A stretch of DNA of 47,851 bases from a virus: the IMG/VR virus record IMGVR_UViG_3300013014_000045, positions 1 through 47,851 of that record; one strand, 5' to 3'. The notes beneath the pieces were generated by a model. The model made no database searches and was not told the origin of the DNA. It saw only the letters and a list, made by a program, of their open reading frames with translations. Numbering within the stretch: position 1 is the first letter of the stretch; every line of letters starts with the position of its first letter. A program made the position numbers and the translations under genes. Of the stretch, positions 1 through 47,851 are shown one piece after another.

Positions 1-1211
1 ATGAGACCGGCGAAGTTCTGGAATATGCTGGAGTGAGCCAGCGCTTCAGGATCCGTGATCATGCTCTTGAGATCTGGGAGACCCTCCTCGTCGAAAAGCG
101 TTTCCAGAAAGTTTTGATTCTCTTCGCGGCTGAAGACATTGACGAAAGACTTTCGGATGAGATCGTTGGAGATCTCCTCTATCTCCTTCGTGACGATGTA
201 GGGCCTGAGAGCTCTAACGCCCAGAATGTCTCGAATGAACGTCTGACGGAGACCGGAAGCGGCAGCGTAGCCGTACTTCTTAGCAGAGGTCTGGTACTCG
301 AACTTCTTGGGGTCGGAGCGTGTTCCGGGACGTGAAGCCAAGAGCTCTTCCTCACGCTTTGCGACGATCTGCGGGAAGCTTTGGATGAACTGGACCATGA
401 TGTCCCACTTGTCCTTGTCCCTGTTGGAATTTGAATCTCGAATCGCCTTCTGCAGCACCTTCTCGATTGCCTGATCGCCGCTATGCTTTATCAGGAGATC
501 GTAGAACTTGATGAAATCCTCTGATGTGAGACCCGACGTGCTCTCCTCGCCCCTATTCTCGATGATCTGATTGATCAAGTAGTCGACGAGGTTCGTATTG
601 TTGATGCCAACTGCCCCCAGCGCTTCGCGGATCTTCAGCGTGGAAGCGCTGTCGACCGTCGGCTTCTTGAACTCACGATCGGCCTGTGCTCTCAGCTCCG
701 CCCCCATCTCACGCTCGAGACGTGCAAGCTCCGCCTCATCCTCCTCGGGGTCAGAGTCATCCGCAGCCTCACTCATGAGAGAGTTGACGAGCCTGCTCCT
801 GCGGTAGAATGACTCGAACTTGTTGAGGAGATCGACGTCGTCGGACATCTTCATGCCCTCACCCTCGGAGTCATCGTCGCCCTCTACTGCGTCCTCGATT
901 ATCTTCTTGAATCCGTCGTATACCTTCTCGACGAACTCCACCGGTACCATCTCGGCAAGAGCCTGGACAGCGTATCCCAGCTCGCGAGGATTCTCTGGCA
1001 TGTAATCAGGATCATCGACCGGAGGACGCTCAACGTCGAGCTGCACCGACATCCTGTCCGACGGTGACAGGGGAAGACCCTGGGGAAGTGGGGAACGGTC
1101 AGGCCCAACCGTCAGGCGGCGGGGGACCCCGCTATCGGGCGCCGGTGACTCGAAGAGATGCTTCTTGATGATGCTCTGTAGGACTGACTTTTTTACTTTA
1201 ACGTCTGGCAT
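1..1211 (-). CDS. Probable virion-associated protein, C-terminus cut by window edge
   Basis: An open frame runs from an ATG at 1211 (upstream AGAGAG acts as a weak SD) to the window edge without a stop, giving about 403 residues. I do not recognise the family. It starts with a basic, amphipathic segment (MPDVKVKKSVLQSIIKKHLF) resembling the N-termini of several other probable structural proteins in this window. A Pro-rich linker follows, then a very acidic, helix-rich middle (runs of D and E) and a charged C-terminal part. There are no transmembrane segments or enzyme motifs. It lies downstream of a terminator at about 1261-1283, so it probably has its own promoter in the gap 1212-1260, though I see no clear consensus there. 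A virion-internal or head-associated role is inferred only from the N-terminal motif and the neighbours. Confidence 0.75.
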   Translation of the reverse strand, partial: MPDVKVKKSVLQSIIKKHLFESPAPDSGVPRRLTVGPDRSPLPQGLPLSPSDRMSVQLDVERPPVDDPDYMPENPRELGYAVQALAEMVPVEFVEKVYDGFKKIIEDAVEGDDDSEGEGMKMSDDVDLLNKFESFYRRSRLVNSLMSEAADDSDPEEDEAELARLEREMGAELRAQADREFKKPTVDSASTLKIREALGAVGINNTNLVDYLINQIIENRGEESTSGLTSEDFIKFYDLLIKHSGDQAIEKVLQKAIRDSNSNRDKDKWDIMVQFIQSFPQIVAKREEELLASRPGTRSDPKKFEYQTSAKKYGYAAASGLRQTFIRDILGVRALRPYIVTKEIEEISNDLIRKSFVNVFSREENQNFLETLFDEEGLPDLKSMITDPEALAHSSIFQNFAGL

Positions 1212-1260
1212 GTGACACTCTCTGATAGAATTTCTTCTTTAAGTATTTCCGGAAACAGAA

Positions 1261-1283
1261 AAAGCCGCCACGTGGACGGCTTT
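1261..1283 (-). terminator. Rho-independent terminator after the lipoprotein gene
   Basis: A 7-bp stem (AAAGCCG pairing with CGGCTTT) encloses a CCACGTGG palindrome. On the minus strand it is followed by a T-rich run (TTTTTCTGTTT). It sits just downstream of the lipoprotein stop at 1309. The plus strand also has four T after the stem, so it could work in both directions. Confidence 0.7.
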
Positions 1284-1308
1284 TCCCCCATTCACTGCCG
1301 AGAGACGA

Positions 1309-1572
1309 TCAGTTCGCCTTCTTCTCGGTCGTGACGGTGACGGTGTTACCCGCCTTGACGTCCGTCGCTTCCGTCGTGGTCGTGCTGTTGTTGACATCGG
1401 TCGTGGTCGCGTCGGTCGTCGTCGTAACGGAGGTAGCCTCAGCGGCGACGGGAGCGACAGGAGCCTCGACGACAGCCGGAGCTGCGACGGTCTCAGCAGC
1501 AGGAGCGGTCTCCTCCTTGGAGCAAGCGGTGAGGAGGGCGCAGAGAGCTGCGATCATGGTGACGTTCTTCAT
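1309..1572 (-). CDS. Small secreted lipoprotein, Thr/Ala/Val-rich
   Basis: This 87-residue protein has a classical type II signal peptide: short basic N-terminus, hydrophobic core MIAALCALL, and lipobox LLTAC with the lipidated Cys at residue 17. The mature part has no predicted fold: Pro/Ala/Val-rich, then Thr-rich (TTTTDATTTD, STTTTEA), ending in a charged tail. It should be anchored to a membrane by its lipid. Phage lipoproteins of this size include Rz1-type outer-membrane spanins and superinfection-exclusion proteins; neither can be assigned from sequence alone, and no Rz partner is visible nearby. A good SD (AAGGAAGAAG) precedes the ATG and a terminator follows, so it probably ends a transcription unit. 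Confidence 0.8.
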   Translation of the reverse strand: MKNVTMIAALCALLTACSKEETAPAAETVAAPAVVEAPVAPVAAEATSVTTTTDATTTDVNNSTTTTEATDVKAGNTVTVTTEKKAN

Positions 1573-1588
1573 TTTCTTCTTCCTTTTG

Positions 1589-1843
1589 TTAATTGATCAA
1601 ATCATCGTCAGACTTTTTCACAGTGAATGTCTTCCGAGAGTTCTTCTGAGAGATTTCTAGAAGGGCGATGTGTGACGCTACCGCTCTTATGTCCCTTGCC
1701 ATCTGCTCGCTGAACTTACCTAAGATATTAATCACTTCGGACAGCTGTTCAAGTTTTTTATCATTTTCTTCAAGACGTGCGCGGAGCTCTTGGATCTCCA
1801 TCTCTTGAGTTATGAAGCTCATCATCCTAGCAATGAATTTCAA
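1589..1843 (-). CDS. Small coiled-coil protein of unknown function
   Basis: An 84-residue protein, probably starting at a TTG (1843-1841) that overlaps the upstream TGA as TTGA, with GGAG seven bases upstream. The overlap implies translational coupling to the preceding gene. Residues of about 14-40 form a charged heptad-like coiled coil (EMEIQELRARLEENDKKLEQL). A second helix follows, then a basic and acidic tail. I do not recognise a family. It could start at the internal ATGs (residues 7-8) instead. It sits between a probable ribbon-helix-helix protein and the lipoprotein. Confidence 0.65.
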   Translation of the reverse strand: MKFIARMMSFITQEMEIQELRARLEENDKKLEQLSEVINILGKFSEQMARDIRAVASHIALLEISQKNSRKTFTVKKSDDDLIN

Positions 1844-2157
1844 GATGATTCTCCAGACTTCGAGATGAAATCGTAGATGTCCTCGGAATCCTGAGCGGTC
1901 AGCTTCTTTATCTTCTTCTCTTTCTTGAGCCTAGCGAGATCGTCCATCTTCTTGTTGAGGTACGAATCACCATCCGTGAGCATACGAGCGAACTCGATGA
2001 ACATCTCCTGCAGTGATAGCTTCTTCTGGAAGCCAACGATCCTCATGTTAGCATGAAGCTCAGACGGCATCTTGATGTGTGCGCACCGCCTGGGTGTCAG
2101 GACATGCTCAAGCTCTTTAACCTGCAGCTCCACCGCCGCTCTTTGCGCCCGTTGCAT
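1840..2157 (-). CDS. Probable ribbon-helix-helix DNA-binding protein
   Basis: A 105-residue protein. Residues of about 28-62 have the shape of a ribbon-helix-helix (Arc/MetJ-like) domain: a short strand with alternating residues (HIKMPSELHANMRI), a turn (GFQKKLS), then an amphipathic helix (LQEMFIEFARML). A lysine-rich stretch (ARLKKEKKIKKL) and an acidic tail follow. A role as DNA-binding regulator is inferred from this pattern, not from a recognised family. The start at 2157 overlaps the upstream gene by 41 nt and lacks a good SD; an ATG at 2070 would remove the overlap but also part of the strand. The stop overlaps the next gene's TTG. Confidence 0.6.
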   Translation of the reverse strand: MQRAQRAAVELQVKELEHVLTPRRCAHIKMPSELHANMRIVGFQKKLSLQEMFIEFARMLTDGDSYLNKKMDDLARLKKEKKIKKLTAQDSEDIYDFISKSGESS

Positions 2158-2872
2158 ATGAATCAGCCGGTTGTTCCTTTGGCTCTAACCTTATGTCGTA
2201 TTCCCTACCGAGTAAACTGACAAGATCATCAGAGTACTTCTGACCTTTGGTTGGGTACTTCTCCTTCAGGTACTTCTGAGCTTTTGTTATCACGTTCCCT
2301 TTGACATCGACAAGAGACATGTAGTTCTTGATGAGACGCGCGACATCAGCAGTGAAGGAATCCATGTCTAGCTCAGGTTCGGTGCCCTCGGCTTCGAGAA
2401 GGAAAGACAGCTTACGCTTTCTGAGGCTCTCGGCCTGAACTTGGTTGGAGGCTTTCTTGAGTGCCATATCCTCGGCTTTCACGAGGAACTTCTCTATTGG
2501 ATCGTCAGCCTCGACCTTCTTAGTTCCCTGAACTGGAGTGGGGGCTGCAGCTCCGGGAGTGGGTGGAGCGCCAGGAGCAGGAGGGGCGGGTGGAGCGCCG
2601 CCCAGCCCAGCCATCGGGTCAGGAGCTGGAGCTGCAGGATCAAGAGCCGGGGCCGGCCCACCGAGTCCAGCCATCGGGTCAGGAGCGGGAGCGGGTGCGG
2701 GAGCAGCGGGGTCAACCGGAGATGCGGCTGCAGGATCAGCCGGAGGCGCAGCTGCGGGATCAGCAGCAGGATCAGCCGGCGGATCCCCCTCAGCTTCGAG
2801 AAGGAAGCGCATGCTCGTCCCGTAAATTTCCTTGATGATGCTCTTGCGCAGAGCTCTCTTATCCAGTCTCAT
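2117..2872 (-). CDS. Pro/Ala-rich probable virion-internal protein with two prohead-protease-like sites
   Basis: A 251-residue protein coupled by ATGA to the upstream SOD-like gene. It has a basic amphipathic N-terminus (MRLDKRALRKSIIKEIYG), then FLLEAEG at about residue 23. A long low-complexity Pro/Ala/Asp segment follows (residues about 30-115) with a repeated DPMAGLGG unit. A second FLLEAEG occurs near residue 158, and then a helical C-terminal domain of about 90 residues. The FLLE|A pattern matches the T4 gp21 protease consensus (hydrophobic-x-Glu, then Ala/Gly), and the first copy lies where T4 internal proteins have their capsid-targeting peptide. I infer a head core or internal protein that is cut on maturation; the protease itself is not in the window. 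Confidence 0.7.
   Translation of the reverse strand: MRLDKRALRKSIIKEIYGTSMRFLLEAEGDPPADPAADPAAAPPADPAAASPVDPAAPAPAPAPDPMAGLGGPAPALDPAAPAPDPMAGLGGAPPAPPAPGAPPTPGAAAPTPVQGTKKVEADDPIEKFLVKAEDMALKKASNQVQAESLRKRKLSFLLEAEGTEPELDMDSFTADVARLIKNYMSLVDVKGNVITKAQKYLKEKYPTKGQKYSDDLVSLLGREYDIRLEPKEQPADSYATGAKSGGGAAG
2606..2686. repeat. 60-nt-spaced direct repeat in the Pro/Ala-rich gene
   Basis: The 19-base string CCAGCCATCGGGTCAGGAG occurs twice, exactly 60 bases apart, within a longer degenerate GC-rich repeat. It encodes the duplicated DPMAGLGG units. The in-frame spacing (20 codons) is consistent with growth of the linker by tandem duplication. Confidence 0.7.
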
Positions 2873-3594
2873 TTCGCAGCCTCCAGCATCCTTTCAACCC
2901 TGCGAACTCTCTCCTCTATGAGAGCCCAACGAAGCTCCTTCATCATAGCGAAGACGTAGGAGCGGCGATCCTTGAGATAGTCACGGTAATACGAATGCTC
3001 CCAGCAGTCGAGGACGATCACAGGATGGGAAGAGAAGGGAATTCCAGTGTTATGAAGATCAACGACAACGTTGACGTAACGCTTGAGAAGGAAGTTGTAA
3101 GCTGTGACAACCCACCCGTTCCTCGACGCGAGAGCGCATGCGATAAAATCGCGTTGCCATGCGTCAAAGCTTCCGAAATCACGTTCAAGTCGCATGTACG
3201 TGAGTGAATCCATCGCGACATTCGATCTCACGTCGGAGATATTCTCGAAGAATAGACCGTGGAGGAAGGCGGCGTTGACGTTGTGAACCTCGTCCATCTT
3301 CAGGTTTCTGAACGTGGAATTGTTGGGATTCGAATTTTCGCGATCGGCAGTGTCAAGCGCTGCTGAGACCTCATTGGCAGCCTTAACGTAACCGTCCATG
3401 AGTTCCTGGTGTGCAGCCTTGTTCTCCTCGCTGAGGTTCTCTGTCGCGAGATCGTATTTATTGCTGGAGAGGACGTAGGCTTCGTTAAGAGGCTGCGGGC
3501 GCTTCTCCTGTTTCTTCGGCAACGTAAGCGATTCCCTGATCACAGAGACGATGTCCTGGTCAGTTATTCCTTCGATGTTGCTCAGCTTCTTCAT
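2869..3594 (-). CDS. Fe/Mn superoxide dismutase-fold protein
   Basis: A 241-residue protein. Residues of about 105-230 match Fe/Mn superoxide dismutases: FLHGLFFENIS with the second metal ligand at H112, then RDFGSFDAWQRDF, SRNGWVV, and the family signature LDCWEHSYYRDY carrying D196 and H200. The first-ligand helix (around H62, AAHQELMDGY) is recognisable but divergent: the second-shell His normally four residues on is Met. Metal binding looks possible; dismutase activity is uncertain. An extra N-terminal extension of about 45 residues precedes the domain and contains a helix resembling the shared N-terminal motif (IVSVIRESL). The gene is embedded in a run of structural-type genes and coupled by ATGA to 2117-2872, suggesting a virion component rather than a soluble stress enzyme. 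Confidence 0.85.
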   Translation of the reverse strand: MKKLSNIEGITDQDIVSVIRESLTLPKKQEKRPQPLNEAYVLSSNKYDLATENLSEENKAAHQELMDGYVKAANEVSAALDTADRENSNPNNSTFRNLKMDEVHNVNAAFLHGLFFENISDVRSNVAMDSLTYMRLERDFGSFDAWQRDFIACALASRNGWVVTAYNFLLKRYVNVVVDLHNTGIPFSSHPVIVLDCWEHSYYRDYLKDRRSYVFAMMKELRWALIEERVRRVERMLEAAK

Positions 3595-3608
3595 TTGGGT
3601 TCGATCCT

Positions 3609-3902
3609 TTACTTAAATTTTGCTTCGAACTCTTCGAGGGAGTACGACTTTGTCGGGGTACCGATCATCGGCCCGGTGACATCCGTCGCGGACATCACGC
3701 TGATCTTGAGACCATGCTCCGAAGGGACCACGCTGTGTATCGTGTACTTATCTCCCGTGGATTTCTCAGTGACCTCTAGTCCTGCAGCGTTCAGTATTTC
3801 CTTTCCTGATCTGCTGAGCTCCATCTCGAGAAGCGTGGAGTAGATCCTGCTCTCGTACTGCTCACGCATGATCTCAACGATCCTGTCCTTCCTACGTTTC
3901 AT
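3609..3902 (-). CDS. Small basic N-terminus protein of unknown function
   Basis: A 97-residue protein. I chose the ATG at 3902 because it overlaps the upstream stop as ATGA and has GGAGGG six bases before it; a longer reading from 3935 would overlap the neighbour further without an SD. The N-terminus is basic and helical (MKRRKDRIVEIMREQYES), followed by about 70 residues of mixed strand and helix with no known motif. It is translationally coupled to the large gene at 3899-5377 and is probably part of the same structural module. Confidence 0.7.
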   Translation of the reverse strand: MKRRKDRIVEIMREQYESRIYSTLLEMELSRSGKEILNAAGLEVTEKSTGDKYTIHSVVPSEHGLKISVMSATDVTGPMIGTPTKSYSLEEFEAKFK

Positions 3903-5377
3903 TTTCCCTCCTTGATTCCGGCGAGCTGCTTCCACCTTTCCACGCTTCCCTCCGTGAACGTGAAAGTCGGCCCGACCACACGGTTGAGCTCCCTCCTCAT
4001 CGCGCCCTGGTCGATGATATTCATGAGGCTGCTCAGGTTCGCGTTGCGCTCCGCTGGTGTCGCGCCCTTAACTATCGCGGTGGTCCTTATGAAATTATCG
4101 AATGATTGGGATCTCAGGGGTGCTCCACCGCCTGGTCCTCCCCCTCCGGCGCGCCCCGAGCCTCCTGAGCCTCCTGAGCCTCCTGAGCCTCCTGAGCCTG
4201 AACCAGATCCGCCCGGAGATGTGGGAGCTCCAGGTCCTGCGCCCCCAGCGCTGCCTGCGCCCGGTGTTGCCTCGCGGGTACCCGTGAACATTCCTACGAT
4301 CGTCGAGAGTCCTGTCAGGACCAGCGTGTCCGCCAGATCGTAGGTGTCCATGTCACCGGTGTCAACCGTGGTGTTGTCGGTGAAAGCTGAGAAGCACTCC
4401 TTGAACTCTGCGAGAGTAAGGTCTTCTATCTCAGCTGCAAGATCGGTGGCGTCCAGCAAAGAACTGTCAGGCTTGAGGCTAGGAGGTCTCTGCTTGAAGA
4501 TACGAAACGCGTTCTCGATCTTGCCTGCCGCGGTGGTCGAAACCTTGAAGTTGCCGTCGACCGTATCCTTGACGTCGAATCCCTTCGCGGTTGCTCTAGC
4601 AGAAACTTTCTGGTTGAGAACCCCTGGAGCTGGGGCCGATGCCAGGTTGAGGAACTTGAGCTTCACGTTTCCAGAGACTGGACTCGGATCCCCCTCAGCG
4701 TCACGCTCGACGAAGTACAGCTTCCCGGTGGGCACCCTCGCGAACATCGGCGGCATGCCGCGAAGATCGAGCCGAGCAGGAACGAGAGGCGCCGAGGTCT
4801 CGGCACCTATCAGCATGAACTTCGCCTCCCTGATGTAGACCGCGTAACCATCCCCCAGGGCTTTAGCCTCTGAGAATGGAACGGTCTTGGCAGGACCGAA
4901 CCTAGCTATCGGTGGAGGGGCTCCCGGTGGTGCTGAGGTGGGTATTATCTGCATCATGACGACCTGATCGGAGTAGAACTTATCGACCCGCTTGTAGTCA
5001 GTGAGGAGGAGAAGCCTTACCGCGTCCATCGCGTTGAGGATGGAGAACTTCAGGACCTCAGTCTTCGTGATAACGTCGATGAGATCCTTGTGCTTCGATG
5101 TCAAATTCAGGGCTGACATGACGGAGCTTGCCAATCCAGGCGACTCGGACATCTTCTTATTCACGAGATTTATGGACTTGCGGATCCCAGCAGCGGTCAT
5201 AGGCATCTTCTGATCGATGGCGCTCTCGATGTTCGAGAGAGGATCTATCGCCCTTGACGCAAGATCGAGAGCTGACCTGTCAGCCGTTGCCTCCGTCAGG
5301 AAATCCATGCTATAATCACGCAGCGAAATCTCCGCCAGTGTAACGGATTTCTTCTGCTGCTTCTTGACTTCTCTCAT
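3899..5377 (-). CDS. Large structural-type protein with Gly/Ser linker and prohead-protease-like site
   Basis: A 492-residue protein of unrecognised family. I chose the ATG at 5377 (AGGA upstream); the extra 12 codons of the longer frame run back through the upstream stop region. The N-terminus is basic, then DFLTEATAD near residue 25 matches the T4 gp21 cleavage rule (hydrophobic-x-Glu, then Ala). A helical region follows, then a beta-rich Pro-containing middle, and an extreme Gly/Ser/Pro linker (about residues 375-425, made by a 9-base tandem repeat). It ends in an 80-residue helical domain. Proteins with two domains joined by such a linker and a processed N-terminus fit head-internal or head-surface proteins. 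An ATATTTAGA element lies 25 bases upstream of the start. Confidence 0.75.
   Translation of the reverse strand: MREVKKQQKKSVTLAEISLRDYSMDFLTEATADRSALDLASRAIDPLSNIESAIDQKMPMTAAGIRKSINLVNKKMSESPGLASSVMSALNLTSKHKDLIDVITKTEVLKFSILNAMDAVRLLLLTDYKRVDKFYSDQVVMMQIIPTSAPPGAPPPIARFGPAKTVPFSEAKALGDGYAVYIREAKFMLIGAETSAPLVPARLDLRGMPPMFARVPTGKLYFVERDAEGDPSPVSGNVKLKFLNLASAPAPGVLNQKVSARATAKGFDVKDTVDGNFKVSTTAAGKIENAFRIFKQRPPSLKPDSSLLDATDLAAEIEDLTLAEFKECFSAFTDNTTVDTGDMDTYDLADTLVLTGLSTIVGMFTGTREATPGAGSAGGAGPGAPTSPGGSGSGSGGSGGSGGSGGSGRAGGGGPGGGAPLRSQSFDNFIRTTAIVKGATPAERNANLSSLMNIIDQGAMRRELNRVVGPTFTFTEGSVERWKQLAGIKEGK
4158..4199. repeat. 9-bp tandem repeat encoding the GGS linker
   Basis: Four complete copies of GAGCCTCCT plus a partial fifth are seen on the plus strand. 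On the coding strand they give repeated Gly-Gly-Ser. As a perfect short tandem repeat it is a likely site of length variation by slippage. Confidence 0.9.
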
Positions 5378-5401
5378 TTTAGAAATTCCTAGCGTGCGTA
5401 G

Positions 5402-5413
5402 TCTAAATATCAC
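5402..5413 (-). promoter_or_regulatory. ATATTTAG element upstream of structural gene 3899-5377
   Basis: The minus strand reads GTGATATTTAGA 25 bases before the ATG at 5377. The same 12-mer occurs at 21596-21607, with close variants at 23068-23079 and 27050-27062. All are directly upstream of structural-type genes. It also contains the TAG stop of the dCMP deaminase gene. It may be a phage-specific late promoter element; see the finding. Confidence 0.35.
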
Positions 5414-5828
5414 GCTCGTCGGATGATCGACGAACCTTTATGCCTGCATGTCGCAGCAAATCAAGTCCTGAGGTGTCGCGATACTCCTCAAGGTAGACCA
5501 CTTCGTCGATCCGAGCGTTGATGATCGCCTTCGCACACATACGACATGGACTGAGGCTAACATACATCTTCTTGCGCTTCGGGCTGTTGAAGTCAAGCTT
5601 GATAAGAGCGTTGACCTCAGCGTGGATGAAACCTGATTCCCCCGGCATCTCAGACTCACGACAGTTAGACCCTCCTGTATGATCCCCGTTGTAACCGAGG
5701 GATAGGAGCTGCGTATTGTCGTCGGTCACGATTATCGCAGCTACCTTGAAGGAAGGGTCGGCGGAACGACGGGCGATTGTGCTGACAACGTCTCCCCAAA
5801 CCTGATCCCATGTTGGACGGTCACTCAC
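5403..5828 (-). CDS. dCMP deaminase-like cytidine/deoxycytidylate deaminase
   Basis: A 141-residue zinc-dependent deaminase. The zinc-binding and catalytic motifs are complete: H69-A-E71 and P94-C95-xx-C98 (SLSPCRMC). TGGSNCRESE (residues about 51-60) resembles the phosphate or extra-zinc binding loop of dCMP deaminases (T4 gene cd type). The expected reaction is dCMP to dUMP, which would feed thymidylate synthesis by the phage ThyX at 27881-28513. The ATG overlaps the stop of the DHH gene as ATGA. Length and motifs fit dCMP deaminase better than free cytidine deaminase. In a phage that may hydroxymethylate dCMP, this enzyme competes for the same substrate, as cd does in T4. Confidence 0.88.
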   Translation of the reverse strand: MSDRPTWDQVWGDVVSTIARRSADPSFKVAAIIVTDDNTQLLSLGYNGDHTGGSNCRESEMPGESGFIHAEVNALIKLDFNSPKRKKMYVSLSPCRMCAKAIINARIDEVVYLEEYRDTSGLDLLRHAGIKVRRSSDERDI

Positions 5829-6673
5829 GCTCCAGCTCCGTCGAAGATGCTCTCGATGCTCACCCCAGGTGGAAGAGCGAACCCAGCTGCTTTTCTATGA
5901 CCGCCTCCGCCGAAACGCTTCGCGACCTCGCTGACGTCAGCGTCATCATGATGGGCACGGAGGCTCACCTTCACCTGACGTGTCTCATGATCGTAGTACC
6001 AGATGAGCGCGTAATCGCACCTGGGTGAGAGAGCGCTTCCGATCTCAGACATCCAGTGGGGCGAGTTGACGACAAGAACTTCCTTACCGTTAATCTTCCT
6101 GGGGGTGGCATGCTTCGCGATCTTCGATATTACCGTCTTCGAGTACGCTAGGATGTACGCACCGCGCTCCTGGGCGCTGTCCACGGCGGAATCATCAAGA
6201 TATTTGTCAAACTCTTCAAAATCGAAGGGAACCATATCAAACGCAGCCGAGAATTCCTTGGAGTACGGGATCTCCCACTTCCAGAGATCGCGATCCTCTA
6301 TGTGCTTTATCATCCTGGGCGCCTCCTTTCCCGGGTGGAAGAACTTCCACGCCAGCATCGCTCCGCTGTGATTCATGTCGAAATGGGTGCAGGAGATGTC
6401 GTGGAGCTCCACCATCGCGGACTTATGATGATCGAGAATGAGGAGGCTCTTCGCCTCCTTCATGAGCCGTTTGGTTGTGGTGTTGTCATACGAAAAATCC
6501 ACGATCAGAACACTCTTACCGGAGACACTCGGGGGAGGTTCACCGTACTTCGCGGCGCGGTACTCAGCTCGATCTCCCAGAAGCTTCCACGCTGCGTAGG
6601 CCGCGCCGAAACCGTCTGTGCAGTTTGCGTGGTAAATGACGAGATCGACACTAGACGGTTCTAGAATGGACAT
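5825..6673 (-). CDS. DHH/DHHA1-family phosphoesterase
   Basis: A 282-residue protein with the DHH superfamily metal motifs in order: HANCTDGFGAA (residues about 15-25), VDFSYDN, LILDHHKS (the DHH motif, about residue 80), IEDRDLW, and a C-terminal DHHA1-type GGGGHRKAAGF loop. These proteins are two-metal phosphoesterases that degrade oligonucleotides (NrnA/NrnB, RecJ) or cyclic dinucleotides. The domain order and length are closest to NrnA/NrnB-like nanoRNases, but the substrate cannot be decided from sequence. A GAGGAATC SD precedes the ATG. A phage enzyme of this type could recycle short oligonucleotides from host DNA or remove cyclic-nucleotide defence signals; the second idea is speculative. 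Confidence 0.88.
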   Translation of the reverse strand: MSILEPSSVDLVIYHANCTDGFGAAYAAWKLLGDRAEYRAAKYGEPPPSVSGKSVLIVDFSYDNTTTKRLMKEAKSLLILDHHKSAMVELHDISCTHFDMNHSGAMLAWKFFHPGKEAPRMIKHIEDRDLWKWEIPYSKEFSAAFDMVPFDFEEFDKYLDDSAVDSAQERGAYILAYSKTVISKIAKHATPRKINGKEVLVVNSPHWMSEIGSALSPRCDYALIWYYDHETRQVKVSLRAHHDDADVSEVAKRFGGGGHRKAAGFALPPGVSIESIFDGAGA

Positions 6674-6690
6674 GATTCCTCTTCACCAAA

Positions 6691-7266
6691 TTATTCCGCA
6701 GGAATGTCCGAATTACACATGATAGGATGGTGACGAAAACATCTCGGCTCGTACATGCTCTTCCCACCGACCTCGATCTCGAGCTCACTGCTGCTGAGCT
6801 TCGCCGTGTAGTAAGCCTCGTTACCGCAGATCGGGCACACGGCGGAGCATTTCTCTATGCGGGTTGCGTACGGCATCAGTCGTTCGATCTCCTCGAACGG
6901 CTTACAACGTGCGCTTAGATCGAGGCTGGCAACCAGCACAGTAGTCCCCTTCCGCATGATCTGGAGGACCGCTGATGTCACTCCGTCGATCATAAAGGCT
7001 TCATCTATGGCAACAGCGTCGATTGGCTCCTCGTACGACTGGAAGTGGTTCCAGAGCATGCTTCCGGAGCTGACGCAGTGGGCTGGCCAGCAGGCGCCTG
7101 AGTGGGTCGAGATGTTGGAGAGCGAGTACCTCTCGTCCATGGTCGGTTTGTAGGCGACTACTTTTCGACCCTGCAGCTTCAGACGCTCCATGGACGCGAC
7201 AAGCCGGGTGGTCTTCGAGCCCCACATGGGTCCGGTGTAGATGATGAGCTCAGGATTGCTTGGCAT
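6691..7266 (-). CDS. tdk: Thymidine kinase (type II)
   Basis: A 191-residue protein with type II thymidine kinase features: P-loop GPMWGSKT (residues 12-19), AIDEAFMID as Walker B, a zinc ribbon with CPIC and a C-terminal CFRHH, and a thymidine-binding lasso between them. It phosphorylates thymidine (and deoxyuridine) to the monophosphate, salvaging precursors. The ATG has GGGAGGG just upstream and lies inside the end of the cupin gene (17-nt overlap), indicating coupling. The length is usual for bacterial and phage enzymes. Confidence 0.93.
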   Translation of the reverse strand: MPSNPELIIYTGPMWGSKTTRLVASMERLKLQGRKVVAYKPTMDERYSLSNISTHSGACWPAHCVSSGSMLWNHFQSYEEPIDAVAIDEAFMIDGVTSAVLQIMRKGTTVLVASLDLSARCKPFEEIERLMPYATRIEKCSAVCPICGNEAYYTAKLSSSELEIEVGGKSMYEPRCFRHHPIMCNSDIPAE

Positions 7267-7663
7267 TCGCCCTCCCGTAGTCGTCCTCTAGCCTCACCGG
7301 CTCATTATCGTGACGGTCACCGATCTCGATGATCTTACAATCCTCGAGAGCGGTGAGACGGTATGGGCATTCAGAGAGAACATGCAGAATATCACCCTCG
7401 CGAAGGATCCTTGACTGCATCGGATACTTCTCAGGTTTCAGCAATGAGGAGGAGTTTCCAAAATCAACCCTGACAGTGCCGCCTAGGACCGTGAACACCT
7501 CATTCTTGAGCTTATGGTATTTAAAGCTAGTACGATGTCCCTCCTTGATGCTGATGACCTTACCGTGAGTCCCATTCGTAGCGTCCCAGGTTTGTGATTC
7601 TCCCCATGGGTTTTTCTCGATCCTTGAGGTGGAAACCCACGCTTGCTTAGGTGCCCTTCCCAT
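7250..7663 (-). CDS. Cupin, mannose-6-phosphate isomerase type II-like
   Basis: A 137-residue single-domain cupin. The start of the domain has KNPWGESQTW, like the RPWG motif that opens the C-terminal isomerase domain of type II mannose-6-phosphate isomerase/GDP-mannose pyrophosphorylases. It then has SFKYHKLKNEVFTVLGGTV with the His and Glu metal ligands of the first cupin motif, and GDILHV...PYRL for the second. The family isomerises fructose-6-P and mannose-6-P or epimerises nucleotide sugars. It overlaps the sugar epimerase upstream by 17 nt. With the phosphomannomutase at 27069-27872 it suggests a mannose-type sugar supply. It could also be a dTDP-sugar cupin; the reaction is inferred. 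Confidence 0.8.
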   Translation of the reverse strand: MGRAPKQAWVSTSRIEKNPWGESQTWDATNGTHGKVISIKEGHRTSFKYHKLKNEVFTVLGGTVRVDFGNSSSLLKPEKYPMQSRILREGDILHVLSECPYRLTALEDCKIIEIGDRHDNEPVRLEDDYGRANAKQS

Positions 7664-8666
7664 CTAGCCCCCACCATCTCAGCGTTGCATCGAGACCCTC
7701 CTCGAAATGAACCTGGGGCTCCCAATCGAGCGCCCGCTTGACAATGTTGACATCAGCGAGAGTATCACGTACGTCTCCTGCGCGAGCAGGAGCGTGGTTG
7801 ACCTCTAGGTTTGGGAATCGGTCCTTCAGCATGTCAAGAATCTCTACGTTCGCGTATGACTTACCTGACCCAACGTTGAAAGCATGACCACGGAGGTCGT
7901 GCTGGGTCTCAGCAGCTAGACGATTCGCTCGAGCTACATCACCGACATAGACAAGATCTCGGGTCTGGTAACCGTCGCCGTCGGAGCGAAGCGGACGTCC
8001 GTCCTTCAGGGCGGTGCACCATGCCGCAACCGCAGTCGAGTACGGAGACTTGCCGTCCTGCCCTGGTCCGTAGACGTTGAAGTAACGGAGGCAGACACTC
8101 TTCTGCTGGTAGAGACGACCGAATAGGGTCAGGTAGTCCTCGATCATCCGCTTCTGCAGGCCGTAGGGAGACTGGGGGTTTGAGGGTGAGAACTCAGTCG
8201 TCGGGAGCTGTTCAACGTCGCCATAGATCGCTGAAGATGAAGAGAACACGAACTTCGTGCTTCCGCCGCGGATAACATCGAGAAGCGCCAAGGCGCGGGT
8301 GACGTTAAGGTCGTTAGACTCAAAGGGGTGCTCGACAGTGAAACCAACTCGTGGCATCGCCGCGAGATGAAAGATAACATCGTAGCGACCCTCCTTCGAG
8401 CGCTCTAAGATTTCTCGATGGGAGAAGTCTCCCTCAACAACGAGAACAGAGCCTATCTTTCGATCCGACTCTGGATGCTTCAGCTCGAAATCAGGTAGCA
8501 AATCGGCAGGACATGCTCTGAAATTGAGACCGCTTAAAGAGTCGAGAGAGCCGTTGGACATGTCGTCGACAACGTCGACAATGTAATCATGAGCGACAAG
8601 CTCACGAACAACGTGGGAACCGATAAAACCGCATCCGCCCGTTACAAGGGCACGTTTATTGCTCAT
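7647..8666 (-). CDS. NAD-dependent nucleotide-sugar epimerase/dehydratase (SDR, GalE-like)
   Basis: A 339-residue extended short-chain dehydrogenase. It shows the Rossmann glycine motif GGCGFIGS (residues 10-17), a DD pair at the end of strand 2 binding NAD, HLAAMPRV, the SSSSAIYGD catalytic Ser strand, and Y168xxxK172 (PYGLQK). These features place it with UDP-glucose 4-epimerase and related UDP-sugar epimerases. The exact sugar is not readable. It follows the ThyA-fold enzyme by three bases and has GAGGTGATAA as SD. Its place beside a glycosyltransferase suggests it makes or tailors the donor sugar for glycosylation of DNA or virion. Confidence 0.9.
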   Translation of the reverse strand: MSNKRALVTGGCGFIGSHVVRELVAHDYIVDVVDDMSNGSLDSLSGLNFRACPADLLPDFELKHPESDRKIGSVLVVEGDFSHREILERSKEGRYDVIFHLAAMPRVGFTVEHPFESNDLNVTRALALLDVIRGGSTKFVFSSSSAIYGDVEQLPTTEFSPSNPQSPYGLQKRMIEDYLTLFGRLYQQKSVCLRYFNVYGPGQDGKSPYSTAVAAWCTALKDGRPLRSDGDGYQTRDLVYVGDVARANRLAAETQHDLRGHAFNVGSGKSYANVEILDMLKDRFPNLEVNHAPARAGDVRDTLADVNIVKRALDWEPQVHFEEGLDATLRWWGLDGKGT

Positions 8667-8669
8667 TTA

Positions 8670-9647
8670 TCACCTCTTGAAAAAATGGTAACCAGGATGA
8701 TCAGTGCTGATGATGAGACGTCGGGCAAGACCGCTGTCCTTAAACTTCCTAGCGCGGAATGACATCAGGATGCTGCGCCAATCATCGATCAGATTCTTCG
8801 TAACTGGATCTTCGCTAGATTCGCCGAGTCCGGGAGTGAGACCGTCCTTGATGGTGCCCTCGCTAGCGCTCCAGACACCCCTCTCAGCTCTCATCAGATC
8901 GTCGATCGGAAAAATTCGAGGATACGCTGGCATCGGACGGCCAAGACTATCGCTTGAATTCGCAATCGCGTCCAGCATCTCAAAATCGCGTTCATAGCAG
9001 TGTAGTGAGTTAGATGTGTGGACATACTCTCCAAGTTCAACCTCAAGTTCATTTGCAAGGATCTCCTGCATGGTTGTGAAAGCTGGAACATCGTAGGCGA
9101 TTCCCAGGATGATGTCGCTAGACCGCATGTTGACATGCAGGTGGAGCTTGTTGTTCCTGATGAAGAATTGAAGGGCGAGAGTGCATGGAACGTCCTTCAC
9201 CGCGTGGAGTGAGTCATCAGGAGTCCTGATATGGATAACAGCACGACGACTGTCAGGATCACGTTTGAGCTCGCCCTTAACGTAATTCCACTGGTTCAAG
9301 CCACCGTCAGCGATCCGGGGATGAAGCTTGAAGATCCTCGCGCCGTAGGCAGAGTTGGCGGTCTTGCCATCATCGCTGATATCCCTCCAGAAGGAGGCAT
9401 ATCGTGAGATCCACTCGGTGGAGCTGCTTCCGCTCATGTACCACAGGGTCTCAGCGACGAAGTAAGACAGGGAGAAGTTGCGCGCTTCAATGTAGGGCAA
9501 TCGATCACGAGGATTCTTGATCCTGAACTGCACGCCCAGCTTCTCCTTGATCTTCATGCCTCGCGGCGCGGACACGAACTCAGATTCATCGCGGATCATA
9601 CGACACAGGTCAACGTAAGCCTGCGAGAAATTGCTGTAGACGTTCAT
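8670..9647 (-). CDS. ThyA-fold enzyme with dCMP-type active site: probable dCMP hydroxymethylase
   Basis: A 325-residue protein of the thymidylate synthase superfamily. I chose the ATG at 9647 because it forms ATGA with the kinase stop; a GTG at 9659 would add four residues. Conserved features are the phosphate-binding DSRR (R134-R135), catalytic C155 in DVPCTLALQFF, MRSSDIILGI, and H216/Y218 in LHCY. The residue aligning with E. coli ThyA Asn177, which reads dUMP, is Asp (D186 in GIAYDVPAF). In T4 dCMP hydroxymethylase the matching residue is also Asp (D179), and in thymidylate synthase Asn-to-Asp is known to shift preference to dCMP. Since ThyX is encoded at 27881-28513, I infer this enzyme makes 5-hydroxymethyl-dCMP. 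Plain thymidylate synthase is less likely. Confidence 0.85.
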   Translation of the reverse strand: MNVYSNFSQAYVDLCRMIRDESEFVSAPRGMKIKEKLGVQFRIKNPRDRLPYIEARNFSLSYFVAETLWYMSGSSSTEWISRYASFWRDISDDGKTANSAYGARIFKLHPRIADGGLNQWNYVKGELKRDPDSRRAVIHIRTPDDSLHAVKDVPCTLALQFFIRNNKLHLHVNMRSSDIILGIAYDVPAFTTMQEILANELEVELGEYVHTSNSLHCYERDFEMLDAIANSSDSLGRPMPAYPRIFPIDDLMRAERGVWSASEGTIKDGLTPGLGESSEDPVTKNLIDDWRSILMSFRARKFKDSGLARRLIISTDHPGYHFFKR

Positions 9648-10171
9648 AACTTCAACCACTCCCTGATTTCTAGCGTCTCACGCTCGAGATTCTCGTCATC
9701 AACCCAGACAGTGAGGACCTCACATCTCGTCCACTTCGCGAACTCCTCATAGAGAGAGTCAAGCCCTTCGAGCGTGTTAGAGTCAATGTAGCTGTGGAGG
9801 TCATCACGTATCCCATTATAGCTCTTCCTGCGACAGATAACAATCTTGCCACCGGCTTTCGCAAACTTTTCGTCAACCTTACGAAGAATCTCGTCGTCGG
9901 TCTCACGGTCGAAGTACCTCGAGTAGACCCATTCCGACGGGTAGTGTCTGTCGAGGATGGCGCTGGGCTTCGTCTGGCAGATGAAGTCAATCAGAAACGT
10001 GCCTCCGAAAACTAGAAGATTCTTAAAATAACTCGGGTCCTTCAGGTCCGTCGTCCACTCTCCGGTATTCTTGAAGACCGGAACCTCCAGCTGACGTGAA
10101 AGCTCAGCGGCAATCTCAGATTTTCCGCATCGATCCGGACCTTCGAAGCTTAGAAGAATGTTGCCGCTCAT
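9644..10171 (-). CDS. Deoxynucleoside-monophosphate kinase (thymidylate kinase-like)
   Basis: A 175-residue P-loop kinase. It shows Walker A GPDRCGKS (residues 11-18), the DRHYPSEWVY motif typical of thymidylate kinases (DR-YxxS), an Arg-rich lid (CRRKSYNGIRDD) and a short C-terminus. It should phosphorylate dNMPs with ATP. It is coupled by ATGA on both sides, between the glycosyltransferase and the ThyA-fold enzyme. That position suggests the role played in T4 by gp1, which phosphorylates hydroxymethyl-dCMP that host kinases cannot use. Thymidylate kinase activity on dTMP is the alternative. Confidence 0.85.
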   Translation of the reverse strand: MSGNILLSFEGPDRCGKSEIAAELSRQLEVPVFKNTGEWTTDLKDPSYFKNLLVFGGTFLIDFICQTKPSAILDRHYPSEWVYSRYFDRETDDEILRKVDEKFAKAGGKIVICRRKSYNGIRDDLHSYIDSNTLEGLDSLYEEFAKWTRCEVLTVWVDDENLERETLEIREWLKL

Positions 10172-11235
10172 GCCTTGATCTCACCACGAGCGACAGCTTC
10201 GATGATATCAACACGATGCTCAGGTCGAATGTCAACCACCTTACGAAGAGCCCTTTCCTGCTCCTGGACAATCTGCGCTCGATCAGCAGCGGACATACCG
10301 CTCAGGACGTTGATGCACCTGATCACGTCCTCAGGACTGTCCACGATGAACTCACCGAGACCAACAGGACGGGCGTGGACATACTCATTCGGGATGAGAG
10401 CTACGACACCGGACATCACGCCCTCCATGAAACGACCCGTGATATTCCCGTAGGGGGTGTACTCGTCCTTCGTGATATGCGTCACCGTGATCGATCGATT
10501 GAATGCCTCGAAGATCTCATTGTAGGCAAGTCGCCCACCGAAAGAGACATGCGGATTCTCCCTCAAAAGCTCCGAAGGATCACGACGCTCGGGACTACGC
10601 TCGAGCCAGTTACCGTAGACCATCGTCTGGATTCCACGATCTCGAAGGCCACGAGCGGGCATGCTGTAGTACTTCTTGAACTGCTTGTCACGCTCGTAGT
10701 TGTTTCCTACGTAAGTGTAATTGTAGGAATAGCTAGTCGTCGGCGTCCTACGATTGAGGTAGTTGCACCATGGAAGCGTCAGGCGCTTCCGCGTCTGGAC
10801 CCGCGGGTTCGCGCAGGCATCCGTCAGAACAGCGTTCGGGAACATGAGCTCCTCCTCAGGAGTCATCTTCAGGTCACCGTCGTGGATGATGATGGGAACA
10901 CCCTTCTTGTGGTAGTACTCGAGGCATGACATCTGCCGACGGTAGTCAGGTTCCGTGGCTCGATCGCCCCCAACTTTCTCATCATTCTTCCAGGTCGGCC
11001 AGCGCCACTCGAAGTAAACGACATCGACGTCTGGAAACCCGCCGTCGGCGTGGAGAGCGACGCTCTTGTACGGCTTCTCATCCCGCTGAGCCTGAAGGCG
11101 CGTGACCTGATGCCCTCTCTTCAGCATCTCCTCGACAAAATCAACACGATTTCCACGCTCGCCGTCAGGCGTTGCGATGATAGTGTTCTCCTCGAAAGGC
11201 GTGAGGTATCCCCAGAAGCTGTAGCCGATTCTCAT
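10168..11235 (-). CDS. Glycosyltransferase, GT-B-like; candidate DNA glycosyltransferase
   Basis: A 355-residue protein. I chose the ATG at 11235, with AGGAGACAG upstream, because it gives the usual N-terminus MRIGYSFWGYLTPFEENT; a start at 11268 overlaps the polymerase stop. The pattern is GT-B: an N-terminal Rossmann half with RVDFVEEMLKRGHQV and DVVYFEW, a linker, and a C-terminal half with YVGNNYERDKQF, VSFGGRLAYNEIFEAFNRS and ITGRFMEGVMSGVVALIP, which is the sugar-nucleotide-binding site of GT4-like enzymes. It transfers a sugar from a nucleotide donor; the acceptor is unknown. Coupling to the kinase and the hydroxymethylase candidate suggests it modifies hydroxymethylcytosine in DNA, but virion or host-surface glycosylation is possible. 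Confidence 0.82.
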   Translation of the reverse strand: MRIGYSFWGYLTPFEENTIIATPDGERGNRVDFVEEMLKRGHQVTRLQAQRDEKPYKSVALHADGGFPDVDVVYFEWRWPTWKNDEKVGGDRATEPDYRRQMSCLEYYHKKGVPIIIHDGDLKMTPEEELMFPNAVLTDACANPRVQTRKRLTLPWCNYLNRRTPTTSYSYNYTYVGNNYERDKQFKKYYSMPARGLRDRGIQTMVYGNWLERSPERRDPSELLRENPHVSFGGRLAYNEIFEAFNRSITVTHITKDEYTPYGNITGRFMEGVMSGVVALIPNEYVHARPVGLGEFIVDSPEDVIRCINVLSGMSAADRAQIVQEQERALRKVVDIRPEHRVDIIEAVARGEIKA

Positions 11236-11264
11236 TCTGTCTCCTATTTCTTTATTGTAGTCGA

Positions 11265-14200
11265 TCATCCCATGATTTTCATCTTACGCTGCTTTGTCGA
11301 GAGACCGAAATCAGATCGATCGACCTCGGCAACGCAGAGGGAGTACGGTTCAAACCCAGCCAGACTGTCCCAGTCCCACATGAACATCTTCTCCATGTTC
11401 CCTGACTCTCCCAGCGCCTGAAGCATCAGGTACGGCTTTCCGTTCTTTGTCTTCTTCTCGACGGAGCTCACGATGACGAACCAGTAGATATCAAGTCTCT
11501 CCCAATTGTCGATGGAGTAAACCTCCTTGTCGCTAAACTTCTGACGAAGCTCAGGAGGGATGAGGGAGAGAGGATCCATCTTTCCAGAGAGCTCGATCTG
11601 CATGAGTGCCATCTCACGCCGTGTCCACTCAGCCATGCCCTCGGTCTCGAGCAGGAGCTCGCGGAACTTCTTGACCCCACGCTGCGGATCCTTCTTCGCC
11701 CACTTCTTGATATCATCTGCGTTCTCAATGAGGACGTGGTGCATCTGCTTCCAGGATGAGAACTGCCTATCCTTTCCGACAACCTTCATCGATTCGAAAG
11801 CGCCCGCCTTGATGAGTGATTCAAGAGCTCGACGGTTGAACTTCGAGGGCCGCCACTGGCCATCATCCTTCCAGAGCATCTCCTCGACGCTGCGGTACGG
11901 GCGGCAGGCCACGATCTCCTCGATGGCAGTCTCGCCGACGCCCTTGATCGTGTTGAACGATGGGATGAGCAGCTTGCGATCCGAGTCGACAGACCACTGA
12001 TTCGTGGAAAGATTGATGTCGACGTTACCGATCTCGTATCCCATCTTCTTCACGTCGGAGATCGCCTGAGCTCGGTCATCAGGATTTCCGATCATCGACT
12101 CCATGTAAGCGCAGAGCCACTCGGATTCGTAGTAGGTGAGAAGCCAGGCGCAGTAGTAGGAGTCGATCGCGTAAGCCAGCGCGTGTGAGAGGTTGAAACC
12201 GTATCCTGCGAAGAAAAGGATGTCATCCCAGAGCTTCGAAGCGACGGACTCCCTGATGCCATTACCCACCGCGCCGTTGACGAAGCTGTCCTTCATCGCC
12301 TTCGCTTTCTTCATCGACTCCTCAGGATTACCGCCCTGGCGCTTCAGGATGTTCTTTCGAACCTTATCGCACTCGGACTTCGGGAATCCTGCCACCACAT
12401 TGCAGAGCTGCATGAGCTGCTCCTGGAAGATTATGCATCCAAACGTCGGCTCTAGAACCTGCTTGATGAGTGGGTGCTTGTAATCGATATTTCGAGGGTT
12501 GGCTTTCGCTTCGAGGTAGAGCTTGTCAACCTTCGCAGCGAGAGGACCGGGGCGGAAGACCGAGGTCAGCGTTGCGATGTCGATGATGGATCGTGGCTTC
12601 GCATTCTGGAAGAGACGTTGGGCACCCTTGCTGGTGAGTTGGAAGACGCCGGGGGTTCGGGAGGTCGCCTCGTGATAGACATTCTCATACACTTTCTGGT
12701 CATCGAAATCGATCGTGTCCGTAGACATATGCTGATCGAACCAGCCCTTGACCTCCTGGAACGTCGGATTCTTAATCCCGTGATGACGCTGAAGGACAAG
12801 TTCGATCGTTCGGTGGATTGTCCGCAGGGTTTCAAGACCCAGCAGATCGAACTTGACCCACCCGAGCATCTCAAGGTGCTTGTAATTCATGCCCTCGACC
12901 CAGGGGGTCTGCTGCTCTCCCTTCGCCATGATGAGAGGCATACGCTCGGATATCCGCTCCGAGATGATGACACCACCAGCATGTCGACCCAGAGCTTTGT
13001 TCTGCTTGAACAGGACCTTGATGGACTCAGAAACCCGCGGATGACGATCGATGAAGTTTCGGAAGGGCTCGCAGTGCTCGTAGCTATCCTCGAAAGTCAG
13101 GACGAAGAGATTCTTATCGTCCCCAACCTTCTTTGTCGCGTTTATGACCTCCTTCTCGACGGTCTTCAGGGCCTCGTTGACCTCCTCCAGCGGGATATCG
13201 TAGAGACGAGAGACGTCGCGGATGAGAGTCTTCAGCTTGAAGGTGTTGTAGTTCGAGATCGGAACGATATTCTCGCTGCCGAATTTCTCACGAAGGATCG
13301 ACAGCAGGAGATCTCGGTTCTCGACATCGGTGTCGATGTCAGGTAGGCCCTCACGGTCGGGGGACAGGAAGCGCTCGAAGAGAAGGCCGTACTTGATCGG
13401 ATCGACATCAGTGATTCCTAGGACGTAGCAGACGAGGGACCCTGCACCGGAACCTCGGCCCACCCCGACGAACATCTGCTCCTTCGCGGCGGAGATGATT
13501 TCCTTCATCGTGAGGAAGTAAGATGCGAAATCCTTCTGCTTGATGACTTCGAGCTCGTACTTCGCGCGGTCGACGTACTCCTGATTCTTGTCGAACCCCT
13601 TCGCGACTAGACCAATCTCCACCGACTCCTCTAGCGCCTCATTCGCAGTCTTGTCCTTCGGGATGACGTAGCTAGGCAGTTTCACGGAGCGATCGGGCTG
13701 GACATCACCGATCTCCTCGTGAGCTAGATGCCAGGTGCGCTCGACCGCATTGCGGACAAGATCCTCCTCACCACGATAGAAATCATCGGTTCCTCGGGAG
13801 ATCAGGAACTCATCCCAGACCTGGGATGCATTCTTCGGGTAGAGCTCGCACTTCAGCTGATCCTTGCTCTTCGGGATCGAGTCAGCGGAGAGATCGGCGT
13901 AGTTGAGCCAGCCGAGCTTCTTGTAGATCTCGCGCTCCTTCCAGTGTTCCGGACGTGCGTAGTGGGAGTCGCAGGTGACGACAAGTTGGTCTGTCATGCC
14001 CTGACGCTTGGCAAACTCCATGATTGCGCGGTTAACGATGTGCTGGGCCGGCAGACGGTTGAACTGGAGCTCAAGCATCACATTCTTACGACCTACCGCC
14101 CAGGCGAGACTGTCGAACGAGTTGCCGACTCGATTGATGACCCGCTCCATGATCGATGGATCATTGAGGAGACGACTGTTTAGCGTCTCGAAGCTGTGCT

Positions 14201-14891
14201 CCTGCAGCTCACGGAAGACCTCGAAAGCGAGCGGACCACCGATGCAGGCCGTCGAGACGATGAAGCTGTCATCCTCCTGCGCTTCCTTGAGCATCGCAAG
14301 ATCGACTCGAGGGAACTTGTAGAAGCCCTCGGAGTAGCCACGGCTCACGAGACCGAAGAGCTTCTCGAGCCCCTTACTGTGACGTGGTAGAACAACGAGG
14401 TGGTGACGACGGTTGATCGGGTTGAAGTGCTTCGTTGACTTCGTCTCGTCCTCGTTCTCGATCGTGAGAGCGGAAGCGTCGGTGTCGATGCCGATCGTCT
14501 CATCATTCTCATCAGTGACAGCAACGATCGGAGTCACGATGCTCTCGGGCTTCTCCTTCGCCTTCGCGTGGCTCTTACGATCACGCTTGAGCTGCTGCCA
14601 CTCATGGTACTCAGCCTGCCAAGCGTTGAGGTCGGGGTGGATGTACATCTCGCAACCAGGAATGAACTTCAGGTCCTTCCCAGCTTTCCTGAGCTTGTCA
14701 GCGTGGAGCCAGGCATGACCGAAGCCGTTCATCTGACCGTGATCAGTTAGTGCCCAGCCGTCGAGACCATTCTCAAGGCAGAAGTCGATGTGCTCCTGCG
14801 GGTAACCGAGACCATCGAACGTCGAGAAACCCGAGTGAGAATGAAGCCCAAAGAACTTCTCTGGACGCTTGAACTCGCTACCGTCTGCCAT
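11265..14891 (-). CDS. dnaE: DNA polymerase III alpha subunit (C-family, DnaE-like)
   Basis: A 1208-residue replicative polymerase close to full bacterial DnaE length. The N-terminal PHP domain is intact in its visible motifs (GLHSHSGFSTFDG with H17/H19, ALTDHGQMNGF, PGCEMYI, CDSHYA). The palm carries GVGRGSGAGSLV, ERFLSPDREGLPDIDTD with the first two catalytic Asp residues, and VKFDLLGLETL with the third. FGCIIFQEQLMQLC and VFRPGPL also match DnaE. It polymerises DNA from dNTPs. T4-like phages normally use a B-family polymerase, so this is an unusual replacement. An extended -10 promoter candidate lies just upstream (14912-14920) and TGGAG is the SD. The stop overlaps the glycosyltransferase reading frame region. 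Confidence 0.96.
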   Translation of the reverse strand: MADGSEFKRPEKFFGLHSHSGFSTFDGLGYPQEHIDFCLENGLDGWALTDHGQMNGFGHAWLHADKLRKAGKDLKFIPGCEMYIHPDLNAWQAEYHEWQQLKRDRKSHAKAKEKPESIVTPIVAVTDENDETIGIDTDASALTIENEDETKSTKHFNPINRRHHLVVLPRHSKGLEKLFGLVSRGYSEGFYKFPRVDLAMLKEAQEDDSFIVSTACIGGPLAFEVFRELQEHSFETLNSRLLNDPSIMERVINRVGNSFDSLAWAVGRKNVMLELQFNRLPAQHIVNRAIMEFAKRQGMTDQLVVTCDSHYARPEHWKEREIYKKLGWLNYADLSADSIPKSKDQLKCELYPKNASQVWDEFLISRGTDDFYRGEEDLVRNAVERTWHLAHEEIGDVQPDRSVKLPSYVIPKDKTANEALEESVEIGLVAKGFDKNQEYVDRAKYELEVIKQKDFASYFLTMKEIISAAKEQMFVGVGRGSGAGSLVCYVLGITDVDPIKYGLLFERFLSPDREGLPDIDTDVENRDLLLSILREKFGSENIVPISNYNTFKLKTLIRDVSRLYDIPLEEVNEALKTVEKEVINATKKVGDDKNLFVLTFEDSYEHCEPFRNFIDRHPRVSESIKVLFKQNKALGRHAGGVIISERISERMPLIMAKGEQQTPWVEGMNYKHLEMLGWVKFDLLGLETLRTIHRTIELVLQRHHGIKNPTFQEVKGWFDQHMSTDTIDFDDQKVYENVYHEATSRTPGVFQLTSKGAQRLFQNAKPRSIIDIATLTSVFRPGPLAAKVDKLYLEAKANPRNIDYKHPLIKQVLEPTFGCIIFQEQLMQLCNVVAGFPKSECDKVRKNILKRQGGNPEESMKKAKAMKDSFVNGAVGNGIRESVASKLWDDILFFAGYGFNLSHALAYAIDSYYCAWLLTYYESEWLCAYMESMIGNPDDRAQAISDVKKMGYEIGNVDINLSTNQWSVDSDRKLLIPSFNTIKGVGETAIEEIVACRPYRSVEEMLWKDDGQWRPSKFNRRALESLIKAGAFESMKVVGKDRQFSSWKQMHHVLIENADDIKKWAKKDPQRGVKKFRELLLETEGMAEWTRREMALMQIELSGKMDPLSLIPPELRQKFSDKEVYSIDNWERLDIYWFVIVSSVEKKTKNGKPYLMLQALGESGNMEKMFMWDWDSLAGFEPYSLCVAEVDRSDFGLSTKQRKMKIMG

Positions 14892-14911
14892 GAAATCTCC
14901 AGTGTGTCCTA

Positions 14912-14920
14912 ATCATACCA
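14912..14920 (-). promoter_or_regulatory. Extended -10 sigma70-type promoter candidate for dnaE
   Basis: The minus strand has TGGTATGAT, an extended -10 (TGn plus TATGAT), about 20 bases before the ATG at 14891. No strong -35 is seen (best TGCAAA at about the right distance), as expected for an extended -10 promoter. It would give a leader of about 14 bases containing the SD. Confidence 0.5.
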
Positions 14921-14944
14921 CAGAACGCGGGAGGTTTGCATAAA

Positions 14945-15175
14945 TCAGCACGGGTTATTCTTGTACCACTCTATCATCTCAAGAATGCGTGGAACTTCAT
15001 CATCATCGCAATCTTTATAGCTTCGACCGAGTCGTGACTTCAGCCTTTCATACAGATGGGCATACGGATTTCTTTTTTTCAAGAATTGACATGGAGGAAG
15101 CTTTCCGTCAAGGTGATCCCCCGCGTCCTTCGCTGCAGCACGAATAATTTCAACATTCTCTTTCGAAAGCGGCAT
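14945..15175 (-). CDS. Small protein of unknown function with hairpin-covered SD
   Basis: A 76-residue charged protein. I chose the ATG at 15175, four bases after GGAGG; the TTG at 15178 would leave no room for the SD. The sequence is helical, with a basic central motif (KKRNPYAHLYERLKSRLGRS) and two Cys outside it; no family is recognised with confidence. Its SD is buried in a perfect 10-bp hairpin (15178-15210), which should repress translation from read-through mRNA. It precedes dnaE but ends 30 bases before the dnaE promoter candidate. Confidence 0.7.
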   Translation of the reverse strand: MPLSKENVEIIRAAAKDAGDHLDGKLPPCQFLKKRNPYAHLYERLKSRLGRSYKDCDDDEVPRILEMIEWYKNNPC

Positions 15176-15177
15176 CA

Positions 15178-15210
15178 AGCCTCCAGCGCAAATGTATGAT
15201 GCTGGAGGCT
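15178..15210 (-). promoter_or_regulatory. Hairpin sequestering the SD of 14945-15175
   Basis: A perfect 10-bp inverted repeat (AGCCTCCAGC and GCTGGAGGCT) with a 13-nt loop. On the minus-strand RNA the 3' arm contains GGAGG, the SD four bases before ATG 15175, and the 5' arm contains its complement CCTCC. There is no T-run after the stem on the minus strand, so it does not look like a terminator for that strand. Confidence 0.65.
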
Positions 15211-15228
15211 GGATTTTTAGACGCTAGA

Positions 15229-15969
15229 TCAAGAACGCCCAGGAATCAGGACGTACTCGGGCACGGTTGACTCAAAGCTATCGCCCTCGACGCCCGCTTC
15301 CACTTCGTAGTCGAACCCGTTAGGGGTCTTATGAACGCCCACGATCTTCACCGGGGTCGGTGGACGACCCTGGGACGGCCTCATCATCACGTCGTCACCC
15401 GTCTTGTACTTCGGTGCGGGGAGCGCCTTTCTTGAAGGCTTCGTCCCACTCGCGCCCGGATCCATTTTAGTGTCCTCGATGCTGCCGGGTCGGGTGTGCT
15501 TATTTACCTCTTGGTTGAATTCCTCGTCTGACATATCCGATAGTATGTCTATGATCTCATCGATAATCATACCGGTGTAATGACCCGGTGCGATCCATTT
15601 CAGGACGCTAATAACATCTTCACCGGAGATGGGAATGTCAACACCGAACTTATCATTTACAAGATCACGAGCCTTCTGCCACAGCGGGCCGTGAACGTTG
15701 CGAAGAAGAAGAATGTCAGGACCCGCAAGGAACTTAACGGCCTTCAGGAGTGAGATCAAGATTCTCCTGCCGTACTTAGACTGCATCGCAGCCACGGCGA
15801 TCTCAGTGTATACCTCGTTCAAATGAGACGACCTGGAGCGCCAAGCTCTGAGGGCAGAAACCTCAGAGAGAGTTAGTCCTATATTCACACTGTGGGTGCT
15901 TCTTCCAGCAAATTCGCGTGCGGCTTCCTCTCTTAGGATTCGGCGGAAAGTGCTCTCGTTGATCTTCAT
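15229..15969 (-). CDS. Probable virion-associated protein with shared N-terminal motif
   Basis: A 246-residue protein of unknown family. The N-terminus (MKINESTFRRILREEAAREF) is nearly the same motif as in the gene upstream (INES, then R-I-REE). A helical hydrophobic middle contains GRRILISLLKAVKFL and GMIIDEIIDILSDM. A Pro/Lys linker leads to a C-terminal domain of about 60 residues (KYKTGDDVMMRP, YEVEAG, PEYVLIP) that looks like a small SH3/KOW-type beta barrel. SD TTGGAGAATC precedes the ATG. I infer a virion or internal protein from the shared motif and context; nothing shows an enzyme. Confidence 0.7.
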   Translation of the reverse strand: MKINESTFRRILREEAAREFAGRSTHSVNIGLTLSEVSALRAWRSRSSHLNEVYTEIAVAAMQSKYGRRILISLLKAVKFLAGPDILLLRNVHGPLWQKARDLVNDKFGVDIPISGEDVISVLKWIAPGHYTGMIIDEIIDILSDMSDEEFNQEVNKHTRPGSIEDTKMDPGASGTKPSRKALPAPKYKTGDDVMMRPSQGRPPTPVKIVGVHKTPNGFDYEVEAGVEGDSFESTVPEYVLIPGRS

Positions 15970-16054
15970 TTCTGATTCTCCAATTTAGCGTTATCTATCT
16001 GAAATTATTGATCATGAGGTTTCAATTTAAGAGAAATCATGATCTCTAGAGGAC

Positions 16055-17362
16055 TCAACCGTGACCAGGACGTTTACCGCGGTGCTTTAACTTGGACGTC
16101 GACATCTGGTGAGCTTTCTTCGACGGAACTCCGGAAGCTCTCAGGCGGGCGAGACGAATCTTGCTGAAGGAGTCTTCCTCCTCATAGACCGCGCCGATTT
16201 CGATTCCGTCATCATGCGATCCTGAACCACCGGGTATCGCAGGACGATCGATATCATAGCCGCTGAGCTCCTCGATATCATCTCTCTGGACGATCAGCTT
16301 CTTGCTGTCGCGCTCAATCGATGAGATCTCCCTTTCGATATCATCGAGATGGCTTCTCCGTCTTGATTCCGTCTTGGTCTCGGGGGTTGCGGGCGCTTCC
16401 TTGCCTGCTTTATCGGGACCTGTCAGCTCGCCCCTCATGATCATCTGCATTGCTGCTATGAGGGCTGCGATAGCTGGAATCGCTACCTTTACGATCATCT
16501 CAACAGCTTTCCGCGCATCTGGTTGACTCTCTTCCATCGTGCCTGCCGCCCACTTGAGCGCTCTCGGCCAGACCAGCGTGGCTGGAAGAGCCGCACCCCC
16601 TGAAGCAGCGACAAGAAGAGCCTTCAGCTTTGGGTCGTCAATCTTCTCTGCGACAGTGCGTATGGTCTCGATCATCTTTGGGTACATGTCGTCGAAAGCT
16701 TTTAGGGCCACCGATGGATTGAAAAGGTTGTCTATGAACTTTCCAGCGCGGCTGGTGATGGTCGAGAATACATCATAGCAGTTGTTGCCCAGGCTCTCAA
16801 GCGTATTGGTGATGAGAGTTGCTGCGGCAAGCCCTACAGTCGCATCAGGTATTATGACTTTTATAGCATTACCGATTGTGTTCGAAAGACGTGAGATCAG
16901 ATTCTGTATCTGATCCTTTATCCTATCGATAACGTCCTTAGCAGCGCCGCCTGCCATCTTGACTATAGTGCGCAGGATCTTTTTTATAATCGCGTAGTAC
17001 CTGTCTTTTGACTGTACGAAGATCTTTCCGATTGAGCTTGACTGATCCATCAGCTCTTTGATTTCCTTGTACCCGTCCATCATGGAGTCGAAGGATTCAA
17101 GCGTAGTTATCATCGACTTTGCAGAGAAAGCAAGATCGACCGCCGTCTCTGCAGCTTGCGCAGGCCCTGCAGCTCCAGCGCCAGCTGTAGCGGCAGCTAT
17201 CCCATATTCTACAGCAGCTGCAGTCGCAGATTGTGCCAGTCCTTTTAGAGTCTCTTTCGCTCCTTCATTGATGAGGCTCGATTCGCTCAACGAAAGCCGT
17301 GTGGAGCTACGAACGATCTCCTCACGTATGATGGAACGTAGCCTCGATTCGTTTATGATCAT
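16055..17362 (-). CDS. Probable virion-internal protein with hydrophobic helices
   Basis: A 435-residue protein of unknown family. It opens with MIINESRLRSIIREEIVRSS, the clearest copy of the shared amphipathic motif. Long Ala-rich helical stretches follow (AATAGAGAAGPAQAA near residue 60; a hydrophobic segment VAIPAIAALIAAMQMIM near residue 300), which could insert in membranes. The last 100 residues are charged and end in a basic tail (KLKHRGKRPGHG). Hydrophobic plus basic composition fits an internal or ejected head protein, but that is inference. The 85-nt gap downstream holds AT-rich sequence and no gene. Confidence 0.7.
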   Translation of the reverse strand: MIINESRLRSIIREEIVRSSTRLSLSESSLINEGAKETLKGLAQSATAAAVEYGIAAATAGAGAAGPAQAAETAVDLAFSAKSMITTLESFDSMMDGYKEIKELMDQSSSIGKIFVQSKDRYYAIIKKILRTIVKMAGGAAKDVIDRIKDQIQNLISRLSNTIGNAIKVIIPDATVGLAAATLITNTLESLGNNCYDVFSTITSRAGKFIDNLFNPSVALKAFDDMYPKMIETIRTVAEKIDDPKLKALLVAASGGAALPATLVWPRALKWAAGTMEESQPDARKAVEMIVKVAIPAIAALIAAMQMIMRGELTGPDKAGKEAPATPETKTESRRRSHLDDIEREISSIERDSKKLIVQRDDIEELSGYDIDRPAIPGGSGSHDDGIEIGAVYEEEDSFSKIRLARLRASGVPSKKAHQMSTSKLKHRGKRPGHG

Positions 17363-17385
17363 CTCGATATTCCTTGCTCCCTTAA

Positions 17386-18120
17386 CTATTGACGTCTCAG
17401 CATCTTTTCAGGACGCTCGCCAGGTTTACGAGAGGGACGCACTCGCCGCGATTCGGGCTTCGGGAGATCATAGGTCGAAAGTCCATTCATGAAGCCCGAA
17501 TCGACCCATCGGACAATCTCGTCCACCAGATTTGGATCGTTTCCTGACCATCCTGAGACTCGAGCGACGTGATTGAGGATCTCGCGCTTCTTACCCTCCC
17601 CCCAGATCCACGCAGCCGTGGTCTTGACCTGGGAAATTCTGGATTCCAGGTCACGTGAAAGGCTCTCCATGGAAGCGATGTGCTCCTCAATAGGAGCGTC
17701 ATCGACGTCGATGTCCAGCTCAGCAGCGATCTCGAGTAGTCGACCCCCTTCACGTTTCTCCAGAGCATTTTTCGCGTCCTGAAACATCTTCGATCTCTCA
17801 ACACGCTCGCGCTCGCTGAGCTCCTCCCGAAGCAGGGCATCAGGATGGGTCTTGGATGTTATCTTCCTGAAGAGCTTACGTTGCCAGGTCGGCGTGGCCT
17901 CTTGCTCCTCTTCCTCGTCTTCAGAAGCGTGTCCCTGGTTCGTTGAGGACTGCGCAGCCTGCGATCGTGGTAGGAGCTCACCCGCGCGTGCTAGGAGTTC
18001 GATCACCGCTCGTTGCAGCTGCCAGCCTCGACGATCGAACTCCTCCTCGATATCGTAGAGCTCCTCCCTGAGATAACCAATCTTCAGTGAAAGCTTTTTA
18101 AGTCTACGATCTTCACCCAC
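17386..18120 (-). CDS. Protein with a J-domain-like HPD segment
   Basis: A 244-residue protein starting at GTG 18120 (GGAGCGGGT as SD). Residues 1-45 form a coiled coil. After an acidic linker (ASEDEEEEQEA), residues of about 78-120 read WQRKLFRKITSKTHPDAL and then AKNALEKREG, which matches helices II and III of DnaJ domains around the invariant HPD. J-domains stimulate Hsp70 (DnaK) ATPase. The helix I region is weak, so this is J-like rather than proven. The C-terminal 100 residues are helical with a basic tail. It could recruit host DnaK to assembly or replication. It lies among virion-type genes. Confidence 0.7.
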   Translation of the reverse strand: MGEDRRLKKLSLKIGYLREELYDIEEEFDRRGWQLQRAVIELLARAGELLPRSQAAQSSTNQGHASEDEEEEQEATPTWQRKLFRKITSKTHPDALLREELSERERVERSKMFQDAKNALEKREGGRLLEIAAELDIDVDDAPIEEHIASMESLSRDLESRISQVKTTAAWIWGEGKKREILNHVARVSGWSGNDPNLVDEIVRWVDSGFMNGLSTYDLPKPESRRVRPSRKPGERPEKMLRRQ

Positions 18121-18148
18121 ACCCGCTCCATGATTCGCTGCTTGCTAA

Positions 18149-18604
18149 CTATCCTTTTGAGCGACTCTTCTTGGTGGTGGCAGAGCCTTTCGGCGGGTCG
18201 CTCTCATGACCGGCTCGATCCATGATGCTCTCTAGCTTCTCGATCTCCTGCAACCTGACATGCCCGGTGCTCTTCACAGCTTCCAGCGCGCGTCGCATTC
18301 CGTCCTGCGTCGCCTCGAGCCTTATCATCTCATCGCTCGATGACCTGATGGAAGTCTCCAGCGATCCCACCAGCGATGAGACAGCTTCCACCAGCTTGGA
18401 TAGCCTGATGTCTGGAACCTCACCGATGTCCTGGGATTCAGCTATCGCGTGTCGAAGAAAATTGATGATTTCCGATGAGAGCCTGTCGGTCGCAGTGCTG
18501 CTCACCCTTCTCTCGTTGATAACCTGATCGTTCGTCTCCAGCTTCTTGATAAGCTCATCAGCCAGCTCGATTATAGCGCCAGAGGCATGCCTGTCCATGT
18601 CCAT
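18149..18604 (-). CDS. Coiled-coil protein of unknown function
   Basis: An acidic, almost fully helical protein of about 151 residues, with no known motif. Three start codons compete (18619, 18604, 18598); I prefer 18604 or 18598 because AGGA lies just before them. Heptad-like hydrophobic spacing is clear in residues of about 70-140 (LVEAVSSLVGSLETSI, then IRLEATQDGMRRALEAV). The C-terminus is basic (TTKKSRSKG). A TTATATTTTCG sequence precedes the start and loosely resembles the ATATTTA element seen at other structural genes. Confidence 0.65.
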   Translation of the reverse strand: MDMDRHASGAIIELADELIKKLETNDQVINERRVSSTATDRLSSEIINFLRHAIAESQDIGEVPDIRLSKLVEAVSSLVGSLETSIRSSSDEMIRLEATQDGMRRALEAVKSTGHVRLQEIEKLESIMDRAGHESDPPKGSATTKKSRSKG

Positions 18605-18656
18605 ATTTTCCTGAATCATGCGAAAATATAATCACGGAAAAGCTGGATGAAAATGA

Positions 18657-18905
18657 TTACTTCTTCTTGAAGGCGTTCCAGATCTCAAGGGGCCAGAGCA
18701 GAGACTGACTGTAGCGTGCAGCTACATTGACTTTCATCTTCTGGCATTCGACCTTTGTCTCCTTGGAACGTGAAGCCTCGTTGAGATCCGTCAGGAAGTT
18801 AACGAGCACGATCTTCGACACGAGAGACGCAAAAGCGATGGCAGCGTACTCGACAGGGATCACGAAACAGAGGACGTACAGGATGGTGGAATAATTTTCT
18901 AACAT
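18657..18905 (-). CDS. Small membrane protein
   Basis: An 82-residue protein. Residues of about 6-42 are strongly hydrophobic (ILYVLCFVIPVEYAAIAFA, then KIVLVNFL), enough for one long or two short membrane spans. They are followed by a charged, basic C-terminal half (ASRSKETKVECQKMKVNVAARY) ending in KKK. GGGAGTCAAC is a good SD. The family is unknown. A holin-like role is conceivable from size and topology, but there is no lysis gene nearby. Confidence 0.7.
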   Translation of the reverse strand: MLENYSTILYVLCFVIPVEYAAIAFASLVSKIVLVNFLTDLNEASRSKETKVECQKMKVNVAARYSQSLLWPLEIWNAFKKK

Positions 18906-18922
18906 GTTGACTCCCTGGCTAA

Positions 18923-19444
18923 TTATTCCGATTCCAGGTTGACGGTGTCGTCGTTTGATTCCCTGCGAAGCGCAGCGACCTTGCGCTTTACCCGCAGGGA
19001 CTCCGGCCTGTCGCCGACCTGCCTTTTCTGATCCAGGTCCACGTCGGTGGCAGCGAGGGTCTCTATACGCTCAGCTTCACGGAGGAGATTGCTTCCCATC
19101 CCATTGACAAATTCGGCTGCAGCGTTGATACCCTCAACGTAGCCTTTCACGTGACGAGCGTCCAGCGCTGCTGCCTCTCCCAGCGAGCGTGCATATGCCA
19201 GGGCAGCCTGCGATGACTTGAGCAGGGCTTGGAGCGCTTGCTCTGTTGACAATCTTCCTGACTCACAGTCCTGGACGGCCTGGCGAAGGTGTCCCTCTAT
19301 CTGGTTCGTAAGCTCACGTGTCATGAGAGCATCTCGCTCCTTCGTCTTGAGCGCCTCACCGAGACCAGTGCTGCGGTTGCGGAGCTCAGCTGCAGCTCCG
19401 AGAAGCGCCGCGGACATTTCACGCTCTTTCTGTGATTTCAGCAT
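18923..19444 (-). CDS. Helical protein of unknown function
   Basis: About 173 residues, Ala-, Leu- and Glu-rich, helical throughout, no known family. The frame is open further upstream, but starts before 19475 would lie inside the terminator of the preceding gene, so I take ATG 19444; ATG 19420 with a weak AAAGAG SD is equally possible. Heptads are seen in the first 60 residues (EREMSAALLGAAAELRNRS) and a basic patch near the end (RVKRKVAALRRES). It needs its own promoter because a strong terminator lies just upstream; an AT-rich stretch (GATTTTATCATT) is the only candidate. Confidence 0.65.
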   Translation of the reverse strand: MLKSQKEREMSAALLGAAAELRNRSTGLGEALKTKERDALMTRELTNQIEGHLRQAVQDCESGRLSTEQALQALLKSSQAALAYARSLGEAAALDARHVKGYVEGINAAAEFVNGMGSNLLREAERIETLAATDVDLDQKRQVGDRPESLRVKRKVAALRRESNDDTVNLESE

Positions 19445-19474
19445 GTCGAATGATAAAATCGAGAGGATGAAAGT

Positions 19475-19507
19475 AAAAAGGGGTGGAGCCCCGAAAAGCT
19501 CCACCCC
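19475..19507 (-). terminator. Strong rho-independent terminator of the fibre-like gene
   Basis: A perfect 10-bp GC-rich stem (GGGGTGGAGC and GCTCCACCCC) with an 8-nt loop is followed on the minus strand by TTTTTACTTT. It is 32 bases downstream of the stop at 19539. Confidence 0.92.
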
Positions 19508-19511
19508 AGGT

Positions 19512-19530
19512 TCACGGGCTAAGCCCGTGA
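19512..19530 (-). other. Second hairpin between stop codon and terminator
   Basis: TCACGGGC-TAA-GCCCGTGA is an 8-bp perfect stem with a three-base loop, placed between the stop and the main terminator. It has no T-run of its own. It may protect the 3' end of an abundant mRNA or assist termination. Confidence 0.7.
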
Positions 19531-19538
19531 GGGCCGAA

Positions 19539-21116
19539 TCAGCCCTTCTTCACGGTGACGAGGTCGCCCTGCTCAAGCGCGAACTTGAAGGAGAGCTGAC
19601 CACCGTTGCACGCGTAGTCGCCCACGCCGTCCATGAGCTGGCCGTTGACGAACACGAGGGAGTTGTCAGCGGTGAGCTCACCGATGAAGTTCGGGGAGAA
19701 GGAGCTCGCGATGTTCGCGTCCTTCGCAACGCCGCCGTTACCGACGGTGTACGTGGCCTTCTTCGAAGCTGCGCCAGCCTTGCTGTACAGGTCGTTGATC
19801 GCAGCGGCGACGGAGGCGTAGCTTCCGGAGAGGCTCGTGTTGCCGGCGCTGGTGAGCTGGAGGGCGAGGTCGAAGGAGACCTTGCCGTCCGCCTCAGCCT
19901 TGACGTCGATCTTGTTCGCTGAGCCCGTCATCCAGTCGATCAGGTTCGTGGAAACCATGACCTTGTTGGCATCGGAAGCCATCAGGCGGGAAGCCGTCAG
20001 GTTGCTGCCGGTCACGGCCCCGAAGGTCACGACGCTCGAGGGCTCAACCGGCTGGCCGATCTTGAACTCGAAGCCGTCCTTGTGCATGCCGAGGCCAGCG
20101 GTGTACGCGGTGGCGACGATCGTGCCAGTGGTGACCGAGGAGATACCGAAGCCAGCCGAGAGGTAGCCCGCGAACTGCGAGGGTGAGATCTCAACGAGGT
20201 TACCGGCAGCGTCTGCCCACACGATCGCGGAGCTGAGGTCAGTAGCCTGGAGGGTCTCAGCAGCGAACTTGTCGGAGGCGATCCACTTGCCGCCGTCCGC
20301 GGTCACCCAACGGAGGCTCTCGTCAACGTTCGCGTCGGAGCCGAGGTAGATACCGGCGCCGTCGAGCTGGGCACCGGACGCGCCGTTCGCGATGACGACC
20401 ATCTTGTCCGTCACCTGGAGGTTCGTGGTGTTCACGTAGGTGAGCGCACCGTTGACCTGCAGGTTACCGGCGACGGAGAGGTCTCCACCGAAGGTACCGC
20501 TGGCAGCCGTGACGTTTCCGTCGACTGCCACCGAGGCGCCCTGGAGCGCGGCGGAGCCGCTGACGATTCCCTTCACGCTGAGCTTGCCCGCGGCGAACGT
20601 AAGGTCCATTTCGTCGAAGATATCGCCGCCGGGACCGACGCGGTAGAGACGACCCACGGTGTCACCGTCGATCGAGATCTTGTCGGCGGTCACAGTGCCG
20701 TTGAAGTCAGCAGCGCCGGAGACAGTGAGCGTTGCGTTAACAGCAGTCGCGGCCTTGAGGGTCGTCGCGCCGTCGACAGCGAGCGTGCTCTTGAGCGCCG
20801 TGGCGCCATCGACGCCGAGGGTGCTCTTGAGAGCAGCCGCGCCGGTGACGTCCGCATCCTGCTTCACGATGAGCTTGGAGGCTCCGGAGGCATCGAAGTG
20901 CGCCGCGAGGTCGACGATCTGGACCTTGGCGTACTCGCCGGTGATCTCTTCCTTGTAGTCGGCGGAGCCGATGATGTCCTTGACCTGGCCGCGGAGGGCT
21001 TCGAGGTCGATCGCGAGTGAGCCAAGTCCGTCCTCGGACTTGACCTGCTCGGCGCGCATCTTGGTGATAGAACCTGAGGACTGGGTGCTCAGGTTCTGGT
21101 ACTGCTTGGTAGCCAT
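19539..21116 (-). CDS. Tail-fibre/structural beta-repeat protein, probably highly expressed
   Basis: A 525-residue protein. A helical N-terminal 60 residues lead into many short beta repeats of the type ALKSTLAVDGATTLKA and GDLSVAGNLQVNGALTYVNT, as found in trimeric phage fibres and many T4-like marine phage structural proteins. TTNLQVTDKMVVIANG is a recurrent fibre-family segment. The C-terminal 45 residues (SLVFVNGQLMDGVGDYACNG...) form a small domain also present twice in the protein at 21643-23061. It lacks enzymatic motifs. A 235-nt leader with a TATAAT box precedes it, AAGGAAC is the SD, and two hairpins follow it. The isolated, strongly terminated unit suggests a major virion protein, either a fibre or a head decoration. 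Confidence 0.8.
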   Translation of the reverse strand: MATKQYQNLSTQSSGSITKMRAEQVKSEDGLGSLAIDLEALRGQVKDIIGSADYKEEITGEYAKVQIVDLAAHFDASGASKLIVKQDADVTGAAALKSTLGVDGATALKSTLAVDGATTLKAATAVNATLTVSGAADFNGTVTADKISIDGDTVGRLYRVGPGGDIFDEMDLTFAAGKLSVKGIVSGSAALQGASVAVDGNVTAASGTFGGDLSVAGNLQVNGALTYVNTTNLQVTDKMVVIANGASGAQLDGAGIYLGSDANVDESLRWVTADGGKWIASDKFAAETLQATDLSSAIVWADAAGNLVEISPSQFAGYLSAGFGISSVTTGTIVATAYTAGLGMHKDGFEFKIGQPVEPSSVVTFGAVTGSNLTASRLMASDANKVMVSTNLIDWMTGSANKIDVKAEADGKVSFDLALQLTSAGNTSLSGSYASVAAAINDLYSKAGAASKKATYTVGNGGVAKDANIASSFSPNFIGELTADNSLVFVNGQLMDGVGDYACNGGQLSFKFALEQGDLVTVKKG

Positions 21117-21351
21117 TTTATTGTTCCTTTTGTTAGAGATTACACATTCTCACGACCAGCTCCGCCACCATTGGGGAAACTAGACCATGATCTCCAACCG
21201 AACACGAACTGGAACTCGGGCGACCGCGTTAAACGCATGACGACCAGTCCCATCGAATACAATTATACTCGATCGAACAGAACTTCTAACGGTATTCGAA
21301 AAAAACGTAACGAAAACAAACGGTTACAATCAAACAAACTGAGATTCTATC
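21117..21351 (-). other. Leader/intergenic region upstream of the fibre-like gene
   Basis: The 235 bases carry no long gene. On the minus strand there is a TATAAT box (21262-21267), then about 140 bases of possible 5' leader with a small inverted repeat (GCGTTTAACGC) and the octamer ACGACCAG twice on the plus strand. A 32-codon open frame (21238-21140, ATG to TAA) lies in the leader without an SD, and I do not call it a gene. The part before the promoter is AT-rich with poly-T runs. Confidence 0.6.
21262..21289 (-). promoter_or_regulatory. Sigma70-like promoter candidate for the fibre-like gene
   Basis: The minus strand has a perfect TATAAT at 21267-21262 with TTAGAA (weak match to TTGACA) 16 bases upstream at 21289-21284. 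It would start a transcript near 21255, about 140 bases before the ATG at 21116. Confidence 0.5.
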
Positions 21352-21570
21352 TCATGCCCCGTAGAGGGCCTTCTTCAGCGCGCGGACCTGGGAGTCGTAC
21401 ATGCTGAACTCTCCGTTCACGAACTCCAGTGCTAGGATGGAGCAGGTGCCGTCGTCCTCGAACTCGAAGTTGAATCGGCCGCCAGGTGCCCTGTTCGCAG
21501 TGAGGAGTTTCCTGCCCTTCATCTTCAGGAACGCTGCAAGTGCTAGATCTGATGTGTTATACGTTTTCAT
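21352..21570 (-). CDS. DUF5659-like small protein
   Basis: A 72-residue protein whose pattern (YNTSDLALAAFLKMKG, then GRFNFEFEDD and a C-terminal ALKKALY) resembles the DUF5659 family found in phages and bacteria. The function is unknown. AAAGGAAC gives a good SD. The exact 12-mer GTGATATTTAGA lies 26 bases upstream of the ATG. The gene stands alone between two fibre-like genes. Confidence 0.75.
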   Translation of the reverse strand: MKTYNTSDLALAAFLKMKGRKLLTANRAPGGRFNFEFEDDGTCSILALEFVNGEFSMYDSQVRALKKALYGA

Positions 21571-21595
21571 GGGCTGTTCCTTTACTTACTGTCAC

Positions 21596-21607
21596 TCTAA
21601 ATATCAC
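21596..21607 (-). promoter_or_regulatory. ATATTTAG element upstream of 21352-21570
   Basis: The minus strand reads GTGATATTTAGA, identical to the copy at 5402-5413 and the same distance (about 25 bases) from the start codon. It lies in a true intergenic gap. It is a candidate late promoter element. Confidence 0.4.
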
Positions 21608-21642
21608 CAAGTTTCTTGCAGCTTTGATCTTGTCGAAGAAAA

Positions 21643-23061
21643 TTAGACAGCATAAGAGTATGTTGCTCGCACCACATCCGCGGATGCTATATGCGCGCTG
21701 AATGTGACGGCGCTGCCGGTGAGCTGGTAGTCATGAGCGCCGCCCTGCGTGAGCAGCTGGCCGTTCAGGAACAGCATCAACGAGTCGCCCGGGTCAGGCT
21801 CATGAGGAAGCATCAGGCCTGTCATCGTGCTGTCGATAACAGATACCTGGGTGGGCTCTGCGTTGATCGCGTAGAGCTTCGCAGAGACGCTCTTCGAGTA
21901 CATCGCGCGGATGACGTCAGTTTCTACCGGCGGGTTCGAAGCGTTGAACGTGATCTGCTTTCCCTGGAGCGCAAAGTCCGAGTCTTTCGTGAGCAGCTGA
22001 CCGTTGAACCACAGCATGAAAGAGCTCGGATCCGCAGGCTGGTCGGAGAGCTCGAACAGGAGGTTCACACCGTCCTGGTCACCGGTGACCAGACCATTGA
22101 GGACGAGCTGGGTTCCTATACCAGTCGCTGAGCCCGCCGTCGTCGCGATCTCGACCTGACCGTCTGAACCCGTCATGATCTTGATTCCAGCACCAGCTCT
22201 CAGGTACGGTGTAGATCCGTCTGCGAGGGTCGTTAAAGAACCACTCAAACCTCCCTGGGCCACGATCTGCCCGGTGAAGAGAGAGCCCTCAAGAAGGGCT
22301 AGCCCGGTCCTGTCAAGCGACAGGGTCAGGACGTCACCGCTCAAAGATCCGCTGAGGCCGTCAACAGCGACCACGTTGGGAGCGGACGAACCGGACACGC
22401 TGGATGATATGACAACCGATCCGTCCGCTCCCGTCGTGAAGCTGATACCAGTGCCTGAGGTGAACCTCTGTTGTGCGGGGATGAAGCTCGTGTCGAGTGA
22501 GAGTGAGAGCTTTCCATCGCCGGTCGCGGTTCCTATTATTCCGCTTCCTGATGCGACGACCACCCCAGCTTCGGTCGCAGCTATGTAGGCGGTGTCGAGC
22601 GTGAAAGTGTAAGCGTTAGCAAGACGACTGATCTTAACACCGGCGCCCTCGACAAAGTGTGGTAGTGTCGTCTCACGATTCAAAGACAGGGTGAGCACGC
22701 CGTTCGAGACTGATGATTCCAGGCCGTCGCCGGGCCTGACCAATGTCTCGACCCCACCTGCTGTGGACCCAAGAGAGACAGTGACCGAACCGTTGCCTGA
22801 ATCTATCACCTTGAGACCGGCCCCAGCCTTCAGTGCCAGGGATCCGTCAGGAAGCTTCAACGCCCCCTTGATCCCGCCACCAACCTCCAGGGAGCCGTCG
22901 ATGTACCCTGACCCCTTCACTTTCAGTGAGGTGTTCTTATAGCCTTCAATCCCGATCTGCAGCTCATGCGGAGCCACGATCCTGGCAATGTCTAGGTTAT
23001 TTTTTTCCTTGACGACGATGAAGTCCTGCTTTCTAACGTCGTTCTTGGTGGTTGGAGGCAT
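21643..23061 (-). CDS. Tail-fibre-like beta-repeat structural protein
   Basis: A 472-residue beta-rich protein. It has an N-terminal segment (KQDFIVVKEKNNLDIARI) and repeated GSL.. and DGSVVISS-type strands typical of trimeric fibres, with recurring GAGLKVIDS and GTGISFTTG units. Two copies of a C-terminal module end it (SFMLWFNGQLL... and SLMLFLNGQLL..., each closing with a V-R-A-x-Y-S strand). A related NGQL module ends the protein at 19539-21116, so the two probably belong to one fibre or decoration complex. There is no good SD, and the ATATTTAG element is only seven bases upstream of the ATG. Confidence 0.75.
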   Translation of the reverse strand: MPPTTKNDVRKQDFIVVKEKNNLDIARIVAPHELQIGIEGYKNTSLKVKGSGYIDGSLEVGGGIKGALKLPDGSLALKAGAGLKVIDSGNGSVTVSLGSTAGGVETLVRPGDGLESSVSNGVLTLSLNRETTLPHFVEGAGVKISRLANAYTFTLDTAYIAATEAGVVVASGSGIIGTATGDGKLSLSLDTSFIPAQQRFTSGTGISFTTGADGSVVISSSVSGSSAPNVVAVDGLSGSLSGDVLTLSLDRTGLALLEGSLFTGQIVAQGGLSGSLTTLADGSTPYLRAGAGIKIMTGSDGQVEIATTAGSATGIGTQLVLNGLVTGDQDGVNLLFELSDQPADPSSFMLWFNGQLLTKDSDFALQGKQITFNASNPPVETDVIRAMYSKSVSAKLYAINAEPTQVSVIDSTMTGLMLPHEPDPGDSLMLFLNGQLLTQGGAHDYQLTGSAVTFSAHIASADVVRATYSYAV

Positions 23062-23066
23062 CTCGG

Positions 23067-23079
23067 TTCTAAATATGAC
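23067..23079 (-). promoter_or_regulatory. ATATTTAG element just before 21643-23061
   Basis: The minus strand reads GTCATATTTAGAA between a hairpin terminator and the ATG at 23061. It is a one-base variant of the copies at 5402 and 21596. If it is a -10 element, the transcript would begin almost at the ATG. Confidence 0.35.
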
Positions 23080-23104
23080 AAGGGACCGAATCTCTCGGTC
23101 CCTT
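23080..23104 (-). terminator. Hairpin terminator after the dUTPase-like gene
   Basis: A perfect 10-bp stem (AAGGGACCGA and TCGGTCCCTT) with a 5-nt loop lies three bases after the dUTPase stop. The T-run on the minus strand is short (TTGTCATATTT). It separates metabolic genes from the fibre-like gene. Confidence 0.65.
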
Positions 23105-23107
23105 TTG

Positions 23108-23491
23108 CTAGTAGCCGTCTCTCAATCTTCGGCAGATCTTGTCGTGCTTTCGAAGATACGCTGAGTGGAGCTCGTCAGGTGTAACACCCACCAGCTTCAA
23201 CGTTGTGTAGAAGTAATTTAAGCCGTCGACCATCTCCTCCAGGAACGCATCTCGATCGAGTTGGGAGACCTCAGTCTGCCGATGGGGTTTCGCGTTCTTA
23301 AGCTCAGCCAGCGACTCAAAAATCTCTTCCACACCCCGCAGGGTAGTATCTCGAACTAGCGTCTGGGATTCTTTCTTCGAGAGATCGATCGGCCACTGGG
23401 GATAGTAGCCCGGGAACCTCTCGCAGAGCATCTGCATGAACTCCTCACGGAGCTCAAACATCTCGTCGAGCTTATCAGTTGACTTCGGCAT
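23108..23491 (-). CDS. All-alpha dUTPase/dCTPase-like NTP pyrophosphatase
   Basis: A 127-residue protein. I chose ATG 23491 (GAGGGCATGCAGA as SD); the longer frame from 23596 is out-of-frame neighbour coding. It matches dimeric all-alpha dUTPases: a first helix with E55/E56/E59 (GVEEIFESLAELKNAKPHR), EEMVDGLNYF with the E-E-x-x-D metal site, a GVTPDELHSAY turn, and YLRKHDKICRRLRDGY. Members hydrolyse dUTP, and T4 gp56 also hydrolyses dCTP. Products would be dUMP for ThyX and dCMP for the candidate hydroxymethylase, and removal of dCTP would keep plain cytosine out of phage DNA. Specificity between dUTP and dCTP is not readable. It overlaps the upstream stop. Confidence 0.85.
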   Translation of the reverse strand: MPKSTDKLDEMFELREEFMQMLCERFPGYYPQWPIDLSKKESQTLVRDTTLRGVEEIFESLAELKNAKPHRQTEVSQLDRDAFLEEMVDGLNYFYTTLKLVGVTPDELHSAYLRKHDKICRRLRDGY

Positions 23492-23711
23492 TCTGCATGC
23501 CCTCAGTGCTGAGTTCCTCAGCACGATCCTGGAGACGCTGAACAGCGTCCATGAACGCCTGATTCTCATCATCACCGATGATGAGCTTCGAACCATCGAC
23601 CGTCAGTCGAACAGTCCTGAGGTTATCGACGATATCAGTTCCAGTCAGCAGAGCTAGCTGAAGAAGGTCGACGATGCGGATGATAGCATGATCCGAAAGT
23701 GTAACAGTCAT
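23475..23711 (-). CDS. Small protein of unknown function
   Basis: A 78-residue acidic protein with good SD AGAGGAGAC. The pattern is a helix (DHAIIRIVDLLQLALLTGTDI), two strands (LRTVRLTVDGSKLIIG), then a helix (AFMDAVQRLQDRAEEL). I do not recognise a family. Its end overlaps the start of the dUTPase-like gene by 17 nt, so the two are probably co-translated. Confidence 0.7.
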   Translation of the reverse strand: MTVTLSDHAIIRIVDLLQLALLTGTDIVDNLRTVRLTVDGSKLIIGDDENQAFMDAVQRLQDRAEELSTEGMQNAEVN

Positions 23712-23762
23712 ATGATTAGTCTCCTCTGAGATTATAGTAAGTGTCTGGACAGTTTATAGGAT

Positions 23763-24572
23763 TCAGCTCTGTCGAGTTGGTACCCACCAGGTGGTTCTTC
23801 CATCGAGTGTCTCCTCCCTGATCACCTCTTCTCCGTCTTCATCTACCTCTTTTCCGTAACATAAAAACTTATCTCCGTAACCACCCGACTCATCATTAAA
23901 CCCTTTATATGATTTGATTGTCGCCCCCTGAGACTCGTATGAGCCCCTGAGTACTCTCTTGATGCTATCGTTGAGTAGTTCGAACTCCTCCAAGCTCAGA
24001 GAGTCGACCTTACGATGGGGAGAGAGCTTCGCTAACCAGAGGGAATCTGCCTTCACGTAGTTACCGACGCCAGCGACCACCGCTTGATCCATGAGAGCCT
24101 GGGCAAGTGTCCACTTCGGCTTACGGAGCATCGCAGCCTGGAATCTCTCGTGGCTCACATCCTCGCCGAGCATATCGGGCCCCAGGGTCTTCAATTTCGC
24201 AGCTAGCCCGCGCCGGCCCTGGGACCACTTCAGAGTCCCGAAGTTCCGGGTATCATTGTAGTATACGTCCGTCCCGTCATCGAGGCCCAGACGCACTCTG
24301 GCGTGGTTAGAAGCGCTTCTGGACCAGTGACCCGTCATGCCCAGTGTCGACCACATCGAGGAGTCTCCGCCATCGAGCAGGATGTAGATGAACTTGCCAT
24401 GGCATCCAGCCCCGACGACCCGCTTGGGAAGCTCGGTCACGAGATGGGCATGACCCTCGAACGGCTTTCTTGCGTAGCGACCCGAAAGGATCTGAACATC
24501 GACGATCGTTCGGTCGGTGAGAGCTCTTGCGAGACCCTCGGCGGCGAGCTTGCATTCGGGACCTTCAGGAAT
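23763..24572 (-). CDS. Fpg/Nei-family DNA glycosylase with apparent ATT start and zincless finger
   Basis: A 270-residue base-excision glycosylase/AP lyase. The essential N-terminus PEGPE occurs only if translation starts at ATT 24572 (codons ATT CCT GAA GGT CCC GAA), which has a perfect AGGAGG SD six bases upstream and an in-frame TGA shortly before it. The first standard start (GTG 24440) would remove the catalytic Pro2/Glu3. Other family features: K60 (Lys57 equivalent, CHGKFIYILL), NDTRNFGT, and the H2TH segment with QAVVAGVGNYVKADSLW. The C-terminal finger lacks all four Cys but keeps GRTTWWVPTR, as in zincless NEIL1-like enzymes. It removes oxidised bases from phage DNA. Confidence 0.88.
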   Translation of the reverse strand: MPEGPECKLAAEGLARALTDRTIVDVQILSGRYARKPFEGHAHLVTELPKRVVGAGCHGKFIYILLDGGDSSMWSTLGMTGHWSRSASNHARVRLGLDDGTDVYYNDTRNFGTLKWSQGRRGLAAKLKTLGPDMLGEDVSHERFQAAMLRKPKWTLAQALMDQAVVAGVGNYVKADSLWLAKLSPHRKVDSLSLEEFELLNDSIKRVLRGSYESQGATIKSYKGFNDESGGYGDKFLCYGKEVDEDGEEVIREETLDGRTTWWVPTRQS

Positions 24573-24613
24573 AACGCACCTCCTAACTCATATTGTATAG
24601 GAGGTTCCTGATT

Positions 24614-26182
24614 TTACAGCATCTGCCTGATGAGATGACGGAGCCGACCCTCGCTCAAACCTCGCTTCCTCAGCACTTCACGCGCTGTCATCGCGACGCT
24701 TCCGTCCTTATCGACTGCGAGCTCACGCACGATGCTGATGTCGGTGCTTGGGTTGTACGCTACAGAGGTACGAACGCTGGGTTTGTCGTCATTTGCAAGC
24801 TGACGAAGCAAGCTGGCGGGAGCTGCGCTATTCTGAGCGACTCCCAGGCGAATGTAGTAATCGGAATTCTTGGCAAGCTTCTGAAGCGACTGAGCGGGGG
24901 TCGATGGATTCTTACCGACGGCCTTGAGAAGGTCCCTGTCGGTACGATTCAACATTCTGTCCAAGAACGAAACGTCTGCAAGCGATGCGAGAGTTTCAGG
25001 CGGAACACGAGGGTTCATAACGGCGTATTGAACAACGTCCTTGTCCGTCGTGAGACTCGTGAGTATTTCGGGAGGAGTCGCCTCATTCTTTGCGATCCTC
25101 TGGCGCACTTCGACGTTCTCATCTCGGGAGAGCTTCTCGATGACATCAGCAGGAGCGTCCTTATTCTGGGCGAGCATATGTCTCACACGCCACTCGGGGT
25201 CATCAGCAAGGAGCTGGGCTATCTCGCTCGAGATCCCGGGGACCTTCGCAACCTGCTGCTTCAGGGAGGCAGCCTCCGTCTTCGATATACCCTGCATGAT
25301 GTAGTTGAAGCCCTGGACGTCACGAGCAGCGTCCCTGATTTTCGCTCGAGCGGGTGACACCCCACCGTGACTCTTCACTCGTTCCCTCAAAGTCTCCATG
25401 ACACCGTCGAAGTCAGCGCCAAGCATGCGTCTCAGACCGCCCTCATTCATGGCATCGTTCGTACCATTGACTGTGGGCTGCTCGCCCGGGGTGCCTTCAT
25501 ACTCCACAGTCCCATCATCGTTCATGGCTATCGAGATCCACTTCTGCCGGGTGGGAACATCGCCCTGGTGAACGAGAGTAAACAGGTTGTACTGAGCTAC
25601 GTAGTTGTAGAAGAGGTTCGAGGCGTCCGTTCTCACCGTGCACCAGTCGGTGTTAGGCTTTCCAGATTCCTTGTTGAGGCCCACAATGTTGCAGCTGTTC
25701 TCACGGCTGGAAGCCTCGTAGATCTCCCAAGGACCGACCCGACCGATCTTATCACCCTCAATGCTCTGCGAACGATTAACCTCGATCCTTGGCTTCTTTT
25801 GATTCGAAAGCTCAACAACCCTAAGCATCTCGAGTGCGCTCATCGTGGTCGGGTCAGCGGGTGAGGTCCACGACCTGTCTGGAAACTCCTTCTCGATCAG
25901 CTCCCTGAAGTATTCATTCGTCATGAACTTCTTGCCGATGTCTGCGCTTCGAGGTTCGTATTTGATGATGGCGTCCAGCGCCATGGGAAACTCGCCCTCT
26001 GGCATGGGTCTCGTCGCTCGAGAGCCGAACCTGGCGGACAACCACGCGATCGCCTTGTTGCTTAGCTTAGCGAGCTCTTCAGTGTGTGAGCTGAACTTGC
26101 TTATCAACTCTCGTTGATCGTCCTTGACTCCCTCAAGGAGCACAGACTCGACAAGGCGACGAAGATAAATCTGAGAGATCAT
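24614..26182 (-). CDS. Leucine-rich-variant-type repeat protein with terminal amphipathic motifs
   Basis: A 522-residue protein. The N-terminus (MISQIYLRRLVESVLLEGVK) resembles the shared amphipathic motif, and the C-terminus ends in a similar one (LSEGRLRHLIRQML). Between them is a globular domain (residues about 40-290) containing TDWCTVRTDASNLFYNYVAQY. Then come about six repeats of roughly 25 residues of the form VR-x-x-x-A-x-N-x-x-x-P-x-x-x-L-x-x-L-A-x-D, which match the leucine-rich repeat variant (LRV/HEAT-like) solenoid. It is probably a protein-binding scaffold. The enzymatic role of the WCT domain, if any, is unknown. AGGGAGC is the SD. Confidence 0.78.
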   Translation of the reverse strand: MISQIYLRRLVESVLLEGVKDDQRELISKFSSHTEELAKLSNKAIAWLSARFGSRATRPMPEGEFPMALDAIIKYEPRSADIGKKFMTNEYFRELIEKEFPDRSWTSPADPTTMSALEMLRVVELSNQKKPRIEVNRSQSIEGDKIGRVGPWEIYEASSRENSCNIVGLNKESGKPNTDWCTVRTDASNLFYNYVAQYNLFTLVHQGDVPTRQKWISIAMNDDGTVEYEGTPGEQPTVNGTNDAMNEGGLRRMLGADFDGVMETLRERVKSHGGVSPARAKIRDAARDVQGFNYIMQGISKTEAASLKQQVAKVPGISSEIAQLLADDPEWRVRHMLAQNKDAPADVIEKLSRDENVEVRQRIAKNEATPPEILTSLTTDKDVVQYAVMNPRVPPETLASLADVSFLDRMLNRTDRDLLKAVGKNPSTPAQSLQKLAKNSDYYIRLGVAQNSAAPASLLRQLANDDKPSVRTSVAYNPSTDISIVRELAVDKDGSVAMTAREVLRKRGLSEGRLRHLIRQML

Positions 26183-26187
26183 GCTCC

Positions 26188-26613
26188 CTAACTATTTCCA
26201 CTGCCGAGTGTCTTCTTCAGATGATCATGATAATCGTTGAGAGCGTGATCGTTCGGTTGCACCGCGCGCCAATCTCCGAGGATGAAGATGCGGTAAGCAT
26301 CGTCACCGTACTTACCGATGCCGTGCAGCTCCTTCGCCTGCTTCCAGCCGCCTGCGGCGTACTCCGCCGACATCCGCTTGAGGGTCTGCGTCCGCTTCCT
26401 CTGCATGCCGAGTGGGCGGATGAGGTCCTCGAGATCATTATCGGATGCAGCAGCGAGCGCTCTCGGATTTGGCCAGCGCCGGAACATCTCCTCGACAACT
26501 GGTTCCATCTGAGCGCGTTTCGTTAGATTGAGGCACAGGCAGCAGACCAGGATCTTCCAGCCATCGGGCCAGTACTTTTCCTGAATCAGACCGAATTTAG
26601 GGGGAATCCACAT
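26188..26613 (-). CDS. MBD4-like HhH-GPD DNA glycosylase
   Basis: A 141-residue minimal HhH-GPD domain. ILVCCLCLNLTKRAQ, LIRPLGMQRKRTQTL, the helix-hairpin-helix ELHGIGKYGDDAYRIF (residues about 95-110) and VQPNDHALNDYHDHL closely follow the catalytic domain of vertebrate MBD4. The catalytic Asp is D122. MBD4 removes T, U and hydroxymethyl-U opposite G, products of deaminated (modified) cytosine. No iron-sulphur Cys cluster is present, as in MBD4. The start codon lies in the 3' arm of an 11-bp hairpin. Substrate preference is inferred from family similarity. Confidence 0.88.
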   Translation of the reverse strand: MWIPPKFGLIQEKYWPDGWKILVCCLCLNLTKRAQMEPVVEEMFRRWPNPRALAAASDNDLEDLIRPLGMQRKRTQTLKRMSAEYAAGGWKQAKELHGIGKYGDDAYRIFILGDWRAVQPNDHALNDYHDHLKKTLGSGNS

Positions 26614-26637
26614 AATATCATTTTACGTGGATTCCCC
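26601..26637 (-). promoter_or_regulatory. Hairpin covering the start codon region of the MBD4-like gene
   Basis: A perfect 11-bp inverted repeat (GGGGAATCCAC and GTGGATTCCCC) with a 15-nt AT-rich loop. On the minus-strand RNA the 3' arm begins at the G of ATG 26613 and covers codons 2-4. There is no T-run on the minus strand. It may block translation or mark the 3' end of the upstream structural mRNA. Confidence 0.6.
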
Positions 26638-26652
26638 TAGTTTACAAACTGA

Positions 26653-27030
26653 TCAGCCCACGCCCGCGAAACCTGCGGAACCTGTCACAACGCTGAAGTT
26701 TGATGCCGGAACGCTTGTCAAACCGGCCAGCACGACGAAGGGAATCGAGGCTGCGGTCGAGCTCGAGAGGAAGAGCCTGTCAACCCTGAAGTCATTCGAG
26801 TAGCTGCTGCCTGATGGAACAACGAAATAGTTCGTTCCCTGAACCCCCAGCTGCGTGAATCCAACTCGAAGTTCGAGAGCGCTGCGGTTCTGAACCGTGA
26901 AGAACCTCGTCACGAAAGGAAACGTGACCGCCGCGACAGTCGTCACGTTTGAGGCGGTCACGAAGGGTGTCGCTGAGATCTGGTAAGCTGGGACGAACCC
27001 CTCGCTCATAACTGGATTATTTAAGCCCAT
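26653..27030 (-). CDS. Small beta-rich virion-like protein
   Basis: A 125-residue protein made of short strands rich in Val, Phe, Ser and Thr (AAVTFPFVTRFFTVQNRSA, LRVGFTQLGV, NYFVVPSGSSY, FRVDRLFLSS), with no Cys and almost no helix. The look is of a small beta-sandwich structural or decoration protein, as found in many T4-like marine phages. The start is either ATG 27030 (AGGATGAC as SD) or ATG 27009 (residue 8). A GTGTATATTTAAG element is 20 bases upstream, and an 11-bp hairpin follows the stop. It is set apart from the metabolic genes on both sides. Confidence 0.72.
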   Translation of the reverse strand: MGLNNPVMSEGFVPAYQISATPFVTASNVTTVAAVTFPFVTRFFTVQNRSALELRVGFTQLGVQGTNYFVVPSGSSYSNDFRVDRLFLSSSTAASIPFVVLAGLTSVPASNFSVVTGSAGFAGVG

Positions 27031-27049
27031 ATTCTTGTCATCCTACGAG

Positions 27050-27062
27050 CTTAAATATACAC
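27050..27062 (-). promoter_or_regulatory. TATATTTAAG element upstream of 26653-27030
   Basis: The minus strand reads GTGTATATTTAAG in the gap between the phosphomannomutase stop and the small virion-like gene. It shares GTG-ATATTTA with the copies at 5402 and 21596. It is a candidate late promoter element. Confidence 0.35.
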
Positions 27063-27068
27063 GACCCA

Positions 27069-27872
27069 TCAATACGGTGGCGTATACATCCCCTCAGGAA
27101 AATGACCGAGGCTTAGCATGATCTCGTCAATGATCCCTGCAGTTTGATCGCAGTCTTGCACCTTGATAGAACGACCGAACGGTTTGAGAGCTTCGTATAT
27201 CTCGAAATCATTTCCCATAGGGTCGCACCGATCGCCGATGAACCAGACCACGTCGGACGGGAAATGACGCAGCGTGTATGATTTGTCCCAACCCTCAGGG
27301 TAGATGTCGAAAGAAGTTGACCCGCCGAGCTTGACCGTGAGCTTCTTGTTCAAGGCCAGCAGTCGCTCACGAAGAGTGACGAGAAGACCCATTCTAAAGT
27401 TAGAGCGCTGATCGATCTTCTCGAAAGCCTCGCGATCCCCGTGATCAGACTCTCTCCCTATCGGACACCAGTTCATCATCGAGCCGCGATACGACACGAA
27501 CTGACCTGTCAACGGGAGCTCAGGAAAGACCTCGATCAGATCACCCTGCATGGAGTTGAGAACCTTATGGAGATAGCGCCATTCGCTCCCCATGTAATCT
27601 CGCATCGAGATAGGCGGAAGGGTAGAGGTCCAACTTTCATTCTCATAGACCCACCTCTCAGTCCCGTTGCAAGAAAATACCTCCAAACCTCTCTTGAACA
27701 GCTCATGATCGACCTGCTCGATGACATACGCGAGCGTCGATCCTGTCAAGATCCCAACTCTAGTATATCCCAAAAGCTCGATGAGCTTTTCTCGATTCTT
27801 TTCAGTGATTTTCTTGCGAGGTGGTGTCAGAGTGCCGTCAAGATCAAAGAGGATGATTGTTCTGCTGTTCAT
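27069..27872 (-). CDS. Eukaryote-type phosphomannomutase (HAD family)
   Basis: A 267-residue HAD enzyme. It has the nucleophile motif FDLDGTLTPPR (D10 and D12) and GILTGST. Two segments are diagnostic of eukaryotic-type phosphomannomutase: SYRGSMMNWCPIGRES (sugar-phosphate contact) and GGSTSFDIYPEGWDKSYTLRH. FIGDRCDPMGNDFEI supplies the late Asp residues. The reaction is mannose-6-P to mannose-1-P, the step before GDP-mannose. Length (family about 245-260) fits. Together with the isomerase-like cupin at 7250-7663 it points to a phage-made mannose-type donor. It is coupled closely downstream of ThyX (eight-base gap). Confidence 0.92.
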   Translation of the reverse strand: MNSRTIILFDLDGTLTPPRKKITEKNREKLIELLGYTRVGILTGSTLAYVIEQVDHELFKRGLEVFSCNGTERWVYENESWTSTLPPISMRDYMGSEWRYLHKVLNSMQGDLIEVFPELPLTGQFVSYRGSMMNWCPIGRESDHGDREAFEKIDQRSNFRMGLLVTLRERLLALNKKLTVKLGGSTSFDIYPEGWDKSYTLRHFPSDVVWFIGDRCDPMGNDFEIYEALKPFGRSIKVQDCDQTAGIIDEIMLSLGHFPEGMYTPPY

Positions 27873-27880
27873 GTCTTACC

Positions 27881-28513
27881 TTAATATCCGAACGCTTCGA
27901 TTGTATGTTTGAATGGGTCGCCTGGAATCTCTCGAACTTGTGCTAACATCTCCTCGGCAAGCCAGCAGATCTCTCGCTGTGCGTCATGCTTCATCCGGAG
28001 CCCGAGAAAATGACTGAAAGAGCGCCAGTTGAACATGATATCAGCCGTGATCTGGTTCCCATAGGGAAGGTAGAAACGAGCGCTTTCCTTGGCGCGCTTG
28101 CGACTCATTCCGCCTGCCACAAGACGCTCGAGCGTATCATGGTAGCGCATGAGAGCGTCCTCCATGAAAGCGATGTAGCGGGCCTGCTCATCGAGCGGCC
28201 AGTCTTTCGGGAGGTAGTACTTGTCATCCTTCAACTCTTTGTACCTTGCGCTTTCGGCGTTGATCGAGACACCGATCCGGTGCTTGAGGAGCTGGATATG
28301 GGTCGCGATATCGGTCGTCACCAGGAAGCTGATGCTGCTCTTCTCAAATGGAGACTCATGTCCATTCTCGGCCAGCATTTTCAGGAGCGAGGGGATTCGT
28401 GATTGCTTCTCCCCGGAGAGCTCCCGGCTTGTGCTCGTCCACGCCGAGAGAGCGTGGGTCTCGTCGCCACCATACCAACCGACCAATTCTACCTTGTTGT
28501 CCTGAAAGGGCAT
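27881..28513 (-). CDS. thyX: Flavin-dependent thymidylate synthase ThyX
   Basis: A 210-residue protein. The ThyX signature (R-H-R-x-x-S-x-N-x-x-S-x-R-Y type) is present as KHRIGVSINAESARY with Arg-to-Lys at its first position. Also present are HESPFEKSSISFLV, the PYGNQITADIMFNWRSFSHFL region with catalytic Arg, and H and D residues binding FAD. It methylates dUMP to dTMP using methylene-tetrahydrofolate and NADPH. GGAGTAAG upstream of ATG 28513 is a good SD. Its presence means the ThyA-fold enzyme at 8670-9647 is not needed for dTMP, supporting a different job for that enzyme. The 5' end overlaps the membrane-protein gene by 158 nt. Confidence 0.95.
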   Translation of the reverse strand: MPFQDNKVELVGWYGGDETHALSAWTSTSRELSGEKQSRIPSLLKMLAENGHESPFEKSSISFLVTTDIATHIQLLKHRIGVSINAESARYKELKDDKYYLPKDWPLDEQARYIAFMEDALMRYHDTLERLVAGGMSRKRAKESARFYLPYGNQITADIMFNWRSFSHFLGLRMKHDAQREICWLAEEMLAQVREIPGDPFKHTIEAFGY

Positions 28514-28718
28514 TCCGTAACTTACTCCTGATTTGCTTGTCCCAGATGATCTCGAACCCCCACTGCAGGAGAGTCAGAGTGGAACCTGTTAGAAAAACAA
28601 TCCCAGCCGACTCTCTCATGTTGCTTGTGAACATGTAGGCGATCGAGAATCCGTAGCACATGGAGAAGGACCTCCATGCGACAACCTTGAAAAGAAGCTC
28701 GATCTTTGCCGTCTTCAC
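28356..28718 (-). CDS. DUF2061-like small membrane protein overlapping thyX
   Basis: A 120-residue frame starting at GTG 28718, right after the upstream TAA. The first 75 residues look like DUF2061 membrane proteins (KVVAWRSFSMCYGFSIAYMF, then IVFLTGSTLTLLQWGFEIIWD), with two hydrophobic spans separated by a short loop. The last 45 or so residues are read from the thyX 5' region in another frame and are basic and low-complexity, so they are probably not a folded domain. Either the protein really has this tail, or a frameshift has removed an earlier stop. The function of DUF2061 is unknown. Confidence 0.6.
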   Translation of the reverse strand: MKTAKIELLFKVVAWRSFSMCYGFSIAYMFTSNMRESAGIVFLTGSTLTLLQWGFEIIWDKQIRSKLRNALSGQQGRIGRLVWWRRDPRSLGVDEHKPGALRGEAITNPLAPENAGREWT

Positions 28719-28719
28719 T

Positions 28720-29322
28720 TTAATCCAGGGTGTAGTTTAGTTCGATCTTGCAGGTGAGAGTTGGTACCCGAAGTTCATTCGCGATGTTATGGAGCTTTGC
28801 CTCCTGACTGTCGAGGTACCAGTCCGCGTGGCCCTTCTCATGGACGAGCTTCAGGAAGTAATCCGAGGGCTTGCCACAGTTTCGAGCCATCATCTCGTAG
28901 ACCTTCCTGTTGAGCCGCTCGACCTCCTTCGCGTTCGTCTTGATCTCCTCTACCTTACCGAAGGAGCCTGAGGAAACATCATGGATCATGAGAGTCGCGT
29001 CCGGGTCCATGTATCGCATCCCTTCAGCGCCGAAGCTGAATAGAAGGGCGCCGCAGCTCATCGCCTTACCCTCGACGATGGTGGCAACCGGAATTCGCGA
29101 TGCCTTGATGGCAGAGATCATCGCCATGAGGGAGTAGACCTGACCACCGTAGGAATCGATGACGACAGGAATCACCGACTGACCCGTGTTCTGCGCGCGG
29201 CTCATGAGATCCACGAACTCCTTCGCGGATTCCTCGTCAAACTCGTTGACCCTGATAATGATGGGGTCGACCTTAAGCTCGACTGCCTTGATGTGATTGG
29301 AAACATCTGCGATAAAGTTCAT
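28720..29322 (-). CDS. ClpP-like serine protease
   Basis: A 200-residue protein. I chose ATG 29322 (CAGGATACGC as SD), since the longer frame to 29481 runs into the ribonucleotide reductase end. ClpP/crotonase-fold features: VIDSYGGQVYSLMAMISAI (oxyanion-loop region), EGKAMSCGALLFSFG with nucleophile S89, and LMIHDVSSGSFG with H114. Hydrophobic residues normally lining the ClpX/ClpA-binding rim cannot be judged. Phage ClpP homologues are often head-maturation proteases; here it sits in a nucleotide-metabolism cluster, so a role in host protein turnover or head processing is open. Confidence 0.9.
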   Translation of the reverse strand: MNFIADVSNHIKAVELKVDPIIIRVNEFDEESAKEFVDLMSRAQNTGQSVIPVVIDSYGGQVYSLMAMISAIKASRIPVATIVEGKAMSCGALLFSFGAEGMRYMDPDATLMIHDVSSGSFGKVEEIKTNAKEVERLNRKVYEMMARNCGKPSDYFLKLVHEKGHADWYLDSQEAKLHNIANELRVPTLTCKIELNYTLD

Positions 29323-29371
29323 TGCGTATCCTGTCTGTGTTAGGTTAGTAATTTTTTCTACTGGTTGCTTT

Positions 29372-31864
29372 TCACTTACACTTCGAATACCCGCACGACT
29401 TGCAGGAGAGACAGCCTTCCTGGTAGACGAGCTCGGGATTGCCACACTCTGGGCACCCCTTTTCTGTTGACTTGGTACCATCCTTGATGTATCCCTTGAG
29501 CACCCGGGCGATCACCCGTGCATATGAAAACATATCACTATTCTTATCCTTTTGCAACTGCTCGACAACATATTGGAGCGGAACCTCATGACGGAGCGCG
29601 AGCGATATCGTGCGCGTAAAGGCTCCCTGCGTAGGATTATCGAAGAGGTTGACAACGTCCTTAAAGACGAGATTCTCGTCGTCCCCAACTGGTACCGTGA
29701 GGTTGTAGGTGGCAACGCCCTCGCGCTTTCCATTCTTCAACATGTTTCCTGACTTGTACTTCTTCGGAATCTCGATGTTCTCAGGAATTCCGCAGAATAC
29801 CTCGTAGGGCTTACCTTCGTTGAGGCCGACAAGGACAAGCCATGATTCGACCGAGTCATTGTTACGGATAGTCGCTCGGTGGATGTCGCATGGAAGGGAC
29901 TTCGGACGCTTCGGAGTGAGACGATCTTCCTCGACTTTCTTCTCCTTCTCCTTCTTGGGCTCATCGGCGGCCACAAGGACACCTGTCCTGCACCCATCCC
30001 GATACACGGTGAAACCCTTGCATCCAGTTGTCCAAGCCTTCAGGTAGACATTGTTGACGGTCTCCTTGGTCGCTGAGTTGGGCAGGTTGCAGGTCTTAGA
30101 GATGGAATGATCGACCCACCTCTGCGCCGCAGCCTGGATATCGACTGACTTCTCCCAGTCGATATCATTGGCTGTTCCGCCCCAGTACGGGGATTCCTGC
30201 GGATCAGATTTTCCGGTAACGTCCATCCACTTCTTGAACCAGTGATGATAGACCGTGTACTCCTGCCACTTGTCGCCCATCGAGTCGGTGTAGTCATGAC
30301 GGGAGGTAAGATCCCCCTGCGTGATCTTGCGACGACGCTTGTATGACAGCATGAACGCAGGCTCGATGCCGGACGTCGTTCGGGTAAGGCACGAGACAGA
30401 CCCGACAGGCGCCGTGGTCGTCAACGCAATGTTTCGACGACCAGTGGTCTTCCAAAGCTTGAGCGTGTCGGCCCCGCAAGCCTTCATAATCCGAGAGAGG
30501 TAAGGATGATCCTTCTCTTTCTCATACGAGAAGACGGGAAATGAGCCGCGCTCCGCAGCTAATTGACAGGACGACATATGGGCACCCATAGCAAGGTGCT
30601 GGTATATTGCCGCAGTGGCCTCAATCGAGAGGTTCGATCCGTATCGGATGTTCAGGGCAGCGAGAGCATCACCGAGACCAGTGATTCCAAGACCCGTTCG
30701 ACGACCATTTTGGCCCGCTGATTTGATCTTACGCCAGAGATCCCACTCGATGCGCTTCACGTGCTCGGGCTGCGGGTCCCTCTCGATCTTCTCAAGAATT
30801 CTGTCGACGCATTCAATCTCAAGATCAACAAGATCGTCCATCAGACGCTGGGCTTTCTTTGTGACCTTGGTAAATCGACCAAAATCGAACCGGGCACCGG
30901 TGGTGAACGGGAAATCCACGAAAGAGGTGAGGTTGACAACCATCAGGCGACAAGAGTCGTAAGGGCTGAGCGCGATCTCACCGCAGGGATTGGTCGAAAT
31001 TGTCTTGTAGCCGATGTCCTGGTAGCAGTCCGGTATGCCGTTCTTGGTGATGGTATCCCAGAAGAGAGCGCCAGGCTCAGCGGAAGACCATGCAGCGTCG
31101 ATGAACTTGTCCCAGATCTGCTTCGCGTTGATGGTCTTCGTGATCTCGGCGTCATCCGGGCTGCTCTCGACGGGCCATCGAAGCGTGAATTCAGAGCTGC
31201 TCTCCACCGCCCGCATGAACTCATTGGTGAAGCGGATCGAGATATTGGCGCCCGTCACCTTCCTCAGGTCACGTTTGATTTCGATGAATGTCTCGATCTC
31301 CGGATGACGACAGTCGATCGTGAGCATGAGCGCGCCGCGTCTCCCGCCCTGGGCAACCTCACGTGTGGAGTTGCTGAATCGTTCCATGAAGACGGCTAGA
31401 CCGTCGGTCGTTCGAGCCGCGTTCGATGTTGGCTGGCCCTTCGGGCGGATGTTGGAGATGTCCATACCAACGCCACCACGTCTCTTCATTATCTGGACCT
31501 GCTCCTGGTCCGAGAAGAGGATGCCACCGTAACTGTCATGCGGTTGATCGATGACAAAGCAGTTGGAAAGGCTCTGCAGCTGATACGGGTTACCGATACC
31601 AGACATCGGCGATCCCTGTGGAACAACGTCCGCAAAGTTCTTTAGAAGATCGTAGATCTCGTCCTCGTCCATCGGATTCGGGTACTTCGATTCGATCCTG
31701 GCAAATTCTCGAGCAAGACGACGATGCATCATGTCGGGATCTGCCTCGAGCAGATTATCGTCAGCATCACGAAGGGCGTACTTCATGAAAACATCCGGAG
31801 CTAGCTCATCATTCTCAAAGTAAGCGCTGGTACGCTCACGAACTTCATTCTTGGTGAAAGACAT
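29372..31864 (-). CDS. nrdJ: Adenosylcobalamin-dependent ribonucleotide reductase (class II)
   Basis: An 830-residue single-chain reductase. Matches to NrdJ: NCFVIDQPHDSYGGI, RRGGVGMDISNIRPKG, the active-site NPCGEIALSPYDSCRL (catalytic Cys and Glu), RTGLGITGLGDALA, TAPVGSVSC, and the C-terminal redox/zinc tail CPECG...CLSCKSCGYSKC. It reduces ribonucleotides to deoxyribonucleotides using coenzyme B12, with no separate radical subunit and no oxygen need. It is coupled to the helicase gene upstream and followed by ClpP. B12 dependence suggests a host that imports or makes cobalamin. Confidence 0.95.
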   Translation of the reverse strand: MSFTKNEVRERTSAYFENDELAPDVFMKYALRDADDNLLEADPDMMHRRLAREFARIESKYPNPMDEDEIYDLLKNFADVVPQGSPMSGIGNPYQLQSLSNCFVIDQPHDSYGGILFSDQEQVQIMKRRGGVGMDISNIRPKGQPTSNAARTTDGLAVFMERFSNSTREVAQGGRRGALMLTIDCRHPEIETFIEIKRDLRKVTGANISIRFTNEFMRAVESSSEFTLRWPVESSPDDAEITKTINAKQIWDKFIDAAWSSAEPGALFWDTITKNGIPDCYQDIGYKTISTNPCGEIALSPYDSCRLMVVNLTSFVDFPFTTGARFDFGRFTKVTKKAQRLMDDLVDLEIECVDRILEKIERDPQPEHVKRIEWDLWRKIKSAGQNGRRTGLGITGLGDALAALNIRYGSNLSIEATAAIYQHLAMGAHMSSCQLAAERGSFPVFSYEKEKDHPYLSRIMKACGADTLKLWKTTGRRNIALTTTAPVGSVSCLTRTTSGIEPAFMLSYKRRRKITQGDLTSRHDYTDSMGDKWQEYTVYHHWFKKWMDVTGKSDPQESPYWGGTANDIDWEKSVDIQAAAQRWVDHSISKTCNLPNSATKETVNNVYLKAWTTGCKGFTVYRDGCRTGVLVAADEPKKEKEKKVEEDRLTPKRPKSLPCDIHRATIRNNDSVESWLVLVGLNEGKPYEVFCGIPENIEIPKKYKSGNMLKNGKREGVATYNLTVPVGDDENLVFKDVVNLFDNPTQGAFTRTISLALRHEVPLQYVVEQLQKDKNSDMFSYARVIARVLKGYIKDGTKSTEKGCPECGNPELVYQEGCLSCKSCGYSKCK

Positions 31865-31873
31865 TGTTTCTCC

Positions 31874-33265
31874 CTACTTGCTTCCTGTCACTTCTTGCCA
31901 CTTTTTACGTAAAAGCTTCTTGGCATCGTTGCTGTCCTGAGACATCGACTCTCGCAGAGTCAGGCTGTTCTCGTCAAGAATCTTAATCCTAGATTGCGAT
32001 GTATCGATGTGAATAGGAAAAAGAATGCCATCTCGACCAGCTCGGTTTTTTGCCACGAAAAGCCGACCTGAGCCGTCAGCTTTTTCGCTCGGCTTTCTCG
32101 AAATTGAGACGACAACGTCGGCGACCATGGCTTTGCCGTACGCTTCGCTCATGTTCTCAAGGCCGACAACCTCGGCGCCGCTTGCCTCACGATTTGCCTG
32201 GGATGCGGTCCAGATTGGAAGGTTGAGTTCCATTGCAAGGTTGCGGAGCTCCTCGTAAACAAGCTTCAGCTCGTGACGAAGGGAGTCGAACGTTCTCGAT
32301 GATCGCATGATGTCAGCGTAGTCGATGATGATGAGACTTGGGACAAACCCTTTCAGACTCAGCTTTTCGATATGATTTCTAAGCATCTGGACAGTCGCTG
32401 CGCCGGTCGGGTATTCCTTGATTATCAGACGCCCGAGATCCATCGTCTCATAGTTCTTCAGGATCTCTTCCTTCATGTCGGGAACATCGTTCGATGGGAC
32501 CCCGCAAAGGTTCGAGTCGTATCGCAGACCGACCGCTGTCTCGGTGAGCTCGAATGTGTAATGGACAACATTCTTACCCATCTTGAGCGCGTGGGCTCCC
32601 ATCGCTGTTAACCAGTGACTCTTTCCAACACCTGTCGGTGCTACGACGACCCCGAGCTCGCCGCGACCTAACCCTCCGCGAAGGATATCCTTACCATCAA
32701 GAACCTCGAGACCCGTCGGGCATGGGTTACGATTGATCTTTACGAACCGCGCCTCAGCATCCTCGAAGAAATCATGACCCGTAGTGTTCGCCATGCCAAC
32801 GGATACCGCCTTCTTCATGATGTCAACAACGGACTCGAACTTGTCGGTCGCGACCATCTCGACTGCCTTCTCGAGAGCCTCACGGAAAGCCTGCCGCTTG
32901 CAGAAATCAAGAGACTTCTCCTTCACGTAACCCATATCGCCCGGGTCAGGGTTCGCTCGCATGCGATGAAGGAAATCGATGATCTGGTCCTTCAGGATAG
33001 CATCAGGACCCTGCTGCAGGTCCTCCTTGATGATCGACACCAGGAGCTGCATCGTCGGGAAGCACTTGAACTTCTCGAAATGCTTGAAGTAGCGGTCCGT
33101 CAGAAACGCGAGGTACTTCAAGTCGAAGTAATCGGGCTTCATCACCTCGACCATCTGGGCTGCCCAGGCGTGGTCTGTCAGTAGACTTTGGAAGATTTTT
33201 TCCTGGAACTGCTTCCCATATTGGCGAAACAGGGCCTCACCGGCGTTAATCTCGTTTGAGAGCAT
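31874..33265 (-). CDS. Replicative DNA helicase (DnaB/T4 gp41-like)
   Basis: A 463-residue RecA-fold hexameric helicase. An N-terminal helical domain (residues 1-160) is followed by Walker A APTGVGKS (209-216), H1a-like NVVHYTFELTETAVGLRYDS, Walker B LIIIDYADIM, and the H3 Gln region IWTASQANREA. H4-type RLFVAKNRAGRDG contains the arginine finger area. It unwinds DNA at the fork. AAGGACACTC is the SD, and the gene sits between the FEN nuclease and the ribonucleotide reductase in a tight operon. No separate primase gene is visible in the window. Confidence 0.95.
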   Translation of the reverse strand: MLSNEINAGEALFRQYGKQFQEKIFQSLLTDHAWAAQMVEVMKPDYFDLKYLAFLTDRYFKHFEKFKCFPTMQLLVSIIKEDLQQGPDAILKDQIIDFLHRMRANPDPGDMGYVKEKSLDFCKRQAFREALEKAVEMVATDKFESVVDIMKKAVSVGMANTTGHDFFEDAEARFVKINRNPCPTGLEVLDGKDILRGGLGRGELGVVVAPTGVGKSHWLTAMGAHALKMGKNVVHYTFELTETAVGLRYDSNLCGVPSNDVPDMKEEILKNYETMDLGRLIIKEYPTGAATVQMLRNHIEKLSLKGFVPSLIIIDYADIMRSSRTFDSLRHELKLVYEELRNLAMELNLPIWTASQANREASGAEVVGLENMSEAYGKAMVADVVVSISRKPSEKADGSGRLFVAKNRAGRDGILFPIHIDTSQSRIKILDENSLTLRESMSQDSNDAKKLLRKKWQEVTGSK

Positions 33266-33273
33266 GAGTGTCC

Positions 33274-34236
33274 TTAAGTATGAAGAAGATGACTTGTCAG
33301 TTGAAAGAAAGCGCGCTCTCGATCGAAATTGTTGATTCCGGACCTGACGAGCAGCCTGAGATACTCCATCTTATTGGCTTCTGGCTTGAATGATTCGAGT
33401 CCGGAGTCAATTTTTCCAACCTGGTTTCCTGAAAGAGAGGAGACGTCAAGGTTCATCAGCTGCCAATTGAGACGAGCTTCAGCGGCTCCGTTGACTATGC
33501 TTCGGAACAACTGCGGTCCCTTCGGAGTGGCTCGTTCAGCAGCCATGTTGACAATGTCATCCGGGCCCAGCAAAGCCTCTCCAGCGACCTCCGGGAAGCG
33601 CTTAGCCATGGTCTTCCAGCCGGCGCCGTCGATACCTGGAATGCCGTCCGCGCCGTCACCCACGAAGCATCGGGTTGAGACAAAATTCCTGGCTGTGCAT
33701 CCAAATCGAGCCAGAATGTCGGGCTCATTGACGAATGACTTCGAGGTCGGGCTCCAGACTCTCACGCGGTCATCGAGAAGCTGGTAGTAATCCTTGTCAG
33801 ACGACATAATGACGCAAGGATCGTCCTTCAGACGATAACGAGCAACGTAAGCGATGACATCGTCAGCCTCGCAATCGGTCACATAGCTCTGCTGGACAGG
33901 AAGAAGCTTTAGAATCTGCACAAGGGTTGCGACCTGCCAATTTCTGTTACCCACCGTGTCAGGAATATCTCCCTCGTAATAGCGATTGAGCTTCTGGGGC
34001 TTCCTCTTTGTCTTGTAATCGGCAAAGAGAGCCCGTCGTCTGGGAGAACCGCCACCTTCCCAGACGACAATGACGCGTCGTGGGCTCAGAAGCTCGCATT
34101 TCTGACCTAGCTCGTTCAGAAAACCCACGATCCCGCCGACAGCCTGCCCATTGGCGCCTAATGTCGGATTTGCGCAGAAATTTCGCGTAAAACAGTTCAG
34201 CCCGTCCACCAGGAGAGTAGGTCTTCCACCGAGCAT
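33274..34236 (-). CDS. 5'-3' exonuclease/FEN (T4 RNase H-like)
   Basis: A 320-residue nuclease. FEN/PIN motifs in order: LLVDGLNCFTRNF (metal Asp), RRVIVVWEGGGSPRRRALFADYK (helical arch start), VTDCEADDVIAYVA, IMSSDKDYYQLL, and VGDGADGIPGIDGAGWKTM, the helix-two-turn-helix with metal Asp residues. It removes RNA primers and flaps from lagging strands. The gene overlaps the recombinase stop as TAATG, with GGAGGCC as SD. Length is normal for T4 RNase H relatives. Confidence 0.93.
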   Translation of the reverse strand: MLGGRPTLLVDGLNCFTRNFCANPTLGANGQAVGGIVGFLNELGQKCELLSPRRVIVVWEGGGSPRRRALFADYKTKRKPQKLNRYYEGDIPDTVGNRNWQVATLVQILKLLPVQQSYVTDCEADDVIAYVARYRLKDDPCVIMSSDKDYYQLLDDRVRVWSPTSKSFVNEPDILARFGCTARNFVSTRCFVGDGADGIPGIDGAGWKTMAKRFPEVAGEALLGPDDIVNMAAERATPKGPQLFRSIVNGAAEARLNWQLMNLDVSSLSGNQVGKIDSGLESFKPEANKMEYLRLLVRSGINNFDRERAFFQLTSHLLHT

Positions 34237-35435
34237 TAGGCCTCCGGATCGATGTCGGCGCCGATCATCTGGTCCTTGAGAGCTCTCATCTCCTCGTAGG
34301 ACTCAGGGTCGATGTCAAGGTCATTCGCGCTCACGGTGGTACGGATGAGAGCTTTCTCCAGGAGCCCGTCGATCCATGGTTTGTACTGGGGATCCTTCCA
34401 CAGGTCACCGAAATCAGCCTTGTAGAACTTCTTCTCGAGGATATTCTCGTTCCTCTCGTTCGTCACCTTGATCGTCTTCCACGCGCTGGTGCCCTCGACC
34501 GAAACCTGATGGTCGTTAATCATGTCGGGACCATGTTCACGAAGAACGTCAAAGACTTCCTCATGTTCCTCGATGCCCTTGCCGAAGATGATCCTGAACT
34601 CGACCTTTCGGAAGGGCGGAGCGACCTTGTTCTTGATCGTTTTTGCCCAGACGTTAATACCGATCGCCTCGCCCTGCTTATTCTCGATATGAGAGCCGGC
34701 TCCGAGCTTGAGGCGGACCGATGCGTGGAACGGGATCGCCATACCACCGGGGGTCGTCGTGGGGTCACCATGCATCACGCCGATCTTCGTGCGGATCTGG
34801 TTGAGGATGACGAAGAGCACGTTCTGGTCGCCGATGACTCCGGTGATCTTTCGCATGCCCTTCGAGATTGCACGAGCCTGGAGACCGATGGTATCCTTGT
34901 CGTAGGCACCCTCAAGCTCAGCTTTCGGAGACGACGCCGCCACCGAATCCCAGATGATCGTGATCGGAACGTCCTTTGCCATCGCTTTCGCTCTCAGGAT
35001 CGTCTTCTCAGCGATATCAAGCACCTCCTCGGTGCAGTGAGTATCAACATAGACAAACCGCTTGCTCACATCAACGCCCAATGCAGCCAAGTTCTCAACA
35101 GATGTGCCATTCTCGGTATCAATGTAGACCACGATTCCGCCCATTGACTGGGTCGAACGGGCTATCTGCGTCGCGATGTGGCTCTTTCCGATAGACGGGG
35201 GTCCGAAGATCTCAACGATACGACCCTCAGGTAGGCCACCCTTCGCTCGATTCGACACGACGAGATCGAGCTGCTTGGATCCGCTTGAGATCCAGCGCTT
35301 CACGTGGGTCGGGGAGGTGTCTACCGCCAGGTTGTAAGCGATGCGGGATCCGTGATCCTTGTTGAGGGAAGAGATAAGTTCACTGGTAAAATCATCAGCT
35401 GCGGTCTTCGCAGCTGTGGTGTCCTTCTTTGCCAT
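34236..35435 (-). CDS. RecA/UvsX-type recombinase
   Basis: A 399-residue recombinase. Walker A GPPSIGKS is at residues 78-85, followed by VYIDTENGTSVENLAALGVD, Walker B ITIIWDSVAASSPKAELEG, and the L1/L2 region FVILNQIRTKIGVMHGDPTTTPGG, all closer to bacterial RecA than to T4 UvsX. The C-terminal domain ends in an acidic tail (DQMIGADIDPEA), as in RecA. It forms filaments on single-stranded DNA for recombination-dependent replication and repair. The SD AAGGAGTAAAA is strong. A hairpin terminator (35481-35511) lies between it and the SSB gene. Confidence 0.95.
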   Translation of the reverse strand: MAKKDTTAAKTAADDFTSELISSLNKDHGSRIAYNLAVDTSPTHVKRWISSGSKQLDLVVSNRAKGGLPEGRIVEIFGPPSIGKSHIATQIARSTQSMGGIVVYIDTENGTSVENLAALGVDVSKRFVYVDTHCTEEVLDIAEKTILRAKAMAKDVPITIIWDSVAASSPKAELEGAYDKDTIGLQARAISKGMRKITGVIGDQNVLFVILNQIRTKIGVMHGDPTTTPGGMAIPFHASVRLKLGAGSHIENKQGEAIGINVWAKTIKNKVAPPFRKVEFRIIFGKGIEEHEEVFDVLREHGPDMINDHQVSVEGTSAWKTIKVTNERNENILEKKFYKADFGDLWKDPQYKPWIDGLLEKALIRTTVSANDLDIDPESYEEMRALKDQMIGADIDPEA

Positions 35436-35480
35436 TTTTACTCCTTCGATATTCTAATTTCGAGCAGCTGAATGTGCAAA

Positions 35481-35511
35481 GGGCGAGGAAGTTTGCTCAA
35501 CTTCCTCGCCC
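35481..35511 (-). terminator. Hairpin terminator between SSB and recombinase
   Basis: A perfect 12-bp stem (GGGCGAGGAAGT and ACTTCCTCGCCC) with a 7-nt loop, 21 bases after the SSB stop. On the minus strand only TTT follows the stem, so read-through into the recombinase gene is likely. It would give excess SSB mRNA. Confidence 0.75.
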
Positions 35512-35531
35512 CCTGCTATCCGATCATCGTA

Positions 35532-36368
35532 TCAGAAACCGCTGTCCTCAAGATCAGCGAAAGCATCGTCGAGATCACGGGCAGCAGCCTTGGGGCCTGC
35601 TCCGGTCTTCTTGCTCGTCTTCGGAAGATCATCATCGAAAGCAGCGAGCTTGTTGTCAGTCTCGGTGCGAGGCGCAGGACCACCGCGGGAGGTACCGGTA
35701 TCGGTCGAGGTGTTACCGCCGTTGATCCAGTCGTTCACGATCTTCTCGATCTCATCGTAGGACTTGAGGTTGACCGCCTCATCGACCTCCGGGATCGAAT
35801 CAAGCCACTTCTTCGACTGGGCGGAATCACGGCTGAGGGGCTCCACCTTGGCTCGCGGGGAGATCTTGGTATCAGCGAACTGCTTACCGGGAAGCTTCGA
35901 GACCGAAACACGGATGTCGCGGCCCTCGAGCGGATCAGTGACGTCGCCGTAGTCCTCATCGAGCATGAGATTCAGGATGTCCTGGTAGACCATCTTACCG
36001 AAGGACCAGATACGAACACCCTTGTCCTCCTCACCACGAACGATGACCGGAGCGAAGGTACGCATCTTCGGAGCAACCTTCTTCGCAAGCTCACGGCTCG
36101 TGTCGCTGCCCTCGTCGTAGAGCTTGCTGCGAAGCTCCTTGATCGGATCGGCCTTGCCAAACTGGAAGGGAGCGAGGATGCCCGGGCTGTTGCCAACGCC
36201 GTAGTAGTACCAGCGATCCTTGAATGGCTGACCATCGTTGTTCTGGAATGCCAGGAGTCGAACCGTGTACTCCTTGCCCTCCTCGGGCTTCCACTGCTGG
36301 TCACGCTTGTTGTTCTTACCGGAGAGTTCGCCGAGCTTGCGGCGGATTGCGTCGAGGTCGATTGCCAT
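35532..36368 (-). CDS. Single-stranded DNA-binding protein (T4 gp32-like)
   Basis: A 278-residue protein with gp32 organisation: a basic N-terminal segment (RRKLGELSGKNNKRDQ) for cooperativity, an OB-fold core with aromatic strands (YTVRLLAFQNNDGQPF, RWYYYGVG), and an acidic flexible tail ending DDAFADLEDSGF that contacts replication partners. The Cys/His zinc site of T4 gp32 is not seen. It coats single-stranded DNA. It has a 138-nt leader with a hairpin (36406-36444), a weak SD, and a terminator after it, which suggests separate expression control as in T4. Confidence 0.88.
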   Translation of the reverse strand: MAIDLDAIRRKLGELSGKNNKRDQQWKPEEGKEYTVRLLAFQNNDGQPFKDRWYYYGVGNSPGILAPFQFGKADPIKELRSKLYDEGSDTSRELAKKVAPKMRTFAPVIVRGEEDKGVRIWSFGKMVYQDILNLMLDEDYGDVTDPLEGRDIRVSVSKLPGKQFADTKISPRAKVEPLSRDSAQSKKWLDSIPEVDEAVNLKSYDEIEKIVNDWINGGNTSTDTGTSRGGPAPRTETDNKLAAFDDDLPKTSKKTGAGPKAAARDLDDAFADLEDSGF

Positions 36369-36405
36369 GATAGTTTGTATGTCCTTGAATGATTGATTGT
36401 TGTTG

Positions 36406-36444
36406 AACGGAGAGTTTCGGCTTTCGCTTCCCCTCTCCGGAGTT
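36406..36444 (-). promoter_or_regulatory. Hairpin in the SSB leader
   Basis: AACGGAGAG pairs with CTCTCCGGAGTT (7-bp core CGGAGAG/CTCTCCG plus AAC/GTT around a two-base bulge) with an 18-nt loop, about 40-75 bases before the SSB ATG. T4 gp32 controls its own mRNA through a structured leader; a similar role here is inference. Confidence 0.45.
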
Positions 36445-36506
36445 ACCCGATGCCCCGCCTTTCGAGCCAGAACATAGGGAGATTGTATGATGCAGGTTGG
36501 TTATTT

Positions 36507-36761
36507 TCAGCGCTTCTTGCGCTTTTTCGGAATTCCGCCGAAAGCGCGCTGGGTCACGTTGACGATATTACGACGGGGACCAGGGGGTCGAGCCCCGAGC
36601 GGTCCCGTGTAGCCAGCGATGTTGGCAGTCGTATTACCGGCACCAGCACCGACGGAGAACTCATCGAGCTCTTCCTCGTCCATGCAGCTGCCCTCTTCCA
36701 TCTCACAAGACATTTCATCGAGAGCTTCAATGATCATGAGGCGGAGTTCTTTTCTGTCCAT
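36507..36761 (-). CDS. Small protein of unknown function with acidic helix and basic tail
   Basis: An 84-residue protein. An N-terminal amphipathic helix (MDRKELRLMIIEALDEM) resembles the shared terminal motif of the virion-type proteins. It is followed by an acidic stretch with three Cys/Met clusters (CEMEEGSCMDEEELDE), a Gly/Asn-rich middle, and a Pro/Arg-rich end with IPKKRKKR. There is no known family. SD GGAATAA. It could be a small virion or DNA-associated protein. Confidence 0.65.
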   Translation of the reverse strand: MDRKELRLMIIEALDEMSCEMEEGSCMDEEELDEFSVGAGAGNTTANIAGYTGPLGARPPGPRRNIVNVTQRAFGGIPKKRKKR

Positions 36762-36769
36762 GGTCTTAA

Positions 36770-37357
36770 TTATTCCGCTCCAACCTTTCTGACGAGGATA
36801 TCTCGCGCGGTGCGTAGGAGAACGGTGAGCGTGGGCTCAGCAGTAGGAGCCAGGCGGCTCTCGACCCAGTCAGGGGGTCGACTCGGTCCTCGGATCGCCA
36901 TGAATTCCTCCTCGGTGAGCTTCACGCCATAATGGTTCAGGAGAAATAAGGAACGCTCAGGAATCGTCATCCGGCAGAGGCGCTCATTGGGCTTGTAGAA
37001 AGCTCCAAGCTTCTCGCGGCGCCAGCTCTCCTCCTCAGGAACGAAGTAGGGCTCTTCCAGGCTGCCGACCTTCCCGATCTCATGGAAGAGGCCGACCAAC
37101 AGGATCGATTCCGTCGTGGCCCCCATACCGAAGCCGTCGTTGAGCTTCTTCATTCCCTTCGCGACGGTGATCGCCTGCTGGATGAGACCACCTGGCTCGC
37201 AACCCGGGCTATCATTCCGAGGCTCAGCTGGACACATCAGGATCCTCTCGCTGAGATCCTCGATCATTCGATTGATCCCGTCACCGTGATCGGTGATCTT
37301 CTCAGCCAGCTTTGCGTAGGAGGTCCAGAGTTCGGTAAGTTCGCGTTCGTTCATCAT
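36770..37357 (-). CDS. HD-domain-like protein with degraded metal site
   Basis: A 195-residue protein whose layout follows a phage HD-domain family: PGGLIQQAITVAK (usually GGLIQHS), ESILLVGLFHEIGKVG (usually LLHDLGK), FVPEEESWRREKLGAFYKPN, ERSLFLLNHYGVKLTEEEFMAIRG. The metal ligands are altered: the first His is Gln, HD is HE, and the late His after AIR is Gly. Catalysis is therefore doubtful; a binding or regulatory role is possible. It lies between small proteins near the SSB gene and starts at ATG 37357 or the next ATG. Confidence 0.72.
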   Translation of the reverse strand: MMNERELTELWTSYAKLAEKITDHGDGINRMIEDLSERILMCPAEPRNDSPGCEPGGLIQQAITVAKGMKKLNDGFGMGATTESILLVGLFHEIGKVGSLEEPYFVPEEESWRREKLGAFYKPNERLCRMTIPERSLFLLNHYGVKLTEEEFMAIRGPSRPPDWVESRLAPTAEPTLTVLLRTARDILVRKVGAE

Positions 37358-37388
37358 GAATACAATCTAAAGATGAACGAGAGTATTT

Positions 37389-37817
37389 TCAACCGACGAG
37401 CATCTTCACGATAACTTTGTTTCCTGAGCGCTCGACGAAGGTTCTGCCGGGAAGAGCGATCCGATTCATGATCTCAGCTGCAGCGAGGGTATCACGGACG
37501 AAGTACTCACCCATCAGACCCTGACGGTACTCAAGTAGATCCCGTGACATTGGGAGGATGATGTAGTACTCACCCCCTGAGGTCTTCATGCTGATATCAT
37601 CGAAGAGACCATCGAGCGCGCGTGATTCGATGGCGCTCTCAAGGACCTCGTAGGCTTCCTTGTGGAAATCCTCCCCCTTGCCGTAGTAGGAGCTGAGACC
37701 CAACCCACCGATCAGGCTCGCTGTGTCGGAAGCAACCTTACCTGAGGCGCGGCTCGAGAGCTTGGCCTCGCCGAACTTTGGGTGCTTAGACTGAAATTTC
37801 CTTCTGAGCGTGCTCAC
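37389..37817 (-). CDS. Protein of unknown function downstream of the family-A polymerase
   Basis: A 142-residue protein. It starts at GTG 37817 immediately after the polymerase TGA, with GGAGGG as SD, so it is coupled to the polymerase. The basic N-terminus (RRKFQSKHPKFGEAKL) is followed by Ser/Gly-rich sequence, a helix (FHKEAYEVLESAIESRAL) and a strand-rich C-terminus (EYYIILPMS, GNKVIVKMLVG). There is no known family. Confidence 0.68.
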   Translation of the reverse strand: MSTLRRKFQSKHPKFGEAKLSSRASGKVASDTASLIGGLGLSSYYGKGEDFHKEAYEVLESAIESRALDGLFDDISMKTSGGEYYIILPMSRDLLEYRQGLMGEYFVRDTLAAAEIMNRIALPGRTFVERSGNKVIVKMLVG

Positions 37818-38981
37818 TCATCCCTCCACATCTACATAGGCTGGCTCGAAGGAAAGGCAGAAGTGCCCCAGGCGATCGATGTCGACCCCCTCCGCGACAA
37901 TCTCCCTCACACGCTCGAGCGCGTCAGGATGGCAGTCAACGAGGAGCGCATCATGAAGCACGAACACGGGTTTGACATCGAGATCCGCGTCAGAGATCCT
38001 GTCCATGATCCGGCTGAAACCCATCAGCGAGACATCGACGGCTGTCGACTGGGTGTAATGGGAGACGGAAAGGTGCGGATCCCTCGCCTCAGGAATGGGT
38101 CGACCCCATAGGTTCCTGGGCTCATCAGCTTCGGAGATCTTGCGGCGGATGGAATCTAGACCGAAGTAGTCGTTGATCTCCTTCATCAGCTTGTGAGCTC
38201 CTGCGCCGACCTCCTCACGGACCGACTGCCCTGAGGCCCCGTACAGTGACTTCAGGGTCGCGAGCTTCGCATGACGACGATCAACGCCGTCCAGTCGAGA
38301 CGCTATCGCACCGTAGATGTCAGCGGGAGCCTCCCCAGCTCGTAGTAGCCTAAGGACTCTCGGCTCGAGCGAAACGAAGTCTATCTGGTAGACACGGCCT
38401 CCGGCGTATCGACTCGACAGGATCTTGCGATGCGCTTTCTGAAGCGTGAGGATTCTCGGACCCTCAGCGACTGTCATTCGACCCGTCGCGGTCCTGTGGG
38501 AGTAAACGACCGGGTTTGCCGTGCTGTCAGGACCCGGCTCGAACGTCTCTAGAACGGTGTGCTGCTGAGATTCCCCCTGGGCGACTCGAAGCGCGGCAAG
38601 GTCGATGCGGCAGGGCACGAGACGTTCGATGACAGAGCGTCCTGCGACCAGGACATCAGAGTAGTCACCGACAATCGCCAGAAGCTCTTCGAGCTCATCC
38701 GCGATCGTGGACAGGTTCTCATACAGGACGCGCTGTGGGATGACCAGAGGCCACGGGACGGCCCCCTGTGAGAGCCCATCCATCGAGCTCATGAACTCCG
38801 GTGGGATGAGGTTTGGAACGTCCTTGTCACATGTCTCGTAGATCGACTCGAGCGAACGAGCTGTCAGACGATCTCCGATGCACCACGCTCCCTCAGGCGG
38901 GTTTTCAGACCATGCAATCCTGCTGTCCTGCAGGATTGCATGCTTCGGTGAATTCAATGAGAGTTTGGATGCGTACAGCAT
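37818..38981 (-). CDS. Compact family-A DNA polymerase without exonuclease domain
   Basis: A 387-residue protein containing only the polymerase core. SHRTATGRMTVAEGP is the TGR motif, VYQIDFVSLEPRVL is motif A (D201, E206), DRRHAKLATLKSLYG is motif B (R235, K239, Y247), QSTAVDVSL follows, and VFVLHDALLVD is motif C with D344. The motif-C Glu is Ala (HDA instead of HDE). The N-terminal 150 residues match no 3'-5' exonuclease motif. It should copy DNA over short stretches, perhaps in repair or lesion bypass, while the DnaE polymerase at 11265-14891 replicates the genome. The SD is weak, and a direct repeat lies just upstream. Confidence 0.88.
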   Translation of the reverse strand: MLYASKLSLNSPKHAILQDSRIAWSENPPEGAWCIGDRLTARSLESIYETCDKDVPNLIPPEFMSSMDGLSQGAVPWPLVIPQRVLYENLSTIADELEELLAIVGDYSDVLVAGRSVIERLVPCRIDLAALRVAQGESQQHTVLETFEPGPDSTANPVVYSHRTATGRMTVAEGPRILTLQKAHRKILSSRYAGGRVYQIDFVSLEPRVLRLLRAGEAPADIYGAIASRLDGVDRRHAKLATLKSLYGASGQSVREEVGAGAHKLMKEINDYFGLDSIRRKISEADEPRNLWGRPIPEARDPHLSVSHYTQSTAVDVSLMGFSRIMDRISDADLDVKPVFVLHDALLVDCHPDALERVREIVAEGVDIDRLGHFCLSFEPAYVDVEG

Positions 38982-38983
38982 GG

Positions 38984-39008
38984 ATGAATGATATCACATG
39001 AATGATAT
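38984..39008. repeat. Tandem ATGAATGATAT repeat upstream of the family-A polymerase
   Basis: The 11-mer ATGAATGATAT occurs at 38984-38994 and 38998-39008, in the 37-base gap between the big tail gene and the polymerase start. It is AT-rich in GC-rich surroundings, and could be an operator or part of a promoter. Confidence 0.5.
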
Positions 39009-39018
39009 TTTTTCACGC

Positions 39019-42000
39019 TCATGAAGCTAACGCGACAGCAGCTTCCTGCGCGACGAAGAGCGCGGCTAGCTTGGGGTCAGCAGAGGTAAGAGCTTCGATT
39101 TTAGCGTTCAGCGTAGTTACAGCGTCAGTAGCTGCCTTTACGTCGGCGTCGATCTGAGCTGCTGCATCCGAAGCTCTCTGGGTTTCGAAAGCTGCCTCGT
39201 CAACTCTGGCTCTAGTCTGGGGATCGATCGCAGCGTCAACTCTCGATTGCGCTTCTCTTATCGCTGCAGCCTTGACGGAGTCAGCCTTCCACTGCAGCTG
39301 TAGCTGCTGTTGGGCTATGATCTCTTGCGCGGGCGTGAGAGCGTTCTTCAAAGATGCTATCGCAGCGCGCGCTTCGCGAAGCGCCTTTCGAGTGTCCATC
39401 TTCTCATTTCTTTCTGCTTGCCCGGAGGCGGCCTCAGGCGTCACCTCTTCATCCTGAGAGGCAACCACCCGGTCACCGCTGGTTGTAGTTGAGTCGTTGA
39501 TGGCAACGAGAGCTGCAGCAAGGTTCTGGGCGAGGCTTGTGTAGGTCGCGAACCCCTGACCGTAGCTCATCTTCACCTCAGTCTTGAAGCCGTCACTTCC
39601 GATGGTGTGATCTATCTGGGTGACGAAGTAGACGTTGTCAGCGGTGGTTCCAGTCCCAAAATCGAAGAAGATACGCTGCATCGGGAAGAACAGAGGGCAA
39701 CCGACGGTGCTGATGCTCAGCTGCGAGGGAACGATTTGCATCGGAACTCCAGAATCGACTGCTGCTGGATCGTAATCTCCCGCAGCGTTGAACGCTCTTT
39801 GGAGCATCACGTTTCCCAACCCTGCGTTGTTATTGGACTGCAGGTTGGCTGTCGTTATCGCGGAGTTCTGGCTGCCATAGATGACGTATGGCATGCCTGC
39901 AGAGACCAGTCTCTTGATATCGTCGTATGTCCCCTTGACCTTGAAGTACGGCGCGTCGTTGTCGTTGCCCGGGACTTTTATCTTCTGCAAGATCTTGTCA
40001 CCACCCGGCCCTTCCGCGGCGGCGAGAAGGGTTTTGAGATCCGCCACCTGACTGCTCGAGACTCCGCCGGGGGAAGCAACTTTCTGGTTGAACTCCGAGG
40101 CGGCGATCCTAACAACGTTGAGCTGGTCATCACGCGTCGCCGCTAAAATTTCGCCTAGGGTCGAGAAAGGGTCTGAGGCTGCATCGTAAACGTGAATTTT
40201 GAGAAGAGTTTTCTCTAGCAGCTCGTTGTTTTGGCTATCGAGCATCGGGCATGCCTCAACCTCGATCTGCACGTTCGGTTGCACGAACTTACCGTCGTTG
40301 ATTCCAACCGATTTCAGGCGCTCGTCTCGAGTTTTCTCATAGTTCGGTTCAATTTTGTAGCCGTTCGTCTTTATGGACGTGAGCGTAGTTTTGATGCCAG
40401 TGAGCTCTGCTATCGTGGAATCAAGCGCTTGAATTTTGCTTAGAGGCGTTGCAGGATTTGCTCGATCGGCGGTGGCTTTCGCGATTCCTTGATCGATTTT
40501 AGCTATATTCTCATCGACTGCAGATCTTCCTAAGGAGATCGTGAGCTTCTCAAGCTCAGCTTCACCCTTCAGCGCTTTCCCCGCATTGTAGAAATTCGAC
40601 ATCATGTAGGCACGATCAGCAGGAAAGCTGACGAACCTGTCATTGACGATAGCGATGATGTCACGAAGAGATAGATCCTGCACACGGCCAGCCGCTGTCG
40701 CGACCGCCGTGTTGAACAGCGCTCTCTCTATCGGGAAACAGCTCACGGGGAGCGAGTGGACTGCGCCGGCGTGCTTGTTGAATGGGTAAAATACGATCTG
40801 AACTTCGTCGTAAATGTTGGATTTCGCGAGCTGTGCCCCTATGATATTGTAGAATATCGATCCTAGAGTTACGAACTCTTCAGGTCCCTTCTGGTCCGTT
40901 ATGATATTAGCGTAATCATCGACCGTGAGGGGGACATCCATACTGTCAAGATCTCTGGTGGCTTCTGAGGGTGTGAAGAGCGCTCCCGGCCTGAAACCAC
41001 TTTTTCCGACAGCGGCGCCCATCTGATCGAAACGAGTCTTCCCGGACGCGTCTGCTATTTTTAAGTTATCCGCGAATGGGTCTTTCAACGCAGTGAGCAA
41101 CCCCGCGACAATGTCAGAGTACGTTTTCTTCATCGCCTCTTTGTACTTCGCGACCAAGCTCTCTTCACCAATCTCGTAGGTGTCATTCTTCCCTTTCTTC
41201 TCAACGTTTCCATATGCTGACGCAAGAGCGTTACGCGCAGCGTATGGAATGGAGTTCGATTTGATAGCTTCAGATATCTGCTGCAGAACCCCCTGGTCAT
41301 CAGCAGCTGAAAGAATCGAGTTGGGATCGGTGAACTGAGCTATCGTATCGATCTTGGACAGTGAGGGGGTCTTGGGAAGCCTCTGGTACTCCTGCATCAT
41401 GGAAGAGAGCTGCCTCGCGATCTTCTCGAGCTGATTGTAGATCGACGTGTTACCACGCATGCGAAGGAACAGAAGGTCCGTGCTCCCGACGGTTGCAAGG
41501 CTCAAGCTCACCTTGACCTGGCCCACTTCATCGAAAGTGTACGAGGAGTTGATGATCCTGTAGCGCTGCTTTACCTTGAGAGCATCGAGCAGGGTTCCGT
41601 AGACGTTGTTGGAGTTGATCCCTCCGTCTATATGCGACCACCCGTACGTGATGTCCATGAAAGTCAAGCCGTAAAGATCTGGTCTCACGAAATCGACAAA
41701 ATCACGAAGTCTCGATCTGTCATGGATCACGATCTCGAGTCGGGCAGTCGAAAATGAAAGACCGCCGCCCGCTGGCCTGAGCTTGTTTGAGACCTGCAGC
41801 TGACCCAGGCTCATCGGGGGTCTGAAACGATCTATGGGACCTGCGGAGTCCATGTTCGAGAGGGTCGCTGGCGATGTGAACATCTCCATGCTGGACTTCG
41901 CACCGAACAGCGGTGCTCCGCCTCGGGTCACTGCCCCCGCTTCCGTCGTGACACTAACGTTTTGAGCTCTCAGCATCTCGCGATCAACATCGCTTAGGCT

Positions 42001-42675
42001 GGTGGGCTTCAGGAACTTCAGAAGCGTTATTCCCTCTCCCATCGTTTCGTTGTCAGGCCCAAGGGCCGGCCTCGGAGTTATGATGTCGATGTCAACGTAT
42101 GGAACGCATTTGCTGAACTCAACGTTTGGTATTCCATTCAGGAATATCTGCAGCCCCCCGACGTCCCTAACAGCTGGTCCTAAGAATGGATTGTTAACGT
42201 TCACTGCGTACAGATTCGGAGAGCTCTTCGTTGGATTCGCTACATTTTTGTTGATATTCCTGTCCCTGTAGGATGAAACATCACCATTATTAAAAATCCC
42301 TGAAGGCCATTCGTTGTTGTATCCGAATATCTCCACCTGATTCCTGCGTGAGGCATCAGACGGAAGATTGTTTTCTGAGACAAGCTGCTGGGTTGACTGC
42401 TCGAAGTAATAGACCCCGCGGCTACCGAATATCAGCTCGGCGAGCTCATCCTCGAATGAAATTCCCACCGAAACGTCCGTCACGCCAGCGTCGAGAACTT
42501 TCTGATATCCCGATAATTTCGCGGCGGTGTCTGCGGACCCGAGGGTGGACGGGTCGTTGGAAGCCTGCGCCGTTGCGATCAGGCGTGATTTGGCGATATA
42601 CTCGGAGGTTGTCGTCGCTCCGAAGTACGTCGACAGTCTCCTAACTGCCTGAGTTATCAGCGGGCTACGAGGCAT
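39019..42675 (-). CDS. Very large tail/baseplate structural protein
   Basis: A 1218-residue protein of no named family. The first 400 residues are beta-rich and contain FSTARLEIVIHDRSRL, DLYGLTFMDITYGW and LQIFLNGIPNVEFS, resembling tail-hub or baseplate proteins of large myoviruses. A helical middle (QLEKIARQLSSMMQEYQRL), a second mixed region with DEVQIVFYPFN, and a C-terminal coiled coil (ALREARAAIASLKNAL, then AAQIDADVKAATDAV) complete it. The start overlaps the stop of the LysM-type gene (TAATG) with ATGAGG as SD. Its position after the gp53-like gene supports a baseplate role. Confidence 0.75.
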   Translation of the reverse strand: MPRSPLITQAVRRLSTYFGATTTSEYIAKSRLIATAQASNDPSTLGSADTAAKLSGYQKVLDAGVTDVSVGISFEDELAELIFGSRGVYYFEQSTQQLVSENNLPSDASRRNQVEIFGYNNEWPSGIFNNGDVSSYRDRNINKNVANPTKSSPNLYAVNVNNPFLGPAVRDVGGLQIFLNGIPNVEFSKCVPYVDIDIITPRPALGPDNETMGEGITLLKFLKPTSLSDVDREMLRAQNVSVTTEAGAVTRGGAPLFGAKSSMEMFTSPATLSNMDSAGPIDRFRPPMSLGQLQVSNKLRPAGGGLSFSTARLEIVIHDRSRLRDFVDFVRPDLYGLTFMDITYGWSHIDGGINSNNVYGTLLDALKVKQRYRIINSSYTFDEVGQVKVSLSLATVGSTDLLFLRMRGNTSIYNQLEKIARQLSSMMQEYQRLPKTPSLSKIDTIAQFTDPNSILSAADDQGVLQQISEAIKSNSIPYAARNALASAYGNVEKKGKNDTYEIGEESLVAKYKEAMKKTYSDIVAGLLTALKDPFADNLKIADASGKTRFDQMGAAVGKSGFRPGALFTPSEATRDLDSMDVPLTVDDYANIITDQKGPEEFVTLGSIFYNIIGAQLAKSNIYDEVQIVFYPFNKHAGAVHSLPVSCFPIERALFNTAVATAAGRVQDLSLRDIIAIVNDRFVSFPADRAYMMSNFYNAGKALKGEAELEKLTISLGRSAVDENIAKIDQGIAKATADRANPATPLSKIQALDSTIAELTGIKTTLTSIKTNGYKIEPNYEKTRDERLKSVGINDGKFVQPNVQIEVEACPMLDSQNNELLEKTLLKIHVYDAASDPFSTLGEILAATRDDQLNVVRIAASEFNQKVASPGGVSSSQVADLKTLLAAAEGPGGDKILQKIKVPGNDNDAPYFKVKGTYDDIKRLVSAGMPYVIYGSQNSAITTANLQSNNNAGLGNVMLQRAFNAAGDYDPAAVDSGVPMQIVPSQLSISTVGCPLFFPMQRIFFDFGTGTTADNVYFVTQIDHTIGSDGFKTEVKMSYGQGFATYTSLAQNLAAALVAINDSTTTSGDRVVASQDEEVTPEAASGQAERNEKMDTRKALREARAAIASLKNALTPAQEIIAQQQLQLQWKADSVKAAAIREAQSRVDAAIDPQTRARVDEAAFETQRASDAAAQIDADVKAATDAVTTLNAKIEALTSADPKLAALFVAQEAAVALAS

Positions 42676-42968
42676 TAGAGAAGCCTCATGACCGCGTTGA
42701 TGTCAGTTGGAACGATCACTCTCGTGCCAGGTGGCACTTGCAACCACCACCCGATGCCGCTTGCTGCCGCGATGACCCACCAGAGCCTCCCGTCGCCGTA
42801 AGATGCTTGAGCGATCTGATCCAGGCGCTGGCCCTCTGCCAACGTGAATTCCTCGAAAGTGAGAGAGCCACCACGAGCAGCCTCCTTGATTCGGCGCGCT
42901 GCCTGCGGGGTCGCGAGACGTCGCTGCACGTCGAGTATCGGTGTTCTGGAGTACCTGCTGGTTGACAT
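42675..42968 (-). CDS. LysM-type baseplate/tail protein (T4 gp53/gpX-like)
   Basis: A 97-residue protein. After a basic N-terminus, residues of about 40-90 form a LysM/tail-protein-X pattern: EGQRLDQIAQASYGDGRLWWVIAAA and PPGTRVIVP. T4 gp53 carries the same kind of fold in the baseplate wedge, and P2 gpX is similar. It probably binds other baseplate parts or peptidoglycan. SD GGAGACG. It lies between two very large baseplate genes and overlaps the next by the TAATG junction. Confidence 0.85.
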   Translation of the reverse strand: MSTSRYSRTPILDVQRRLATPQAARRIKEAARGGSLTFEEFTLAEGQRLDQIAQASYGDGRLWWVIAAASGIGWWLQVPPGTRVIVPTDINAVMRLL

Positions 42969-42981
42969 GGATCGTCTCCGC

Positions 42982-45900
42982 CTACTTCTTCATGTTGATA
43001 GCGTTATTGTACTCGATTCTGGTGTCCTGTGAACTCTTGGTCCCACGACCGTATGGGTTGGGCTCGGCACCCTCGATGATGCGTGGGATCGTGTCGCCGA
43101 CCGGGTAGATCGGTGCGCGATTGAATCCGTCAGCGTCGAGGCCCGGGGCGATGTCGTGCATGACGTCGAACTGCATGTCAACTGTGCAGTAGCGGGGGGC
43201 GCGATAGCCTGGGCCATCCTCACCAGCGCCCCAGGGCGCGTCCATCCAGCCAAACTTGAGGCTTGTGCAGACTGCTGGGAGGCCCTTCCCCATCGTTGAC
43301 TCGAATGATCTTATGATCGCGTTTTTATCAGGATTGTAGAAGGCAGCTGCCGTCATTGCGGCTTCGCTTGTTAAAGTACCATCAACTCCGGGAGTTGTGG
43401 TCACACCGCCGACGACGGGTGTGACTTCTTCCTGAGCTGGGATGGTGCCACCGCCGGTGAGCTCACCAACCTTGGTGAAGAAGCGCTCTCCATACCCGGG
43501 CACGTTAATTGAGTAGTTTTTCTTAGAATCTACCTTGACAATCGTGCCAGCTTTAATAGTCACTTGTTGGTTTTCAACTGTAGTTTTGAAATCTGCTTTT
43601 AACTTAAGCGGTATCTTTCTTGCAGGAACTTTGGGTGATCCAGGTACCGCGGGAGTTATGGTGGTCTTGGACGGGACATCTTCGGTTCCCGTGCTGAACT
43701 GCCCACCGGCGGTGGCCTGCTTGGGACCGACGTCAGAGTCCTTGAACCCAAAGAGTCGCTTCAGGTTGAACCTTGAGTAGTTGGACCTGATGAGATCACC
43801 GACCCTGACCCTGACAACGGGCGTGGCGGTTGGAATCTGAGAGAATGGTTGTATGAACGGGAATGTCTGGGATTTTGCCTGACCCGCCTTATTTTTGACA
43901 TCATTTCCCTGCACTATCTGTAGCTCACGGCCACGTGACCACTGCGGGTAGACCATGGTGGTGAGCTTGTTGATCTGCCACCACATGCTGTCGAAATCGT
44001 CAGGGTTGGCGGCAAAGAGGTGGAACTTCACGCCGAGAGACCTCTTGGTGCCCTTGTAGATCTTCGCATCCTCGATGCGTCCGTAGCCTGATATTGAGGA
44101 GTACTCCGCCTGAAATCCGTCGGACACATCATCCAGGAAAGCGTTGAAAGAGATGATCTCATTCGTGCGGAGATCCTGGAAGTAGAACGGCATGTACTCT
44201 GACTCGAGCAGATCCTCTATCTCAGCGACCTGCTCCTCGGTGAATCTATTCTTTGCTGGCTGCTGATGAATAGTAGCATCGCCGCCTGCGCTCCGCGCGA
44301 GCATGCCTGCGACTGTCGTCGGGCTTCCCGCGATCAGGCCGTGATATGTCTCAGGAAGCAATCGAAGCGCTGGTATCTGAGCTCCATCCATCGAGGTGTT
44401 TCGAGATCCTTCTGACATTCTCTGAGAGCGTGTTCTTGACGCAGCGAATTTTTTGTAAGAGCTGAAATCATTTTTGTTCGGACCAGCATCTCCAAAGTTG
44501 AGTAACGAATCGAACGCGCTGTCCGAGAAAGATGTGTATGCAGGCCCACCAAGCTTGAAATTTTTTGAAGCATCGTAACGAAGGTAGAGCATGTCGCCCG
44601 TCTTCGCAAAGATCTGGACGATATCGACTATCCCGGCGGAGAAGAGGCTCTCTATTCCACCGGTGGAGAGGAAGGTCACCGGGTCTGCTTTCGTTGAGTT
44701 GATCAGAGCGTTGATGTTTCGTGAGACATTTCTAAAGATTGTCTCGTAGTATCCGCGCTGCTGCTTCAGGAGGATCAAGATTCCTGATCTTTTGATGAAC
44801 TGAGCCGTTATGGTTAAGAACGAAATATTGTCGCCGACCTCGACGTCGTCATCCGGATTAGCACCTAAAAATGCGATGTATCCGAGCATCGCGCACTCGA
44901 AGTAGTTTCTACCGGAAATAGGATTGTAGAAATCAGGAGCGCCGATTGCCTGTAATCCCTCTGAGACTGAATTGAGCAAGCTTCCAAAAAAACCTGGTGT
45001 TGCTTTATTCTCTAGCTCATATTTTCCGAGAGCTAGATCCAGCACCTCGTCCTGCCTGTTCAGCAGCGGCGCGCTGGAGAGAAAGCTGCCGGTCATAACA
45101 CGAGAAGGTGTCAATGCTCCGGCGCCGGTGAGACTAGACAGCTTCTGGAACCCAAGGACAACGGCAGACACCGCAGCGACGGAGGCGAAGATAGCCAGCG
45201 AGACAACGCCAAAGGTTGAAACACCAGAAAGAGGCGAGGTGAAAGGTTCAAATGGGCTGTACGCAGCACCTGACGACCGGTTGGTGTACCTGTCCTCACC
45301 GAGACCGTCAGTTGTGATCACGGTGTCAGTCGATCCTGACTCGCCTGACATGCGTCGTGTGGTCGAATTCATGTCACGTACGGGAACGTACTTCGCCGGT
45401 CTCATGTCATTGACATCGACACGAGCTATGCCTGACTGAACGGTCGAGGGCTCGACCCCCGCTTTTATCAAGCTGTCCTCGTACCCAGAAATGTCTCGGT
45501 GACTCCTGTTCTTCCCTGTCGCTGCGAGAAGCATATCGAGAGTTGAGCTCCTGATGTCCTCGATCGAGATCCTGTCGGCCCTCGGGTCGTAGGAGCTGCT
45601 GAGCCCTTCCTCACCTAACGTATCAGCGACAGTAGCCCTGGACGAAGCTCTGGTCGTGTCCTGGTCTGGGAAGCTGGGGCGCGCTGGCGACGCTGAATTG
45701 GTGGCGTCAACGATCTCAGCGCCCGCCTTCGCAGCGGCAGGACGATTCAGCATGTAGTGGCCGAGTGTGTTCGGACGGACAGTCGGGTTGTTTCCCTCGC
45801 CGAGCGTGCCCTTTGCGATGAGATCGTTGAGATCTCCGCTCGGACGACCGTCAAACACTCCAGAGCTTGAATACTCGAAGGTGTCAGCGACTCGTTCACC

Positions 45901-46152
45901 GACAAGATCCGTGAAGCCCTTTGTCCTGCTCTCGCCCTCGGCCACCGGGAATGTGTTCGCACGCTCAGGTATCGAACCTGCAAACTCGACAACCTCATCG
46001 CTGGGGACCCGTGCCCGCGTCACAGACGAGATGTATGAACCTAGAGTACGCTTCTGGTCCCGAGAGATGTCATTCTCACCCGGGACAATGTATCCGTCTC
46101 CGTCAACGTCCTCAAGCTTAGGGTACGGCGGATCGAAGCGGGTCGTTGACAT
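42982..46152 (-). CDS. Very large baseplate/tail structural protein with EF-hand loop
   Basis: A 1056-residue protein. Residues 15-26 (DVDGDGYIVPGE) are a perfect 12-residue EF-hand/dockerin calcium loop. A disordered, Ser/Arg/Asp-rich region of about 280 residues follows, then a hydrophobic segment (FGVVSLAIFASVAAVSAVVL). A middle domain includes YMPFYFQDLRTNEIISFNAF and DFDSMWWQINKLTTMVYPQW, then a beta-rich insert (KVPARKIPLKLKADFKTTV). The C-terminal domain (FGWMDAPWGAGEDGPG, YCTVDMQFDVMHDI) closes it. No named family is recognised; place and size suggest a baseplate component. AGGAGATTC is the SD. Confidence 0.75.
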   Translation of the reverse strand: MSTTRFDPPYPKLEDVDGDGYIVPGENDISRDQKRTLGSYISSVTRARVPSDEVVEFAGSIPERANTFPVAEGESRTKGFTDLVGERVADTFEYSSSGVFDGRPSGDLNDLIAKGTLGEGNNPTVRPNTLGHYMLNRPAAAKAGAEIVDATNSASPARPSFPDQDTTRASSRATVADTLGEEGLSSSYDPRADRISIEDIRSSTLDMLLAATGKNRSHRDISGYEDSLIKAGVEPSTVQSGIARVDVNDMRPAKYVPVRDMNSTTRRMSGESGSTDTVITTDGLGEDRYTNRSSGAAYSPFEPFTSPLSGVSTFGVVSLAIFASVAAVSAVVLGFQKLSSLTGAGALTPSRVMTGSFLSSAPLLNRQDEVLDLALGKYELENKATPGFFGSLLNSVSEGLQAIGAPDFYNPISGRNYFECAMLGYIAFLGANPDDDVEVGDNISFLTITAQFIKRSGILILLKQQRGYYETIFRNVSRNINALINSTKADPVTFLSTGGIESLFSAGIVDIVQIFAKTGDMLYLRYDASKNFKLGGPAYTSFSDSAFDSLLNFGDAGPNKNDFSSYKKFAASRTRSQRMSEGSRNTSMDGAQIPALRLLPETYHGLIAGSPTTVAGMLARSAGGDATIHQQPAKNRFTEEQVAEIEDLLESEYMPFYFQDLRTNEIISFNAFLDDVSDGFQAEYSSISGYGRIEDAKIYKGTKRSLGVKFHLFAANPDDFDSMWWQINKLTTMVYPQWSRGRELQIVQGNDVKNKAGQAKSQTFPFIQPFSQIPTATPVVRVRVGDLIRSNYSRFNLKRLFGFKDSDVGPKQATAGGQFSTGTEDVPSKTTITPAVPGSPKVPARKIPLKLKADFKTTVENQQVTIKAGTIVKVDSKKNYSINVPGYGERFFTKVGELTGGGTIPAQEEVTPVVGGVTTTPGVDGTLTSEAAMTAAAFYNPDKNAIIRSFESTMGKGLPAVCTSLKFGWMDAPWGAGEDGPGYRAPRYCTVDMQFDVMHDIAPGLDADGFNRAPIYPVGDTIPRIIEGAEPNPYGRGTKSSQDTRIEYNNAINMKK

Positions 46153-46400
46153 CAGAATCTCCTAGGCGCACGTTTCGTCGGAACGGTCGTGCTATTATCT
46201 ATCGACTGTGAGGGATCATCGTGAGCCATCGCTTTTGAAAGCTCAGTCATTGCTTCGCCCGGTAGGGCGGAGACGATGGTCTCGTAGCTTCCTAGAATGG
46301 ACGCTAGCTGAGACTCCGCGAGAGCTCGCTCTTCCTCGGGTATCTGCTCCACCATCGCTTTGTAGAAAGGGCTCATTCTTATCAGGTCACCGAAATTCAT
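46152..46400 (-). CDS. Small tail-region protein of unknown function
   Basis: An 82-residue helical protein. A hydrophobic start (MNFGDLIRMSPFYKAMVEQI) and an acidic helix lead to a short basic end (PTKRAPRRF). It is coupled to both neighbours: the SD AAGAGGTAA includes the upstream stop, and its own stop overlaps the next ATG as TGATG. It may be a small assembly or connector protein between the tape-measure-like and baseplate genes. Confidence 0.68.
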   Translation of the reverse strand: MNFGDLIRMSPFYKAMVEQIPEEERALAESQLASILGSYETIVSALPGEAMTELSKAMAHDDPSQSIDNSTTVPTKRAPRRF

Positions 46401-46406
46401 GGAGCA

Positions 46407-47851
46407 TTACCTCTTGTTCACGCCTGTTTCTGCGCTCTTACTGGAACGGAACAGCGTCTTATTCTTCTCGAGTGCTTTCTCAGTGCTGAAGAAGTCGTCG
46501 ACCCCGTCCGTGGTGTTGAGGAAGTCTCTAAACTCATTAGACGGAGCCACGAACCCCTTCATGACGAGCTCCTCTGACATCTTCTGGGCGTTCATATTGA
46601 CAGTCATCGCGACCTTGACAACGACAGCCCCGTTGTTGATGCTCATCGTTGTCTTCGCGACTTTCATGTTGCTGGCGATTGCGTCGAGAGTGGCGTCCAG
46701 TGGAATCTCTCCGATGTCTTCCATGATCTCGCGAATGCTGGAGATGTGATCTGAGACCGATAACAGGCGATCGCGGAACTGCTCCGTCCTGTCGTCTGCG
46801 AGCATTGCGGACGATCTCATAACGCGTGTCAGGTAGTGATCGAGGGAATTGAACGCTCCATCGACGGGAGCGACTGTGTTTTTTGCCAGCTCCTGTATAC
46901 CTGAGAATGATTGCAAGGAATTTGTGGTGGAAGTGCTGAATATTCCTATCATCGCGGCGATCACGCCATCGTCAGCACTGAAGCTCTTTATAATTTCAGC
47001 TGCGTCTTCGCTTGCATCGCTTTTGATGCCCGCTAGCTTCGTAGTGATGTCGGACAGCTGACCGAGCATCTGCGCTGTGGTGTTTAAAGTTTCGATCTTG
47101 GGCTGGAATGTCGACACGTCTATATTCGGAATCATTCCCAGCGCGGTTTGAACGCTCCAGTTTTTTCCTTCGGTGATGAAAAGCTTGGTAATCTTGTAAA
47201 TCTTCTCCTTCATGGCGTTGATCTTGTCTCCGCCGAAGAGCCCGACATCCACACCGTCAAAGACACCCATCGCCGCCCCGACGGTGTTAACCACCTTGCC
47301 AACAGACTCAAGAATGCTGCCGACGTTGGAGATCCCGATGATCTTATCACCCATGCTCGCGCCCATGGCCGCAGCATTATCAAGCGCCGTCTTAAACGTC
47401 GCGGTTGAGATAGACTCAATAACTGCTCGAACGATTTCAGTCAATGATTTGATAAGTTCTCTGATAACGAAGCTGGCACCACCCGTGACGCCCAGCACAG
47501 CCCCAATCGCAGCGAGCGCGCCGCCACCGAGAAGCATGGCGACCATCGTAGGAGCTGGTAACTTAGTGATAGCGAGCCCGATACCCGCAATGATCGCGCC
47601 GATACCTATCATCACAGCACCGAGCACAACTCCGAGAGTCATCAACCCCGACAGGCTGACACTGCTGAGGGTGCTGGCGGCGGAGGAGATGGAATTTATG
47701 AAGTCCGACTCCATGAATGACATCAGCACGCCTTTGATAGCCTTGCCGATCACCGTGATGCCAAGTGCTAGCGCTGAATATGTCGCAGCTTTGCCAAGGG
47801 CGGGACCGAAGATGCTAGCAGCATGATCGAGAGCTGCCATCATGAATCCAC
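46407..47851 (-). CDS. Tape-measure-like protein, N-terminus beyond the window
   Basis: An open frame continues to the window edge without an upstream stop, so the true start is probably outside; about 481 residues are seen. The first part is strongly hydrophobic with several possible membrane spans (GLMTLGVVLGAVMIGIGAII, MVAMLLGGGALAAIGAVLGV). It then becomes Ala/Ser/Thr-rich helical sequence with Gly turns, ending in a charged tail. This composition and the position before small tail and baseplate genes are typical of tape measure proteins, which set tail length and help open the cell membrane. Another tail-associated membrane-active protein is possible. If the ATG at 47843 is the real start, the protein is 478 residues. 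Confidence 0.7.
   Translation of the reverse strand, partial: GFMMAALDHAASIFGPALGKAATYSALALGITVIGKAIKGVLMSFMESDFINSISSAASTLSSVSLSGLMTLGVVLGAVMIGIGAIIAGIGLAITKLPAPTMVAMLLGGGALAAIGAVLGVTGGASFVIRELIKSLTEIVRAVIESISTATFKTALDNAAAMGASMGDKIIGISNVGSILESVGKVVNTVGAAMGVFDGVDVGLFGGDKINAMKEKIYKITKLFITEGKNWSVQTALGMIPNIDVSTFQPKIETLNTTAQMLGQLSDITTKLAGIKSDASEDAAEIIKSFSADDGVIAAMIGIFSTSTTNSLQSFSGIQELAKNTVAPVDGAFNSLDHYLTRVMRSSAMLADDRTEQFRDRLLSVSDHISSIREIMEDIGEIPLDATLDAIASNMKVAKTTMSINNGAVVVKVAMTVNMNAQKMSEELVMKGFVAPSNEFRDFLNTTDGVDDFFSTEKALEKNKTLFRSSKSAETGVNKR

Follow-up and report, generated by a model that had tools for sequence, protein, structure and literature searches.

The stretch of DNA analysed here, referred to as the window, is IMG/VR virus record IMGVR_UViG_3300013014_000045 (positions 1-47,851; 47,851 nt), a comparison of which with the DNA of known phages returned no similarity match. 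Its minus strand carries a run of genes that encodes, in transcription order, the alpha subunit of DNA polymerase III (PolIII alpha), a glycosyltransferase (GT), a P-loop kinase, a ThyA-fold protein, a GalE-like epimerase and a cupin, with genes for thymidine kinase, a DHH protein and dCMP deaminase following 3' of the cupin gene. The genes of the run, together with three located elsewhere in the window, are as follows.

11265..14891, minus strand: DNA polymerase III alpha subunit, first gene of the run (Pfam DNA_pol3_alpha, E 1e-60; PHROG DNA polymerase); adjoins the GT gene in relatives
10168..11235, minus strand: glycosyltransferase of GT-B fold (start at 11235; a longer ORF from 11268 is possible)
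9644..10171, minus strand: P-loop deoxynucleotide kinase (P-loop motif; profile against PDB)
8670..9647, minus strand: predicted ThyA-fold deoxycytidylate hydroxymethylase (residue signature; best PDB match MilA)
7647..8666, minus strand: GalE-like nucleotide-sugar 4-epimerase, extended SDR (TIGR01179 below cut-off; PDB 4zrm)
7250..7663, minus strand: cupin of the mannose-6-phosphate isomerase (PMI) C-terminal type, function uncertain (PF01050, E 3e-5)
6691..7266, minus strand: thymidine kinase, conserved neighbour (PF00265, E 3e-35)
5825..6673, minus strand: DHH phosphoesterase-like protein, conserved neighbour (PHROG 4771, E 2e-81)
5403..5828, minus strand: dCMP deaminase (PF00383, E 3e-20; PHROG dCMP deaminase, 1e-39)
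27881..28513, minus strand: ThyX flavin-dependent thymidylate synthase (PF02511, E 1e-37; TIGR02170 over cut-off)
27069..27872, minus strand: eukaryotic-type phosphomannomutase-like HAD protein (PF03332, E 8e-32; PDB PMM2, E 2e-32)
23108..23596, minus strand: nucleotide pyrophosphohydrolase (PHROG 12184, E 1e-12; PHROG 173, E 4e-8; no match in a Pfam search), a candidate dCTP-removing enzyme

Other ORFs in the window include one at 2869-3594 with an Fe/Mn superoxide dismutase C-terminal domain (PF02777, E 7e-18), which is unusual in a phage, and one at 24614-26182 that encodes a leucine-rich-repeat-variant or HEAT-like repeat protein.

The preliminary description had proposed a cassette for glycosylated cytosine comprising the five genes from the GT to the cupin, and the positions, order and minus-strand orientation that it gave for these ORFs were confirmed. 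The ATGA overlaps that it reported were also found in the sequence, that between the GT and kinase genes at 10168-10171 and that between the kinase and ThyA-fold genes with its ATG at 9647 and the stop codon at 9644-9646; a further ATGA overlap is present between the polymerase gene and the longer GT ORF. The GT start at 11235, which set the end of the proposed cassette, is associated with an AGGAG ribosome site and with a methionine that is conserved among GT homologues. The order of all nine genes is retained in five other phage contigs (L002, L003, L004, L006 and L007) at 45-94% protein identity, a recurrence that, judged from the sequences, is not due to chance. Thus the five genes of the cassette are real, but the conserved run is longer than first described, with PolIII alpha upstream and three genes downstream. 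In L066, L068, L070 (around 4052-5394) and L069 (2961-4303) the PolIII alpha coding region is split at the same residue, over ~1.3 kb, possibly by an intein or intron.

The ThyA-fold protein (Pfam Thymidylat_synt, E 2e-33) has a complete catalytic set, namely Cys146, Glu58, Tyr94, His207 and Tyr209 in E. coli ThyA numbering, and its signature residues are R126, C146, T147, S167, D169, D177, H207 and Y209. Asp177 is the cytosine determinant of the ThyA fold, and Asp177 together with a residue other than His at 147, the criterion for a dCMP hydroxymethylase, is found in both the window and T4 proteins; in the same alignment the residue at 177 is Asn in the dUMP hydroxymethylase SPO1 gp29. In the MetaGPA study (PMC8670742), discrimination between modified and unmodified viral contigs was best at positions 177 and 147. 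The closest PDB structures are those of MilA, the mildiomycin CMP hydroxymethylase (E 4e-43), which shares the cytosine-type Asp but carries Lys and Ala at the positions of Arg126 and Ser167 in the window protein, the residues of deoxyribose-preferring enzymes and thus favouring dCMP (PMC5175136). Since the protein combines cytosine-type D177 and T147 with deoxyribose-type S167 and R126, dCMP is its predicted substrate, and these residues support the earlier assignment in predicting a dCMP hydroxymethylase. Besides the window, 9 of 11 related records encode ThyX, so thymidylate need not rely on the ThyA-fold enzyme, which would be free to act on cytosine. The enzyme could instead be a dCMP methylase, forming 5-methyl-dCMP rather than hm-dCMP, a reading with which residue 177 taken alone is compatible; however, the neighbouring GT would make little sense without a hydroxyl group.

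The kinase has the P-loop GPDRCGKS and the motif DRHYPSEW; G11, D13, K17, D74 and R75 are invariant. A family check with the single sequence was weakly TMPK/dNK-like, and a profile of 18 relatives searched against PDB matched YorR of SPbeta (8e-14) and, more weakly, deoxyguanosine, thymidylate and cytidylate kinases. By these comparisons the protein is a deoxynucleotide kinase by family, in agreement with its original description as a dNMP kinase in that a nucleotide kinase travels with the hydroxymethylase. The proposal of hm-dCMP as its substrate derives from the position of the gene within the cassette.

The GT was more difficult to place. As a single sequence it gave a sub-threshold Pfam match to Glyco_trans_1_2 (22.4 bits against a cut-off of 25) and no PHROG, NCBIfam or meaningful PDB chain match, and tblastn of the GT and kinase against 50,697 phage records returned no match. 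A profile-guided scan that used GT motifs only recovered 45 viral and 60 bacterial loci. When the 45-member GT profile was searched against all PDB chains, only T4 DNA beta-glucosyltransferase (BGT) was returned at E <1 (E 8.5e-10), and alignment of the family with the BGTs of T4, nattely and ATCCB using hhalign gave an E value of 1.3e-9 over 303 columns. An AF2 model based on the 45-sequence alignment had a pLDDT of 93 and pTM of 0.90; an earlier model from 8 sequences (pLDDT 48) was discarded. The structure-based search recommended in the preliminary description, conducted with this model and Foldseek, placed T4 BGT at ranks 1-3 (TM 0.57-0.66; ~15% identity), but other GT-B enzymes, including LPS and lipid GTs, followed by a small margin, and kinship with BGT is more sharply supported by the sequence profile. 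Residues D121, R182, R268 and E271 (counted from the 11235 start) do not vary within the family; the first aligns with the catalytic base of the T4 enzyme, D100, and the others with its UDP contacts R195, R269 and E272. Most T4 UDP-site residues are invariant in the family, T4 R191 is not conserved, and none of the 45 members matches the Pfam beta-GT model PF09198 at E 0.01; the last two observations indicate a sister of BGT as opposed to a close copy. The initial view that the GT is not an obvious T4 alpha-gt or beta-gt is therefore correct with regard to close matches, but the profile and model indicate that it is a remote homologue, with the catalytic Asp retained, and a divergent member of the T4 BGT lineage. 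Inverting (beta-type) transfer from a UDP-sugar would accordingly be the default expectation for a remote homologue of this kind.

The genomic context of the GT family was examined also. A ThyA-fold gene lies beside the GT gene in 40 of the 45 viral loci (within the fetched flank) and in 57 of the 60 bacterial loci. Among the five viral loci that lack one, L045, L067, L085 and L087 are of short length or stop close to the GT; L086 is a real exception, with no ThyA within 8 kb of the GT. Every GT-adjoining ThyA with readable residues has D177 and T147, in a tally in which some viral contigs are counted twice. For an actinomycete gene picked at random, the proportion of genomes with ThyA no more than 8 kb away is roughly estimated at well below 1%. 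Since the scan was blind to ThyA, the constant pairing with a D177 ThyA ties the GT to hydroxymethylated cytosine, and does so more firmly than homology; the earlier placement of the GT in a cytosine cassette is borne out by this pairing together with the BGT profile and fold match. A reading of the ThyA-fold protein as a conventional thymidylate synthase, and of the GT as a modifier of host LPS, teichoic acid or protein, seems highly improbable: phages commonly carry ThyA and sugar genes, and the fold search does also return GT-B LPS and lipid GTs, but the window protein and all readable GT-adjoining homologues have D177 and T147, ThyX is available, and across the whole PDB the sequence profile matches the T4 DNA glucosyltransferase only. 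Among more distant phages, L010, L011, L077 and L036 have a second, unassigned GT-like ORF after ThyA, a layout similar to that of Agathobaculum phage AB434P2, and a radical-SAM-like ORF precedes the GT in L010, L011 and L077.

It is very likely, then, that the cassette serves cytosine hypermodification, in which a GT of the T4 BGT lineage puts a sugar on hydroxymethylcytosine in phage DNA. In the proposed scheme, for which the order of the genes, their residue signatures, their homology and their linkage are read from sequence and each reaction, the step order and the sugar are deduced, the ThyA-fold enzyme would hydroxymethylate dCMP, the kinase would begin phosphorylation towards hm-dCTP, to be completed by a host kinase, and the phage polymerase would incorporate hm-dCTP into DNA instead of dC. 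The epimerase would convert host UDP-glucose to its C4 epimer. With a UDP-sugar as donor, the GT would then glycosylate the hydroxymethyl group, and inverting transfer on DNA is the most likely form of this step. The sugar-bearing cytosine would most likely act as a shield against bacterial DNA-cutting defences.

The identity of the sugar depends largely on the epimerase (Pfam Epimerase, E 3e-48; PDB UDP-glucose 4-epimerase 4zrm, E 1e-50). Its score against the galE model TIGR01179 (E 1.5e-50; 171.9 bits) does not reach the cut-off of 262.3, and the sequence is accordingly described as an extended SDR of GalE type, in keeping with the GalE-like label first applied though under the GalE cut-off. 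The active site (SSSSAIYG...YGLQK) is without the Glu of decarboxylases or dehydratases, so that a 4-epimerase of a UDP-sugar is likely; an arabinose route via a UXS-type decarboxylase was ruled out on the same basis. A homologue of the epimerase is encoded within 3 kb of the GT in the cassettes of close relatives and of a sister clade in which a UDP-galactopyranose mutase gene lies between ThyA and the GT (L048, L049, L051-L063 and L076, but not L050). The mutase is also present in the L075, L079 and L035 cassettes and in the named phage ATCCB, and is absent from the window clade, including a 142.9 kb relative. The combination of 4-epimerase with mutase in the sister clade favours galactose in the window phage, where it is the most likely sugar on the DNA judging from gene content, and suggests galactofuranose on the DNA of the mutase-bearing phages.

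The sugar could feasibly be plain glucose from host UDP-glucose, with the epimerase and cupin serving another purpose, such as host surface glycans. T4 BGT, the sole PDB match by sequence profile, uses UDP-glucose, and epimerase identity falls to 51% in L002/L007 though their GT is 86% identical, which indicates that the two genes do not travel together. This explanation is considered rather unlikely, however, given the epimerase homologue near the GT in relatives and mutase-bearing phages alike, and the position of the mutase directly between ThyA and GT in the sister clade. A sugar other than plain glucose is probable, and that it is a new one we infer; a literature search found no paper on galactosyl-hmC. 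In L064, L066 and L071 a second, different epimerase-like gene 3' of the GT may change the sugar.

No sugar nucleotidyltransferase was found in any of 12 records, and the host therefore presumably supplies the activated sugar, contrary to the earlier suggestion of a sugar that the phage itself prepares. The phosphomannomutase-like protein at 27069..27872, present in only 3 of the 12 records, may possibly contribute to sugar-phosphate supply. The cupin resembles MannoseP_isomer (PF01050), and its EDDYGR end is as in PMI cupins, but of the PMI metal ligands (HxH, E and H) it has aligned counterparts for the first His and the Glu alone, the second and third His being replaced. Since most of these ligands are lost, the label 'isomerase-like' is unsupported; a cupin profile against PDB returned nothing useful.

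The same GT family occurs in ~60 actinomycete chromosomes and one Rickettsiales MAG contig, L088 (L088-L147 in all), as for example at L098:3472-15734, in clusters that encode a D177 ThyA-fold protein with S or G at 167, a NodU/CmcH-type carbamoyltransferase, the BGT-like GT, a kinase, a methyltransferase, an epimerase and a KdsB-like cytidylyltransferase. From its gene content this cluster is probably an undescribed pathway to a cytosine nucleoside natural product; a literature search found no description of it. The bacterial clusters are unlike DNA modification, so the acceptor of the GT could be a nucleotide. By extension, the phage GT might act on hm-dCMP or hm-dCTP before replication, with the polymerase incorporating the finished nucleotide. 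Such an order would accord with the cytidylate-type hydroxymethylases and carbamoyltransferases that accompany the actinomycete GTs in small-molecule-like clusters, with the location of the phage GT gene directly between the polymerase and kinase genes, and with the action of a related carbamoyltransferase on 5hmdCTP as well as DNA (PMC8670742). It is nevertheless judged improbable, since T4 BGT, the nearest characterised relative, acts on DNA post-replication (PMC13216743) and a literature search found no case of pre-replicative glycosylation. The broader reading, in which galactose is placed on phage hmC, galactofuranose takes its place in the mutase clade, and actinomycete members of the GT family act on hydroxymethylcytosine nucleotides to give an undescribed carbamoylated, glycosylated cytosine natural product, is put forward tentatively, as somewhat less likely than otherwise.

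The GT gene also has a history distinct from that of the adjoining polymerase gene. The window and L004 are 94% identical in the polymerase and 67% in the GT, whereas with L007 the values are 69% and 86%, and DNA identity switches near 11,300 and 10,100, at the edges of the GT gene. Tree tests, with clades named after the identities had been seen, rejected both the GT forced with its polymerase clade (p-AU 1.6e-6) and the polymerase forced with its GT clade (p-AU 2.7e-11). These data indicate that the GT gene has been replaced alone by recombination between phage lineages.

Comparison with established systems reveals both shared and distinct components. T4 (gp42 dCMP hydroxymethylase, gp1 kinase and beta-gt) likewise has a D177-type hydroxymethylase, a nucleotide kinase and a homologous GT-B enzyme, but the window GT, ~15% identical by the fold search, has no Pfam model above cut-off, and the window has a YorR-like kinase, its own epimerase and a polymerase of PolIII type in place of that of T4. 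RB69 (arabinosyl-hmC) and Shewanella phage Thanatos (pentosyl-cytosine) similarly combine hydroxymethylase, GT and phage sugar-nucleotide genes (PMC6024577, PMC12838424); theirs are of the nucleotidyltransferase type, none of which was found in the window, which has the GalE-like 4-epimerase instead. Enterococcus phage VPE25/nattely and Lactobacillus phage ATCCB have kinase, D177 ThyA and BGT in one cluster, as in the window, with UDP-galactopyranose mutase in addition in ATCCB, but their GTs are 33-42% identical to T4 BGT and the window family is far more distant. The cytosines of VPE25 are glycosylated by experiment, being resistant to bisulfite and MspI and cut by PvuRts1I (PMC4999554). The MetaGPA 5-hydroxymethylcytosine carbamoyltransferase systems also pair a D177 ThyA with a hydroxymethyl-decorating enzyme (PMC8670742), in their case a carbamoyltransferase as opposed to a GT; no carbamoyltransferase is present in the window or in 11 related viral records. 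Xanthomonas phage Xp15 (L042:3405-5048) has a D177 ThyA and a carbamoyltransferase, fitting 5-carbamoyloxymethylcytosine. Relative to T4, RB69 and VPE25, the new elements are the GT family itself, the epimerase and mutase that accompany it, and the extension of the family to actinomycetes.

The cassette is thus a testable candidate for a phage cytosine sugar other than glucose or arabinose, and its GT family extends the T4 beta-glucosyltransferase lineage far beyond known phages. Exchange of the GT gene alone would fit host pressure on the displayed sugar, as would be expected were hosts to possess modification-sensing nucleases. The link to actinomycetes suggests a shared origin of DNA-modification and nucleoside-biosynthesis enzymes, and could lead to cytosine natural products of a new class.
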